From assembly GCF_010093595.1 (NCBI RefSeq), contig NW_022985439.1, forward strand, positions 1,407,822-1,471,821: 64,000 nucleotides of DNA, written 5' to 3'. The notes below the pieces were generated by a model that worked only from the letters and a program-made list of their open reading frames with translations, had not been told where the DNA came from and ran no database searches. Below are positions 1-64,000 of the stretch, piece after piece (within the stretch, counting starts at the first letter, position 1; each line of letters begins with the position of its first letter). Both the position numbers and the translations under genes were made by a program. The DNA comes from Mytilinidion resinicola. Its lineage: Eukaryota > Ascomycota > Dothideomycetes > Mytilinidiales > Mytilinidiaceae.

Positions 1-1003
1 GTTATCAATGTAACGACGTGAGAACGTTAGGCTGGGTTTTTGGGGACTTGAGAGCCTCTTCTTACTCCCTCCAGAACTTAGCCCGCTAATCGACATGAAT
101 CCAAGCGTCTCCATGTATCGACCACTCTCCAAAGCAACAGACTTGCTGTCATACACCTTGTAGTCACGAATATGGGTATGTCCACCGAAGAACTGGATTG
201 GGGTATCCCATTGGACGGATCTTATGGTCTTGTAGATCAAGCTGTATTCCTTGGAACGGATGGCAACATGGCCAAAGACCACGATGAGGTCGATATCCTT
301 CTCCCGGAGAGCCTCCTGAAACCATTCTGTCTTGACTGTGTCCTCAACAGTCTGAACGACGGTATTATTTGCGTTGCCAGTAAAGTCAAAGATGAAGCCG
401 AAAGCGAGGATCCGAATGCCTTGGTTCTTCGTCTTGAAGGTCTTGAAGCGCCGTGCGAGCGGTTCGAGCTTGCCAGTATCCGGATTGTAAATGTCTAGAT
501 TGGACGCAATGTAGTTTCCCTTGAAGTTGGGCACCGTATAGCGGAACTCGCCGTCAGAGGAGTTCTTCTTGTAGAGCTCGTGGTTGCCGGAGCAGATGAG
601 GTCGATATCGGCCTGTTTGACGATGTCGAAGTAGTATTGGCCCTTTGGATCTGAGGCGTCATAGAGCCCATTCCCTTCTATCCGGTCCCCAGTGTCGATG
701 AGGAGGAGATCTGAGCCATCGGCGTCGGCTCTGTCGTGGAGGTGTTTCGTGAACGAGACATAGTCGCCCCAGTCAGCAGAGTACGAAGGCCTGTGATGGT
801 CAGAACGAGCCTGTACAAGCTATGAGTGGATAATACTCTTGTAGATGGCCGCCCAGCCACCCATGGATGTCTGTTGTGTGGATGAAGTTGAGCTGTCCCC
901 ACTGCAGGTCTCGCAGCTGAGCAGCAATAGGAGACGGCGCATCAGGTTGAGCGCCATGGGCAGCACCCAAGAAAGCCAGCAGGGGTAGGAGCCGCAAGAT
1001 CAT
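1..1003 (-). CDS. Secreted calcineurin-like phosphoesterase / 5'-nucleotidase family protein (3' end outside window)
   Basis: Metal-dependent phosphoesterase of the YHR202W-like group. The first ~18 residues are a signal peptide, so it is secreted or vacuolar. The dinuclear-metal motifs are visible in order: [12 protein letters not shown], then DTGDRIEG, then SGNHELY, then GHVAIRS and [10 protein letters not shown]. One short intron (791-836, 46 bp, phase 2) separates GGHLQE from [10 protein letters not shown]; the join restores the conserved reading exactly. The frame stays open to base 1 (ending SRRYIDN), so the C-terminal half lies beyond the window. The natural substrate is not known for this fungal subfamily. 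It shares a 0.7-kb divergent promoter with RCC1. Confidence 0.85.
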
Positions 1004-1720
1004 GGTGTTGATGTCGAGGGAGTGCAGAGCAGGCGGCGCGTATGAACTGTAGGTAGAGCTTCAGATGTGGCTGGCAGATGACGCACTTGTAGGGGTCGCA
1101 ACAGCACTAGACAGAAGAAGGTTGAGAAGCTTAAACATTGGAACAACAAGGCTATTTATGTCAGCTATACAGTGTAGTTAGGCTTTATGTCTCGTAATAC
1201 AGCAGCTGCCGATACTCAGACTGCCAGTACAGCAGCGGAAAGTGCCTGTCAGGCTTCATTGTATAAAAGTGACAGTGCACAAAGGCATGAATACGTGTGA
1301 AGTCCTGTGCCAAGCTTTTTATCCTAGGAGGTAGGTTGCTGCGCTATTACACTCACTGACCACTGCTTGCGATGCTCTATTCCCTTATCGAAAACTATTC
1401 AGTTACAGTGTAGGAAGCCTGATAGCTCCAGGCGGTGTTAGGCGCCCCCTCTATTCTGCCCACAGCGGCCAGGGTGTGGATTAAACCGTCCCACTTTGGC
1501 TGGCTCGTGCGCAGAGCCGCATTGGGGGCTGATCCCGGCAAAACATCGCTTAGCCCGTGGGCCCTTAAAAGACTTCGAGCGCGTTCCTCTCGATCGCTCC
1601 ACAACAACACCACCGCACTGTCACCAGCGCGCGCTTTCACCACCGCAAGTCCATAGCGCTCGCTCTGCACCCGCTGCTGCTCCTCCATCCATCACCACAA
1701 TCACCACCACCCTCGTCGCA
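1004..1720. other. Divergent intergenic region (phosphoesterase / RCC1)
   Basis: Carries the promoters and 5' leaders of both flanking genes. The last ~100 bases before the RCC1 start are pyrimidine- and CACC-rich, as in fungal leaders. The open frames here lack homology-like features and overlap the leader; I see no gene. Confidence 0.5.
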
Positions 1721-3666
1721 ATGGCTCCTGCCGTGCGTCGCTCCCAGCGTACGCCTGCTCCGACTCCAGCGCGCGAGCAGGCTGCTCAACCCGCGAAAGT
1801 CGCCAAAGCGAAGACCACCAAAAAGGCTGCTCCGAAGCAGGCTGCTGCCGGACCTCAAGCAAACACCGCTGCCAAGCGCACCGCCGCGACGGCTGCTCCA
1901 AAGGCAAACGCTGCAGCCAAGCCCAAGGCCGCTCAGGCCAGCGACAGCGGTAAGTTCCCCTCATTCACCATCCCACTCCAACTCCCACTCCCACTCCCAC
2001 TGTCTTCCATACCTCCTTCATCCATATCCGAGCCTCGCGCAACCATGAACTCTGTGCTGATCCCCCCTCCAGAAGGCCCAAAGAAGCGGGGTCGTCCGAA
2101 GGCAACAGACACCGAAGCCCCCAAGAAGACTGCTGCGAAGCGCAAGCAGGAAGATGATAGCGATGCTTCTCCGGACGCGAAGCGCACAAAGAAGACAGAA
2201 GAGTCCACTACCGCCCAACCGAAGGCGGCTGCCAAACCGAAGGCTGCTCCCAAGCCCAAAGCTGCTCCGAAACCGAAGGCCGCTCCGAAACCCAAGGCCG
2301 TCGTCAATGGTCCTCGGTTCACCGAGAAGCTGAATGTCTACGTCTTCGGCGAAGGCAGCAACGCTGAGCTTGGTCTCGGTACCGCAAAGAACTGCGTTGA
2401 TGTCAAGCGCCCGCGTCTCAATCCATTCCTCCCAGCAGACACTGTCGGTGTTGTGAGGGTGGCTACAGGTGGCATGCATTGCCTTGCTCTCACCTACGAC
2501 AATCAAATCTACAGCTGGGGCGTGAATGATCAAGGTGCTCTCGGTCGCGACACCACCTGGGACGATGACGCGAACATGAGGGACGTCGACGCGGACTCCG
2601 ACTCAGATTCCGACGATGGAAACAAGACCAACGGCTTGAATCCTCTTGAATCGACTCCGATGCCCATCCTGGCTGAATGCTTCCCCGAGAACACCAATTT
2701 CGTCGACATTGCTGCAGGTGACAGCGTCTCTCTCGCCTTGACTGACACCGGCTTGGTCTATGGCTGGGGCACTTTCCGGGTAAGCTCTCTTCAACTCTCC
2801 AACTCGAATCTTCACTAACAAACTTACAGAGGAACGAAGGTATCCTGGGCTTCAGCGAGACCAGCAAGGTTCAGGAACGCCCTGTTCTGATCCCCGAACT
2901 CAGTAAGATCACTCAAATCGCCTGCGGCGCCAACCATTCATTGGCCATCGACAAGACTGGCAAGGTCAAGGCCTGGGGCAGTGGACAGCAGAACCAGCTT
3001 GGCCGCCGCATGACCGAACGTGGCCTTATCACAGGACTCACCCCCACCAACGTCAGCTTCAAGGACGGTCGCCGTAACCAGGCAATTCGTGATGTAGCCT
3101 GCGGACAGTACCACTCCCTCGCCATCGGTGTCGACGGACGTGTCTGGTCATTCGGTGCAAACAACTTCGGCGAGTGTGGCATCCCGGAGAGCGCTGGCAA
3201 AAACAACGCTATCGTCGAGACCCCTCAGCTCGTTACGAGCCTCGGCAACAACGTGATCTCTCTCAGCGGTGGATCCCATCACAATGTCGCCGTCACTAAT
3301 CAGGGCGAATGCCTCGTGTGGGGACGCCTCGATGGACAGCAGATCGGACAGCCCGTCGCAAACGTGCCTCAATCCAGCGTCCTCAACGACAGCACCGGAC
3401 ACCCAAAGATCCTCATCGTCCCTACTGCTGTTCCTAATCTTCACAACATTGTGGCAGCGACGTGCGGCTCCGACCACTCTATCGCCATTACTGGCAGCGG
3501 ACAGGCCTACTCATGGGGCTTTTCGGCAAACTATCAGACGGGACTTGGCACCGACGAGGACGTCGAGGTCGCCACATTGATCGATAACACGGCAGTCAAG
3601 GGCAAGCATCTGACCTGGGCTGGCGCTGGCGGTCAATTCTCTGTACTCACTTCCCTTGCCCAGTAG
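1721..3666 (+). CDS. RCC1: RCC1-type Ran guanine-nucleotide exchange factor
   Basis: Nuclear chromatin-bound exchange factor for Ran GTPase (Pim1/Srm1 family). The product is ~590 aa from three exons; introns are 1950-2072 (phase 1) and 2780-2829 (phase 0). The N-terminal ~200 residues are Lys/Ala/Pro-rich with an AT-hook-like KKRGRPK and a PKPKA repeat (four tandem 15-bp units near 2230-2310), consistent with DNA binding. The rest is a seven-bladed propeller with RCC1 repeat signatures such as GGMHCLALT, YSWGVNDQGALGR, CGANHSLAI, CGQYHSLAI, GSHHNVAV and CGSDHSIAI. An acidic insert (DADSDSDSDDG) interrupts an early blade. The start is the first ATG of the basic tail. Confidence 0.93.
2224..2310 (+). 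repeat. In-frame 15-bp minisatellite (PKPKA units) inside RCC1
   Basis: Several tandem copies of a 15-bp unit coding Pro-Lys-Pro-Lys-Ala in the basic tail of the RCC1 protein. The copies differ at synonymous sites, so the array is old or maintained by selection on the peptide. Confidence 0.7.
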
Positions 3667-4267
3667 AGAGGGCGTGGGGTTCTCTGGGTGCTTTTTCCTT
3701 TTCTTTTTGGGCGGTTCTAGCGACTTTTGTTCATAATACTATGCTGGTGTTGGTGGGTTGTTTCTTTTCTGGCGGAACTTTGGGGACGGGGGGGCGTCGG
3801 CGGCCCTTCTTAACCCTCGGAGGTCCGAACTCGGAGCGAGGTCTGATGGTAGTCCCCACACTAGTTTGGAGGTGTGTCCCTGTAGCTGCGGAAGTAAGAG
3901 CCCCATTCTGGGCTCAGTACGCGGCTACATACACACCTCCGGCTAGTGGAAGGTGGGCCGGAAGCCTCGCTGTGGGGGAGGAAATCTGGGGGGATGGGGG
4001 TCGTCGGCGCCTATATAGACTGTAATTGTACTTTTTTCAGACTTATCCCACTTCCTGTGCACTATGTGATGTTTGTTATGGAAGTAATGGCAATAATAGC
4101 ACTAATTGTACTAATAACAATAGGAGAAGTAGGAGGAGTAAGAGTCATAGAAAGACTAAAGGAAGTATAATGAGTAAAAGTAGTAAAGCAAAAGCAGTAA
4201 AAGAGAAGAAAGGGAAGCATCGTGATACACACTCATGTTCGTGCCTCGTTCTCTCTCGTACCTGCTA
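3667..4267. other. Intergenic, low-complexity
   Basis: Follows the RCC1 stop. G-rich at 3780-3830, then an A/G-rich trinucleotide-like stretch at about 4080-4215 (AAT, AGT and AAG steps). Open frames across it are compositional artefacts. Confidence 0.5.
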
Positions 4268-4870
4268 AACCGGGCCATGTGGGTATTTGTTTTGAGGTTG
4301 TAGATAGCTATCAAAGACGCCCCTTGGGGGTGGAGAATTGAAAAAGGTGAATGTAAAGATCACAAGGCCGTATTTGAGACCTCTGCCATATCATACTCAT
4401 ACCTGGGTCTAGCTACTACGCCTACTAGACTAGGCTATCTATGCGTGCGTTTTGCGGCTGTAGATACCTATCAAAGACGCCCCTGGAGGTTAGAAGGCTT
4501 GAAAACGTGAAAACGTGAAATGTAAAGGTTGTGATACTGTAATTTGAGCCTCCAGCTCTAAGATAAATGTACCTGCACGTATCTACTACTTGTGCTGAAT
4601 TAGGCTACCCAGGCGTGTGTTTTGCGGGTGTAGATGAATATCTAAGACGCTCATGGGGGGTGGAGGGTTGAAAAGCGTGAATGTAAAGGTTCTAACAACG
4701 TGATTTGGACGTAGGATATCACACCCGTTTTCTCGCGCGTGCTACATTAGGCCATGTGAGCGTACAGTTTGAAGGTGTGGATCGCTCTCACGACGCCCCT
4801 GGAGGTTGCACTATCAAAAGGCGTGAATATAAAGGTTCAAACACTGTGAATTAGACTCTAATGCTCGCTC
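4268..4870. repeat. Diverged tandem array, ~150-170 bp unit, four copies
   Basis: Four head-to-tail units can be aligned by eye. Each has a TTTTG-G-TGTAGAT block followed by ATC-AAGACGCCCC, then a TTGAAAA-CGTGAATGTAAAGGTT block and a TAGGC-A-G--CGT boundary. The TTTG anchors lie at 4291, 4451, 4621 and 4768, so the period is 147-170 bp. Many differences between units are transitions. No coding potential is seen, and no transposon ends were found. Confidence 0.75.
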
Positions 4871-5068
4871 CCGGATGATCAGCATGCTAAGAATCACGAG
4901 TAACCTCCCACCTATACCTCTCTACCCTCTACACTTAACGAATCGATCGGAAGAAGCTCTTAAAGCAGGAACGCCGCCTCGTCGTGTTTCTATACCCATC
5001 TAACCGTGTCGTAGCAGCTCTATAAACGGAATCAACTGACAAAAGCGTCCACATAATGCAACCGCTAT
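4871..5068. other. Intergenic, 3' flank of VIP1
   Basis: Short spacer between the tandem array and the VIP1 stop codon; it probably contains the VIP1 3' UTR and poly(A) site. No other feature is seen. Confidence 0.4.
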
Positions 5069-8000
5069 CTACCCGTCCAGAACAGGCGGCGGCAGGGGCT
5101 CCGGCTCACTGATTTCCTTCTCCTTCTCCTTCTCTTTCTCATTTTCTTTATTCTTCTCTTTTTCTTTGCCTTGGTCTGTCTCGTTTTCTTCCTCGTTGTC
5201 TTTGGTTGGGTGGGATGAGGTGCGGAAGGCGTCGGGTACTTTTTCGGAGAGGTTGATTGCGACGAATGATTTGGGGAGTTTGACGCTGAGAGGGGACGTT
5301 AGCTACGCTATCGATGGAAATTTAGGTTGAGTGGGGCTTACGTGTGGAACTTTGCACGTAGAGTCTCGAGCACTTCTTTCCAATCGTGGTGAGCAGTCAA
5401 GCTTCGACGCGGCGAGAATCCGATCATGTGTTTGGAGTCGAGTTGGCTGATTGAGTAGTCAGTATGCGCGCAAAACATCTACTGGGATACGTGGAGAAGG
5501 TCACTTACACATCTAGCGGGGCGAATGTATGACAGCCAGGCGACAGTGTGATGCGAATGCTGTAGTTGAAGGTATTGGGCTGATCATCCGGAGTCTGGTT
5601 CTGCGACTCATAAAGCTCAAACCCGATTTGAGACAGGTAATCTAGTTCCGGGATAGCGTTGCGCTCGATCTTGGCTTTGATGCCGCCTTCCAAGATACAG
5701 TTCAGGAGCGTGTAGATGTGTGATTCCTTCGTGAAATAGAAGAATGACTTAGCGCCATCAGAAGCCTGCAGTTCCTCTAAGTCCTCAACGATCTCCTTGA
5801 GTAGAGGCAAGGACGTGAGAAGCCCGATTTCGAGCTTCTCGCTGTTATCGATGCCGTACTCCTGAGGGCCGATGTAGTCGAATAGGACTTTGCACAACTT
5901 GTACATCTCCCGAAGTTTGACTAAACGAGCATCGGTTTTCACTTTTGATGCGGCGTTGCCAACACCCGTGTACAGCGTGAAGTAGGACTCGTGAGGGTAG
6001 ACAGCAGCGTTGTTTTTCAGCGTGGCTGCTGCTGCCTCGGATTTGCGGCGAAAGCCCATGCGTTGCGCGATGTTGCTTTTCTCTGCGGCAGGCGGTGGTT
6101 GTTGCTCTTTAGGGTCATTCTTGACTTTCGACTCTTGAGGAATTGACGGAGGCTTGTCTTTCGGATCACTCGAACCCGATTTCTCAGAACCACCAGACGA
6201 TACTGGCCCAACCGGATCCTCGTCTAGGAAGGCAGAATCTGGGGTAAAGATCCATTCGAGAAACTGCCGGTTATGAAGTGCATCGAATTTCATGGTATCG
6301 TAGAGCTCGGAGATTTTACTTGGGTCCACCTTGTCTGCGTCGCCAAATTCCCTGAAGAGCTTCTCCCAGCGTTCCTTGAAAAGCTCTGGACCTTCGCCAC
6401 AACACCAACGGGACTGAATCGAGTTCACGTTTGTGACTTGGGAGAGCGAATTCCCAGGGACTGGAGGTGTAGTTGGGCTATCTCCAGATGGGCTTGCTAC
6501 TGCTGACAGAGCCGTGACGGCTCCCGACTCAATCTTCTTGTAATTGTGATTCATGACCTTTTGGTGGAATTTCATGAGATCCACAACCTGTCGCACGACC
6601 AGATAGGGCTCGGGCATATTGTCTTTTGGCCAGGCAAATTGCGGTGGAGCCTTATTCCCCTCTCGCAACAGTGACTTCAGCTTCTTCTTTACCTTGTCCA
6701 TTTCGTCTTTTGCAGCATTGGAGTCATCGAGAAGATCCTTCCTAATCTCAATATGATCCTCTGGAAACTCTTTTTGGTTGAGAAAGGATGCTGCGAAAAT
6801 CTGCGCGCTTGTTGTCACTCTTCGCTCGGAGCTACTAAAGACAGACACGTCGTCTAACACTTCTCGGTTGAGGAGGAGTAGATCGTTCCTGAAGTTTGCT
6901 CCGAGATCTTGTGCTTGATATCGAGCGGAATGAGTTGGCTCGCCACCCCACTTGATGATTAGTTGAAGCTTATCGAGAACGAGGTTATTCTCTACAGCAG
7001 CAATCCGAGAGAGTGTGACCCCCGACATGGAATCACTTCGATTCTTTTTCCAGTCGCTCTGATCCTCTAGAGCTCCGCCATCTAGTGTTTTGACGTCTTT
7101 TTCCAGGTCTGGGGAGGCGTCGAAATCTGTGCCTGGAAGTAATTCATGTTTCTTCCTCTTACGGAACATAGGCTTGATTTGCACTTTTGTTCCAGGCCAT
7201 CCGCCCTTTTTGTTCAAATACACCTTCAGTTCTCGTAGCTTGTCTGAGTCCTCTTCGCCCTCTTCGACCGCTAGCTTGACGGCATCATTAACGCTGTTCA
7301 GCGCCGCCTCCCCGATGAGCAAGACTTCTTCCTGATGCCCTTTCAACAAATCTACGAAGGGTTTGGTGTGAAACGTGAACTTGTGTTTTTGCTTTGGCGT
7401 TCGATCTGCGTGCCGAATAACGGAAACCATCCCCTTCAGTATCCATTGAGCTTTAGAAGCAGGTGGAGGTACGTTGATGATCTGCTCTTCTGACTGTGAT
7501 GCAGGAGCATCTAGCGGCAGCTTCGCGTCGGCGACAGCGGCATCCGGTAGCAGATCAGGCTGGGACATTGGGGCTTTAGGGAGAGTCGATCTATAGGGGT
7601 TCCCAACACTTGAAGTTGCTGTCATGGGGGTCGTGGCGGCTGATGTATCTGGCGATGAGGTCGGATGTGTACCGTGAGGCCGAATGGGTATGTGAGGATG
7701 GTGAGAGGTCAATCTCGACATACTCGGCGACTTGAAAAGGCCTTTCAATGCAGACCGATGCCCGCTAGTCGTGTTCTTTCGAGATGGTGGTTGTGCGACG
7801 TTCTTATCCACGGCCGTTTCTTGCGTCTCTTGTGGCGACGCAGCCTTGCCCTCCTTGCGTTCTTTTCTTTGCACCTCCTTCAAAAACATCTCCTTTAAAA
7901 TGCTAGCCGCCTTATCATAATAACTTTCGTTGTCCTTAACGAAACTCCAACCATTCACGTCGATAACATAGCTCTTGTCGCCAGCCCTGAGAAGATCGAA

Positions 8001-9933
8001 CCCGCAAACACGTTGCCCGAATCCTTCAGAGATTCTTGAAGCTATTGCTGCTTCTTCGGTGCTGAGTCTAGTAACGTAGCGAACCTCTTTGCCGCTCGGA
8101 TTTCGCTTCACAAGCCCATCCACTACCGGCGATTTCCTTGTTTCGGCGTGACAGAAGTCAGGACCAACGGTATAAGCTTTCACGTCTTCTGCGTTCTCAA
8201 CCTGCAAAAACTGCTCGTAGATGTAGCTGCTCGTGCTGTCTGTGATGGACCTTGGAACATCCAGTGTATCGTCCCTCTCGGAACTTTTGTTGTTGATCTT
8301 TCTGAAAAGTCTCCTTCCACCGCCACCATGTTTCTTTGGAAAGTAGATGTTGATGTTGTGATCTTCGCCGCTCGTGGGCTTCTCCACGAAAGGCTTGGTG
8401 AGCTGTTGACCGTCGACCCAGATTGTGTCTCCACCATCACGGAGCTCCACTTTCTGAGGAGGCGGAATCCCGCCTCCTATTCCACTCTCCGGTCCCTGAA
8501 GTTTGACTCCCGTCCTCTCGAACAGCGATTTAGCAAACTCAGGCGAGGGGAGAGTGGGGCCTCCATCTCGGTTGACCTCGACTCTTTTGGGAGTAGGGAC
8601 ATCTAAATTATCGAGAATCCGCAAGCAGAGACGTCGATCCCACAACACTTGTTGCATCGGCAAATCATTGACGCAGAATGGTTTTCGTAAACGTGCATAA
8701 GCAATTGCTTTGTCTAACGGGAATCCGTCCGAGAAGAAGGATATGAGAAAGTCACAAACAGGCCAATTTTCCACATCCTCATCCAATATGATCTTGTCTC
8801 CGAATATATTGACGTCAAACTCTTCAATGAGCTTTCCAAAAATATTCCTAGCTGGCTTGCTGCGTGCCTTGGATTCAAGAGCACAAATGCCAATTATTCC
8901 CTTCGACATCTTCTTTGTACTCGCTTCTTTGATCTCTCTGCTTGCCGGGCTGCTGCTGGCAGCTGTGCTTCCGCTGATCCTCCGCTGTGTTGTGGTTCTG
9001 CTTCTCGATCGTCTCGGCTGCTGCTGGCGAGCAGGTTGGCCTAACTGAGGAGAGGTAGAAACGTGCGGTATACCAATTGGGATCTGTGTAGGTATGCTCG
9101 GATTAATGGAATGCTCTTTGCCGAGTATGAATGGTGAAGATGATGGTCCGAGAGAACCGCCCTGGCTTGAAGTAGTCACAGACAGAGAAGATGTGGCAGT
9201 CGTGGTTCCCTGGGCTGGACCTACGATGAAGTCAGAATTGATCACCAGACGAGAGAAAATATTCAAGGCATCATCTGTTCAACATGGCCAGATGTTTTTC
9301 CGCAATGTTCCTGACAAGTATCATTTTTTGGGCCTATTTCATAGCCCGTGGAAGATGCAATTGGCAGGCTCTCTGACGCAACTCGCAACAGTGGCAAGCA
9401 AGTAGGAAACTCGCTGAAATACCTTCAGGTTCAGATATGACGGAGCTGGATCCGCTCAAGGCACGGGTGCCATTGTATATTGCAGAGCCCAGCGAATATA
9501 GGGAGGAGAAGGACATGCGATTGGACTCTGTGTCGACTTCAGACCTAGACTGCCGGCGGGCGGCGTCTGGTAGCGTCAAAGTCTGGGCGGTTGAAATGCT
9601 CCCGCCACGGGACCCCTCCAACGTCGGCGTGGTTTCGGTTTCGTCGATAGCAGAGCCATTGCGGAGCGCTCCTAGGTTCTCTACGAGGCCGGCCGTGGTC
9701 AGGATGCCGCTGTCGGAGGCCTTGGAGGGCCGGCGGGAGGGATATTGCCTGGCCAGCGAAGCCGGCGGGGGCATTGATATGCTTGCTCGTTCAGCATTGC
9801 CGCTGGTTGTGTCGGGGTCAATGGATCGAGCCTTTCTGGTCGTAACATTCGCAGTTCCGGAGGACAAAATATGAGGAGAAGTGCGTGACCGGGTGCTCTC
9901 CGTGCTGACGGTGCGGGAGAGTTGCTCCATCAT
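5069..9933 (-). CDS. VIP1: Inositol hexakisphosphate / diphosphoinositol-pentakisphosphate kinase (PPIP5K)
   Basis: Bifunctional Vip1/Asp1 enzyme that makes and removes the 1-position pyrophosphate of inositol pyrophosphates. Four exons; introns 9221-9422, 5447-5508 and 5286-5341 restore a continuous ~1514-aa frame. Order of parts: Ser-rich tail (SFSSLYSLGSAIYNG), RimK/ATP-grasp kinase domain beginning GICALESKARSKP with VENWPVCDFLISFFSDGFPL and GFDLLRAG, a Ser/Pro linker, then the histidine-phosphatase domain with VIRHADRTPKQKHKF. The C-terminus is APLDV-QLDSKHMIGFSPRRS followed by a Glu/Lys-rich tail. The start used is the first ATG in exon 1 (ATGATGGAG); the frame runs further upstream without another ATG. 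The large first intron acceptor (9221) is supported by a CTGAC branch site but is the least certain junction. Confidence 0.92.
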
Positions 9934-10434
9934 ATGTCGTGCAGTGACATTCGCTGCGTGGGCGAGAGGTTTCTTTTTGTCCTCCACAAAAGCGGCGCTG
10001 CACGTTCCTCCAAGAATCTTGGAATGACGTTAGTGGTGCAACCCTGGCACACAGATATCGATTATGCAGCAGTAGCGTGGGCCAGTTTGGTGGAAAATCG
10101 AAGGCCTGCAGCTGCTTTCATAGTTGTCAGTTGGAAGAGTGTATTGCGTGGTCTGGCAACTCTTCGAGCTCTTTGGGAGTCCACGACTGATTCTTGAAAC
10201 AGTGGCCCTAATTTTACATCATGTAATGTCTTCTATCTCTGTATTACAGGAGAGCTCGCCAAAAAGATTGTGAAATTGCAAAGTTGTGCTGGGAGTTATG
10301 CATGTTGAATTAGTTTCGACTACCCGCATCATCATATCCCTGTCGATATTTTTTTGCCGATACTTTCACCATTTTGCGCCCGCAGGACTCCAATCCGCCA
10401 CACTGCACTCACCCTCGAGAATAAAAAAGCGGAT
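9934..10434. other. Divergent promoter region VIP1 / UTP21
   Basis: Head-to-head spacer of about 0.5 kb. No distinct element is recognised; small open frames across it have no support. Confidence 0.5.
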
Positions 10435-13400
10435 ATGCCATCCCTAACAGCGACGGAAACGCTGTCTCAAGGGCCAATTGTCAAGCGCCAGAAGCTCACC
10501 GTGAGCTCTGCAAGCACACCTAAGCGGGGAGCTCAGAAACCTAGGATTTTTGCTCCGTTCAGAGTATGGCCATGCAGCACAATCTACCTTCAGATTTTAG
10601 CTAATCTTTCCAGACGGTAGGACTCGTTTCGCCCACGGATGTTCCCTTTACCACCGTACCGCTCGGGAAGACTACTTTCCAAATTACTACATCAGTCGGA
10701 CGCAGTCTTCAAACATACGATCTGAAGAAAGGCCTGCATTTAGTATTCCTTACCCGACCACAGACCCCGGAGATTATCACGGCCACAACCGCTTGGAACA
10801 ATCGAGTACTGGCAGCATGGGGCGGAGAGGGATCTAAATCATCAAGAGGAATATGGATTTTCCAGCGGGGGAAGAAGGTCGATGAGCTGGAGCTGCCGAA
10901 AGGGACCAAGGAGAATGTCAAGCAGTTATTGGCATTTGGCTCATGGATCGTGGGGTGCTGTACCTCGAAGATTGAAGTGTGGAAGTCAACGACCTTGGAG
11001 CACTACACAACACTCCAGGGCGCATCACCGAGCTTAATTTCCGGAGGAGTATGCAACATGCCCACCTATCTCAACAAAATCTTCGCAGGCAGAAAGGATG
11101 GCACTGTCGAAATATGGAATTTGAGCACCGGCAAGCAGCTGTACACTATCCTACCCGAAACTTCCAAGTATGGAGCGGTGACTGCTCTGGAGCCGACACC
11201 GACCATTTCTCTTCTTGCCATTGCGTACGCCTCCGGACCCGTCGTCGTCCACGATATTCGTATGGACAAACAGCTCCTTCGTCTGAACACAGGTGCCTCC
11301 GTCAAGTCTCCAATCACGTCAATATCCTTTCGAAGCGATGGTCTGGGCGCCGGAGAAGATGGTCGTGAAGACGGAGTGATGGCCACAGCAAGTAATGAGA
11401 GTGGCGATGTGACTTTTTGGGATCTTAACAAAAAGGGTCGCAAAATGGGTATCCTTCGCGGAGCGCATAATCCCCCATCGCTAGCCAACGGAGGGATTGG
11501 TGGTGGGATAAGCAAGATAGAATTCTTGGCCGGACAGTCAGTAATTGTCACGAGCGGGCTAGACAACTCATTGAAGAGCTGGATATTCGACGAAATTCCT
11601 TTCTCATCTGTCCCTCGGATTTTGCATTCTCGCAGTGGCCATGCGGCGCCAATCTCACAGTTACAGTTTTTGCCTTCCGATGCGGATGGCACAGATGCTG
11701 GCGGGAAGTGGCTGCTCAGCGCTAGCAGAGATCGGAGTCTCTGGGGATGGAGTCTACGGCGAGACGGACAGAGTACGGAATTGAGCCAAGGAAACATCAA
11801 GTCGAAAGCAAAAAAGATGGGCATACTAGGAAGTGGCCTACAAAGCCTAGACCCACGCACCACTTTGGAAGATCTCAAAGCTCCACGGATAACATGTATG
11901 GCCTGCTCTCTTAATCGAGATGGTGGCATGGGTGCTGTTCCGGACAGCGGTAAGATTTGGGACAATGCAGGCAAGAATAGAAAAGGCACCAAGGGACCCG
12001 AAGCCGGGAATACTGGCTGGGAGAGCGTAGTAACTGGTCATGAGGGCGACAAGACCGCGAGGACATGGTTTTGGGGTCGAAAACGTGCTGGGCGATGGGC
12101 TTTCGAGACTGGAGATGGCGCGGAGGTTACCGTACGTTTTCCCCACTGGCGGGCCAGCCGTTTCATGATCAAAAGACTAATTAGAGAACAGAGTGTTACG
12201 ATCTCGCCATGCGGCACATTTTCGCTTATTGGGTCAGCGGCTGGCGGGATTGATATGTTCAATCTTCAGTCTGGCATTCACAGACAAAGATTCCCTGCGC
12301 GATTGACTCCTATCCAAGCTAAACGGCTTAGGATGGAACAGTTAGAAGCCGAGGAAGGCCTGTTTGCTATGGAATCTGGCCCGAAGAAATTCGCCAGAGG
12401 ACAAGGCAAGCACACGAAAGCTGTTACTGGCATCATCGTCGACAGTCTGAACCGAACCGTCATTAGCTGTGGCGCCGACGGTAAAGTTAAAGTAGGTTAT
12501 GTTCCTGTAACGCGTTTACAGTAGCTAACACCTTTCTAGTTCTGGGACTTCAAGTCCGGCCTTCTCCTACATGAGATCGACTGGTATCCAATGACTAGCA
12601 TCATCAGCATGCGCTACCATAGACCAAACGACCTCATTGCGCTAAGCTGCGACGACGGCTCCATCCGCGTGGTCGACATAGAGACCAGAAAACTAGTCCG
12701 AGAGCTCTGGACATCCACCACTCACACACAAGTACGACCAGTCGATTTCACATTCTCCAACGATGGCCGTTGGGTCATTTCTGCCTCTACTGATTCCACC
12801 ATTCGCGTATGGGACCTTCCAACGGGTCATATGATCGAAGCGATGAAACTTCGTAGCCCATGTACTGCCCTTGCCTTCTCGAACACTGGCGAGTATCTTG
12901 CGACAACCCAAGAGGATAGCGTCGGTGTTCATATCTGGACAAATCGGACGCTCTTTACCCACGTACCTACCCGACATATCTCAGAGAACGAGATTGCATT
13001 CATCGATGCTCCCACCGCATCGGGCGAAGGTGGCGAAGGCATGCTTGAAGCTGCTGTTGATGAAGAGGAGATAACAGAAGAAGTCGGCGATGATGAGGCG
13101 GTCCTTCCGTCTATTGATCAGCTTAGTGATCGTATCACGACGCTCAGTCTAGTCCCTAAATCACGTTGGCAGAACCTTCTTCATCTGGACGTTATTCGCG
13201 CTCGCAACAAACCGAAAGAAGCCCCCAAAGCACCGGAAAAGGCTCCCTTTTTCCTTCCCGCTCTTAACCAAGACCCTCATATCACCGGGATAGATTCGTC
13301 GACTGCGCTTGTATCAGCATCCGCGGAGAATGCATCTCGTATCATGCCGGCGAAACTATCGCGTGGCGACTCCTCGACAAACGACTTCACTTCTCTCCTC

Positions 13401-13757
13401 CGTAACGCTGCTACTACAGGCGTTTCAATTCCTCTCATCGTCCACCTCTCTGCTCTTTCTCCGTCGGCTGCTGATGTCGCGATTCGCACACTCGATGCCA
13501 CACCACCTTATCCCGAACTTCTCACATTCATGCAAGCGCTGACATCTCGCCTTCGCGAGCGGCGGGATTACGAGCTCGTGCAAGCTTGGATGGCTGTGTT
13601 CCTGCGATTACATGGAGACACCGTAGTACGAGACGCGGAATTAGTGGCGGCAGTGCGAGAGTGGCAGGCAGAGGCTAAGCGAGAAAGAGAGAGGCTGGGG
13701 AGCCTTATAGGTTTCGCGGTAGGTGTTGTAGGATGGGCGAGGAGTGCAAGGTCATGA
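10435..13757 (+). CDS. UTP21: U3 snoRNP-associated WD-repeat protein UTP21 (WDR36)
   Basis: Component of the UTP-B module of the small-subunit processome in the nucleolus, needed for 18S pre-rRNA processing. Three exons (introns 10564-10613 and 12492-12539) encode ~1074 aa, the usual fungal length. Two WD40 propellers are visible: early blades include IVGCCTSKIEVW, KDGTVEIWNLSTGK and ESGDVTFWDLNKKG; later ones include ASRDRSLWGW, DGKVKFWDF, DGSIRVVDIETRKL and STDSTIRVWDLPTGHMI. The Utp21-specific C-terminal helical domain follows (LVPKSRWQNLLHLDVIRARN, then LTSRLRERRDYELVQAWMAV). The start is the first ATG in frame with the conserved N-terminus. Confidence 0.95.
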
Positions 13758-14316
13758 TGAAGCTGGCTACAAAAGATGATTTATGACTGTTGGAGATGGA
13801 GATAGGGCGTAGGAGATAGGGCGTAATAGATAGCGTTGGATATTGGATGCCTCGAAATGCTGCTGAAAGGCTGGATGATCAACACGCGAGGATTGTGATA
13901 GCCTCTGAGCAGTGAAGAGGATAAGATTGACTGCCGATGGTATTCCAGATGAGCCTTCCTACACATGTCGTACAGTTCCAAGCCGCTGGCCCAACCCTGC
14001 AGATGCGTGAAGCCGTGAACGGGTCACTACCTAAGCGCCTTGCCAAGCCGGCGCACGGTCGCCGATCGGCACCCGAAGTTTTCTTCGTGGCGTCCTTGAC
14101 GACTCTTCCTCTCCCACTCCACCACCGACACACTTCCGATCGCGCTCTCGTTCGTACGCGTTATCGTTCTTGTGTCACCGCTCTGCAATGGACTCTTCCT
14201 GCTAGATCACGCGCCGAGCACCGTTCTGCTGTGTCATCGCAAGTCATCGCACCAGCATTTTAGACGACGAGCTTGCCTCAAACCAACGTCTTGCGCTTCA
14301 TCGCCTCTGCCCCACC
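13758..14316. other. Intergenic region UTP21 3' / TRF4 5'
   Basis: UTP21 3' UTR followed by the TRF4 promoter and a CT/CACC-rich leader (14100-14310). No gene or clear repeat seen. Confidence 0.45.
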
Positions 14317-16882
14317 ATGGCTGATACTTATCGCCCGAGCGCGCGTGGCGGCAGCTCATATAAACCACGTTCCCCTAGAGCCCGCGACCGCGGCCCCCCT
14401 CGAGACGATCGCCCCCGCCAGGACTCGTCCATGTACCGCTTTGGAGATTCCAACCCGCACAGGCCGGACGACGCCTATAGCTACAGGCCTAGCGAGGGCT
14501 CGCGCGATTCCTACTATCCTCCTCGCGACAATTCCTATGGTGGTGGTTCTCGTCGCGACCAGCGTGATGACTTCACCTTCCGTTCTGGCCAAGCTCCGGC
14601 TCACAGCTACCCCATCGACAACGATACTGAGAGACCTCAGCGACGACGCAAAAACTTTAACCGCGTGAACCCTAATTGGAAAGGCCACGGTGGAAAATAC
14701 AACGTGGCTCCGCATGAACGAGCGCTGTTCCAGCCTCGAGGAAGCACACCTGAACAGATGCTCGGCATGAATGAAGGACCCACCAAGTTCCTCACTGTAG
14801 GAAGCTTTTCTGCGAGCGAAGATGAGGAGCAGGAGGGCAGTGCCCAGTCAGCCTCCGAAGAGGGCGATGGTCCCACCCACAAGCGGAGCCGGACGGCTGC
14901 CAAAGAGCAGGACGACGGCAGCTCTATGCCCAAGTGGTCTAACCCCGACCCTTACACGGTTGTGCCAGGTGAAGATGTGACCAAGAGGAAGAGGAAAGAC
15001 ATCGTTCAGTTGATTCGAAAGTCCAAGATCTCTGCAGCCGAAGCAGCTGCACAAACTAACGCCGTTGCTGATAACGATGACTTCATTTCGCTAGATGATG
15101 CCGAGCCAGCTTCTCAGGTCATCCCAACAGGGCCCTCTAGCTTCAGCCACCGCAATCACTTTCTCTCGGTTTACCCTTCGAATGCCCCAGGATCTGCTGT
15201 CGAGCCGATCAATGCTCGATCTTTAGGCCCACCACCCTCGTTGCCGAGTAAGTTGATACCCCCACCTCCATCGTCACCTCCGCCCCCACCTCCTTCCACG
15301 CTTCCGCCACCACCTCGTCCACCTGTTGTCGGATCACTGAATCAATTCGGGTCTCAAGAGCTCAGCACTTCTCATCATGAGCAGCCCACTCTGTCGAACA
15401 CTGAAACAGGATTTCAGCACCAAGAGCTTCAGAGAATACAGGGCCCGCGTTACGTACCTGCGCAAGAGCAGAGGCCTACCAAGCGCAAGTATGACCATCA
15501 CAGATTTGGGGATATCACTTCAGAGTGGCAACCCACCGCACCACACGGAACGACCGCTCCTTGGACTGTCATGGATCACTCCCGCACAGAAGATATGGGT
15601 CATTGGTGAGTCGCAACGAGTCAAGTCATGAACTCTTCTAGCTAACCGAAATTGCTAGGCTCTCGAAAGAAATTCATGATTTCCACCAGTTCGTCAAACC
15701 TCATGATTTTGAGAGAACGATTCGCAATGATCTCTACCAGCGCGTCCAAGCATGCCTCGTGATATCGAGGCATCTGCCAAAAGGAACCTTGCATTGCTTT
15801 GGGTCCTACGCTGCAGGACTCTACCTCCCTACTGCTGATATGGATCTTGTGTATATCTCGGACGTCCATCTGGAAGGCGGACCACCCATGATCAACGCAA
15901 AAGCCGGCAAGCTCCTTTCCAAAATTAGGAATGAGTTGATAGATGCAGGGCTAGCGAATAACTGCGAAGTCATTCCAAAAGCCAAAGTCCCTATCATCAA
16001 ATTCGTCGACCGAGAGACCGGCATCAAGGTCGACATCTCATTTGAAAAGGTTGACGGCCTCACGACTCAAGATTGTTTCGAGCAATGGAAGAGGGAATTT
16101 CCGATCATGCCTGCTCTCGTTACACTCGTCAAGCAATTCCTCGTCATGCGTGGCTTGAGCGAGGTGCGAGATGGCAATCTTGGCGGATTTTCCGTTATCT
16201 GTCTGGTTGTACACATGCTCTACCTCGTTCCAGGCATACAAAGCGAGAACATGGTCCCGGAAGAACACCTGGGTCAGCTCTTTATGGAGTTCCTAGAGTT
16301 GTATGGAAAGAAGTTCAACCTCGCAACCACAATCATATCAATGAATCCGCCCATATATCTGAAGAAGGCAAGTTGACGCAGAGTCCTGGACCTGGTAAAG
16401 CTAACATCTCCTAGGGTCTGTACAACGTTGACGGAAGACTATCAAAGCCCGATAACCTGACGATCATTGATCCTAATCAGCCCACGAACAACATTTCTGG
16501 AGGATCTAATAATGTCAAAGTGATCTTCGGTCTGTTTGCCCAGGCTCACGATAAATTGCAAAAGCGCATGGCAGAGTTGCAAAGCGAGCGTTCTAGATTT
16601 GGAAGTATTCTGGAGGTCGTTTTCGAAGGCAACTACAACATTTACCTGGATCAGCGTGCTCATTTGAAGTCGATTCACGAGGCGTATTTCACTGGAGGAT
16701 CTTCAAAACAAGGACACCAGCTCCAAGGACACCAGCTTCAAGGACACCAGAATCAAGGACAGCAAAACTCAGGACACCAAACTCAAGGAAACCAGAGCAA
16801 GGGAAACCGTAATCAGGGACATTCGACCAAGAAAGGTGCTAGTCGCGGACGTCCAGGTCCACCACGCGGTCGCAATCGCTGA
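14317..16882 (+). CDS. TRF4: Non-canonical poly(A) polymerase, TRF4/Cid14 type
   Basis: Nuclear template-independent poly(A) polymerase of the TRAMP surveillance complex family, which tags aberrant RNA for the exosome. About 821 aa from three exons. Introns: 15606-15658 (GT-AG) and 16368-16414, which begins GC (AAG|GCAAGT) and is a GC-AG intron. The long N-terminal tail is Arg/Ser/Tyr-rich with a polyproline run. The nucleotidyltransferase core has FGSYAAGLYLPTADMDLVY, giving the G-S and D-x-D carboxylates, and KVDISFEKVDG for the third. The PAP-associated domain contains LGQLFMEFLELYGKKFN and the recognition loop IIDPNQPTNNISGGS. The C-terminus is a QGHQ repeat ending RGRPGPPRGRNR. Confidence 0.92.
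16705..16830 (+). repeat. 15-bp coding minisatellite (QGHQ-type) in TRF4 tail
   Basis: About eight degenerate 15-bp units, roughly CAAGGACACCAGNNN, encode G-H-Q-x-Q pentapeptides near the C-terminus. The first three units are nearly identical, which indicates recent expansion of the 5' part of the array. Confidence 0.75.
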
Positions 16883-17802
16883 TCCGCTCCCAATGCCCGA
16901 GATTGTATACTTATGACGAGGAGACGAGGTGAGTGCGGTCCTCTGTGTCAGGTGGAGTTGAGCAGACGATATGCTACATGACCATGTCTTCTAGGATGGC
17001 GTTTGTGCTATTATCGACCCACTAGTGGTCAGGCTGGAGCGAGTATTTTGGAGAACGGCTTTCGCGAAGGAGGCTAAACACGAAAGTGTGCATGAGTACT
17101 GGACTCTACCGCACCACTGTGCGGCCTAGTCTATGCGCTTGTCTCCCCCACGAACGGCTATAGCTTTCACGGATGTTTCTTACGAAGGAGGGCACACACG
17201 AAAGTGTATGCGAGTACTGGACTCTAATGCACTTTTGTGCGACCTAGTCCATGCGATCACCTCCTCCACGAACGGATATGGCGTTGCTTGATTAACAGAC
17301 CTACCTATACCCAAAGATCCCACACCGGATACTTGTCTTCTTTTCTTTTCCCTCCACTTCAATATGTATACTAGGACTTTTTCCATGGCTTCTTTACGCC
17401 TCCTCCTCTTTTCTCCTTTCCAGGACTACCTTGACGTGCCTCCTTCGCTGCCAGAATGGCGTCGCTAGCTGACTGCATGACATTCGATTTAGGTTCTTAC
17501 ATTCACGAATGATGAAGCCATCTGGCTACAGACTTCTGATTGCTTAATTAAGTCTCGATCGCTATGCGATTGTGCACTCCTGCCCACTCGCTTCGGCAGT
17601 GGGCCCTTTTCTCATTGAATGCACTCGCTTTATGCGGGTCTTCAAAGAGGAAATTACCGCGGCCATACATGCTTCTTCTAAGGTCTCACCCTGACCTTCG
17701 CCGGTACTTCAGATAGGGGTGCATTCAACAAATATGAATATATCCATTACTATCGTCCTTCAACGCAGGAAACAATCACAACCGCAATCTCTCCACCACC
17801 CC
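16883..17802. other. Intergenic region with twin repeat
   Basis: Convergent spacer between TRF4 and the Dal5-like permease. It holds the 118-bp twin repeat described separately. The remainder (17290-17800) is CT-rich with one strong short hairpin near 17580-17620 (GCCCACT/AGTGGGC around CGCTTCGGC). No protein gene seen. Confidence 0.5.
17050..17285. repeat. Two 118-bp direct repeats, each able to fold into a nested hairpin
   Basis: The two units align over their whole length: CGAAGGAGG, ACACGAAAGTGT, GAGTACTGGACTCTA, a GCAC-loop-GTGC palindrome, CTAGTC-ATGCG and CACGAACGG occur in the same order. Inside each unit GGAGG, GGACT and GCAC can pair with downstream GTGC, AGTCC/T and CCTCC/CCC. The loop differs between copies (CACT versus TTTT) while the stem is kept. 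Confidence 0.75.
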
Positions 17803-19670
17803 TCACAACGCCCACTTAGCCCTCCCCTCGTCCCGCAAGCTCCGCCGATTCAACGCGCGATAATACGCCCACAACCCCACGCACCCCGCAGCAACAAAAA
17901 ACAGCAATCCAGCATTCGTCCAGTGGCCCGTCGGATACCCCTTCTCCTTCTCATCCGCCTTATAAATCCACACCCCGGCAATCTGCCCCGGCGCGCCGAA
18001 CGAGATATTCAGCGCAATAGCCAGCCCCGCAGCGCCCGTGCTGTGCAGATTCGACGACAGCCAGCCCAGCAGCGGCGGGATGCACGAGAAGGCGCCCGAC
18101 GCGGCGACGATGAGGCACCCGTAGCGCTGCGTGTACGCGGGGGCGGGCAGCACGGCGGACGCGAGGAAGCCGGCGGCGCCGATGGTGGCGAAGAGGGCGG
18201 AGTGCAGGGCGCGCGCGTTGAAGTGGTCGGCGGACCAGCTGACGAGCAGCGTGACAACGTAGGCGACGGCGTAGGGGGGTACCGTCATGAGCTGGGCCTG
18301 GAGGCCTGTGTAGTTCAGGCCGGCGGTGATGGAGGGGGTGAAGAGGGAGAGGGAGCTGAAGGGGGTCGAGATGCCGAAGTAGATGGCGTAGTGCGCGTAT
18401 AGGCGCCAGTCGGTGAGGGTTTGCGAGGCTTCGGCCCAGCTGGTCCTGGCGGAGCCTTTTGAGCCTTCGAGGCGGAGGCGCGAGATGGCGTTGGCGCGCT
18501 CGATGGGGGTGAGCCACTGGGCGGTTTCGGGGTAGTCGGGCAGGAAGAAGAAGACGAAGATGGAGGAGAGGCAGCTGGGGATGCCTTCGAGGATGAAGAG
18601 CCAGCGCCAGGCAGAGAGGCCGGAGGTACCGTTCATGTGGCCAACGCCGTAGGCGATTGCGCCGCCGAAGGCACCTGCGAGAGTTGCGGAGGCGAGGATG
18701 ACGGCGACGCGGATAGAGCGTTCGTCGGTGCGGTACCAGAACGTGAGGTAGTAGACTAGACCAGGGAAGAGGCCGGCTGAATGGTGGTCAGCGATTTGTT
18801 CATTGCTAGGCTATAAGTCTGGCACTCGAATATACTACTACTTGAGTGTCTCTTGAATCTAGACGGCACTGTCTGAAGCAGCCCTCTTGCCAGGGATCCG
18901 GCCAAACAAGAGGTCAAATTCCACTGCATGGTAGTTGACATCGCGCCTGGATTTTGAAAAGACCCCCGGGGGCCCCTAGCAGTGGCAGACGAGTGTGCAC
19001 AGTCGAGGGGTCGTTCTCACCTTCAAATACACCAAGCAGGAATCTGATTCCGGTAACAGCGCCGTAAGAATGTGCTCCACCAAGCCCCATGGTGATGGCT
19101 CCCCATGACAGCATTAAGAAAGCGATCCACTTGGAAGGGGAGAGCCTCTTCAAGAGGATGTTCGAGGGGACTTCGAAAATGCTGTCGGAGCATCGGTTAG
19201 TGATTGACTATGCTACATCTAGCAAGCTGGCACATGTGCACCTACGCATATGCGATAAGAAACACCATCAAAGCGATGGTGTATTCAAAGTCGGTCATGT
19301 TCGTTTGAGAGAGAAGGTCATCTTTGGTGGCCGCATTAAGGACTTTCGCATTTCTAACATCCATATTAATTAATTGAGTTCACATTTTAGTCATGCAGTG
19401 CTCCACGTACCCAATGTTGGAGCGATCAAGGTAGCAGAGTAGATAGATAGCGGCGCATAGTGGAACAATCCTCAAGTCTTGCTTCCAAACGAGGGCTTTC
19501 TTAACTGAAGGATCCAATTCCGTTGTAGGTCCGTCGGAGCTCTGTGGTCAATTGTGTTAGTAGACATTCAGTTTAAAGCTGTATGGCCGGTGTGCTACCT
19601 CTTTCCCGACTTCAACGTCATCTACGTATGCAGGGTCCCGAATTTTGGAGTCACCGTCAACCTCGGCCAT
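17803..19670 (-). CDS. MFS transporter, anion:cation symporter family (Dal5/Tna1-like)
   Basis: Plasma-membrane permease of the group that carries allantoate, nicotinate, pantothenate and similar anions. Five exons; introns 19542-19598, 19354-19410, 19182-19245 and 18777-19020. All phases agree and give ~481 aa with 12 predicted membrane segments. Family signatures: LCYLDRSNIGNAK at the end of TM1, ALFEVPSN-type AIFEVPSNILLKR, WGAITMG, RFLLGVFEAGLFPGLVYYLTFWY and FILEGIPSC. The fourth intron is 244 bp, four times longer than its neighbours, without an obvious insertion boundary. The last exon is strikingly GC-rich at third positions compared with exons 1-4. The substrate cannot be told from sequence. 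Confidence 0.88.
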
Positions 19671-20913
19671 TATTAAATGTGATTGGCAGATTGGTCTGAG
19701 GAGAGTGGTCAAAGAAGGACGTGAGAAGAGAATCACGGAGGGTGGTGAAGATGGCCGGTCTTTGATATCCCGAACTGCGGGGACGGTTCCATATTTGAAG
19801 GTTCCAGGGTGTTGATGATGTGGGGATCGAAACGGGGTCAACTGCAGGCCATAGGCCGAATCGCTTCTTCCAATATGCCGATCCTTCACCACTCTACGAT
19901 TTACCTCCCATCTACATGACTCGCCAGCTTGTTTGTTAACGCTTAGCGGTCACGCTGGGCGGGAAAATAAGTGGCGGTCTACAGGTACGCACTCTCCAGG
20001 CTTGTCTGTCACTGCTTGAGGTCCTTTAGTACATTGTAAAACATCAATTTTGGCAATCTGAATAGCTCCCTGGGCCACCTCAAATGGTATCTGACTGGCG
20101 GTTTACATAGTATTTTCAACGGAGACTGGCGTGTTCGATGTGTCACTTTTTTTCCCGCCTAGCGTGGCGGTCTTCTTCATGCTTTCTCTCAAAACTAGCA
20201 TCCCAGGTGCTCCGGAATGTGACCGGATCCACTTCAGGGCCCTCCAAGTGTTGAGCTTGAGACGGTCTTCTTCCCGATTGCACATCGCGGCGGAATTCCC
20301 AATCAGTGTCGTCGAGGACTAGAACGTGAATCGAGCTTTGAAGATTTCAAGTTGAAGCCACAGGCATACCGCGAGTGAGATCTGAAGATGAACTACCACG
20401 AGATAGTGGAGGCCACGCTGTCGTTGGCAATTCAAGTATTGCATAGAGGCTGAATCCTGTGTGTTCTGACATCGAGCCGAAGTCTTACTGGCACCTGGTA
20501 TATACTAAGGGGTTGGAATGTTTTGTTTCAATCAGTGACCAGTCTGAAGTGAAAATAGTGTTGGTGGCGTCCTCTCAAGCTTTAGCACGTGACCAGCCTT
20601 TCACATGGGACCTCGATGGCCGCCTTGCGCTGAACCTCGCGGGGGCCTATCATGACGCCGACGCAGCCAACGCCTCAGTGTTTCCTCCATCGCTCGCCTT
20701 TGAAAAGCACACACATGCTCAGACGAGTATCTACTACCTTTCCAACCAAGATCCCTATCTCTCCGCGGCTGCGCCTCTTCGCCTCTCACGGCAGGCGCTG
20801 GCGATGACGCAGTAAATCGCAGACTGCATGGCAGCAATTGGCAAGAAGACCGGGAGCAGCGCGCGCAGAGCTCAGTCCGCTAACACCTTGCAGAGACTCC
20901 CTGGATAGACCAT
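19671..20913. other. Divergent intergenic region (permease / peroxin)
   Basis: About 1.2 kb. It holds both promoters and an AGCACGTGACC box near 20585. A 118-codon open frame at 20459-20815 overlaps the peroxin leader and shows no protein-like features, so I do not call it a gene. Confidence 0.45.
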
Positions 20914-22633
20914 ATGTCCACTCCATCCCACCCAGTCGACGATGGAGGTGCCTCTCGGCAGCCAAACGGGGACCCCAATCCGCCTACCTTCGCTGCCTTC
21001 GCGCCCACGACTCTAGGACAATCCACGCCTCACTCAAAGCTCCGGTCTACCATTTTGGTGCACCAAAAGTCGCCGCTGCTCGTCGCAACCCCTCCACAAA
21101 TCACCCGCGTGTTGGCCTATTCGCATCCTTTCCTCGTTCCTCTCAACAAAGTCGTGGGCCTCCTCACGTGGACAACAGGGGATCCATGGGAGAGTTTCCT
21201 GCTCGTCGCAGCATTTTGGGCCATCACTATATACGGGGATGCTGTCATACGCTGGACAGGACCCTTAGTGGTGGTATTCGGCCTCATCTTCGGGATGTAT
21301 ACGCGGCGGTATTCCCCGTTGTCATCGACCGGCTGGATGGGCGAGAAAGGGCAAAAGGGACATAAACGGGCCGAGTCAGAAGGGAGTACGCGGCACCACA
21401 AGAGCCTAGACGAGATCGTGGATACCCTAAAGCTATTCACGTCGCGGTGTAACATACTCCTGGACCCAATGTTGGGCTTGACCGACTTCCTCTCCACGCA
21501 GAGAACCGCCACCTCGGCAAGCACGAGACCCGCCCTCACGACCCTGTTCATCCGAATATCATTCGTCACGCCCGTTTGGATCATCCTAACCTTGCCACCG
21601 CTGTATATTATCACCACCAAGAGAGTCATTGTTACCTTTGGTACATTAGTCCTCAGTTGGCATTCGAGACCCGCAAGAGTCTCACGAACGATACTATGGC
21701 GGTCAAAAACCGTTAGGAGAGTTTGCACAACAATCACTGGCCTCGATTTCGGGGAACCGGCGCCGAAAAATAGCGACGGGGCTCCTTCGTTGCCTAAACG
21801 AACGAAGACGGCACAAGAGATCGCGGCATCTCTAGTTGCAAAACGACGACCAGACTCCCCTGGGATTCGATTCACTTTCACGCTATTCGAGAACCAACGG
21901 AGATGGCTTGGCATTGGATGGACCGCTTCTATGCTCGCTTACGAACGGGCCTCTTGGACGGATGAGCACCTCAATCCGGCCCCAGCTAAGGACTCCTTCG
22001 ACCTACCTGATGTCGAAGGAGGGCATGCGCGATGGCGCTGGGTGGAAGGCAGTGAATGGCGAATTGAAGGGTACAACGACGACTCGAGTGACAATGAGAG
22101 CAAAAGAGCTGCCAAGGAGGAAGCGGCTGGATGGATTTACTATGATAATAAAGTGAGGCGACCAATCCAAGCCCAGCAATGCCCCAAAATGCTAACACAT
22201 GCGTCAGTGGCGAGACGGACGGCGGGGCCTAGACGGCTGGGGTCGATACACGCGACGCAGGAAGTGGTGCCGAGACGCAGAACTGGTAGAGGTCACCCCA
22301 TCCACTGAGATAACCCCCTCGCCAACGCCCAAGGTCAACCCAGCTGGAGACGTAGCTCTTTCAGACGTCGAATCAAGCCAACTGAGCGAGCCATCACTCG
22401 CCGACGGTAGGGACATCGAGACGGCAAGCAGCACATCCCGCAAACGACGTTGGTTCAAAAAGAGCCATGACGATGGAAGATTTCCCGGGAAACCTCCTAG
22501 CGATAAGAGCTCGACGATGGCGAGCTCGAGCAGCCTGGAGCTGAACGAGGACGAAGACGTGCACTCGCCGCTGAACCAGGATCGAGAGAACGAATGGGGG
22601 CTGAACGATGACATCCGAATGACTCTAGGGTAG
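20914..22633 (+). CDS. Peroxisomal membrane protein with Pex24p/dysferlin (DysF) domain, PEX23/28-32 family
   Basis: Integral protein of the family that organises ER-peroxisome contact sites and controls peroxisome size and number. Two exons (intron 22153-22207, phase 0) give ~554 aa. After a Pro/Ser-rich start come membrane segments (WESFLLVAAFWAITIYGDAV, WTGPLVVVFGLIFGMY, then FVTPVWIILTLPPLYII). The DysF module follows in two halves: FENQRRWLGIGWTASMLAYE and WRWVEGSEWRI, then GWIYYDNK-WRDGRRGLDGWGRYTRRRKW, the intron lying inside the second half. The C-terminal tail is acidic and Ser-rich. The exact member of the Pex23 family cannot be assigned. Confidence 0.88.
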
Positions 22634-23462
22634 CTCTAGGACATGTCGTGGGCGTACGGGTTGGTGTGTTGCATGCTGCGAGCGTTCATTTGACGCACTC
22701 ATACTCGAAAGCTGCTGTATCACCACTGTTGGCGGAAACTTTCGGCCGGCGGTCCTTTTCCCGTGTTGCATGTGTAGGAGACGTTGGGAAGCGGATGGAT
22801 ACTCGACATAAGGAATAGCTACTATAATCTAGCTAATGTATGAACTAGCGCGTCTATCCGTCACTAGCTGTCTCCCTGGTAGGCCCAATTTTTCTCCCTA
22901 TCCTCCTCCTACCTGTTCCCGTGAAGCAGATCGAACAAGAAAGCCCCGTCCCCCTCCTTTCGCAGGACCCCCTATTCTACTTCAGCTGCAGCGCCTGTAC
23001 GCGTCCCTCAGCAAGCCCAGCCAGCGTATGGGATCCAGTGCCGGCTCCGCATCCGGCACGACGAATGCTGTGGCGTTGGTGCTGCTTGCTTGTGCTTCGT
23101 GTTGAGTCGCGCTTGGCGGGTTGCACAGAACCCCACCGCGCGGCCTGCAAAACCGCGGCTGCGGGAAGGGTTGTCGAGCAGACACGACACATTGGTTCGG
23201 GCGCGGTGGGTTGGTGGGCTTCCGGCGTGGTGCTTGCATATGTTCCAAGAGCGTTGTGTTGCGTGAGGTGAGGGGTTTGTGCGGTTTGTTAGGGAGGATG
23301 TGACGTAGCGAGGATGTGACGTATAAAGGGGTGGGTTCCCCGCTTCTTTGGGTGAGGTATAAGCTATTGAGAACTTCAATTCATCATCGAATATTCGTCA
23401 ATTGCAAGTCTATTTTAAAAGTCTTACGCAAAGGGAAAGAGAACGTAAAGAGTACTGCAATC
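22634..23462. other. Intergenic region, peroxin 3' flank and metallothionein-1 promoter
   Basis: Downstream of the peroxin stop. The 3' portion is the promoter of the metallothionein gene (see promoter entry). Between 22830 and 23270 the sequence is GC-rich with overlapping spurious frames on both strands. Confidence 0.45.
23294..23327 (+). promoter_or_regulatory. Metallothionein-1 core promoter: duplicated GAGGATGTGACGTA plus TATA box
   Basis: Two perfect 14-bp direct repeats (GAGGATGTGACGTA, starting at 23294 and 23310) each contain TGACGTA, a half-palindromic ATF/CREB-like bZIP site. The second overlaps TATAAA at 23322-23327, which lies 136 bp before the ATG. Confidence 0.6.
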
Positions 23463-23654
23463 ATGTCTCCCTGGTAAGACGACCTGACCCCTGGCGGGAA
23501 GGGCTGTTGGCTGATCGGGCTGTGTAGTGACTGCTCCACCTGCGCTTGCAACGGCGACTGCAATACTTGCAGCTGCAGCACTTGCGGCGTAAGTCTCGAC
23601 GCTGCCGTCCGGCTTCTATGGAAATTGCCACTGACAATAGGTTGATAGCATTGA
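23463..23654 (+). CDS. Metallothionein 1 (25 aa, 8 Cys, three exons)
   Basis: Cytosolic Cys-rich peptide that binds Cu(I) or other soft metals. Exon 1 is only 11 bp (23463-23473, coding MSP and two bases of Cys). Intron 1 is 23474-23527; exon 2 (23528-23588) holds nearly the whole peptide; intron 2 is 23589-23648; the last exon is one His codon and the stop. Cys occupy residues 4, 6, 9, 11, 15, 18, 20 and 23, with C-x-C and C-x-x-C spacing, and the CSCSTCG end resembles the Neurospora-type copper metallothionein CSCSNCG. The frame is too short for ordinary gene callers. The acceptor at 23648 is preferred over the AG at 23640 because the CTGAC branch site would be too close to the latter. Confidence 0.8.
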
Positions 23655-24277
23655 GCCGACAGTACGTTCTTCAGTCACAGAAGAGAGAGTGGCGAGGGTT
23701 GGAGGGATGGGCGTCATGGGCGCTTGTTGGCAACGGGTTGGATAGTCGACTCCACGGAGCCTGTACGGTCGTTGATCCATGCGGAGGGAGTTTCGGTTTT
23801 GTTCAGATAAACGGCCGCCTTGAGGAAAGAAATACTAGTGGTTGGCTCATTCTCGTCGCTTGCGGTAGTGAGCGTGAAGCTGCTGATTTGTGCGTGATTG
23901 TAAGAGGAGCTGTATGCCGTGAAGAGGGGACTAATGCTGTAGGTTGAGTATTATTGGGGTTCATGTCACATCACAGCACGTGCCGAGCAGAGGTGGGAAG
24001 TCGGGCTTGGTCAAGTGAATTTTATTGAGCCAAATCTGGTTTGTAGGCGCCGTTGAGTGTATGAGGACCTCCTACTTGTGTGCTAGCATCGAAGACATGT
24101 TTTTTCGTCTGGGTATATTGAAAGCGGCACGCTCGAGTCGTGCAATGAGTGAGGCCGAGGTCGAAAGAGAGAGGAACATGACCCGTCGAGTTGTCATTTT
24201 CAGAGGCGGGCCGAAAGACGGCTTCTGCTACGCAAAGAGAGCTACAGAGAGTGGAGGTTGGCATATGGTGGAGGCGC
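23655..24277. other. Spacer between the two convergent metallothionein genes
   Basis: 3' flanks of both metallothionein genes. Two open frames here (near 23550-23950 and 24020-24260) run through the introns and 3' UTRs of these genes and are not separate genes. Confidence 0.4.
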
Positions 24278-24399
24278 TTATTTCTATACAGGATATCAGT
24301 GGCTGAAAGGTGGCATTATCAGATCGAGAGGCTTACGCCGCAGGTGCAGCTAGAGCCGCACGCGCACTTGTCGCCGCAGGAGCATTCGTGGTCCGACAT
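24278..24399 (-). CDS. Metallothionein 2 (22 aa, 6 Cys, two exons)
   Basis: Second Cys-rich metal-binding peptide, on the opposite strand and unlike MT1 in sequence. Exon 1 (24337-24399) codes 21 residues with Cys at 6, 8, 12, 14, 18 and 20, i.e. three C-x-C pairs spaced by three residues (CSCGDKCACGSSCTCG). A 53-bp intron (24284-24336, donor GTAAGC, branch CTGAT, acceptor TATAG) leads to a final Lys codon and TAA; many fungal metallothioneins end in Lys. An earlier AG (near 24303) would give a longer tail without Cys and lies upstream of the branch site, so it was not used. Confidence 0.8.
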
Positions 24400-25217
24400 G
24401 TTTGCGAGTGGTGGAAAGAGGAGTTGGTGGAGTGTGTGCGTTTGGTGTTCGTAGATGTGGTAAAGAGAATGTGTTCACTGTTGCTTGTTGTTCGAGACAG
24501 ACTGAGGCGGGGTCCCTCTGTCTTTATATTGCCCCTCCAACGCACAGACCGCGCGAGATGGACTGAGTGTGCGGCGGCTGGGGCTTGAGGGTCCACTTCT
24601 TTTGCCACTCGTCCCTCGAACCCTTGGAAAACCCATCGCTTGGCTTTCTCGAAACAGGGCCATGCGACTCCTTCGGGCTTCGACGCGACTATCCCAGCCC
24701 AATCAGCCCGTCAACGTTATGCTTGTGATGCTGAGCACGTTCTTGGTACGTCCCGTGTCGCGGGGCTACGGACGGCCTGGCCGCCATACTGAGGAGTGAC
24801 TGGTTGCGGGCTTTGTGCGGGTGGAGCCCTAAGGTCATTCGGAACGTTGGAGGCTGGGACTGCGCTGTTTATGCTATCGTCTTACTGCTTGCGGCACCTC
24901 GTTGTGGGCGAAGTGGTGTGGAGCACATTGAGAGGTTTGTTTGCTCCTACCAACTCCAGCACTCGGTGCCTTCGATGTCTTTGGAGAAGGTAGATATCTC
25001 GAGGACCAAGGGACCCTTGGACCCTCCTTGCGGGCCGCTGCATGGCGTTCCAACTCTGGCTCAAGCTCAACCTCAATCGTCAATAAATGCGGGGTAGATA
25101 ACGCCTGATAAAACACCATGAAGTCAGTCTCATGGGATCTGTGTGACGCTAGACTATCGCCTCTCCAATCAAGATCAGCCCCGCGAGCATCCCACACTCC
25201 CTGTTCCACTACGAAGT
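24400..25217. other. Divergent intergenic region (metallothionein 2 / GFA-domain protein)
   Basis: Holds the metallothionein-2 leader, rich in CAC and CTC on its own strand, and its TATA box. The GFA-gene side (24600-25217) shows no clear element. Open frames on both strands here are spurious. Confidence 0.45.
24522..24528 (-). promoter_or_regulatory. TATA box of metallothionein 2
   Basis: TATAAAG on the minus strand, 123 bp before the ATG, with a C/A-rich leader between. The position relative to the ATG is close to that of the TATAAA box of metallothionein 1. Confidence 0.6.
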
Positions 25218-26342
25218 ATGTCCAATATCGCAAAGACGAGCATTACGTCTTCCTGCAGCTGCGGCCTCTCCACCTTCTCCTTTTCTATACCAAACGAACT
25301 ACTTCCCCTACCTACTTATCTCTGTCACTGCAACACCTCTCGCCGCATCTCTGGCGCCTTGTGCACCACCTACGTCGATATTCCTCTCAAACCGGGCGAC
25401 CCTAAGCCTGACCTAGACTCATTAACCGCATACGCGTCTTCCGATATCCTAACGCGCTACTTCTGCCCGACGTGTGGCACGCACTTATACCTCAAATACA
25501 ACTCCGACGGCCACCTTTCCGTCTCAACCGGTAGTCTTGACCGAACCGATGGCGTGGTTGAGTTCAAAGGGCATATGTGGATCTCAGACACCAATGACGG
25601 CGGCGCGAGTGACCTCATTCCCTCAATCAACGAGACCCCCCTGAAACGCTGGGCCTCGGAGGCCCTCACAAGTCCCGAACTTGCTCGCGGATGGAAACAC
25701 ACAACTCCTAATCCAAACAAACCCACATTCCCGCCTCCTCCAGCCGAAAAGCTCCACGCCCACTGCCACTGCAACGGCGTCTCTTTCTACATCTCCCGCC
25801 CTGACACCCTCTCCCACGTCGCTACGTCCCCCTTTCCGGACCTCCTCGTCCCCTATCACTCATCCACATCGCCCGCTAATCCTACCAATACCCCGTGGTG
25901 GCTGCCCACGCCGACGCAGTATCTAGCCGGCACATGTGCGTGCACCTCCTGCCGCCGCAGCTCTGGCTTCGAGATCACGTGGTGGGCGTTTGTCCCAGCC
26001 GCTAACATTTCGCTGTCTGACAGTAGCCCATTTGAGCGGTACTTCGGCACGCAGACGGCTTATCGCAGTGCGAACCATTGTGTGCGCACGTTCTGTAGGG
26101 TCTGCGGAAGTACGGTGTTTTGGGATGGGGACGAGAGGCCGACTATTGTGGATATAGCGGTGGGATTGCTGGATGCACCGGAGGGGGCGAGGGCAGAGGA
26201 GTGGGTTAGGTGGTGCGATAAGAGAGTTAGCTTTGCGGAGTTGGGCCGGGCTGGGGGGTTCGTGAAAGGTTTGGAGGAGGGGCTGAAGAGGTATGGGGAT
26301 GAGAGAGATGAGAAAGAGGGTACTGTAGATATAACTACATGA
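25218..26342 (+). CDS. Tandem GFA / CENP-V domain zinc protein
   Basis: Single-exon 374-aa protein with two glutathione-dependent formaldehyde-activating (GFA) folds, a zinc-binding family whose fungal members are mostly uncharacterised. Domain 1 (about 8-135): CSCG, then CHCNTSRRISG, then CPTCGTHLYLKY. Domain 2 (about 185-350): HCHCNGV, then CACTSCRRSSGFE, then CRVCGSTVFW. In domain 1 the Cys that should follow CHC (CHCxxC) is Ser, so its zinc site looks damaged; domain 2 has all ligands. The start chosen is the ATG giving MSNIAKTSITSSCSCG; a codon further upstream would add an unlikely leader. It lies next to the metallothioneins, but no shared role is shown. Confidence 0.82.
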   Translation: MSNIAKTSITSSCSCGLSTFSFSIPNELLPLPTYLCHCNTSRRISGALCTTYVDIPLKPGDPKPDLDSLTAYASSDILTRYFCPTCGTHLYLKYNSDGHLSVSTGSLDRTDGVVEFKGHMWISDTNDGGASDLIPSINETPLKRWASEALTSPELARGWKHTTPNPNKPTFPPPPAEKLHAHCHCNGVSFYISRPDTLSHVATSPFPDLLVPYHSSTSPANPTNTPWWLPTPTQYLAGTCACTSCRRSSGFEITWWAFVPAANISLSDSSPFERYFGTQTAYRSANHCVRTFCRVCGSTVFWDGDERPTIVDIAVGLLDAPEGARAEEWVRWCDKRVSFAELGRAGGFVKGLEEGLKRYGDERDEKEGTVDITT

Positions 26343-26385
26343 TAATCGAAGATGGTTCATTGATGGATAGATATTGTGCAATTAA

Positions 26386-27764
26386 TTAGAATATTGCTAG
26401 TATGTTTGGTGGGGAAGCCACCCCTCCAGGTACCTATATTATGTCAGTCAAGGCTCGCAGTCATCTTACAGGTGGATGAATGAGTGGAGAAAGCTCACAT
26501 TACAGACTTCACTCGTGACAAAGAAAGTATATCGCCCAGTCTTCTGACAATGCTCAGCCAATGCCTCCAAGTCAAACATTTCGCCGATCGGACAGCCCCA
26601 TCCTGCAAGTAGGACCTCATGGAGCAAGAAATGGGTTTGTGATGCTGATGAGCCCAATATGTTAGCCATATTCTACAGGAGCCACCAATATGAGCAACAG
26701 AGGCCCAGAGCACAAAAGGAACACTCACGCCAACACTCAAAACTAGGCTGATCCCCTGCCACCGCCGCAAAATTCTCCCAAATCCATTCGAGCACCTCCT
26801 CGCTCTGTTCCACCCCCGAGAAGGTCGGCGGCACTATCTTCGCCAAGCTCTGCAGCTCTACGCGCCGCTTCGCGTCGTGCGCGACCATGTACCCTGAACG
26901 GATAATCAAGATGTCGCCGAACTTGAACGAGACACGTTGAGCTTCGGCGACGGCTTTGAGATGTGCGAGAGGAATCGTGCCGGCTTGGAAGGGCTCGTAG
27001 GGGATGTTGTTTGCGGTGCGCCAGGCATGGTAGTCGAGGAGGACGCCGCGGCCTACGATGCCATGTTCGGACCAGGCTATCGGCGTAAAAGATGAAAGAT
27101 CAGGGAACGCTAGGGGTGGTGGACCCACCGTGGATGCCGTTGATATTTGAGGCTGAATGCTCGTGGATGTCAGACATGGTGACGCCATTGTAAAATTCGG
27201 CTTCCTTTTGGTACGCGAAGTGTCGGAGGCCGTCCCCTGGGGGCCAGTTTAGAGGGTTGACTGAGTGGGTTAGGGGGTAGACTGACATTGGCTGCTGCTT
27301 TGGGTGTTGAAAGACCATGTGTCGTCGTTCACGGTTCTTGGGGGCTTTGCGTAGACGTGTTTGTGGAAGGTTTGGCGGCCGAAGAAAGGGATGTCTTTCT
27401 GGGCGTCTAAGGGCCAGTTGAGGGAGATTCTTTGCAAGTTCTGCTTAGATTCGAAATGTAACGACTGTAAATAGAGGAAAGAAAACCAAGTGGACATGAA
27501 TGGACTCGTAGCTAGGAATGGTTTATCACGGAGTAGAACACGACCTACCTCTTCCCTGTCTTTATTTCCTTAGCTGCCTCGAGCACCACCTCATCTGTAA
27601 GTCGATTCAGAAAGCCTAATTGATCATCTTTACCATATCTATAGCAATCAGTTTGGATGTACAAAGGTGGTCTATGACGAGAAGAAGACATACAGCCCCC
27701 AAGCTGACCTGAAGGGGTCGTCTTTGTTCAGGGGGAGCTCGGAGTATTTTGGGAGTTTATTCAT
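26386..27764 (-). CDS. Cyclase-family protein (kynurenine formamidase-like, PF04199 type)
   Basis: Metal-dependent hydrolase fold of the putative cyclase family, common in ascomycetes and without a settled substrate. Seven exons give 317 aa; introns 27639-27693, 27430-27548, 27237-27286, 27077-27128, 26645-26728 and 26434-26498 all agree in phase. The spliced product reads FRSAWGLYGKDDQLGFLNRL, GKR-ISLNWPLDAQKDIPFFGR, SSSQ-WDGLRHFAYQ, NGIH-AWSEHGIVGRGVLLDY, FKFGDILIIRSGY and ends VPGGVASPPNILAIF, which matches the family from start to stop. The last exon is only 48 bp. It is head-to-head with GatA at 204 bp. Confidence 0.88.
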
Positions 27765-27968
27765 CTTCAAATAGGCTATTGAGGTACGTTCTATGATCTA
27801 TGCAGTTGTTCAGGGACATTTGTATCCAAGGTTGACTCGACATCATGGGTTGAAGTGGGGTGGACTTGGGAACGCGGCGGGCACGCGATTCGGTTGGACC
27901 AAGAATTTCCGACCAAGAATTTCCACCCTTCTCTCTCGATCACACTCCAATGCGCTCCTTGCGCACCT

Positions 27969-29580
27969 ATGTCTCTCTTGCGAGGAGCAGAAAGATGTGT
28001 AGCTGCCATTGCTAGAACGAAGCACCTCAATGCCTTCATCAGCTTGCCTGAGGAGTCTGCGCTTTTGCGACAGGTCCAAGACGCAGAGACAAATGGTAGG
28101 GGTAAGTGGACTCATTGCTTGATATGACTTCGAGAACAGCATTGTTGACGTATCCCAGGACCACTCAATGGCAAACTTATAGCCATCAAGGACAATATCT
28201 GTACCTCCGACCTTCCTACCACCGCCGCTTCCAGTATCCTCAAATCCTTCACGAGTCCCTACGATGCGACTGTCATTAAGCAACTCCGCGCTGCCGGCGG
28301 CCTTATTGCCGGCAAGACGAACATGGATGAATTTGGAATGGGATCACACTCTACTCGGTCCTTCTTCGGAGAAGTAGCCCAAGGAACAAGAAATAACAAA
28401 CGCGTATCTGCGGGCGGAAGCTCTGGAGGAAGCGCTGTAGCGGTTGCAAGCAATAATGCTTGGGCGTATGTGACGCTTCGCCCCAATAGCTAAAACACCA
28501 GCTCACGTAGAGTAGGGCTCTGGGTACAGATACAGGCGGCAGTGTGAGGCTACCCGCAGCATATACCGGGACAATAGGCTTCAAGCCTTCGTACGGCCTC
28601 ATTTCGCGTTGGGGTGTAATTGCATATGCCAACTCTCTGGATACAGTTGGGGTTTTTGCCAGAAGCTCACAGGATGCTGGGACTGTTTTTAGTGGGTCTA
28701 TCTAGTCAATCAGCGTTGATAGTACACTGCTAATATATGACTAGACGCATTGAATGCCCACGATCCCAAAGACCCCACGAGTCTCCCTGCCTCCACTCGA
28801 TCTCGCATTTCTTCCGTGGTGTCTAAAGCTTCCCGGAAACGCCCTCTCCGAATCGGAGTGCCCATCGAGTACAACATAGCAGAGTTAAACCCCGAGGTGC
28901 GAGCTGTGTGGATGCAGACGCTTCGAATGTTTGCCAACAAAGGGCATACAATCCACCCGGTGTCACTTCCAACCACCTGTCACGCGCTCTCCGCCTATTA
29001 TGTGCTCGCTCCCGCGGAAGCCTCCTCTAACCTTGCGAAGTACGATGGTGTCCGATATGGCAGCCGAGCGCCTGGATCTGATGCTTCATCAGAAACGAAG
29101 AGCGTTCTGTTTGCAAAGTCCCGCGGCGAAGGCTTCGGGGATGAAGTCAAGAGGAGAATTCTTCTTGGCGCCTACACGTTGAGCGCAGAGGCCATTGACA
29201 ACTACTTCATACAAGCACAGAAGGTACGAAGATTGGTCCAACACGATTTCGATCGTGTGTTCGCTCTTCCCAACCCGCTCTTGGATGAACAGCCGGCCAA
29301 TGGAGAGAACAACCAAGTTGACATTCTTGTTTGTCCTACTGCGCCCACGCTCCCGCCTACCCTGAAATCGCTGGAGGGTCAATCGCCCGTTGACGCATAC
29401 ATGAACGATGTCTTCACCGTGCCAGCAAGTCTCGCAGGACTTCCAGCCGTGAGCATTCCGGTGGGGTACGTGGTTGATGGTGCTGCGGCGACGGTGGGAA
29501 TTCAAGTAATTGGGCAATATGGAGACGACCAGCTCGTACTTGACTTTGCGTCACAATATGAGAGACTTAAACTGTACTAA
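27969..29580 (+). CDS. HER2: Glutamyl-tRNA(Gln) amidotransferase subunit A, mitochondrial
   Basis: Amidase subunit of the mitochondrial GatFAB complex that converts Glu-tRNA(Gln) to Gln-tRNA(Gln). Four exons (introns 28102-28158, 28466-28515, 28692-28744) give 483 aa. Amidase signature residues are present: Lys in [10 protein letters not shown], the Ser-rich loop [16 protein letters not shown] and the nucleophile region [15 protein letters not shown]. It continues [13 protein letters not shown] and ends with the family C-terminus [16 protein letters not shown]. The start used, [14 protein letters not shown], has no clear mitochondrial presequence; another ATG in a different frame lies just upstream, so an extra 5' exon cannot be ruled out. 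Confidence 0.9.
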
Positions 29581-30075
29581 ATATGTAGATCATTGTGAAT
29601 ACTATTGTAAATAGCGGACGGCCACCACCTTTTTGAATTGTGGAATTTATTGCACAAGTTTTAGATCGTGATTTAACGCACTCCTTCCTCTTAAGACATC
29701 ATCAATAGAGCTTCGAATTAGTCGGCTCAGCTCGAAGTTGAACACTTTCCACGAATGTGTTTACGCGTTGTCCCAATTGAGCGTAGTTCGCCCTCCAACC
29801 TTCACCTGCAACATCTCCGTTCGGCGCCATCTCTTTCAAAGCTCCCCAAATCTGAACGATCTTCTAGAAACCGCCCAAAAGTCTGCCTCATGTCCCACAA
29901 CAGAAGCGGCTCAAACTCCAGACCCGATCTCCAACAACCCTCCCGGCGGCTACCATTTCAGCGCCGCAAATGATTCGCTGCGCACCCTCGTACTACCCAG
30001 CCGCCCCGATACATTGGTTCTCGCGATGGAAATAGGAACAATTGATCTGGCGCTGCTGTGCCTCTTTTCCCTCAG
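29581..30075. other. Intergenic / unresolved 5' end of the membrane-protein gene
   Basis: GatA 3' flank, then an open stretch (29840-30070) that probably includes the first exon of the next gene. No ATG in it joins cleanly to the next exon, so I left it unassigned. Confidence 0.35.
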
Positions 30076-32576
30076 GCTTTTTATCTAATAGACAGTCCGC
30101 CCCAGACATGGCTGCAGCACCGACGCTGGCGAACTGTCGTTCTCTTCTTCGCCAGCAGTTATCCTCTCGTTCTTTTCCACGTATTCGTCCATAAAAGCTG
30201 CAATGGGTAATGTCGTAGTGAGAATATGGCAGAATCGCACGTTACGAAGCGAGCCTCTTGATATTTCCTATTCGAATGCCTCATTGCCGCCTTCGCGGTC
30301 TTCGACTGGCCACGAAAATGACGGCGAGAAGTTTTGGCAGGACCTCCCTCGAATGGAGAGCTGGCCGAAAGAGGCCAGCCAATTGAAGCAACGCAATTGG
30401 GTTTCCTATTTGTATCTCGTGGTAGACATTTTATTGGTGTTGCTGCCCATGTTTTTCATTTGTAGGTGTCCAAAATACTCGGTCACTGAAGAAGCGTGTC
30501 TAACCTACCAAAGTGTTGGGTATTGCTGTTATTACTCTTCATCGGAAGCCGACGAAAGGGAGTTCGTTCGGTACCAAGGTGGAGTTTGCGACTCAGCTTG
30601 TGGGTACCCTCAATTGCTGCGGTGACATTTGCTAAATTGTACTAGGGACCTACCATCTTTCCGATACTGTTTGCCGCAATCATTGGCCGGAGTATGAAGA
30701 TGATTGCTCGATACCTCGCTGAAAAGGGAGCAAAGCTTAGCGTATGCTCATGTCATCCACCCCATTGGAGCAGAAATATATTGACTTGGTGTTGCAGACC
30801 TTGGAACTGTTAATGGCGAGCCAGTCTGTCTGGGGAACATTCGAGAGTCAATTTTTAATGAGGCGCCTTACTGTCGTCGGGGCTCACTTACTTATCCTTT
30901 GTTCCCTTTCCCCTTTAGGTGGTCAGGCATCGTTGCGATTGCTGGGGACAGCCGACCAGGCTAACAACACGCCGCAGAAGATTCGATACTTGACCACCGG
31001 TCCTGGCGGGACGATGTGGGGGCTAGAGACTGTGTACATCGGAAACGGAGAATTCGCTGATGTGGATGCTCTGTACAACGCAGCTCTTCTTGCTCCAAAC
31101 TCAATCAAACTAGGGCCACAGGACACCTGGGGCAACGTCAAGATCCCGTCAATGGTTTCACTGAACGAGTCGACCGCTGACGCCCATGGGTGGATCAGTA
31201 CGCCGACTACCATGGCAGCCGCCGAAGACTACTCTTCCCTAATGGGACTACCGGTTGTGGGGCGACCTTTGAACGCAAATGCGAACTTCAGCATGGAGTC
31301 CACATATCTCTCTGTGCAGTGCAGCAAATTTACACAAACGCTTTACCCGAACTTTTTTCACAATATCGCTTCACCTCCGGACTTCGCTCAGCTTTCTCGT
31401 ATAATATCGGGGCGCGTTTGGACGGATCTCAACTCAGGCTATAATCCCCTGAATGGAACGACATTCTTTATGGATACCGATCTACCACTGTTCGACGGCT
31501 CCATAGCTATGACTACAGAGGATGTTGTTGCGACATCTCGATTTGATGGATTTATCGGGTTCCTGAACTCATCTGCAACAAGAACCGCATCCTCAACCGC
31601 CCAAAGAAATTTGATCTTCGGATCTGTATTTCTCTCTGACGCGGAGAAACAGGACTGGAGCATCAATATGGCAAACTGCTCAGTTATGCAAACCCACATT
31701 GAATCCGCGGCCGAGTGCGTTAAGGATCAGTGCAGTGTGAACAAGATTAGGAAATCTCTCACGGATAAACGTGCATCGGAGCTTACTGGGTTCGACCACA
31801 ATCTTATAACTAGTCAATTCGTTACTAGCTTTGCGAAGAGTCAAAATCAAGGCCGCGGATCATCGCCGACTGAGAGATTCCTGTCCAACTCCACTGAATT
31901 TCCATTCATACAAACAGCCGGCAACTTGGAGAGCAAGGAAGTGTTTATAGACCTATCCAAGATACCAAGCGATGCTTTCTCCCGACGACTCAGCCTTCTG
32001 CTCAACACATATTATCAGCTGAGTGTTGGCCCTACTGGATACTTCGGCAGTCTCCCACAGAATTTGTCGCTTTATGGACCTGACACAATCCCTGTCAAAG
32101 ACATAGATGCGTATTTGCTGAAGAATCTGTCAGCAACAAGCCACACGTACGTGGACTGGTGGCCAACGTTCCAGGATGCTGTGGATGACAATGCTATTGG
32201 GACGCCATTCATCGGTGCGACTACGAATGCAACAATCACTACCCACGAACAAGTATTTTTTTGCAGCTTTGCGTGGCTCTCGCTTCTCCTGGCTGCGTCG
32301 ACTATCATCCTCGTGACCGGCGCAGCGGCCCTTCTGCTAAGACGGAAGACCATTGCCCCCGAGATGTTTGGGTTCGTGACCAGCATGACATATGAAAACA
32401 CTCATGTCAAAATACCTCCCGGTGGCAACGTCCTCGACGCAATGGAACGAGCCAGGCTGTTGAAAGATGTGAAAGTTCGCGTTGGCGATGTACGTGGCGA
32501 AGCTGATGTGGGCCATATTGCATTTTCCGCCGGAGTCAAGGTTCGGACCTTGGAGAGAGGCAGACTTTACAAATGA
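30076..32576 (+). CDS. Fungal multi-span membrane protein of unknown function (5' end unresolved)
   Basis: I recognise this as a fungal membrane-protein type with no known role. The supported exons are 30076-30180, 30233-30461, 30514-30599, 30646-30741 and 30798-32576, joined in consistent phase. Membrane segments: WRTVVLFFASSYPLVLF, YLYLVVDILLVLLPMFFI-FLLGIAVITL, GPTIFPILFAAIIGRSMK, RLTVVGAHLLILCSL and near the end SFAWLSLLLAASTIILVTG. A long extracellular region (about 190-530 of the assembled product) is rich in N-x-S/T sites. Conserved-looking patches are LAEKGAKLSTLELLMASQSVWGTFESQ and LSPLGGQASLRLL. The true first exon lies upstream of 30076 and was not found. Confidence 0.7.
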
Positions 32577-33745
32577 GCCCGACCACTCGACGATTGTTTC
32601 GAATTAGTTGAGATGAGCTACGACCGATGTAACTCAAGCCATCTCAATTAAGATCCAATGCCCAAATCTGGAGGTCGACCGCGGCATGTCTCACAATCAT
32701 CTACAACGCATAAAGCACTCTACAACAACTAAATGAAGAGGAGCTTGAGCAAGATGGTTACCTCGTTGTTTCTTTAGGCACCAGCCCCATTATGAGACAG
32801 TCGGTTGGGATAGCGACTTTAGGTGTGGCGCAAAAAGCTTACGAATGTTGCGGCTGAGGGGTCCATCCAGGTACTCACCAGAGGAAGAAGTCTGACTCGA
32901 CGGACTGCTGTATCACCAGTAGGACTCGCTCTTCTCCTCGCGCGGAGCACACTTGAGGTGCAGCACGGAAAGGCGCTTCCCGGCGGCCAGTCCTCTTGCG
33001 CCGCCGATGATGGGATGTAACCTACCGAACGCGGTGGAGTCCGAGAGGTTGAAACTGGCTGTGGGCGACGACGACGTGGAGAGCGGTGTCTCTCGCAGCG
33101 ACGACGGACGGGCATCCTTCACCAATCGACCCCTGCTCGCTGTGGGTGGAGCCAGATGGTGCGGCTAATGCGAAACAAGCTGCTCGGCCCGCCAGATTTT
33201 CCGGGCCAGCGAATCGGCGGCCACCACCAAAGCGGCCACCCCTGAGCTTGAAACATCACCCTCCTAGCTGGCCACCATCGTCAAGTCAGCGGCTGCACCG
33301 AGGGCATTGACGGCTATCCTCGCGCGTTAATGTACCTGCGTCACCCTAGAGTCGTCGATCAGCGTTGTTTGGTTGACATGTTTGCCTCCATCCTAGCTCC
33401 CGCGTTTCAACCCCATAAAACGATTCACAGCGGGACTGCATCCTTACCGTTGTTTGGTTTCCCTTCAACGGGTTCGAAACTTTGTCCAGAATTAACGTAA
33501 CGTAGATTCAGGGGAAGAGACGATCAGCGCTTTCACGATGTAACCTGAGATTTCTATATAAGTGTCTTTCCTTGGCTTTCTAGTAACTTCATTCTCTCAG
33601 CTTTGTCTTGCACTTTCGCATTCTTTCTGTAGATACTCCCGCTTTCGAGCATTTTCTTCTCTTTCTAGCTGGTCTAGTATCTTTTTGCATTTAAACGACC
33701 ACATTCCTTCAAGTCATTTACCACAACGCTTTTACGATCTTCAAC
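32577..33745. other. Intergenic region upstream of the LPMO gene
   Basis: About 1.2 kb without a convincing gene. Its centre (32870-33300) is GC-rich and open on both strands; the 3' part is the LPMO promoter with TATATAAG at 33555-33562 and a CT-rich leader. Confidence 0.45.
33555..33562 (+). promoter_or_regulatory. TATA box of the AA11 LPMO gene
   Basis: TATATAAG, 191 bp before the ATG, followed by a long CT-rich leader; a typical arrangement for strongly induced fungal secreted-enzyme genes. Confidence 0.5.
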
Positions 33746-34903
33746 ATGTCTCTACGAACTGCATTGATGGCTGTGGCAGCCCTTCTTTTCGCCTCATCCG
33801 CCAACGCCCACATGATCATGGCAAGCCCTGTCCCATTCAGCGTCGACAAGCTCGACAACGCTCCCATCACAGCTGCGCAGTACCCATGCAAAATCAACCT
33901 TGGATTTACCGTCTCAACCATGAACAACATGAAAGTTGGCGAAGAACAGACTTTGTCCTTCAAAGGCTCCGCTGTCCATGGAGGTGGCAGCTGCCAGCTG
34001 AGTGTTACGACCGACAAGACGCCCACCGCGAACTCGAAATTCAAAGTCATCATGTCCATGGAGGGTGGCTGCCCTGGCATCGATGGTCCCCTGACCTTCA
34101 AGTACAAAATCCCCGACAGCGTCCCCAATGGCCAGGTCACCCTTGCATGGACCTGGTTTTCCCGTCTCAGCGGCCAGCCCGAGCTGTACATGAACTGCGC
34201 ACCCCTAATGGTCACTGGAGGTGCTAGCGACACCAAGGCTTTCGATGCTCTGCCCGACATGTTCGTTGCCAACATCGCCACAGCTCAGTGCACCACTCCC
34301 GCGAACTTCAACACCAAGTTCCCCAACCCGGGCCAGAACGTCTTGACTGACGACTCTGCTGCTGCCGCAAACCCCCCAACTGGCGCAGGTTGTGGCAAGG
34401 CTGTCAGCGGAGGAGGAGACGCCTCCTCAGCAGCCGGCGGCGCCCCGACCTCCGTGGCCGCAACCTCTGCCGCAGAGGCCCCCAGCAACACCGGCGGCGT
34501 CTTCGCACCCGGCGCCTCGTCCGCTGCCCCCGCCGAAAGCACTTCCACCCTTACGACCCTCGTCACCCTCACCGCCTCGCCCTCCGTCCCAGCAGCCGCT
34601 ACCTCCGCGCCCGCAGCTGGTACCGAAGCGCCCGCATCTGGTACCGAAGCACCCGCGGCCGGTACCTCAGCAGCAGCAGCACCAGTCCCTACCACCCCGA
34701 GCGGCGGTGGAGGCGGTGCCACTTGCTCTACCAACGGCGCAGTTGTGTGCAACGGAGCGACGCAGTTCGGTCTCTGCGACAACGGGAAGGTGGTCTGGCA
34801 GGCTGTTGCGGCGGGCACGACCTGCAGCAACGGGCAGATCACCAAGCGACAATGGCGACGGGAGCTGAGGGGCCGTGTGCCGCTGAAGCCGGAGACTTTG
34901 TAG
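33746..34903 (+). CDS. AA11-type lytic polysaccharide monooxygenase with C-terminal X278-like domain
   Basis: Secreted copper enzyme of the AA11 family, whose characterised members oxidatively cleave chitin. Intronless, 385 aa. A signal peptide of 21 residues ends ...ANA, so the mature protein starts with His22 (HMIMASPVPF), the first ligand of the copper histidine brace. A second candidate brace His is in GSAVHGGGSCQ, and an axial Tyr in PELYMNCAP. The catalytic domain (22-~230) is followed by a Ser/Thr/Ala/Pro linker with GTEAPA repeats and a Cys-containing module (about 330-370: CSTNGAVVCNG, FGLCDNGKVVW, GTTCSNG) like the X278 chitin-binding domain. The tail TKRQWRRELRGR is unusually basic. 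Confidence 0.88.
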   Translation: MSLRTALMAVAALLFASSANAHMIMASPVPFSVDKLDNAPITAAQYPCKINLGFTVSTMNNMKVGEEQTLSFKGSAVHGGGSCQLSVTTDKTPTANSKFKVIMSMEGGCPGIDGPLTFKYKIPDSVPNGQVTLAWTWFSRLSGQPELYMNCAPLMVTGGASDTKAFDALPDMFVANIATAQCTTPANFNTKFPNPGQNVLTDDSAAAANPPTGAGCGKAVSGGGDASSAAGGAPTSVAATSAAEAPSNTGGVFAPGASSAAPAESTSTLTTLVTLTASPSVPAAATSAPAAGTEAPASGTEAPAAGTSAAAAPVPTTPSGGGGGATCSTNGAVVCNGATQFGLCDNGKVVWQAVAAGTTCSNGQITKRQWRRELRGRVPLKPETL

Positions 34904-35256
34904 GATACTCGATGCTTCGGTCTGCGTGTGATTGGGACGGCAAGTCAAGCGTGATGGTATGAGGGGCAGGATTCCATCATCGGAATAGCGTTTTTCTTTC
35001 TGTTTGGGGGTTATGGTTTGGTGATTCTTTCACGTCGCATCGCATATCTGGCGTTCTCTTGGGCATTTCTGGGGTTGGAGTTTGGGAACTACAATGTGCA
35101 TACATACGCTCGCACAGCGCAAGAAGCTGTCGCGGGAATGTCTTCAAAAATTCAGAATCTTGAAATTCAAACTTGGTAACTCCACTATCTTGATATCGTG
35201 ACTATAATTAACCATGCAATGCTAGAAACGCCTAATCCCCATCACTACTCCCATCT
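34904..35256. other. Convergent spacer LPMO / SWC3
   Basis: 3' flanks of two convergent genes; nothing else recognised. Confidence 0.4.
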
Positions 35257-37024
35257 TCATTGAGGCAGACTCACTTTCCTCGGCCTCCCCACTGGCATCT
35301 TCTTGCGCTCCGGCCGCGCCTCTACTACCGGTGTTTGCGGCGACGCCGTCCGGTCCCGTCCTCGCTCGCCTACTGCCGCGTCGCGGGGAAGCCGGAGTGC
35401 TAGATATGACTCCTCGGCGGGCTTTGCGGTATCGAAGACCTCGTTCATGTACTTCTCGACAACTTCGGGCGTGTGCACGGCGCGAGCGAACCATTCGATC
35501 ACGCGGGGGTCGTTGGCCGCGACGAGGGCGGTGACGGGCTGGTAGAGGACCACCTTCGGCTCCTCCTTCTCGACCTTCTCTTGATCCTTGATCGCGTTGG
35601 CTGTGTTATTGGGAGAAGTTGAATTCGCGCCATTAGCGGCCGCAAGAGCGCCTTTTGGTGCTGCTTTGGTTGGCTTGGGGGTCGGCGTTGGCTCAGCGCT
35701 GCCTTTCTTAGCTGCGTCGAGCTGCTCCTGGGTTTTGGTGACCAGGAACGATGCTCGTAGCTGACGACCGCCCGGGAGGAACTCGAGTATGCTGTGCTCA
35801 GGGAAGTATAGCTTGTCTGCGTTGTTCTCGTGGAACTCGAAGACGATCGGACGCAAGGTAGGTTTTTGGGGTTGGGCTGGGGGGCCATATGGGCTATTGT
35901 GGGGTGCTTGAGGTGTGCCATAGGCGTTATACGGAGTTTGAGGTGTGTATGCGGATGGGACGGCTGCAGGCGAAGAAATCGCTGGCGTGGCTGGACTTGG
36001 CCGTGTTGGCGTTGCCTGTGCAACTGGGACTGGTGCCGGAGTTGGACGTGGCGGAGGAGGGGCAGGTGCGGGAGGAGCTGCTGCTGCTTGCTTTGCCTGC
36101 GCAGCTTTCTGCGCTTCAAGAATCTTGGTTAATCCGTTGATGTGACCTTGAAAGAATTCGAGTTGTTCCGGAGAAGCTTCGCCGCGTGCTACAATCTTCA
36201 TAACAGACTTCAGTTCTGGATCCGTGCCTGCTCGCTGTGCCAGCATGTGGATGACGGGGTCTGGAGCAGCCTGCACTCCCGCGGCTGCAGACGTAGGAGC
36301 ACCTGGGGTTGGAGTGGGTGTACTAGGCGCAACGGATTGCTTCTGTGGTATTGGAGTTGGTCTCGGCTGTTGGCTAACGGGAGGCTTGTACTGGGGCGTG
36401 GCAGGAGGGTGCGGTGACTGGTAGGTGAACATAGAGCCGTATTGCGGAGTGTATCTCGGAGCTGGTGGGGCGATGTCCTTGATGGTGTAGACTGATACAG
36501 TGAAGATGTGTGGGTCCACGGTGAAGTTGGCATCTCCAATCTTTATCATGGACCTGAGAAGCAATTTATCCCTCGCTATTGCATCCTTGTCCTCTTTGCT
36601 ACGCTCCTTCAGTTTCTTGACCGCCGTAGGCTTGGTATAGTATTTCTTGAAGTGGCAGCCGCTGAGCCAGACTTCTCGCGATCGTTTGAGGGATGCATTA
36701 AGGACACCACTATTATGTAGTAGATTAGCATAACACAGACAATTGCGATTCTGTTTTATTATACCTTTGGATGATAGACTGGTACTCGTCGGAAGGCAGA
36801 TCGGCGGGCTGAGGTTGACTGAGCGTTGGCAGAGGCTGCCCGTCAACCAATTTTATCGGTAGAGATTCCTGGGCTGGCTTCAGACCATCGACTGGTGTTG
36901 ATACGATTGGTGTGACTTCCAGATCTTTCCTCCGTCGCTTCAAAGGGTTGGACTTCGGGGGAGGCGTTTCAACCACGGCCGCTGCTTGCGCCGCTCTGGC
37001 CCTTGTTGTGCGCGTCTCAGCCAT
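35257..37024 (-). CDS. SWC3: SWR1 chromatin-remodelling complex subunit Swc3
   Basis: Subunit of the SWR1 complex that exchanges H2A for H2A.Z. Two exons (intron 36710-36764, phase 2) give 570 aa. The N-terminal Swc3 domain is clear after splicing: PKSNPLKRRRKDLE, LPSDEYQSIIQS-GVLNASLKRSRE, WLSGCHFKKYYTKP and a Lys/Glu stretch. The centre is a Pro/Gln/Ala-rich disordered region. A second conserved block follows (ILEFLPGGRQLRASFLV, VLYQPVTALVAANDPRVIEWFARAV, PEVVEKYMNEVFD). The C-terminus has an AT-hook-like VGRPRK. A strong GTGAGT lies in the last codons, so an alternative spliced C-terminus is possible. Confidence 0.88.
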
Positions 37025-37934
37025 ATTGCTATAATGGCTGCCGCCTTCGCCTTGCAGTTATAGCCAGATATGGAGATGAGGAGCCTGGTAGTAGTGGTGT
37101 GTGTGGGGTGCTGGCGGTGACGACGTGCGACTTTCGTCGATCACTTTGCGGAGAGACGCGCCTCGGCGAATCGTTGTTCCGAAGGGAATATTCCGCACCA
37201 TCCACGCTTTCCTTCATCTTATACAACTATATCAATAGACTTGGGCTGTGCGTCTTCGTCGGCCTTCAGAAAGCCCTAATTTAGCTTGACAGTCAATTAG
37301 TCTTCACTATCGGAATGTTCACGTGACCTTCCAGAGTGTTCCGGACAGAACAGAGCGTTTCATGTGTATACTTGACCAGCCTCAAACGGTCTAGTTACGC
37401 TGATTGTTAACGCTGCAAAGCGCTCCTAACCATGCAGCGTCATTCGAGCCTGTAGCAATTCCAGAAGAGGATCACCACGCAAGTATCATTGCCATATAAG
37501 AGCATAGTAGTATCCCTTAACCCGCTGAGGTGCAACGCTCGGGCCAGTTTTCAGGGCCGTGCAGGAACATCGTGCTCAGCTGTACAGGAGGCACAACAAC
37601 ACATGTAAACAGTCGAATTAGCTAGTTCCCTGAGCCCAAATCAATGATATACAATGCCTCGAACCTCGAATGACATTGACTATGTGCCTAGCAAAGCTAA
37701 CCTCCATAGAATGAGTCTATATAGCTATCTACAAGCAATTCGAATAGCCTCAGGTCGTTGTAATTCTCATCACGGAGGCAAGAATCAGAGTTTTCTATTG
37801 CCTGCAGCCTTATCGATAACGTAAGACGCGAAGCAGCGGGTTAAGGGATATATATGTGTTGAAAGAGCACGCTAAAATCATGCATGCAACAAAAATGCTA
37901 TCTGAGGTATGGAACAAGTAACAACGTCGCTCTT
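37025..37934. other. Intergenic region containing a MITE
   Basis: SWC3 promoter (37025-37500), then the inverted-repeat element at 37513-37848, then the 3' flank of the AtuA-like gene. No coding sequence seen. Confidence 0.5.
37513..37848. mobile_element. MITE-like element, 336 bp, 15-bp terminal inverted repeats, TA duplication
   Basis: The left end TCCCTTAACCCGCTG is a perfect inverse of the right end CAGCGGGTTAAGGGA. Both ends are flanked by TA (37511-37512 and 37849-37850), the target duplication of Tc1/mariner/Fot1-type transposases. The interior has no open frame of useful length, so the element is non-autonomous. Confidence 0.8.
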
Positions 37935-39962
37935 TTAAATCCTGCCACGCTCCAGGAACTTGTTGGGGATATCAACATATTTCGACCGGATGTACTCGCA
38001 CAGGTTCTTGCCCAAGCTGTCGTAGCCACTAGTAGCGTTGAAACCACGGTCTAGATGATCGCGGAGAAGGAAGTGTACGGCGAGGATGTTGGGCATCTCA
38101 GACCGGTCGATGTTCTTGCCCTTGTCATCTTTGCCTAGTAACTCACGGAGCTTCTCGACGCTGAGCATCGTTCGGAACCAGTCGTACTCATCGGCATTGC
38201 GCACGAAGAGACCCAAGTTGGCATTGGAGGACTTGTCACCGGATCGACCCATCACTACGTAGCCCAGAGGAGCACGAGTAGTTGGGCCGAATTGTGATAG
38301 GTCAACAGGGTTGCGGGTGTTGTATGTGGGTTGGTTGAAGTCGTACGTCTTCATTTGTGTGGGGGTTGGGATGTCGATGACGGTGCCATCTGGAAGATGA
38401 GCAGTTTCTTTGACGAACGACTGAGGCATCAAGCTGACCCAGTACTCGAAGAATGGCCGTCCAATAGCCTGGCGCATGTCTGGAGCCATGGTAGATCCCG
38501 GATATCCTTGGAGCAAGTTCTCAATACAAAAGCGGGCGAAAGAACCCCGATCAGAATCGATCATAGCGCCAGCGGATAAAAGATCAGGATCTTGGGTCTG
38601 GGCGAAAATCCTCAGGTCCACAGTAGCCTCATCCTGAGATTGCGGATCTACTGGCACTGAGCCTGCGATTTGGAATTTGAGGCATGTGAATTTCTTTGCG
38701 TGGTCACCGAGAGCAGCTAATGTTTGGCGTTCGATCATCTTTGCCTTCTCCTCGATATCGAGACCGGTAAGGTAGAAGTGGAACTCGGCCTGGTAGCCAC
38801 CCTTAGCGGTGATACCGACTGAAACACTTTGTTAGTGGTTTGTTGAGAAGCAGAATATAACGAATGGAGCGTACCTTTGGTGGTAGATGGGGCAGGCATG
38901 CCCTTAACACCAGAAACCTTGACAGCGTTCTCTCCAACTTGTTCTAGCTTGACATCCTCGAGATACGCGGTGACGTCCGAATTGTAGTAGTAAGGGCCCT
39001 GGATCTCGTATAGAAGCTGGCTGGCAACGGTGGCGACGTTGACAAGGCCGTGCTTGCCCTTCTCCATTGTGATAACGGCTTCACCGAGGTGGTCAAGAGC
39101 AGCAATGGGGTAGCCCATGTCGGTATCATTGACGCCAAGGTCCTTGAAACCACTGTAGTAGCCACCAGTGGCGTATGTGCTGCACTCGATGATGTGTCCA
39201 ACCATCAAAGCACCTGCGAGCTCCTGGACGTCCTCACGCTTCCAGCCGTGCCACCACATTGCGGCACCAACAATAGGCGACGCATCAGCGACACGACCGC
39301 ATACGACGATATCTGCTCCTCCTTCAAAGCAGGCAGCGATACCAGTACCTCCAAGGTAGCATTGGGCGCAGATTGGGTCGAAACCCCAGTCTTGAATATT
39401 CTTGCCGGCGGGAAGGTTGGGGAAGTTTTCGCCTGTATCAAGTTAAGCTATTGTCCGCCAAACACGTCGGTATAGCTTACCCTTGTTGTACAACTCCAGC
39501 ATAGCATCGGTAACATCGTCACCATCGACATATCCAACCTTCAGATCAACACCGTGCTTGATGATCAACTTCTTGACTGCCTCCGCAAGACCTTGGACAT
39601 CACTTGCACCGGCATTGACGCAAATCTTGGTCTTGTTCTTCGCTAACCACGGGATGGCAGGGTCGAGCTCCTCGAGGAAGTATGGTTCGTAGGCAGCGCC
39701 AACTGCGGATAGCTGCTTCTTGTTGAGTTTATCCCGCTTATCAGAGCCACGGAGGGTCATGTTGCACTCGCTCATCCAATCTCCAGTAATGACATCGACT
39801 TGCGGCTCATTCTTGGCCATGTCATGGATGGCTCTTTTGCGATCGTAAACACCTAAACAGCAAATCATGTTAGTGAGTGTTCCAGACGAAAGTGGGAACT
39901 CTCTCACCTCCAGAGCATCCTGCCACATTGATGGGCCTCTTGTGAGTACCGTTGGCAGCCAT
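37935..39962 (-). CDS. AtuA-like protein 1 (DUF1446, acyclic terpene utilisation family)
   Basis: Member of the family named after Pseudomonas AtuA, which is needed for citronellol/geraniol breakdown but has no defined reaction. Four exons (introns 39853-39907, 39433-39480, 38819-38874) give 622 aa. Visible blocks: INVAGCSGG-VYDRKRAIHDM, VDVITGDWMSECNM, KTKICVNAGASDVQGLAEAV, GADIVVCGRVADASPIVGAA, GHIIECSTYATGGYYSGF and, in the C-terminal AtuA-like domain, VMGRSGDKSSNANLGLFVRN. A paralogue with a different exon structure lies 10 kb away. No PTS1 is present (ends ERGRI). Its promoter carries the GCTAATGATTCATTAGC palindrome. Confidence 0.9.
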
Positions 39963-40687
39963 GTTGAACTAAGAGAATGGCGATTTGTGAAAAAGAATGA
40001 ACTTAGGGGCAGGGTATCGTAAAAGTTCCGGGTCGAAAGTCAGGACAGAATACAGTAAAGGCTTGGGCTTGGGCCTGGGCTTGAAAAGAGCTTTATATCT
40101 CCTCAACGTTCTCAGTCCCCTTTGCCGACTTATCCATCCTAGAGGGTCACGGCACATGACACTCCGCTATGCTTGAGAGACCTTGCGGGGCGTATGCAAA
40201 CAGAAGACGCCGGGGTAAGAAGTCCGGTAGGAAGAGGCTGGGTTCTCATGCAGGACTGGGTGGGGGAACGTCTTCTGTACGGTAGACAATAGCCATACCA
40301 ATCCAGGCCCAGCAAGAAGGGATTCTTACTGGGGTTGATTGGACAAGGATTTATAGGTGGAGAGGTCGCGGGGTCGAGAATTTGTGGAGTGGCAACTGGT
40401 AGGACAGAGCTACTGATTCATCCCGCTAATCACCATAATCCGAGACGCTAATGATTCATTAGCCCACAATTTTGAGCGTGCCCCGCGATTTTCTGACAAG
40501 TTGGATGCGCTGAGACACGCTGGGTGATCGATGAAAGGCCATACATACAGTTAGGCGCCGCGGAACGTCGGGCCAATTTCTATTCTGTGAGCGCGAAGTC
40601 TTACCATAACGAAGTCGTTCAATTCAAGCATAATGCGCAGAGATTTCGTATAGCTTTGTATAGACTTCTATGATGTACACGGGATTC
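39963..40687. other. Promoter region of AtuA-like 1 and 3' flank of the ABM gene
   Basis: Contains a degenerate GCTACTGATTCAT (40409-40421) followed by the full palindrome at 40447-40463. Otherwise no gene. Confidence 0.5.
40447..40463. promoter_or_regulatory. Palindromic element GCTAATGATTCATTAGC, site 1
   Basis: 17-bp near-perfect palindrome 485 bp upstream of AtuA-like 1. The core TGATTCA has the layout of an AP-1/Gcn4-like bZIP site. A 16-bp match in inverse orientation lies in the ECH1/AtuA-like 2 promoter. Confidence 0.6.
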
Positions 40688-41468
40688 TTATAGGTTGGAA
40701 GACGGCCTCTCTTTGTGGAGATAGCCTGCTACAACTTTAAGGAATGCAAACTTTAGATTTGTCCTGATATCGCCATACTTTGCCTTATTGTTGGTCACAG
40801 CTGCACTCTTCGCATGGACATCCCAGAGATATTTCTCGCTCTCGTACACCTCGATGGTCCTAATGGTGTTCTCCTGCTCCTTGTCTTTTAGGATTGCGTA
40901 TGCCAATGTGCCTGGCTCGTTGTTCTGGCTCTCCGACGTGACGGCTTTCCAGCCGTCGAATGCGCCCTCTCTGGTCCCCTCCTTATAATCGAGTGTCGCG
41001 AATACAATAAAAGGATTGCTCGCCTTGTTGCTTTCTGGTCTGGTGAAGGAAAAGGCAGTTTCCGTTGTGTAGACTCTCGTAGGGGCAGCGAACAGCGAAG
41101 TGTCCGTGGTGAAGGTCTTTATCAAATCCTGGACCGCATCAGAAGCCAGGTGAGCATCGACTGTGGCCTGGTCGGCATATCTAGGATGGTCAACAGGGTG
41201 TCGCCATGTGGTTGCTGTGTTGGACTAACTCTTCGATAGCGTAGACGGATAATTCATCCTGGGGATCAATAGAAACTGTCACGGCGTATCTGACAACTCC
41301 AGGCTCCTGGGCTTGCGAGTAGTGGCCGACTTTGGTGAGTGCATCGATGAGCTGTACGCGGCATGTTAGCCAGTCGACTACGGAATAGATATTGCTAGAG
41401 AAACATGCCTTTTGCTTAGCCTCTTTTGAAGCCGCAGCGAGATGTCCGATCACGACGATAGAAGGCAT
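40688..41468 (-). CDS. Protein with two ABM-type dimeric alpha/beta-barrel domains
   Basis: 224-aa protein made of two antibiotic-biosynthesis-monooxygenase-like ferredoxin folds (about 1-105 and 115-215), a fold used by small cofactor-free oxygenases and isomerases. Three exons. Intron 1 (41352-41408) begins GC (AAG|GCATGT) and has a CTAAC branch site; it is 57 bp and stays open, so retention would insert 19 residues in the first domain. Intron 2 is 41181-41229. Motifs: EPGVVRYAVTVSIDPQDELSV, then EPGTLAYAILKDK and IEVYESEKYLWDVHAKS. The C-terminus is Ser-Asn-Leu, as in the MaoC hydratase at 53 kb. It probably acts in the same pathway; the reaction is unknown. Confidence 0.78.
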
Positions 41469-41981
41469 TTTTGGGGATTGAGTATGTGTTCCAGGAGAAG
41501 ACCGCCATCAAGGTGTCCAGCGATTCGTTTTGTCCCCTCCACTAGACCGCACATGCGGACAAGCTAGCGGGAACGAGTTGCTAGAGCACGGCATCACAGC
41601 CGGTCGGAATGCGGGAGTTGAGAGGGCTGAGATAGGCACTGTGTGTCCAGGTGGAGGTCAAGGAAGTAGGTTACCGAAGATCACGTGCTCACCCAGCTTA
41701 CGAAATAATGCATGACCCTTGCGTGCCTTGTTACCGAACCTCACTTTCACTTTCTCATCACAATCTCGATAAATTCCAACCGTAACCGTTTGCTTATGCT
41801 TTCTAGCTCACTCTTTTTATGATCAGTTCGTCAGCAGCACGTGGGAACAGAACACGTTCGAAAAAGCGCCATGAAAATTCCCAGAGGACCAAGTTCTTGC
41901 TTGAACAACGTTTCATAAAGACATAGTTATACGATGCTTCAAGATGCTCGAAACTCTTTGTTTATAGCAAAACGGGAACTC
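41469..41981. other. Promoter region of the ABM gene and 3' flank of the MFS gene
   Basis: Contains GATCACGTGC at 41679-41688 and a second CACGTG at 41838-41843. No gene seen. Confidence 0.5.
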
Positions 41982-44055
41982 TCAAACGACGTCTTTCTCC
42001 TGAGCAACATGATCATGTTCCAAATTCCCCCCGATGGTTTTGCCGTGCATCCTCCTCTCGATCTTGTTGGTAAGATGCTTCTTAGGATTCTTAGTAAACA
42101 GAGACCCAATAATGGCGATACCTCCGAACCCCAGGGACGCTAAGTAGACTGTCTTGAACGCAGCTGCATATGCGAACGGAACAGACCCCGCTACTGCGGT
42201 GATGACGGCAGTTGTTATGCCTGGGACTTCCGCTAAATTTCCTGTGCTTACCGCTGCTAGTACCGCGGGGACCTCTGATGAGGGCAGCCCAGCTGCGACG
42301 GCTGCACCGCCTACCATAGAAGGTATGGTTTCAGACAACCTGTTTGTCAAAATGGTAGAATACACAGCGACGGCGATTGATCCACCAGCTGCTCGGATCG
42401 ATGCCAGCATACCAGACGAAAGGCCAATGTCTTCTGCGTGGCAGAACAGTGGGGCCATAGACAAAGCAGCGAGCTCGATAAAGCCAACGAAGAATGGTCC
42501 AAGAATGGTGAAGGCAATACCCATACTTTTCGTACTCGGTGTCAGGGACGCGAGAGCCGATACGAACGAGACCATCCCACAGGCTGATATGATTGTCCAA
42601 TATCGAGCATTACCAAAGTAGCGGATCATGCCTCCAGCGCATACCTGACCGAGTGCCGTGGCGGCGCTAACAGTGCACTGAAAACTGAGAGTTAGTAGAG
42701 CTTCCGAAGAGCCTGAGTACTGCTGTACTACTTACAGAAAGCCAGCCAGCATAATTCACATCAGAGGTGTACATTGTTGAGACCTGTTGTGGCCCTGTCG
42801 CTTGGGTCAGCTTTTTCCATAAACCAGGATCGCCATACTTACACAGAAGAACGGCTGAATAGTAGAACATGCTAGCAACAGTTGCGCAAGTTACCAAGCT
42901 GATAAAGCCTCGATTTCGAAACATTTTCATGGGCATGAGAGGGTACTTGGAGCCCCCGAATGCCTCCCAGAATCCAAACGAGATCAGCAGAATTACACCG
43001 ATTACCATTGTACTGATCACGGCAGCAGATTTCCACGGGAACAATCCGCCTCCCTAAGTTTTCACCGTTAGGATGACAGGAGATTAAAGGTACAATTTGC
43101 ACTGCTGGTTCAGAAGACAGACTTACCCAAGAAAGACCCATCAAGAACAAAGTGAGGCCAGAGATCCACAAGAACATGCCGAGATAATCCAATTCTTTGG
43201 CCTGCGAAAGCTTGCTCTTATGTTCGTGTAACATCTCAAAGGTTGGTGGATGGTAGAAGAAGAACAGAAGAACGGCAGCCAAGCCGGTTGTGATGAGGTT
43301 GAGGTAATATGTCCACCTCCACCCCAAGGAAGGGTTCTGAATGAATGCTCGTGCAATCTTTGGTCCAAACGTGGCAATTGGGGCTGATGTCGCAAATATG
43401 AAACTCATAACAGCCGGGCGGTATTTGTTTGGAACCAACTCTCCGACTGCGACACCGAAGCTGAGCTGAATGCATTCTCCGAGGCCATAGACCACGCTCG
43501 CGAGAATCAAAGCTGTGATATTCTGAGCAGTGCAGCCTACGATGACTCCGATGAAGCAAACGACATTGCCACCGATGAAGAAATAGCGCCTCCCTGCTTT
43601 ACGTTAGTCACTGCATGGCGATAACTAGGGAGGTGGAGCTTACCGAACAAGTCAGACAATCTGCCCGACACCAAAAACATGGCACTTTCAGCAAGAGTTC
43701 TCCCGATATTGACCCATGCGATGTTTTTATCTGGACCTGCTTTACGTTAGTTACTGCATGGCGATAACTAGGGAGGTGGAGCTTACCTATATCCTCATTT
43801 ATATAGGTCAGAACATTGGTAGGTAGGATGAGGAAGATATACGCCGACATTTGCGCAAGACAGAGTCCCTGTATGTTGTTAGGGCGAGATCTGGGATGGG
43901 GGTGTACGAGAAGTCCTCACAGCCATCGTTCCTAGGAATGGTAGACTGTAAAAGTAATTATCTGGGATTGTATCGCCCCGCGCGACTTCGTTAATAGAGA
44001 GAGTCTCCTCTTGCGAAGAGGTCTCCTCCTCGAAGATTTCGTGCTTTTCGGCCAT
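41982..44055 (-). CDS. MFS transporter, TRI12/DHA-type, with two near-identical introns
   Basis: Fourteen-helix drug:H+ or organic-acid transporter of the fungal TRI12-like family at the plasma membrane; likely to import or export the cluster's substrate. Seven exons give 580 aa; introns 43869-43920, 43737-43786, 43594-43643, 43054-43126, 42795-42842 and 42678-42735. The MFS loop motif GRLSDLFGRRYFFIGGN spans the third intron. Other family blocks are YGLGECIQLSFGVAVGELVP, LGWRWTYYLNLIT, GGLFPWKSAAV and GLSSGMLASIRAAGGSIAVAVY. The cytosolic N-terminus is acidic. Introns two and three are 49/50 identical to each other (separate entry). Confidence 0.88.
43594..43643 (-). repeat. Introner-like intron copy B
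   Basis: 50-bp phase-1 spliceosomal intron, donor GTAAGC, branch CTAAC, acceptor GCAG. It is identical to the intron at 43737-43786 except for one base (G for A) in the stem TAGTTA/TGACTA. Confidence 0.85.
43737..43786 (-). repeat. Introner-like intron copy A
   Basis: 50-bp phase-1 intron of the same gene, separated from copy B by a 93-bp exon. It carries a perfect TAGTTA/TAACTA inverted repeat around an 11-nt loop just before the branch site. One flanking base on each side is also shared, but the surrounding exons are unrelated. Confidence 0.85.
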
Positions 44056-44807
44056 GTTGTCCTTGTGGGATAGCGGATCCATGTGGACGGCGTACGGTGA
44101 GGGAGGTATTGTTCGGCCTTGACACGTTGGAGACGAGAGGAAAACCCAAGTACTCAATCTCGGAAAGATGTTGTGCGAGTATCAAAGGACGACAGAGAGT
44201 CGTGTTGTAAGTGATCTCTCTCACAATGACCAGGGAAATAGTCCACTGCCCAGGAAGGGAGCTCCCTACATATACCAAGGCGTCATCCTTATTACCTCAC
44301 CCTCGTAATTTCAGGGCCTAGGGGCATCCAAAACATCCTGGCACCCATCTGGTCTCCGCAGCCTCCGGGGCCTCCGCACCATCTAAGCGATGTCTGGGGT
44401 CTGGGGAGTAATCTGTGGGGACCGGGGAAACCTTGGGGTTGATCACCCGGAAAACGATTTGCAGATCGTAGCGCGTCTCGAAACTGCACATGCCGATTCA
44501 TGTCCTGCAGGCACTAGTGATTCGGGTGAAGAATTTGACTCAGGTAGTGCGCTAGAGGAGACGACGACGAGTCAATGGACCCCGAAATAGCGCGTCCGCA
44601 ACATCACCCGTCCACTCAGCACAACGCATTGCATCGGAAAGCTCTACTCTTTGTGCCACTTCTTGCGATGCATAAACCCAGGTTCCATCATCACGTGTTT
44701 CATGGATTGGTCTCGTTGTTCGATGAGATATACACTATTCTGACTATCATCTTAGACTCTCCAACATCCAGCCAGTCTTCCCGCCAGGTGAACCCCGGAG
44801 ACAATCA
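44056..44807. other. Intergenic region MFS 5' / SDR 3'
   Basis: MFS promoter; contains ATCACGTGTT at 44690-44699. Open frames at 44390-44838 have no protein-like features. No transcription factor gene was found here. Confidence 0.45.
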
Positions 44808-45687
44808 TCAGCATATCCATCCCCCGTCAACCGAATGAATCGCTCCCGTTATGAAAGTGGACTCATCCCCCAGAAGGAAGGCTACCAAAGTTGCTACCTC
44901 CGATGGCTTCCCTGGCCTGTTTAGCGCCGTATGGGCATAATTGTTAAAAGTGACGTTTGGATTGCCAGCGCCCGCGATTTCTCGTGCCTTAGCGACCATT
45001 GGGGTCTCTATCGTGCCGCTATATCCCGTTTTAGCTTTCACAGCCTTAGTTCAAGCATGGCTGTATCACTTACGGAGCAATGGCATTCACCCTGATGCCT
45101 CTAGATCCCATATCTTTTGCGGCACTTCGTGTAAGACCGACCACGCCATGCTTACTGGCTGAATACGAGGCATTCTTTGCTCGGCCTGATATGCCCGCAA
45201 CCGAAGCAGCATTGACAATGGAGCCACCATTCTCCATGTTCTGAAGCTGAGCTCTTTGGCAGTACCTGTCGATTCGCCAAATTAAGACCAAATCAGGAAC
45301 AGATAGATGTGGCACTAACATTAAACCAGTAAGGTTAACACCTATTACAAAATCCCAATCAGAATCTTCAATATCCGCAGCGGTCTTGATTCCAATAGCG
45401 TTCCCAGTCACTCCAGCCAAATTGGCAGCACCGTTTAATTTCCCAAATTTCGAGACGGTGGCATCGATCCACGCATCTACCTGCTTCCGGTCCCTGACGT
45501 CCATCTTGAACGTCATGACCTCTCCGCCGGCAGACCGTATCTCCTTCGCCGCTTCGTCTAATGGCCCTTCCTGTACATCCCCAATGGACACCCTAGCGCC
45601 TCTCGAAGCTAGTAGTTTCGCGGTAACGAGGCCAATTCCAGATGCCCCACCAGACACAACAATCACTTTGTCCTTTAAAGAAGACAT
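44808..45687 (-). CDS. Short-chain dehydrogenase/reductase (classical SDR)
   Basis: NAD(P)-dependent oxidoreductase, 256 aa, three exons (introns 45266-45319 and 45019-45073). The Rossmann motif is VVSGGASGIGLVTAKLL; an Asp (IGDVQ) at the end of beta-2 suggests NAD(H). NLAGVTG stands for the NNAG motif, followed by the catalytic Ser in NAASVAGISG and YSASKHGVV with Tyr and Lys. It closes with the family end FLLGDESTFITGAIHSVDGG. No PTS1 is present (ends WIC). In the cluster it could act as the 3-hydroxyacyl-CoA or alcohol dehydrogenase. Head-to-head with acyl-CoA ligase 1. Confidence 0.9.
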
Positions 45688-46056
45688 AATATTGGATTAA
45701 ATAATGGTAGAGCCTATGGGTTGGGTAGAATGATAGGACCCCTGCAGCTTGCGGAGAAGGTCGATAATCGAGCACTACTACCGGTGATATATTGTGGAGA
45801 AGGGAAAGTATTGCTGAGTTTGAAATGCTACACTGTCAAGTACTCACAGTTGCACTTGTCAGCTTTATGGAGCAATGTTCGGCACTTGGTTCAAACCCCG
45901 CGTCCAAAGCTGGAAAATGTCTCCCGATCACGTGCCTTAACGCTTACAGAGCTCCACTTACTCGTATCTTTAGGTAGGTAGTATTTACAGCCTTTCTGGA
46001 GGATCTTTGCGCCTGTATCACACTGACTGTATTCGATTCGATTTCCTTCGGCCACG
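45688..46056. promoter_or_regulatory. Bidirectional promoter SDR / acyl-CoA ligase 1
   Basis: 369 bp between two divergent starts. It contains GATCACGTGC at 45926-45935, a 10-base match to the ABM promoter. No TGATTCA palindrome is present. Confidence 0.55.
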
Positions 46057-48091
46057 ATGTCAACTTCAAGAATATATCGTTCGAACTACCCCCGTCCTCA
46101 TGTTCCAACGAATCTCAGCATATCCCAATATCTTCAGCTATACAACCCAGACGATACAGCCGCCGACAAAGTTATCTTCGAAGACGATTGGACAGGAAAG
46201 ACTCTAACCTATTCCGGGTTGAGAGCTCAAAGCGCTAGAGGCGCTTTTAGTCTAAGACAGTTACTCAATCTAGAGGAGGGAGGAGCCGGTGCGTTTGTCA
46301 TTATGCTTCTGCAACTTTGTGCCTTTCACGCGGTCTGATTTATTCTAGTGCTCATATGCGCCCCAAACTCAGTAAATGAACCTTCGGCACGGCATTCGAG
46401 CACTCCAGGCTGATGAAGCTACCAGGTGGATGTCGTACTATTGATTCATGCAGTCTTGTGGTGTGGTGGGACTGCTATGTGAGCTTGAAAGACGTCTAGA
46501 ACGCCCCAGATTCTGATCCTCCGCTTTTAGACTCGTCAACCCGCTCAGCACCTCGTACGAGGTAGCCCACTGCCTCGGAATATCTGAGCCAAAAATCCTA
46601 GTCGCCGACTCAAGCACATGGCCAACCCTGTTTGCTGCAAGCCAGACAGTTCCAGCGGCCGGGAAATTCGCCACGTTGTCTCTAGATGCGGCACCATGTC
46701 CCTTTCCGTCGGTATAGTCTTCCCGTCTCACCTCCCATTACCCCGGATCGAAATTGATAGCTTCCAGGCCATTCGCCTACCCAATATTTTCCAAACGAAC
46801 AATGCTTTACCGCCAATGGACTTATCGGAGCGAGACAGCCGCGAGCACACGGCATGTGTCTGTTTTAGCTCTGGAACCAGTGGCAAAGCGAAGGGAGTGG
46901 AGCTGTCCCACTACAATCTCGTCGCGACCATGGCAGGGATCCGGCCGTCGGATACCACTCTCTGGAACGAGACTATCAGTCAAGTTTTCTTTGCCCCTCT
47001 GTGTCATATCTATGGTGCGTGCCCGGGCGGTCTGATCAGACTAACCTGGTCTTAATCAAGGCGTAGGACTCGTGAGCGCCGCTCTGATGGGAGCATCGAT
47101 TGGCTATTACACCATGTTGATGAGGAAGTACACGCTTGGCGGCCTCCTTGAGCTCTCAGCAAAGGTGAACGCTAACACCTTACGCATCCTTCCTACCATT
47201 GCGGTTGCGATCACTAAGGATCATGGGTTCGACCTCGCACAGTTACGGAGTATCAAGTTGATCATGTGCGCCGGAGCTACATTGCCCCCAAAGATCATCG
47301 AGTTCTTCAACCACCGATTTCCCGGCGCCCCTATCTTCCAAGGCTACGGGATGACTGAGACGAATATCACCACTCTTAGAGCTGAGCAGGCTCACATGAT
47401 AGGCAGTGTGGGAAAGCTATTTGCTAACCTTGAAGCTAGGTTGGTCGATGATGATATGAATGATGTGAAGTTTGGCGACGAAGGAGAGATGCTCGTACGC
47501 GGGCCAACAGTCTTTCGCAGGTATATGAAAAACCAAGCAGCGACAGATGAGGCTTTCCATAATGGCTGGATGAAGACAGGGGATATTTTACGGTCTGATG
47601 AGAATGGGTTCTTCTATTTGACTGAACGCAAGAAGGTACGTTGCTCGGAAATGGATGGTGGACCTTTCGCTAATGCTGGATGTCTTCTAGGAATTGATCA
47701 AGTACAAAGGGTATGAGCTCTTGTTATAATTGAGGAAACATCCGACTAATTCGACTTCAGTAACCAAGTTGCACCCGCAGAGCTAGAAGCGTACCTTGGC
47801 GGCCACCCTTATGTCAGAGAGTGTGCTGTTTGTGCACTTTGGGATGAAGACCAGGGCACTGAAGTCCCCATCGCATACGTTGTCCTGACTGATGAAGGAA
47901 GAGCAGCGAGGGAGAACATTGAAGTTACGCTGGCTGACATCCAGAAACATGTCGACAGCAAAGTCTCGCCCTACAAGAAACTCAGAGGAGGTGTTGTAGC
48001 GCTAGACGAGATACCAAAAACAGGCACAGGCAAGGTACTGCGACGTCTGCTGCCCGCAAGGCTAGCAAAAGAACGATCATCAAAGCTTTAA
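46057..48091 (+). CDS. Acyl-CoA ligase 1 (4CL-like ANL superfamily), peroxisomal
   Basis: Activates a carboxylic acid to its CoA thioester through an adenylate. Eight exons give 553 aa; introns 46289-46348, 46372-46425, 46479-46530, 46712-46767, 47015-47060, 47636-47690 and 47711-47760 keep frame. Adenylation motifs: CFSSGTSGKAKGVELSH (P-loop), GYGMTETN, GWMKTGDI and ELIKYKGNQVAPAELEAYL, then the C-terminal Lys in PKTGTGKVLRR. It ends SSKL, a canonical PTS1. Two exons are tiny (23 and 20 bp). Substrate unknown. Confidence 0.9.
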
Positions 48092-48123
48092 ATATATACA
48101 TTCACAAGTTCAACATCACACCC

Positions 48124-48960
48124 CTATAACCTGCTCGCCTTCCACACCGGCGCGCGCTTCTCACTAAACGCCTTCAGCCCCTCCAGTATATTCTCCCCCT
48201 TCTGCAACTCCGCAAACTCCCTATCCATCGTAATCCCCACTGCCTCCTCCACAGCCGCCGTCTCCCACCCCTGCCTTATCCCCGCCCTCGTGCATATGAT
48301 AGCATCAGGACTATTTACCGCAATCGCCGTCGCGTACTCGACCGCCTCCTTAATCAGCTCCCCCTTCGGCACAACCTTATTCACAAGCCCCCAGGCTAGA
48401 GCCTCCTGGGCCGTGACGTTCCGCCCGGTCAGCGCGAATTCGCTCGCCCGCTGCAGCCCAATCGTGCGAATGAGCCGCGGCAGAGCGCCTCCTATAGGCG
48501 AGATGCCGCGCTTGACCTCCGGCAGCCCAAAGTACGCCTCCTCGGCCGCGACAACGAGGTCGCAGTTGACGATGAACTCCGTCCCGCCGCCCATGGTGAG
48601 GCCGTTGACGGCTGCGATAACGGGCTTCTTACCGAGCCGTCGTGAAAGCGGTGTGAAAGCGGGCGCGTTGCCCATGCGGCTGTTGGGGTCGGCGCCGGTG
48701 TCCATGGAGGAGTTCCACTCTTTGAGGTCGGCGCCGGCGCTGAAGGCGCGCCCGGTGCCCGTGATGATGGCGACGGAGAGGTTGGGCTCGGCGTCGAGCC
48801 ATTTCCAGACGGCGTCCATTTCCCATTGCGCGGTCGTGTTCATGCAGTTGAGGTCTTTGGGGCGGTTCATGGTGATGAGGAGGACGCGGGGGGCTGGATA
48901 GGAGAGGAGGAGGAAGGTGGGTGTTGGTGGTGGGGGTGTTGTGGTTGGTAGGGAGGCCAT
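48124..48960 (-). CDS. Enoyl-CoA hydratase/isomerase 1, peroxisomal (PTS1 SRL)
   Basis: Crotonase-fold protein, 278 aa, no introns. Oxyanion-hole segments are seen in AFSAGADLKEW and AAVNGLTMGGGTEFIVNCDL; a Glu sits in YFGLPEVKRGISPIGGALPRL, at the place of catalytic Glu in hydratases. It ends KASRL, a PTS1 variant, so it should be peroxisomal. The N-terminus has a Pro/Thr run. It is convergent with ligase 1 (32 bp apart) and head-to-head with AtuA-like 2. Confidence 0.9.
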   Translation of the reverse strand: MASLPTTTPPPPTPTFLLLSYPAPRVLLITMNRPKDLNCMNTTAQWEMDAVWKWLDAEPNLSVAIITGTGRAFSAGADLKEWNSSMDTGADPNSRMGNAPAFTPLSRRLGKKPVIAAVNGLTMGGGTEFIVNCDLVVAAEEAYFGLPEVKRGISPIGGALPRLIRTIGLQRASEFALTGRNVTAQEALAWGLVNKVVPKGELIKEAVEYATAIAVNSPDAIICTRAGIRQGWETAAVEEAVGITMDREFAELQKGENILEGLKAFSEKRAPVWKASRL

Positions 48961-49683
48961 TGTGGGGTGCTTCGGGGGGAGAGTTCACGCAGAGTGAGTG
49001 ATGGATGTTCTAATGGAAAGAGAAGAAAGAGTTCCAAATCTGAACCAGGGAACTTCGATGCAATTCAACGCTGTGACTTCTTTAAACACCAAGCAATGCG
49101 AAGGCATGAAGAAAGACAGAAGTTTGGTGTTGAGATCGAAAGGTACCGCGAGTCAGGAGAATGATTGGAAAGATACAACAATCAGCTTCACGATTCGTGT
49201 GCAGACCTCGGGAGTCCCTGGTAGGCAACGTGGCGGGCGCCCCTACCGTGGCCGTCTCGACGGGTGAAAGACTCCGTGGGTGGCGGCATGCGGTGAGGAA
49301 AAGATGGAGACCACGTGGAGGGGTGGTGGAGTACCCCACGGCGGCCAGGGGTCGTCCTAATCCCAAGCGGGTCGCCCCTTAACCCCGTTCACTAATGAAT
49401 CATTAGCGTCTTTTTCAATTGCGGGGAAGAAGCCTCAAAACCACCTGCGCCGGAATCCGGCAACGCAAACCTGCATCAATTCATGCCATTGCTCTTGCTT
49501 GGCGGCGTCAATATGACTCCTGCGGTCCCCTCATTCAGGCCGGGCGGAGGGTATAACGGGTAGAACGGCGACGGTGTTCCTTCAAGGCAATACTCCGCAG
49601 GCAATGCACACCTCGTCCTTGCAAAATATCTCGAAGTCATACCAGAAACACCTCTCTTATCGCCCTGTCTCCACGTGGCCGAA
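48961..49683. promoter_or_regulatory. Bidirectional promoter ECH1 / AtuA-like 2
   Basis: 723 bp. It contains CTAATGAATCATTAGC at 49392-49407, an inverse 16-base match to site 1, and CACGTG boxes at 49312-49317 and 49672-49677 (the latter 7 bp before the AtuA-like 2 ATG). Confidence 0.6.
49392..49407. promoter_or_regulatory. Palindromic element, site 2 (CTAATGAATCATTAGC)
   Basis: Reverse complement GCTAATGATTCATTAG, identical to 16 of the 17 bases of site 1. It lies about 432 bp from the ECH1 start and 277 bp from the AtuA-like 2 start. Confidence 0.6.
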
Positions 49684-51546
49684 ATGAGCTCCCAAAACAC
49701 CACAGCGACACGACGGCCCATCCGCATAGGCAATGCCTCCGGCGCAATCGGGGACGGCATTGACCAGGTCTACCGCCTCGCACGCGACGGCAACGTGGAC
49801 GCAATCACGGCCGACTACCTCGCGGAATTCAATATTGCCTGGAAGGCCATTGAGTTGACTACGCAGCCGGACCTAGGATACGAGCCCAACTTCCTCGACC
49901 AGCTAGCATGGCAAGATGGCGCCGCTGCAAAGCTGCTGCGGAGGAAGAGAATCAAGGTTGCGCATGATGGTGGAGCATTGAACCCCAAAGGGCTTGCTGA
50001 AAAAGTTCATGCCTACTTCTTGAGCTTGGGCATCGAAGACATGAGGGTTGCGTGGGTCAGTGGTGATGATGTGACAGCGTTGGTCAGAGGGAACAACTTT
50101 GGAGCACTAAAACACTTGGATTTGCGAGGGGTGGAATTGGATACTAAGAAAGAAGAGGTTTTAGCCGCCAATGTGTATACTGGACAAGCAGGTGTCGTGC
50201 GGGCCCTCGAAGCTGGGGCTGACATTGTCATCTGCGGGAGGTGTTGTGATGCCTCTCCGGTCATGGGTCTAGCGTACTGGTGGCATAATTGGAAGTCCAC
50301 GGACTACGATGCCATGGCAGGAAGTCTGATCGCTGGACATCTCATCGAATGCGGGGCGTATGTGACGGGAGGGAACTACTGCGGGTTCAAGGAGATCCCC
50401 AACCGCTTCAGTTTCGGATACCCCATCGCCGAGATATCTGCAAATGGATCCGTGGTTATCACCATGCCAGACAACAGCAACGGAGCCGTGACCGTGGACA
50501 CCACCAAGGCACAGCTGCTCTACGAGATTCAGGGGTCCTTCTATCTCAACGCCGACGTTATAGCACGCATAGACGGTGCTGTATTGGAACAAGTGGGTAA
50601 GAATAGGGTCAGACTGTCTGGAATCAAAGGATCTGCACCGCCTCCGACATCGAAACTAGCAATCAGCCTCTTTGGTGGCTGGCAGGCCGAGCTATCAGCA
50701 TACGCTGCAGGGCTGGACACCGAAGAGAAATTTGGCATGATGAAAGATCAAGTGCGCCGATATATCAACCCGGCTGAGTTTACGACTTTCAGCACGGAGA
50801 CATACGGGTCAGTGCCCCAAGATCCGAAGTCCCAAAAGGAATGCACAGTGCAGCTTCGGATTTTTGCTCAGGCAGCGGAGAAGGAAGCTATCACAGAATT
50901 CAAAAGAGCAATCCTTTACAATGGTATACAGGGATATTGCGGATTGCATCTGCATATGGACTGGAGGACGATGGAGCCGCGGATGTATATCAAATACTTT
51001 CCAACTCTTGTCCCTCAAGATGGTACTCCGCTGGCCGTTCATTTCGTAGGCGAGCCTGGCAATGTCTTGGAGGTACCCGCAAAGAGGATCGAGGACTGTG
51101 CGGAAGAGGTTCCCGTACAGCCAGACTACGAAGGAAGGCATCAAGCCGTGAACCTGGCCACCTTCGGGGAAACAGTACGTCGTCCTCTCGGCGATCTGGT
51201 CTTTGGGCGCTCGGGTGACAAGGGTGGAAACGCAAATGTTGGCATCTGGGTAAGAGATACCAAGGCTTGGCCTTGGCTTCAAAGTTTCTTGACCTCAAAG
51301 AGGTTGAAGGAGCTCCTGGGCGATGATTGGAGTGAGAAGTACTCGGTCGAACGATGCGAATTTGAGCATCTTATGGCTGTTCATTTCGTAGTTCGCGGAA
51401 TCCTTCAAGACGGTGTCTCTAGCAGCAGCATCTTGGACGGCTTTGGGAAGAGTTTTGGGGAGTTCATTAGGGCGCGACATGTAGATATCCCGAAGGTTCT
51501 TCTAGAGGTTGAGCAGAGGAGGAGGCAACCTCAAGCACAGCTCTGA
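49684..51546 (+). CDS. AtuA-like protein 2 (DUF1446, acyclic terpene utilisation family)
   Basis: 620-aa intronless paralogue of the four-exon gene at 38-40 kb. Blocks: IRIGNASGAIGDG, AITADYLAEFNIAWK, KRIKVAHDGGALNPKGLAE, GADIVICGRCCDASPVMGLA, GHLIECGAYVTGGNYCGF, AQLLYEIQGSFYLNADV and, in the C-terminal domain, VFGRSGDKGGNANVGIWVRD. The start at 49684 (MSSQNTT) is the first ATG; the frame extends three codons upstream but without ATG. No PTS1 (ends PQAQL). It is flanked on both sides by CoA enzymes, which ties the family to CoA-linked catabolism here; the chemistry is not established. Confidence 0.9.
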   Translation: MSSQNTTATRRPIRIGNASGAIGDGIDQVYRLARDGNVDAITADYLAEFNIAWKAIELTTQPDLGYEPNFLDQLAWQDGAAAKLLRRKRIKVAHDGGALNPKGLAEKVHAYFLSLGIEDMRVAWVSGDDVTALVRGNNFGALKHLDLRGVELDTKKEEVLAANVYTGQAGVVRALEAGADIVICGRCCDASPVMGLAYWWHNWKSTDYDAMAGSLIAGHLIECGAYVTGGNYCGFKEIPNRFSFGYPIAEISANGSVVITMPDNSNGAVTVDTTKAQLLYEIQGSFYLNADVIARIDGAVLEQVGKNRVRLSGIKGSAPPPTSKLAISLFGGWQAELSAYAAGLDTEEKFGMMKDQVRRYINPAEFTTFSTETYGSVPQDPKSQKECTVQLRIFAQAAEKEAITEFKRAILYNGIQGYCGLHLHMDWRTMEPRMYIKYFPTLVPQDGTPLAVHFVGEPGNVLEVPAKRIEDCAEEVPVQPDYEGRHQAVNLATFGETVRRPLGDLVFGRSGDKGGNANVGIWVRDTKAWPWLQSFLTSKRLKELLGDDWSEKYSVERCEFEHLMAVHFVVRGILQDGVSSSSILDGFGKSFGEFIRARHVDIPKVLLEVEQRRRQPQAQL

Positions 51547-51924
51547 GGTCAACCCCAGACATAGGAGGTAGATGAATGAAAACTACCACTTAACACCATC
51601 ACAATTACCATAACGCATAGATAGAAGAAGTGACGAAGTTGAATTGGGTGATCACCAGTCCGGTCTCGGTTGGTCTGTTGGTGGAATTGGGACAAACAGT
51701 TCTGCTGAGTGAAGGCCCGGAAATGCTACACCGACCCCACATCCTTCTTCCACACCCACCCATGCCCCGACTGTCGATATTGCCTAGGTACTCCGAAAAC
51801 GGCATGGACTCTCTCGACGTCTTTCCCGCGCTGAGACGGCATGGGTTCATAGCTACCTGCTTGTCCTACCCTTTGCCCACGTCGTTGCCCGCATTTGCTA
51901 CCCCAAACTTCTCGAAGATTCCCA
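51547..51924. other. Intergenic region AtuA-like 2 3' / MaoC 5'
   Basis: Same-strand spacer with the promoter of the MaoC gene. An open frame at 51630-51938 ends inside the MaoC exon and is not supported. Confidence 0.45.
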
Positions 51925-53056
51925 ATGACTTCCTCTAGTGACAAGATCGTCAAAAACGCTTCCGGCCGCTATGACAACGTTGATTTCAAAAAGGCCATAG
52001 GGTACAAATACGCTCCCATAAAAGCTGCCTACCTTCGACGCGATATTCTCCTTTTCGTACGTTACTTCTCCCTGAACCTTCACTATACTGGCACTAATAG
52101 TCAAGCAGGCCAACGCAATTGGAGTGACCAAAGACGAACTACACTTCCTCTACGAACTGCACCCTAAGTTTGCGGCGTTTCCCACGTTCCCTATAAACCT
52201 AGCATTCAAACAGGACGACCAAGATGTGTTCGACTTCATCCAGCGAACCGTGTCAGCGGATGTACCCGGCGTCCCCCCATTCGACCCCAAACGATCCGTG
52301 GACGGCGAGCGTGGCATCGAGATCATTAGGCAGATACCTACGTCGTCAAAGGGCCTTGACTTGGAGATCAATGGCTCAATCGTTGGCGTGTATGACAAGG
52401 GAGGGAACATGATATTGGAGGCGGAGCACCTACTGCGAGACGCGAAGACCGACACTTTATACGCGAAAATGACCAGCACAGCTTTCGGGATTGGACAAGG
52501 CGGATACGGGGGCCCTCGCGGGCCTGCTACGAAGTCTTATCCGCCTCCGGAGCGTGCGCCAGATGCGGTGCATGTCTTCAAGACGTCGCCGGAGCAGACA
52601 CTCCTGTATCGGCTGTGTGGGGACTATAACCCAATACATGCAGATGACGAGTTTGCGAAAGCTGGAGGATTCAAGGAGGCTTTCATGCAGGGCTTGGGTA
52701 CTTGGAATATTGCCGCCCACGGGATCCTGAGGGAGGTTAGTGGTAGTGATCCCGCCCGATTTCGCAGCTTTAAGGCCAGGTTCGCGAACATCGTGTATCC
52801 TGGTATGTTCCACCGTAACTTCTACTATATATGCTAATAGTGTCTAGGTGACGCTTTGGAGACGCGTATTTGGAAGGTAGGGACAAAAGATGGTGTGGAT
52901 GAGTTCGTTTTCCAAACAATAGTCCAATCAGACGGACGTATTGCCCTGTAAGTTGAGATCATAGAACACGGCGTTTTCAAAAATGCTAACGACGATCCCA
53001 GATCTAATGGTTTTGCTACCATCAACCAACCAAGTCCTCTGAAGAGCAATCTATAG
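51925..53056 (+). CDS. MaoC-type enoyl-CoA hydratase 2 / 3-hydroxyacyl-CoA dehydratase
   Basis: Double hot-dog hydratase like the hydratase part of fungal multifunctional beta-oxidation enzymes. Four exons (introns 52057-52108, 52803-52847, 52948-53001) give 326 aa. The N-terminal half has GYKYAPIKAAYLRRDILLFA and FPTFPINLAF. The C-terminal half has the hydratase-2 motif YRLCGDYNPIHADDEFA with catalytic Asp and His, then FMQGLGTWNIAAHGI and FANIVYPGDALETRIW. It ends KSNL; SNL is a weak PTS1 candidate and is shared with the ABM protein. It could hydrate the 2-enoyl-CoA made in the pathway. Confidence 0.9.
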
Positions 53057-53150
53057 CGTCAAATCTCTAAATCATATCTTGTTTTCACATTCAAACTACC
53101 TGAGCACATCATCTTGAAAAGTCTATCAAATAATCTAGGATATAGAACAT

Positions 53151-54129
53151 CTACAAATACGAAGGCAACCACTTTGGATCCCTCTTCTCTCTATACGCCG
53201 CCAACCCCTCCGCAGCATTCCTACTTCTCAACATAGCCTCGCTGTAGATCTCCTGCCCTCGCATCGTCGCGCGACTGACACCCGTTTCCCACGCTTCTCG
53301 TGCCGCCAGCCTCGAGATGATAACGCTGTCGGGGCTCTTCTCCGCAATCTCAACCGCATACGCAATGGCCCTTTCTAGCAGCTGCTCCTGCGGCACAATT
53401 TCCTTTACCAACCCCCAGCTCACAGCTTCCTCTACCGACATCCGCCGCCCAGTCAAGATCAGATCCATAGTCCTGTGATTTCCGAAGAGCAGCATCGCCC
53501 GGGGCAGAGCACCAGCGAGTGCAGAAACACCGCGTAGGACCTCTGGTAGAGCGAACGTGGCGTTTGGCGACGCGAATATTACGTCTGCGTTCAGGATTGC
53601 TTCGAAGCCGCCGCCTGTTCCTTTAATCAGCACCCACCGGGGCTGCTATGAAGATTCTGTGGACATTTGAGGCCTACCGTGTGCATGTCCATTACAAGCC
53701 ACCACAATCGGCTTCTTCCCCGTCCGATTGCTCATGCCCGCGAATCCACCATGCGGGTAGTCATGGGCGACGTCGTTGGTCTTGATGAGGTCGAGGCGTT
53801 GCTTGAGGTCCATGCCTGCGCAGAAGGCCTTTTTGCCAGCCTATTGCCACGCAAGATTAGCATCTATTTCATACCATTTAACGTGGTTCGTATGCAACAC
53901 TTACGCCCGTGAACACCGCACATCTTAGCTCCGGCTCCGCATCATACCATTTCCACAGCGCACCCAGCTCGATAGTTGCTTCGACGGGGAGGCAGTTCAT
54001 GTACTGCTCGCGATTTATGGTGACCTGGAGGATATGTTTCGCGGGGAAGGAGATGAGCGAGTGCTCGACGCGGGGGTATGGGTTCTCGAGCCACGCGGGG
54101 ACGGGGTTTTTGGTGCGTGGGGTCGTCAT
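53151..54129 (-). CDS. Enoyl-CoA hydratase/isomerase 2
   Basis: Second crotonase-fold protein, 285 aa, three exons (introns 53841-53904 and 53621-53677). Segments: LQVTINREQYMNCLPVEATIELGALWKWYDAEP, KAFCAGMDLKQRL, VVACNGHAHGTGGGFEAIL, FALPEVLRGVSALAGALPRA and LAAYREKRDPKW. WKWYDAEPEL here and WKWLDAEPNL in ECH1 show the two are related. The C-terminal SYL is not a good PTS1. Tail-to-tail with MaoC (94 bp) and head-to-head with ligase 2. Confidence 0.9.
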
Positions 54130-54806
54130 TGTGGAGGATAAAAAGATAAGGCCGAATACACTGAACAGAATCTGGCTGTATACTCCTCAATTGAAAGGGA
54201 AAGATATGAAGAAATGCGACAATCAACAAGAAGAACAGAAATCCACGACTAGTCAATGCGCCAAACCTTCGAAGACTAATTTTGTCCCGCTTCCCACTCC
54301 ACGGGTCATCGACGCACGCTTCCTGCACCGCTCCATCGCTAATTCATAACTCGGCGCGTGCTTGAATCATTCCCCATGGCGAGGCGCTGCAGCGGTGTGC
54401 CAAGGGTATGCTTTTCCCACGGTGACGTCGGCTCTCGGAACTGATTCATTAGTGGCGTGCAGGGTGCGTACAGGGGTAGCTGGGTGCATGCGGGGTAGCT
54501 GTTGTGGGGCACGCTTGGACAGCGGATATCAGAACGCGGAGGTGAAGAGGTGGAGGAGAAGTAATGCGAGTAAGGTGCTTGGCCGGACGTAGCTATGTAC
54601 GACCGCGTGTTGGTGTAGTATTTCTCCATGGGGTAGGTAGGCTGCGGAAGAGACGGCTTCGGGGTGGACGAGGCTTCGAGGTGGACGAAGCTTCTCGTTT
54701 TCTCGTTGGAGCTGGTTTTTCTAGTCGGAAAGCTCGTTGTTGCGTCGTGATCGTGCATTTTGGGCCTCGCGATCTGTTCAAGTCATCGTTGAACACCCAA
54801 GTCAAA
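54130..54806. promoter_or_regulatory. Bidirectional promoter ECH2 / acyl-CoA ligase 2
   Basis: 677 bp. It contains CTGATTCATTAG at 54441-54452, and a related TGAATCATT (54363-54371) about 70 bp away. Open frames across it have no support. Confidence 0.55.
54441..54452. promoter_or_regulatory. Palindromic element, site 3 (CTGATTCATTAG)
   Basis: Shares TGATTCATTAG with site 1, lacking the left outer arm. It lies near the middle of the divergent promoter, 312 bp from ECH2 and 355 bp from ligase 2. Confidence 0.5.
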
Positions 54807-56644
54807 ATGCGTATCTACAAAGCCCCCCAAACGGTCGATATCCCCCAAGACCTCAACCTCACCGAGCTCCTCCACACGAGCAACGACCCGCCTCTTCCTC
54901 CCTCCCACCTCATCGCTAAAGATAGCCTCACAAACCGAAGCATTACAATTGGAGAGCTTCGCCAGCGTGCAGGGAGAATAGCAAATGGACTGAACTCCAC
55001 TTTCAAACCCCACGATCAGAGCAGGTGGGCGGTGATTCTGCCAAACAGCGTCGAGTATCTCGAGGTCTTCCATACGGTGCTCTGGGTTGGCGGAGTGGCG
55101 TGTCCTATAAACCATGCTATCAAGGCGGAAGAGATTGGCCATGCGTTCTCGGTTACAAGGCCAGATTTTGTCGTCGTATACGGGCCTGTGCTACCAAAAG
55201 TGCTCGAGGCAGTGGAGGTTGCGAGGAGAGATTTGACGGCCGAAGGAGTAGCCTGGGGTGCGCCTAAGATTGTGACTGTGATTGAGAGTGTCGATGGGTA
55301 CAAGCATTTTCCTGATGATTTTCTTCCCCGGGAGAAGTTAGCTATACCGCACTTCAACGATACGAAAAGGTGAGCTGTGATGTTGAGAGATAGTCAGACT
55401 GCGTCCAAGCTGATCTGGGTATTAGCCGTCTCGCAACAATACATCTCTCCTCTGGAACTACAGGCAAACCAAAAGGCGTCAAACTAACACAGTAAGTTAG
55501 TCCATGTAGTCATTGGTGCGGAAGCTGACATGAATCTAAGTTTCAATTTCGTATCCAACGTATATCAACTTCGTGCTCACGACCCGGCGCAGTTCCATCG
55601 TGGCAGCCGTGTTGTCGCCTTTACTCCATTCGCACATATCGGAAATACAACAATACCCTTATTTCTCGGGCCGTTCATGGGCATGATGCATCATGGTGAG
55701 TTCAACGTAACGTCATGTCTAATTCTTTGCTGATTGTGGCTCGACAAGCTATGCCCGCGTACGATCTTGAAACATTCGGACAGCTTGTAGATTCAAATAA
55801 AGCTACGATCTTTCAGGGTGTGCCTTCTGTCGTCCTTTCGTTTGCGAATACGGACATTGCCGAGAGGTTTGATTTCTCAAAAGCGGAAGCGATAAACATC
55901 GGCGGACCGCCTTTCAAACGGGACATGCTTGACAGGTTATTGGATAAAGCGCCATGGAGGTTGAACCAAGTCTACGGAATGACGGAAGGCGCTGGCTACG
56001 TCGCGTACCAAAGATCTACTGACAAACAACTGGAAGGGGTGGTAGGGCCTCTAGTACCAAACATAGAGGTAGCGTTGCGTATCAACGACGGCAAAGATGA
56101 TGCGCCTGAAAGCGGCCCAGGCGAGCTATGGGTGAGGGGCCCCAATATTACGAGGGGATATGCTTTCAACACTGAAGCAAATCAATCGGCGTTCCCTCAG
56201 GAGGGATGGTATAATACAGGAGATGTTTGTACGGTTTCGAAAGACGGGGTCATTGCGGTAGTAGGGCGGACGAAGGAGCTGATCAAGTACAAGGGCTTCC
56301 AAGTGAGCCCTGCGGAGCTGGAGTCGTATCTCAACTCTCATCCCCATGTTGTGGAAGCAGGTGTGGGACCTGTCTTTGACGAGAGCCAGCTCACGGAGCT
56401 ACCGACAGCGTATGTAATCCTGAAGGATCATTTAGTCCATGAAAAGGATAGAAGGACGGCTCTGAAGGAGATTCAAGCGACGGTGGACGACCGGGTGAGT
56501 GGCTATAAAAAACTGAGAGGCGGTGTATGGGAGGTGAACCTGTTGCCGAAAAATCCAACGGGCAAAATCCTGAGGAAACAACTCCAAGACCACAAGTCGG
56601 GTCTAAGCTCTCTAGATAGAGGGGATAGGAGATCGAAATTGTAG
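54807..56644 (+). CDS. Acyl-CoA ligase 2 (4CL-like ANL superfamily), peroxisomal
   Basis: Second adenylate-forming CoA ligase, 559 aa, four exons (introns 55370-55425, 55492-55540, 55696-55748). Motifs: IHLSSGTTGKPKGVKLTH (P-loop), VYGMTEGAGY, GWYNTGDV, RTKELIKYKGFQVSPAELESYL and the Lys of PKNPTGKILRK. It ends RRSKL, a canonical PTS1. It differs strongly from ligase 1 outside the motifs and has half as many introns, so the two are not a recent duplication; they may activate different acids or successive intermediates. Confidence 0.9.
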
Positions 56645-56742
56645 AGAGAATCGGGACGCCGTACCGAAGCAGAATAGTACAAGCCGCAAGGCACGCCAAA
56701 TTGTCAGAGTCCCAAGGACACGCGTATAGCAAGTTGGTACTC

Positions 56743-58132
56743 TCAAGGATTTGAGTGAGACCATCGAGCTTCGCCACCACATAGTGAAGCTTTCTTGAAT
56801 TCGTCTATTCTCTCCGTGTTCCATCCTGAGTCCCAGGTCCATTGAGTGTCCCTGTCCGGCGATTGGCTGTGGCCCAGACGGAAGTGGTGAGCAAGTTGGC
56901 ATGTTGTGTTGTGGTGAAGATATTGGAAACAGTGGCGGTCGAGATTGCATGCGTCTTTACATTGATCGAAAGACTTGTCAGACAGTGGTTTAGGGTTCAC
57001 ACCGTCGTCTTCCGACATGTTCGTCCAGTTGTAGGCTATTGGGGTGATCAGGGGCTCTACTATTGCACCATACAGCTCTTCAAAGAGAAGTGGTGTCTGG
57101 CAGTGTGAGCACCTGCTCTCTCAGGAGGAGGATTGAGACTCGTTTGGAAGAACTTACAGTTGAATTTCTCTTCATCTCCCAATCCCACAGGTCGCCCACG
57201 TCCTTACCGCTCAAGTGGTGAAGTGTGACGATGGGTTCGCACCATTGCTCCGGCCCAAAACGAAGAGTAGAGACCTTCTCTCCGTTTATCAGTGGCCAGT
57301 AACCCTTCAAGGTGATGCCGATATTCTTGAATACTCTGGCTAGAACTTCATCGCCGCAGCATTCCTCCTTCATGTCCTGTCCAAATTGATGGTTGCCCAC
57401 AGAGTATTCGTCTCTGAAGTACCTTCCATAATATGCCAATTCTCCTAGCGCCTTCTTGGAGAGGATCAACCCACTGCCACCATGACCGAAGACAGGCTTC
57501 TTCGGAGGCCAAACCGGGGATCCCATGTACAAGGGTTGCTCGGGATCCAGATGCGAGAGGAAGCGCAGCAGATTGTCCCAGACCACGTATGTATCCAGCT
57601 CAATGAACATATACCAGTCCTTCTGCCTCGGCATTTTCCAGGTCATTTCCATCATAGGGAAGAACTTGTATTTGTCCAGCTTCCAGCCATCCCCGCTCCT
57701 GCCAACGCGCTGGCCCGACGCCTTCTGCTGCTTGATGGTGTCATAGATCTTGAAGTCGGGGTTATCGTGCTCGTATCGCTCGGAGAAGTTCTCGAGCGCA
57801 TCGATGATGTGGTGGCCATGGGAGGACTCCTCGAAGTCGGAGAAGATGAGAAGGTCTGGGACGCAGGACGTGACAGTGCGAAGGTGGATTGGAAGCTTCG
57901 ATTCGACCTCTCCTGCACCAATCTTGAGAACTACCTGGATTTTATCGAAGGCATGCTTCGGCAGCGCCTTGCACGCATCAAGCGCCGAGTGGTTCTTGGA
58001 TAGTAGGTAGTCGGCATCGTCCCACGTATCAAAGCCGCGACGGCCTGGTAGTGAAGGCAGGCCAAAGAGGTAGTACAAAAGTGATATGATTAAGATTGTC
58101 AGCACAAAGCGGAGCCTCCGCGGTCGGTTCAT
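56743..58132 (-). CDS. GT31-like type II membrane glycosyltransferase
   Basis: Golgi glycosyltransferase of a fungal group related to core-1 beta-1,3-galactosyltransferases. Two exons (intron 57097-57157) give 442 aa. A signal anchor (LRFVLTILIISLLYYLFGL) follows the short basic tail MNRPRRLR. The catalytic part has LLIFSDFEE, WYMFIELDTYVVWDNLLRFL (metal-binding LDT at the DxD place), GHGGSGLILSKKAL and CCGDEVLARVFKNIGI. The C-terminal segment encoded by exon 2 has paired Cys (CKDACNLDRHCFQY, NTTCQLAHHFRLG), like a small PAN/apple module. Acceptor substrate unknown. The start used is ATG; the frame extends six codons upstream without one. Confidence 0.85.
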
Positions 58133-58867
58133 TATGTGATCGCTGTGCAAGGCTCAGGTGGATCGTGTGCCCACAGCTCCACCAACGAGAACGCCAAGGT
58201 GGGTTTCTCAGCCCTTGAGAGAGCAAGGTTCCCCCGAGCCGTGACTTTCTGACAACTCCATTTCCCCATCGCTTCTCCATCAACCAGAATGACGCCTCGA
58301 TTTAGGCGTCAATCACTTCGTAGCGAGGGAGTCTGCTACTGCGGCGCTAATTCGAACAGGTGTCACCGTTGAGTGGCTCATGTTGCCCAGGAGGTCTCGC
58401 CCAGCCTTGTTGGCCCTGATTTGCTCCCTCTAGAAACATGGCTTTGCTTCCCGCTCTAGTACTGATGCCTTTCACTTGGCGATGGGGCTGAGACGATGTG
58501 TTTTTACTTCAGCTCGTCGGAACTTGCCATGCACGATACCATCCCCAGCTTTCACTGGATGCCACCCTCGTATAACTCCTGGTTTCTCGTTTACCTGTCC
58601 ATAGCCGGACTTGGCTTTCTATATTTCTCCAAACCTTCTTTCTGCCAACTCTTAAATGCGCCTTTCATGCAGGTGTCACAGTCTGGGGCGGCTCAGCCGT
58701 GGCGTTCCTGTTGAAAATGGTGGGGAGGGGCCTGGAAATGGTCTACATATAAGGCTGTACCTTTCCTACCAACACATTGCTTTTGCACATTCTTTTCATC
58801 TTTAATGTCATAATATCTACGGAACACTACAACTTTCGTTCAAATAACCAGTCCCAAGTCTTTCATC
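58133..58867. other. Divergent intergenic region (GT31 / secreted Cys-rich protein)
   Basis: Promoters of both genes; ATATAAGG at 58747-58754 is the likely TATA box of the rightward gene. A 72-codon frame at 58496-58714 lies in this promoter and is not called. Confidence 0.45.
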
Positions 58868-59597
58868 ATGAAGCTATCTACCATCCTGATCCCAACCATC
58901 TTTGCGTGCGGCACCCTTGCCGAAGATTTCTTCAGATTCGCCCAGGGCGGCATGTTCGACAAGAGAGTATCGTGTGGCCGAGGCGCTACGTGCCGGGAGG
59001 CCTGTGGTGGAGGAGCGACTGAGTGTGGCTCGAGTGGAAACTACTGCTATGACCCCACACTTGGAGAGGTAGGGAGTATACGGCCCCTTTGCCTTCAAAG
59101 CTAACACGTTCCAAATGGGTAGACTTGCTGCGGAGACTCTGGATACTACTGTGCTGCCGGAAAGTACTGTGCGCCGATCGATGGATACTGCTGCTTCGAC
59201 GTGAGTACACTATTTCACCGATAGATCGGTCTCAAGTACTAACAGTCCGCAGGGAGAGACGCCCGAGCAATGTGCCGTCCGACAGACCCTGACCTTCCCT
59301 GCTGTCTCCGTAACAGTCTTCTCCTCCGTCGAAGCTCCAAGCGCCGTCTCGACCTCAGTCCCTGTGGCCGAGTCCTCTTCGATCGAGTCCTCTTCGATCG
59401 AGTCCTCTTCTGTCTTTGTGCCTTTGACCTCTGCGCCTAGCTTGGCACCAACCACATTCACCGGCAACGCATCGTTCTCCACTGCTACATTGGCTACCAC
59501 TAGCCCTGCTCAGTTCACTGGTGCCGCGGTCAAGAAGGACAGTGCCATTGGAGCCTTCATCATGGGCGCTCTGGGGCTGTTGGCTGCTGCGGTTTGA
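58868..59597 (+). CDS. Secreted Cys-rich protein with Ser/Thr tail and probable GPI anchor
   Basis: Not matched to a named family. Three exons (introns 59069-59122, 59201-59252) give 207 aa. A signal peptide of ~18 residues (MKLSTILIPTIFACGTLA) is followed by a Cys-rich region of about 70 residues with CGRGATCREACGGGATEC, CYDPTLGETCCGDSGYYC and YCAPIDGYCCFD. Then comes a Ser/Thr/Ala region with three ESSSI/V units and a hydrophobic C-terminus (GAFIMGALGLLAAAV) after a likely omega site. This layout fits cell-wall-attached or effector-like proteins of fungi; no function can be assigned. Confidence 0.82.
59364..59408 (+). repeat. Triplicated 15-bp unit (ESSSI)
   Basis: Three tandem GAGTCCTCTTCNNTC units in the last exon of the secreted protein; the first two are identical, the third diverges at its end. 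Confidence 0.7.
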
Positions 59598-60166
59598 GTC
59601 TTATAATATCTGTCGCGGATGCTGCCATTTAGGCGAACCTTACGTTCCTTACTCTGGGTAGGCAGGAGTTCAAAGCCTCGAACATATGGTGATATAATAG
59701 GTATCAAAACTCTCTTGGGATGTGTTGTTTCATCTTCATCGGGTAGCATCATGTAATAACTGAATACAATAACGGAAAGATGTATCCCAACTATTTACAT
59801 TTATGAGTACTTCTTGATATGTGACATTTGATTTGTTACATCGTACCCGGAACTCTTATGAGGTAGTGAAGGACTTCTGACAGTGGCAAGTGGTTGTAAG
59901 TGTGGTAGTGTTGGAGGTAGCCCGAATTGAAGGGTTTGATTCTTCATATTGTATCACGATTCTTTTCCGATATCCAGGGGTGTCTCCATAATATATCAAT
60001 GTTGCCAGAATGTCACAGATCATAGCACAATTCACACACAGACTCTATTATCTTACAAGCTGCATCCATCACCCCGTTATGGGTGGCTCCAACGGGGTAT
60101 AGTTATGTTCATAATACCATCACGAGTCTCCAGAATTCGGACTTCATCACCACCCCCCTTCTCCTA
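59598..60166. other. Convergent spacer secreted protein / GRC3
   Basis: 3' flanks of two convergent genes, AT-rich at 59750-60010. No gene seen. Confidence 0.4.
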
Positions 60167-62295
60167 CTACTTGAACCGTCTCAACTTCCGCAACATGTGC
60201 AACTTTCCCCACCCCTCCACCTCCTCCGCGTCTGCCACCCATGGGCCCATGATAATACCACTCTTTCCTACACGCCACGCCGCCTCCTTGTCAGGATTCA
60301 GTCCCATAACGCCATTCTTCCTTGTCATCTGGTCAAAGTGCGTATCCTCTAGATATGCCCACGTAGGGTGCTCACAGCAGCCGAAAACAAGAACTGTCTT
60401 TTTCGGGTCTAAATCCGCAAGAAGGGTACTATGCGTCGATGGAACGAGGACTTCGAGTGACTGGTTCTGGGCATCAAAGCCCCGGATGAGTGCTGTGCAG
60501 ACCACTTTAGTCTTCCCGGGGTCCAGGGGGGTCACCACGTTGTTCTGGTCTGGTGGGAAGTACGGAATGCCAGCTAATCGTGCAGGGATGGGAGAGCTTG
60601 GGCCGTAATGGGCTCGGATAGTCACGTCTTCGGGGGTGCGAGGGAGCCTGCCGTACTGGGCTTGGATGGCAGGATCGGAAGTCTCAACAATGGTAATAAG
60701 TGAGCCATTGAGGATGGTGGCAATGCAGCTGGCGTCGGTCCATTCGCTTAGCATTAGGACCCCGATAAAGTCGAGAGACTCTAATGGGTCAGCCCCATAG
60801 CGGACTTCCCAGGGGTTCGTCTGGGATAGCGTGGTGGCGTTATATATCCGCTGTCCGTTAACCTCGTCAAGGTCTTCGCAGTGGAAGTACGACAACATGT
60901 GCATATTTGCCAGCCTGGAGTCTGTTCGAAGTGGTATCGCATTTGGATGAGCCTCGATGGGGCTAAAGTCTATGCCATCCTTCTCGCAGGCGGCTCGTAC
61001 TGGGCCGAGAAACTGCTCATCGGGCCGTCCGTCGCGTTTTCCAGAAAAGAAGTAAGAAATGCTCGTGGGGCGTATGTGACTGATGGTGCGAAGGAACGGG
61101 TCGAGGTCGTTACCGAGTGCCCAGGCTGGAGTGTTGATTACAAGTATAGCCTTAGAATGATAGGAGCGAAGCGCCTCATAGCGGTCTATAAGATTGCTCA
61201 CGCAAAGGAAGAAGTACTCAGGGTACTCTGTAACAGCATTCAATGGCATGCAGTGTGACCAAATAATGTGATTGTCCTTTCCGTCATCGGGCATTGGGGC
61301 TGGATGGGTATATGGAGGACCGAAATTGAGCTTCCTTACCTGGACCAAAGCAACCTGGCCTTGCGGTGTATATTCTGGCTTGGTAGTGTCCAGGTCCAAA
61401 TAGAAGACAGAGACCACAGGATCGTCCCCCAGTGAAGTCAACATATGGTTGATCGAACAATTCGCGTACGTGTTTTTCCCGCTGAGTTTTGTACCCGCAA
61501 TCATTATTCTTGGGTATTTAGTAATGCATAACTTCAATATGAGACTTGGCGACAGAGCAGCCACTGGAATCAGCGAGCGCTTCAACTCATCACCTATATT
61601 CCGATAGGCCATTACAAAGGAGCGATGATATTCTCCTTCCTTTTTAATGGCCCCGATTTTCGAGAATAAATCGGAGAGTTGTTCCAATAGCTCCATACTA
61701 GGGCACGTTTTGAAGCAAACAACAGATGCTCCAATTGCTTCAACAACTGGCAAAGAGTGCGTACATAGAGCGAAGACGCGCTGCGGCGAGTTCTTTGCCT
61801 TTAAAACGGCACCATTTAGAATGACAGCCCCTGATTCGACGACAATATCGTAGACTCCGATGTTTACAATAGTCTCGCGGTGCCGAAGTTGGACAATCAG
61901 CTCCTTGTGGGCGTCAGTTAGTATGTCGGTTTGGTTTCCTTTCCATGTCGTTAGGGGTGAATCGACTCGAGAAATCTCTTCAGGGCTGTCGTTTTCTTCA
62001 TCCAAATCGTGTTTAGGGTTAGCATCCTCAGCCGGATTAGAGTTCGAGCTACTAGGGAACGGTTGCTCGCTGCTAAGCTCTAATTCCACAGCTTTGAATG
62101 CGACACCCACGTAACCAGACGAAATCTCTAGAGCGCGCTGGCGTGCTGCCGCAAAAGCGCTGACCGGTCGGGCTTCTGCCAATTCTGCTATAAGTACTGT
62201 CAGGTAATGAAAGCGTAAGGGCGGAGAAGAGACTTACTGTTAGCATCATCACCGCGGTGAGGACTCCCTTCAGCTCTCCTCTTCAGAGACGACAT
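60167..62295 (-). CDS. GRC3: Polynucleotide 5'-hydroxyl kinase GRC3-like protein
   Basis: Clp1/Grc3 family member; Grc3 phosphorylates RNA 5'-OH ends during ITS2 processing and works with the nuclease Las1. Two exons (intron 62188-62237) give 692 aa. The N-terminal SAFAAARQRALE, the central P-loop domain and the C-terminal domain (LDFIGVLMLSEW, ILNGSLITIVETSDP, VVCTALIRGFDAQNQSLEVL) fit GRC3. Several catalytic motifs differ from the usual ones: the P-loop reads GTKLSGKNT (Asn after Lys), the Walker-B region YLDLDTTKPEY replaces DLDPGQPEF, and NTPAWALG replaces TxGW. It may be catalytically weak or inactive. Head-to-head with RPA34 at 219 bp. Confidence 0.82.
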
Positions 62296-62514
62296 GGTGC
62301 CGCTCCGTGCGCTATTGAGCTGAGCGGGTGCAGATATTTTTTCGTCCAGATGTGAAGCTTTGAGGCAGGTTGACGCGCCGCGAAGGTGACTAAGCAGGAA
62401 GAGTAGCGGCTTGGCAGAGGCAGGGATTGTGCATGTGCTATTCAATTTTTTGCTCTAAACTTTTTTGCAGCTGAGTGGGGAACACCACTGCCGCATGATG
62501 ACACCATTTACGAG

Positions 62515-63840
62515 ATGAAGGAGGCCACAAAGAAGAAAGCGCTTCCGCCGAAGAGCGGGAAAGGCTCAAAGAAGGATACGAAGGTCCAACCGCCGCCAGG
62601 AAAGAAATCGCACCTGAGTGCGGAGACCATTGACGACAGCGACAGCAGCGACGCCGAAACTGGAGCTGAGACAAACAAGCTTGAAACACCTACTATCAAG
62701 AAACCGATCGTATCGACAACGAGGGTTGAGCCGCCGAAGCCGAAGTCGAAGCTCAATGGACACATCGAGAAGACTTCGAACCAAAAAAAGCCGGTGAATG
62801 GTACAACAAAGCCCAAGAGCTCGGAAGCTCCTTTAGTGGACAGTGACAGCGATAGCAATAACGGAACAGAAAAGAGTCGGTCGGAAAGCGACGGTGCCGG
62901 TGCGAAAGACAGTGGAAGCGATAGCGACGGAGACAGCGAGAGCGGGGTGGACGAGAGTGACGTTGCAGAGGAGAGGCCGATTGCCCAGGTAGCAAATGGG
63001 TATGAGAAGCACCGCTGTCATCTGTTGTCGCAACACTGATGAACAGTATAGTCGATCTGCACCCGCTCGAAGCCACACAGTCCAGCTTCAGGCCGCTCGT
63101 CCCTTTGAACCTCCGAAAAGCTTCAATGCTGTGTCAGCACGTCTAGCACCGTCGTCGAATGTGATGAAACTCTTCAATCAAGGCAGCGTGTCCGAGAAGC
63201 AAATATGGCACGTTACAGTCCCCGCAGGAGTTTCGATTGACTCCCTGAAGGAGGTTTCGTACAGCAAAATCGCAAATGGCGACGCGGTCATAACCCACAA
63301 GGGTACTGAATACGGGTTTAAGACCCAAAGGAAGGGAGAGGAAGGCAACACTAGAGTCATGTTGCCAGGCCATGAAGGTTATAAAGCAGGTCGGTGTAAA
63401 TTTTGCCTCTCAAGACACGAATTAGGTCTCTAACTAGCCCAGTCCCTGCACCAATAGCACGCTCCCTCAATCTCCAGCAAATCGTTCAGTTGCCAAAACT
63501 CAGCTCGGCGCAAGTGAATCAAAGAAAGGGCTCCAAGACTCCCTCTACTATAGCTCCAAGGGCACAGCCAAAGGGGCTTCGAATGCGATTTCTTCCGTCT
63601 GGGTTTGGTGATGTGGAACCAGGGATAATCGGCTCATCAGACAGTGAGGCTGAGGCGAGGAAACCGAACAGTGCCAATGGCCTCCATCGGCCCGAGAAAC
63701 GAAAACACGAAGATACGAATGGAGACCGACATGAGAGACCGAAGAAGGCTAAGAAGTCCAAGGACCCAGAACACGAGAAACGGAAAGCGGAGAAGAAGGC
63801 TCGGAAAAGAAAAAGAGAAGAAGCCAGGGTGGGCGCATGA
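62515..63840 (+). CDS. RPA34: RNA polymerase I subunit RPA34 (A34.5)
   Basis: Subunit of the Pol I A49-A34.5 heterodimer, a TFIIF-like module that stimulates rRNA transcription. Three exons (introns 63000-63051 and 63394-63437) give 409 aa. The acidic N-terminal tail carries DSD repeats; the dimerisation domain (about 165-330) includes RPFEPPKSFNAV, LFNQGSVSEKQIWHVTVPAG, TEYGFKTQRKGE and PKGLRMRFLPSGFGDVEPG. The C-terminus is a Lys-rich tail (PKKAKKSKDPEHEKRKAEKK), typical of the family. The DNA shares its promoter with GRC3, another ribosome-biogenesis gene. Confidence 0.87.
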
Positions 63841-64000
63841 AGAAAGTGGCTCTGGTATTAAAGATACACCAACTCGAGCACAGCCTAGTCTTCAAGGAAG
63901 ACGACAGCTTGTTAAGTGAACTAGCTGTCACCAGGTATGGTGGTATGGCGTTCATGGCGGCGGCAGAGGCACGAAGCACAAGAGCCTCCGATGCAATATG
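63841..64000. other. 3' flank of RPA34 to window end
   Basis: No feature supported in the last 160 bases; a minus-strand frame open here overlaps the RPA34 tail and is not convincing. Confidence 0.4.

What the first reader, a model, noticed from the sequence alone, without database searches (positions are those of the whole stretch)
37935..56644. Putative peroxisomal CoA-dependent catabolic gene cluster with two AtuA-like proteins
Ten adjacent genes form a coherent set: two AtuA-like proteins, ABM protein, MFS transporter, SDR, two acyl-CoA ligases (both ending SKL), two crotonase-fold enzymes (one ending SRL) and a MaoC hydratase. Activation, hydration and dehydrogenation steps are all represented, and the PTS1 tails place several in the peroxisome. 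In Pseudomonas, AtuA belongs to acyclic terpene breakdown together with a CoA ligase, hydratase and SDRs. A fungal analogue arranged as a cluster would be a new pathway. The missing carboxylase argues against a copy of the bacterial route.
Basis: partly seen in the sequence, partly recalled or inferred. Interest (0 to 1): 0.85.

Follow-up and report, generated by a model that had tools for sequence, protein, structure and literature searches.

The report
Conserved fungal acid-breakdown gene cluster
A fungus carries ten neighbouring genes that look like a pathway for activating, hydrating and then cutting carbon-carbon bonds in a branched or ring-derived acid; core members of the set are neighbours in other fungi too, but the natural substrate is unknown.

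The parts
37935..39962 (-). AtuA1, 622 aa, exons 39962-39908, 39852-39481, 39432-38875, 38818-37935; C-C lyase (inferred), tail GRI
   Evidence: PF07287 539 bits, PF23544 42 bits; 100% to deposited protein; fold like 9evf A and B
40688..41468 (-). ABM protein, 224 aa, two ABM stretches, exons 41468-41409, 41351-41230, 41180-40688; first intron read as GC-AG; tail SNL
   Evidence: PF03992; next to an ACL2 orthologue in run-together model P0262, 40%
41982..44082 (-). MFS transporter, TRI12 type, 589 aa, seven exons
   Evidence: PF06609 253 bits
44808..45687 (-). Short-chain dehydrogenase, 256 aa, three exons
   Evidence: glycine motif and YxxxK
46057..48091 (+). ACL1, acyl-CoA ligase, 553 aa, eight exons, PTS1 SKL
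   Evidence: (4-coumarate:CoA ligase nearest solved); next to AtuA2 in run-together model P0101 (57%)
48124..48960 (-). ECH1, crotonase, 278 aa, single exon, PTS1 SRL, both catalytic Glu kept
   Evidence: (SidH nearest solved relative, 290 bits, next 160)
49684..51546 (+). AtuA2, 620 aa, single exon; C-C lyase (inferred), tail AQL (86 of 120 relatives end KL, RL or HL)
51925..53056 (+). MaoC / MFE-2 hydratase-2 protein, 326 aa, four exons, GDxNPxH motif, tail SNL
   Evidence: (PF01575, PF22622); next to AtuA2 in run-together models P0067 and P0115 (65 and 70%)
53151..54129 (-). ECH2, crotonase, 285 aa, three exons, both catalytic Glu kept, tail SYL
54807..56644 (+). ACL2, acyl-CoA ligase, 559 aa, four exons, PTS1 SKL
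40443..40462 (+). 20-nt element holding the palindrome CTAATGATTCATTAG, about 480 bases upstream of the AtuA1 start codon
49392..49411 (-). the same 20-nt element, inverted, in the divergent ECH1/AtuA2 intergenic region
54442..54452 (+). TGATTCATTAG half element in the divergent ECH2/ACL2 intergenic region

Best explanation
A conserved ascomycete catabolic cluster that works as a beta-oxidation-like module with a special bond-cutting step. A carboxylic acid is activated to its CoA ester by ACL1/ACL2. Water is added across an alpha,beta double bond by ECH1/ECH2 (hydratase 1 type) or by the MaoC protein (hydratase 2 type). Where the beta carbon carries a branch or is part of a ring, hydration gives a tertiary alcohol that cannot be oxidised to a ketone. 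The AtuA lyases then cut the C-C bond next to that alcohol, releasing acetate or opening the ring, so that ordinary beta-oxidation can go on. The SDR oxidises secondary alcohols on the way; the MFS protein moves substrate or product. Since no carboxylase is present in the cluster, the substrate probably already carries the second carboxyl group, for example a ring-opened terpenoid or other plant-derived alicyclic acid. Shown: gene content, intact motifs, conserved neighbourhood of the core, shared promoter element, AtuA fold (by prediction). Inferred: the lyase reaction in this fungus, the order of steps, the substrate, the location of each enzyme.
Against: No expression, localisation or enzyme data. 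Identity of the AtuA models to the solved lyase is only 14-15%, and a shared fold does not prove a shared reaction; the review gives the ThnQS result as the authors' unpublished data. No thiolase, acyl-CoA dehydrogenase or oxidase is in the cluster. AtuA1 has no PTS1 (nor a PTS2-like stretch) in any of 39 orthologue rows, and the window's own AtuA2 lacks the PTS1. Co-location is not universal: in three Xylariaceae assemblies (FL1651, FL0255, FL1019) the listed AtuA2 and ACL2 lie on different contigs, and in Fusarium zealandicum AtuA2 (FZEAL_1610) is on another contig than AtuA1 (FZEAL_9455). Co-location was not tested for ECH1, ECH2, SDR or MFS. Degenerate forms of the palindrome are not enriched (47 places against 54 in the reversed control), and no site of the element was seen before SDR/ACL1 or MaoC.
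Confidence: 0.6

Rival explanations
1. A biosynthetic or tailoring cluster: a peroxisomal ligase-hydratase set that builds a branched acyl side chain, as SidI and SidH do for the siderophore TAFC, with AtuA trimming the chain and the MFS protein exporting the product.
For: Both crotonases have SidH as nearest solved relative by a wide margin, ECH1 at about 50% identity (136 of 271, my count); TRI12-type MFS proteins are often efflux pumps and ABM proteins are common in secondary metabolism (both recalled).
Against: No synthase, NRPS, P450 or acyltransferase among the ten genes. SidH may only mark a fungal clade: a genome locus on C40 is nearer to ECH1 (55% over 94-278, 60% over 8-81) and one on C29 about as near as SidH (49%). 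Occurrence of the core in several fungal classes without a core synthase is more like catabolism.
Confidence: 0.2
2. A true acyclic-terpene (Atu-type) route: geranyl- or citronellyl-type CoA, with the carboxylation done in trans by a carboxylase encoded elsewhere.
For: AtuA, hydratase, ligase and dehydrogenase types are present; the genome has a carboxyltransferase gene on C27 (446 kb) that was the best query for every carboxyltransferase printed beside bacterial AtuA genes; I read it as methylcrotonyl-CoA type, not tested further.
Against: Of 80 bacterial AtuA loci 46 have a carboxyltransferase in reach (example), the fungal cluster has none. No AtuD-type dehydrogenase in the cluster. The bacterial AtuA nearest to AtuA2 (L042, 42%) has no carboxyltransferase in its 21.7 kb locus, though differences are small (35-42% for the bacterial rows).
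Confidence: 0.15
3. Chance neighbours of unrelated function.
For: SDR and MFS genes are common, and their co-location in other species was not tested; nor was that of ECH1 and ECH2; ABM rests on one case.
Against:: conserved neighbourhood with near-zero controls, and a shared rare element.
Confidence: 0.03

Closest known systems
Citramalate lyase CmlA/CmlB (PDB 9erq, 9evf), named in the PDB as an AtuA-family protein
   Different: Two separate chains, here fused; 14-15% identity; the fungal context has CoA ligases and enoyl-CoA hydratases, so the substrate is probably a CoA ester.
Bacterial acyclic terpene utilisation (atu) operon
   Same: AtuA, enoyl-CoA hydratase, acyl-CoA synthetase and dehydrogenase types (PMC4847356 passages).
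   Different: No carboxylase, no acyl-CoA dehydrogenase; two AtuA genes, extra MaoC, ABM and a second ligase and crotonase; peroxisomal signals.
thn operon of anaerobic naphthalene degradation, ThnQ/ThnS lyase (PMC12016498, section 13 read in full)
   Same: AtuA-like lyases beside crotonases and MaoC hydratases; cleavage at a tertiary alcohol made by a hydratase.
   Different: Anaerobic bacterium; its operon also has aryl-CoA reductase, acyl-CoA dehydrogenase, CoA-transferase and thiolase genes (section 12, part 1), not found among the ten genes here.
SidI/SidH peroxisomal steps of the siderophore TAFC (PMC3709128, abstract start in search listing only)
   Same: Fungal peroxisomal ligase plus crotonase acting on mevalonyl-CoA, a 3-methyl-branched ester (structure recalled); SidH is the nearest solved relative of both crotonases.
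   Different: No AtuA known in that pathway (recalled); ECH1 is about 50% identical to SidH and one genome copy is nearer to ECH1.
Monoterpene response of Grosmannia clavigera (PMC4368105 passages)
   Same: Conifer fungus; an acyl-CoA ligase gene (CMQ_6959) at 1107-fold on monoterpenes; many monoterpene-induced genes are said to lie in one genomic region.
   Different: Whether that ligase lies in that region, and whether it resembles this cluster, was not tested: the primary papers were not held.

Membership tests
AtuA family (PF07287 + PF23544) | Both Pfam domains over cut-off | tested here: met
   AtuA1 and AtuA2
CmlA-type C-C lyase | Fold of CmlA and of the small chain | tested here: met
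   on predicted models; 9evf_A is the only E <= 1e-3 match of both; 9evf_B E 0.039 and 0.015, weak alone
CmlA-type C-C lyase | Lyase activity on a tertiary hydroxy acid | not testable with these tools
   needs enzyme assay
Bacterial Atu operon | Geranyl-CoA carboxylase genes in the cluster | tested here: not met
   none of the ten genes; carboxyltransferase domains were found on C27 and C33
Bacterial Atu operon | Citronellyl-CoA dehydrogenase in the cluster | tested here: not met
   no acyl-CoA dehydrogenase domain among the ten genes
Bacterial Atu operon | Ligase, enoyl-CoA hydratase and dehydrogenase present | tested here: met
Peroxisomal pathway | PTS1 on the enzymes | tested here: inconclusive
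   3 of 10 strict in the window; ACL2 relatives 93 of 120, AtuA2 relatives 43 of 120, AtuA1 orthologue rows 0 of 39
Conserved fungal gene cluster | Co-location of orthologues in other species beyond control | tested here: met
   for AtuA1, AtuA2, ACL2; MaoC (two cases), ACL1 and ABM (one each) from run-together models; not tested for ECH1, ECH2, SDR, MFS; exceptions in three Xylariaceae and Fusarium zealandicum
Siderophore (SidI/SidH) pathway | SidF-type acyltransferase or NRPS alongside | tested here: not met
   none among the ten genes; siderophore genes need not be clustered, so this is weak
Co-regulated cluster | Joint expression | not testable with these tools
   only a shared promoter element was found

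The most novel reading that the evidence does not exclude
An ascomycete, partly peroxisomal pathway that opens alicyclic or terpenoid-derived dicarboxylic acids without prior carboxylation: ligase, crotonase or hydratase-2 hydration to a tertiary alcohol, then retro-aldol cleavage by AtuA-type lyases, with two anciently split fungal lyase lineages (AtuA2 with peroxisomal tails in many species, AtuA1 without) working in one cluster under one palindromic promoter element. It would give AtuA proteins a fungal role, of which my searches found none described, and would give the family a common chemistry from citramalate to polycyclic aromatics.
Probability: 0.3. Interest if true: 0.7.

Novelty: new variant of a known kind. 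Interest (0 to 1): 0.5.

Why it matters
AtuA (DUF1446) proteins are common in fungi (searches scored 2391 and 6774 matches at E <= 1e-30, overlapping, from capped candidate lists, not all fungal), yet in the passages I saw they are only listed or guessed to be transport proteins. Linking them by predicted fold to a solved C-C lyase, and by conserved neighbourhood to ligases and hydratases, turns an unknown into a direct enzyme test. If right, it shows how fungi on resinous or lignified plants deal with beta-branched and ring-derived acids that normal beta-oxidation cannot pass.

Tried and rejected
Chance adjacency: rejected for the core. Palindrome as a genome-wide motif: allowing two mismatches gave 47 places against 54 for the reversed control, so only the perfect form stands out. 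Of two one-mismatch sites elsewhere, C2:284870 lies about 850 bases before a TRI12 MFS homologue; at C18:6278 I saw nothing recognisable in 2.2 kb read by eye. The P value for TGATTCATTAG (6e-8) is after the fact, since two of the three sites suggested the motif; the third alone gives 0.007. CCTCGG, TGACTCA and CCAAT (regulator sites, recalled) show no clear pattern.

Control: the script's label 'paralogues at 70% or less' was loose. Six of those 81 rows (P0162, P0164, P0169, P0171, P0180, P0183) are shorter proteins at 73-90% identity and probably orthologues; P0160 groups with AtuA1 in the tree. The single shared contig of the control is P0200 (55%), so leaving these rows out changes neither count.

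SidH-type substrate: not adopted. One genome locus is nearer to ECH1 than SidH is, another about equal (against my count). Fungal relatives in viral contigs: none. Single-sequence PDB search with AtuA2: nothing at E <= 1. NCBIfam: no match for either AtuA; for ECH1, ECH2, SDR, ACL2, ABM and MaoC no row shown is over its cut-off (ACL1 and MFS not given). Bacterial neighbourhood (80 kept of at least 586 loci; 50 of 80 longer than 18 kb, so counts are lower bounds): carboxyltransferase 46, crotonase 40, ligase 20; ligase plus hydratase without carboxyltransferase 4. MaoC was never the best query in the printed bacterial loci. Literature on a described fungal AtuA cluster: searches (of, only the 25 listed of 360) showed none; the library is open-access papers only, and the Grosmannia primary papers are not held, so a described relative cannot be excluded. 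VIA-align rows below 9evf mostly cover one ferredoxin-like stretch; no family is excluded by absence.
Full report
What is there. The window lies in a 47 Mb fungal genome. The deposited Mytilinidion resinicola AtuA1 protein is 100% identical to my model, and its contig length (2,943,684) equals that of G000 contig C3, so the organism is Mytilinidion resinicola (Dothideomycetes, Mytilinidiales). I spliced ten genes by hand: AtuA1, ABM, MFS and SDR on the minus strand; ACL1 plus; ECH1 minus; AtuA2 and MaoC plus; ECH2 minus; ACL2 plus. Each is open, each hits the expected Pfam family, and the motifs tested in ACL1, ACL2, ECH1, ECH2, MaoC, SDR and both AtuAs are kept. The neighbours outside are a Swc3 chromatin-subunit gene on the left and a Fringe-like gene on the right.

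Is it more than chance? Three protein searches list the 120 best relatives of AtuA2, AtuA1 and ACL2 with contig length and deposited name. AtuA2 and ACL2 share 37 lengths, ten of them under 30 kb, the shortest 4,574 bases. The 39 best AtuA1 rows (71% identity or more, one being the window itself) share 8 with AtuA2 and 8 with ACL2; four contigs carry all three. The remaining 81 AtuA1 rows (80 distinct lengths) share 1 and 0. Deposited gene numbers show close neighbours: AtuA2/ACL2 one apart in Stylonectria norvegica, Fusarium decemcellulare and Thyridium curvatum; AtuA1/AtuA2 two apart in Neoarthrinium moseri, Neonectria punicea, N. ditissima and Verticillium albo-atrum, and eight in Microdochium bolleyi (identifiers there may not follow position); AtuA1/ACL2 two apart in Fusarium zealandicum and eight in Paraconiothyrium brasiliense. 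Gene predictions that ran two neighbours together add adjacency: AtuA2+MaoC in P0067 (Neoarthrinium) and P0115 (Colletotrichum), AtuA2+ACL1 in P0101 (Cudoniella), ACL2+ABM in P0262 (Xylariales). I read these as run-together models, not true fusions. P0139 puts a TauD-type dioxygenase next to AtuA1, a gene not in this window. Against: in Xylariaceae FL1651, FL0255 and FL1019 the listed AtuA2 and ACL2 are on different contigs, and in Fusarium zealandicum AtuA2 is on another contig than AtuA1. By general knowledge the species span Dothideo-, Sordario-, Leotio- and Eurotiomycetes. Lists were cut at 120, so counts are lower bounds; ECH1, ECH2, SDR and MFS were not searched.

Within the genome, seven further AtuA loci were found (a lower bound). 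None has a ligase, crotonase or MaoC match within about 9 kb; one has a weak SDR match (24%, E 7e-5).

A shared promoter element. A 20-nt stretch upstream of AtuA1 (40443-40462) recurs exactly, inverted, between ECH1 and AtuA2 (49392-49411). Its core CTAATGAWTCATTAG has two perfect copies in the genome, both here. The half TGATTCATTAG occurs 19 times in the genome (control 17), three times in the cluster, the third between ECH2 and ACL2 (54442-54452); 0.0075 expected. The motif was chosen after seeing two of the sites, so the fair figure for the third is about 0.007. Degenerate copies are not enriched, and no copy was seen before SDR/ACL1 or MaoC; the MFS upstream region has only GATTCAT. This suggests, without proof, joint control of at least the AtuA1, ECH1/AtuA2 and ECH2/ACL2 genes by an unidentified factor.

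Tree. Among 80 AtuA proteins, 24 fungal AtuA2 rows form one group (support 100), AtuA1 lies in a second fungal group with other fungal copies, and the 24 sampled bacterial rows form a third (99) (quick method, midpoint root, and the tool warns that two long branches meet). So the two cluster lyases appear to belong to old separate lines and are not a recent tandem copy.

Bacterial comparison. Of 80 bacterial AtuA loci, 46 have a carboxyltransferase in reach, 40 a crotonase and 20 a ligase; a Rhodococcus plasmid shows carboxylase, hydratase, AtuA, acyl-CoA dehydrogenase and ligase side by side. The fungal cluster has no carboxylase and no acyl-CoA dehydrogenase. The genome has carboxyltransferase domains elsewhere (C27 at two places, C33), so supply in trans cannot be excluded.

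The other enzymes. Both crotonases are nearest, among solved structures, to SidH (290 and 214 bits; next 160 and 130). ECH1 is about 50% identical to it; a genome locus on C40 is nearer (55-60% in two pieces) and one on C29 about equal (49%), so I read SidH as marking a fungal clade. The MaoC protein resembles peroxisomal hydratase 2. ACL1 is nearest to 4-coumarate:CoA ligases, which does not fix the substrate.

Location. Strict PTS1 tails in the window: ACL1, ACL2, ECH1. Among relatives: ACL2 93 of 120, AtuA2 43 of 120 (86 of 120 end in KL, RL or HL), AtuA1 orthologue rows 0 of 39. The window's AtuA2 itself ends AQL.

Literature. Fungal AtuA or DUF1446 proteins are mentioned as an enriched family in a toluene-degrading black yeast (PMC5595782 passages), in a table of NapA-related genes of Aspergillus nidulans (PMC5371717 passage), in a table for Moniliophthora (PMC3948071 passage) and as possible terpene transport proteins in a pine-needle fungus (PMC12148953 passages). 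Searches showed no described fungal AtuA cluster in the held library. In Grosmannia clavigera an acyl-CoA ligase is at 1107-fold on monoterpenes, and many monoterpene-induced genes are said to share a genomic region (PMC4368105 passages); whether this is a relative is untested.

Verdict. The best mechanism is activation, hydration and lyase cleavage of a branched or ring-derived acid. The terpene label is unproven.

I corrected the SidH comparison, the label of the control, the Grosmannia wording and several 'all' and 'none' claims, and added the synteny exceptions. None of these altered the odds.

Noticed in passing
43594-43643 and 43737-43786: Introns 2 and 3 of the MFS gene are 49 of 50 identical. 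A genome search with this stretch reported no other place, but its sensitivity for a 50-base copy alone was not shown. Looks like a recent intron duplication within one gene.
   Followed up: partly
37511-37850: A 340-base element with 17-nt inverted ends directly 3' of AtuA1; 36 further matches in the genome, most of them partial, probably a small non-autonomous DNA transposon at the cluster's left edge.
   Followed up: partly
20884-22308: A Pex24p-type peroxisomal membrane peroxin gene about 16 kb left of the cluster; probably coincidence.
   Followed up: no
G000:C2:284870 (L027 around 4871): One-mismatch copy of the cluster palindrome about 850 bases before a TRI12 MFS homologue.
   Followed up: no
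P0139 (Neoarthrinium moseri): A run-together model joins AtuA1 with a TauD-type dioxygenase (Pfam column), a possible extra pathway member not among the ten genes here.
   Followed up: no
G000:C33:163336-164740: A further carboxyltransferase-domain gene that was never the best query for the bacterial AtuA neighbours printed; function not examined.
   Followed up: no
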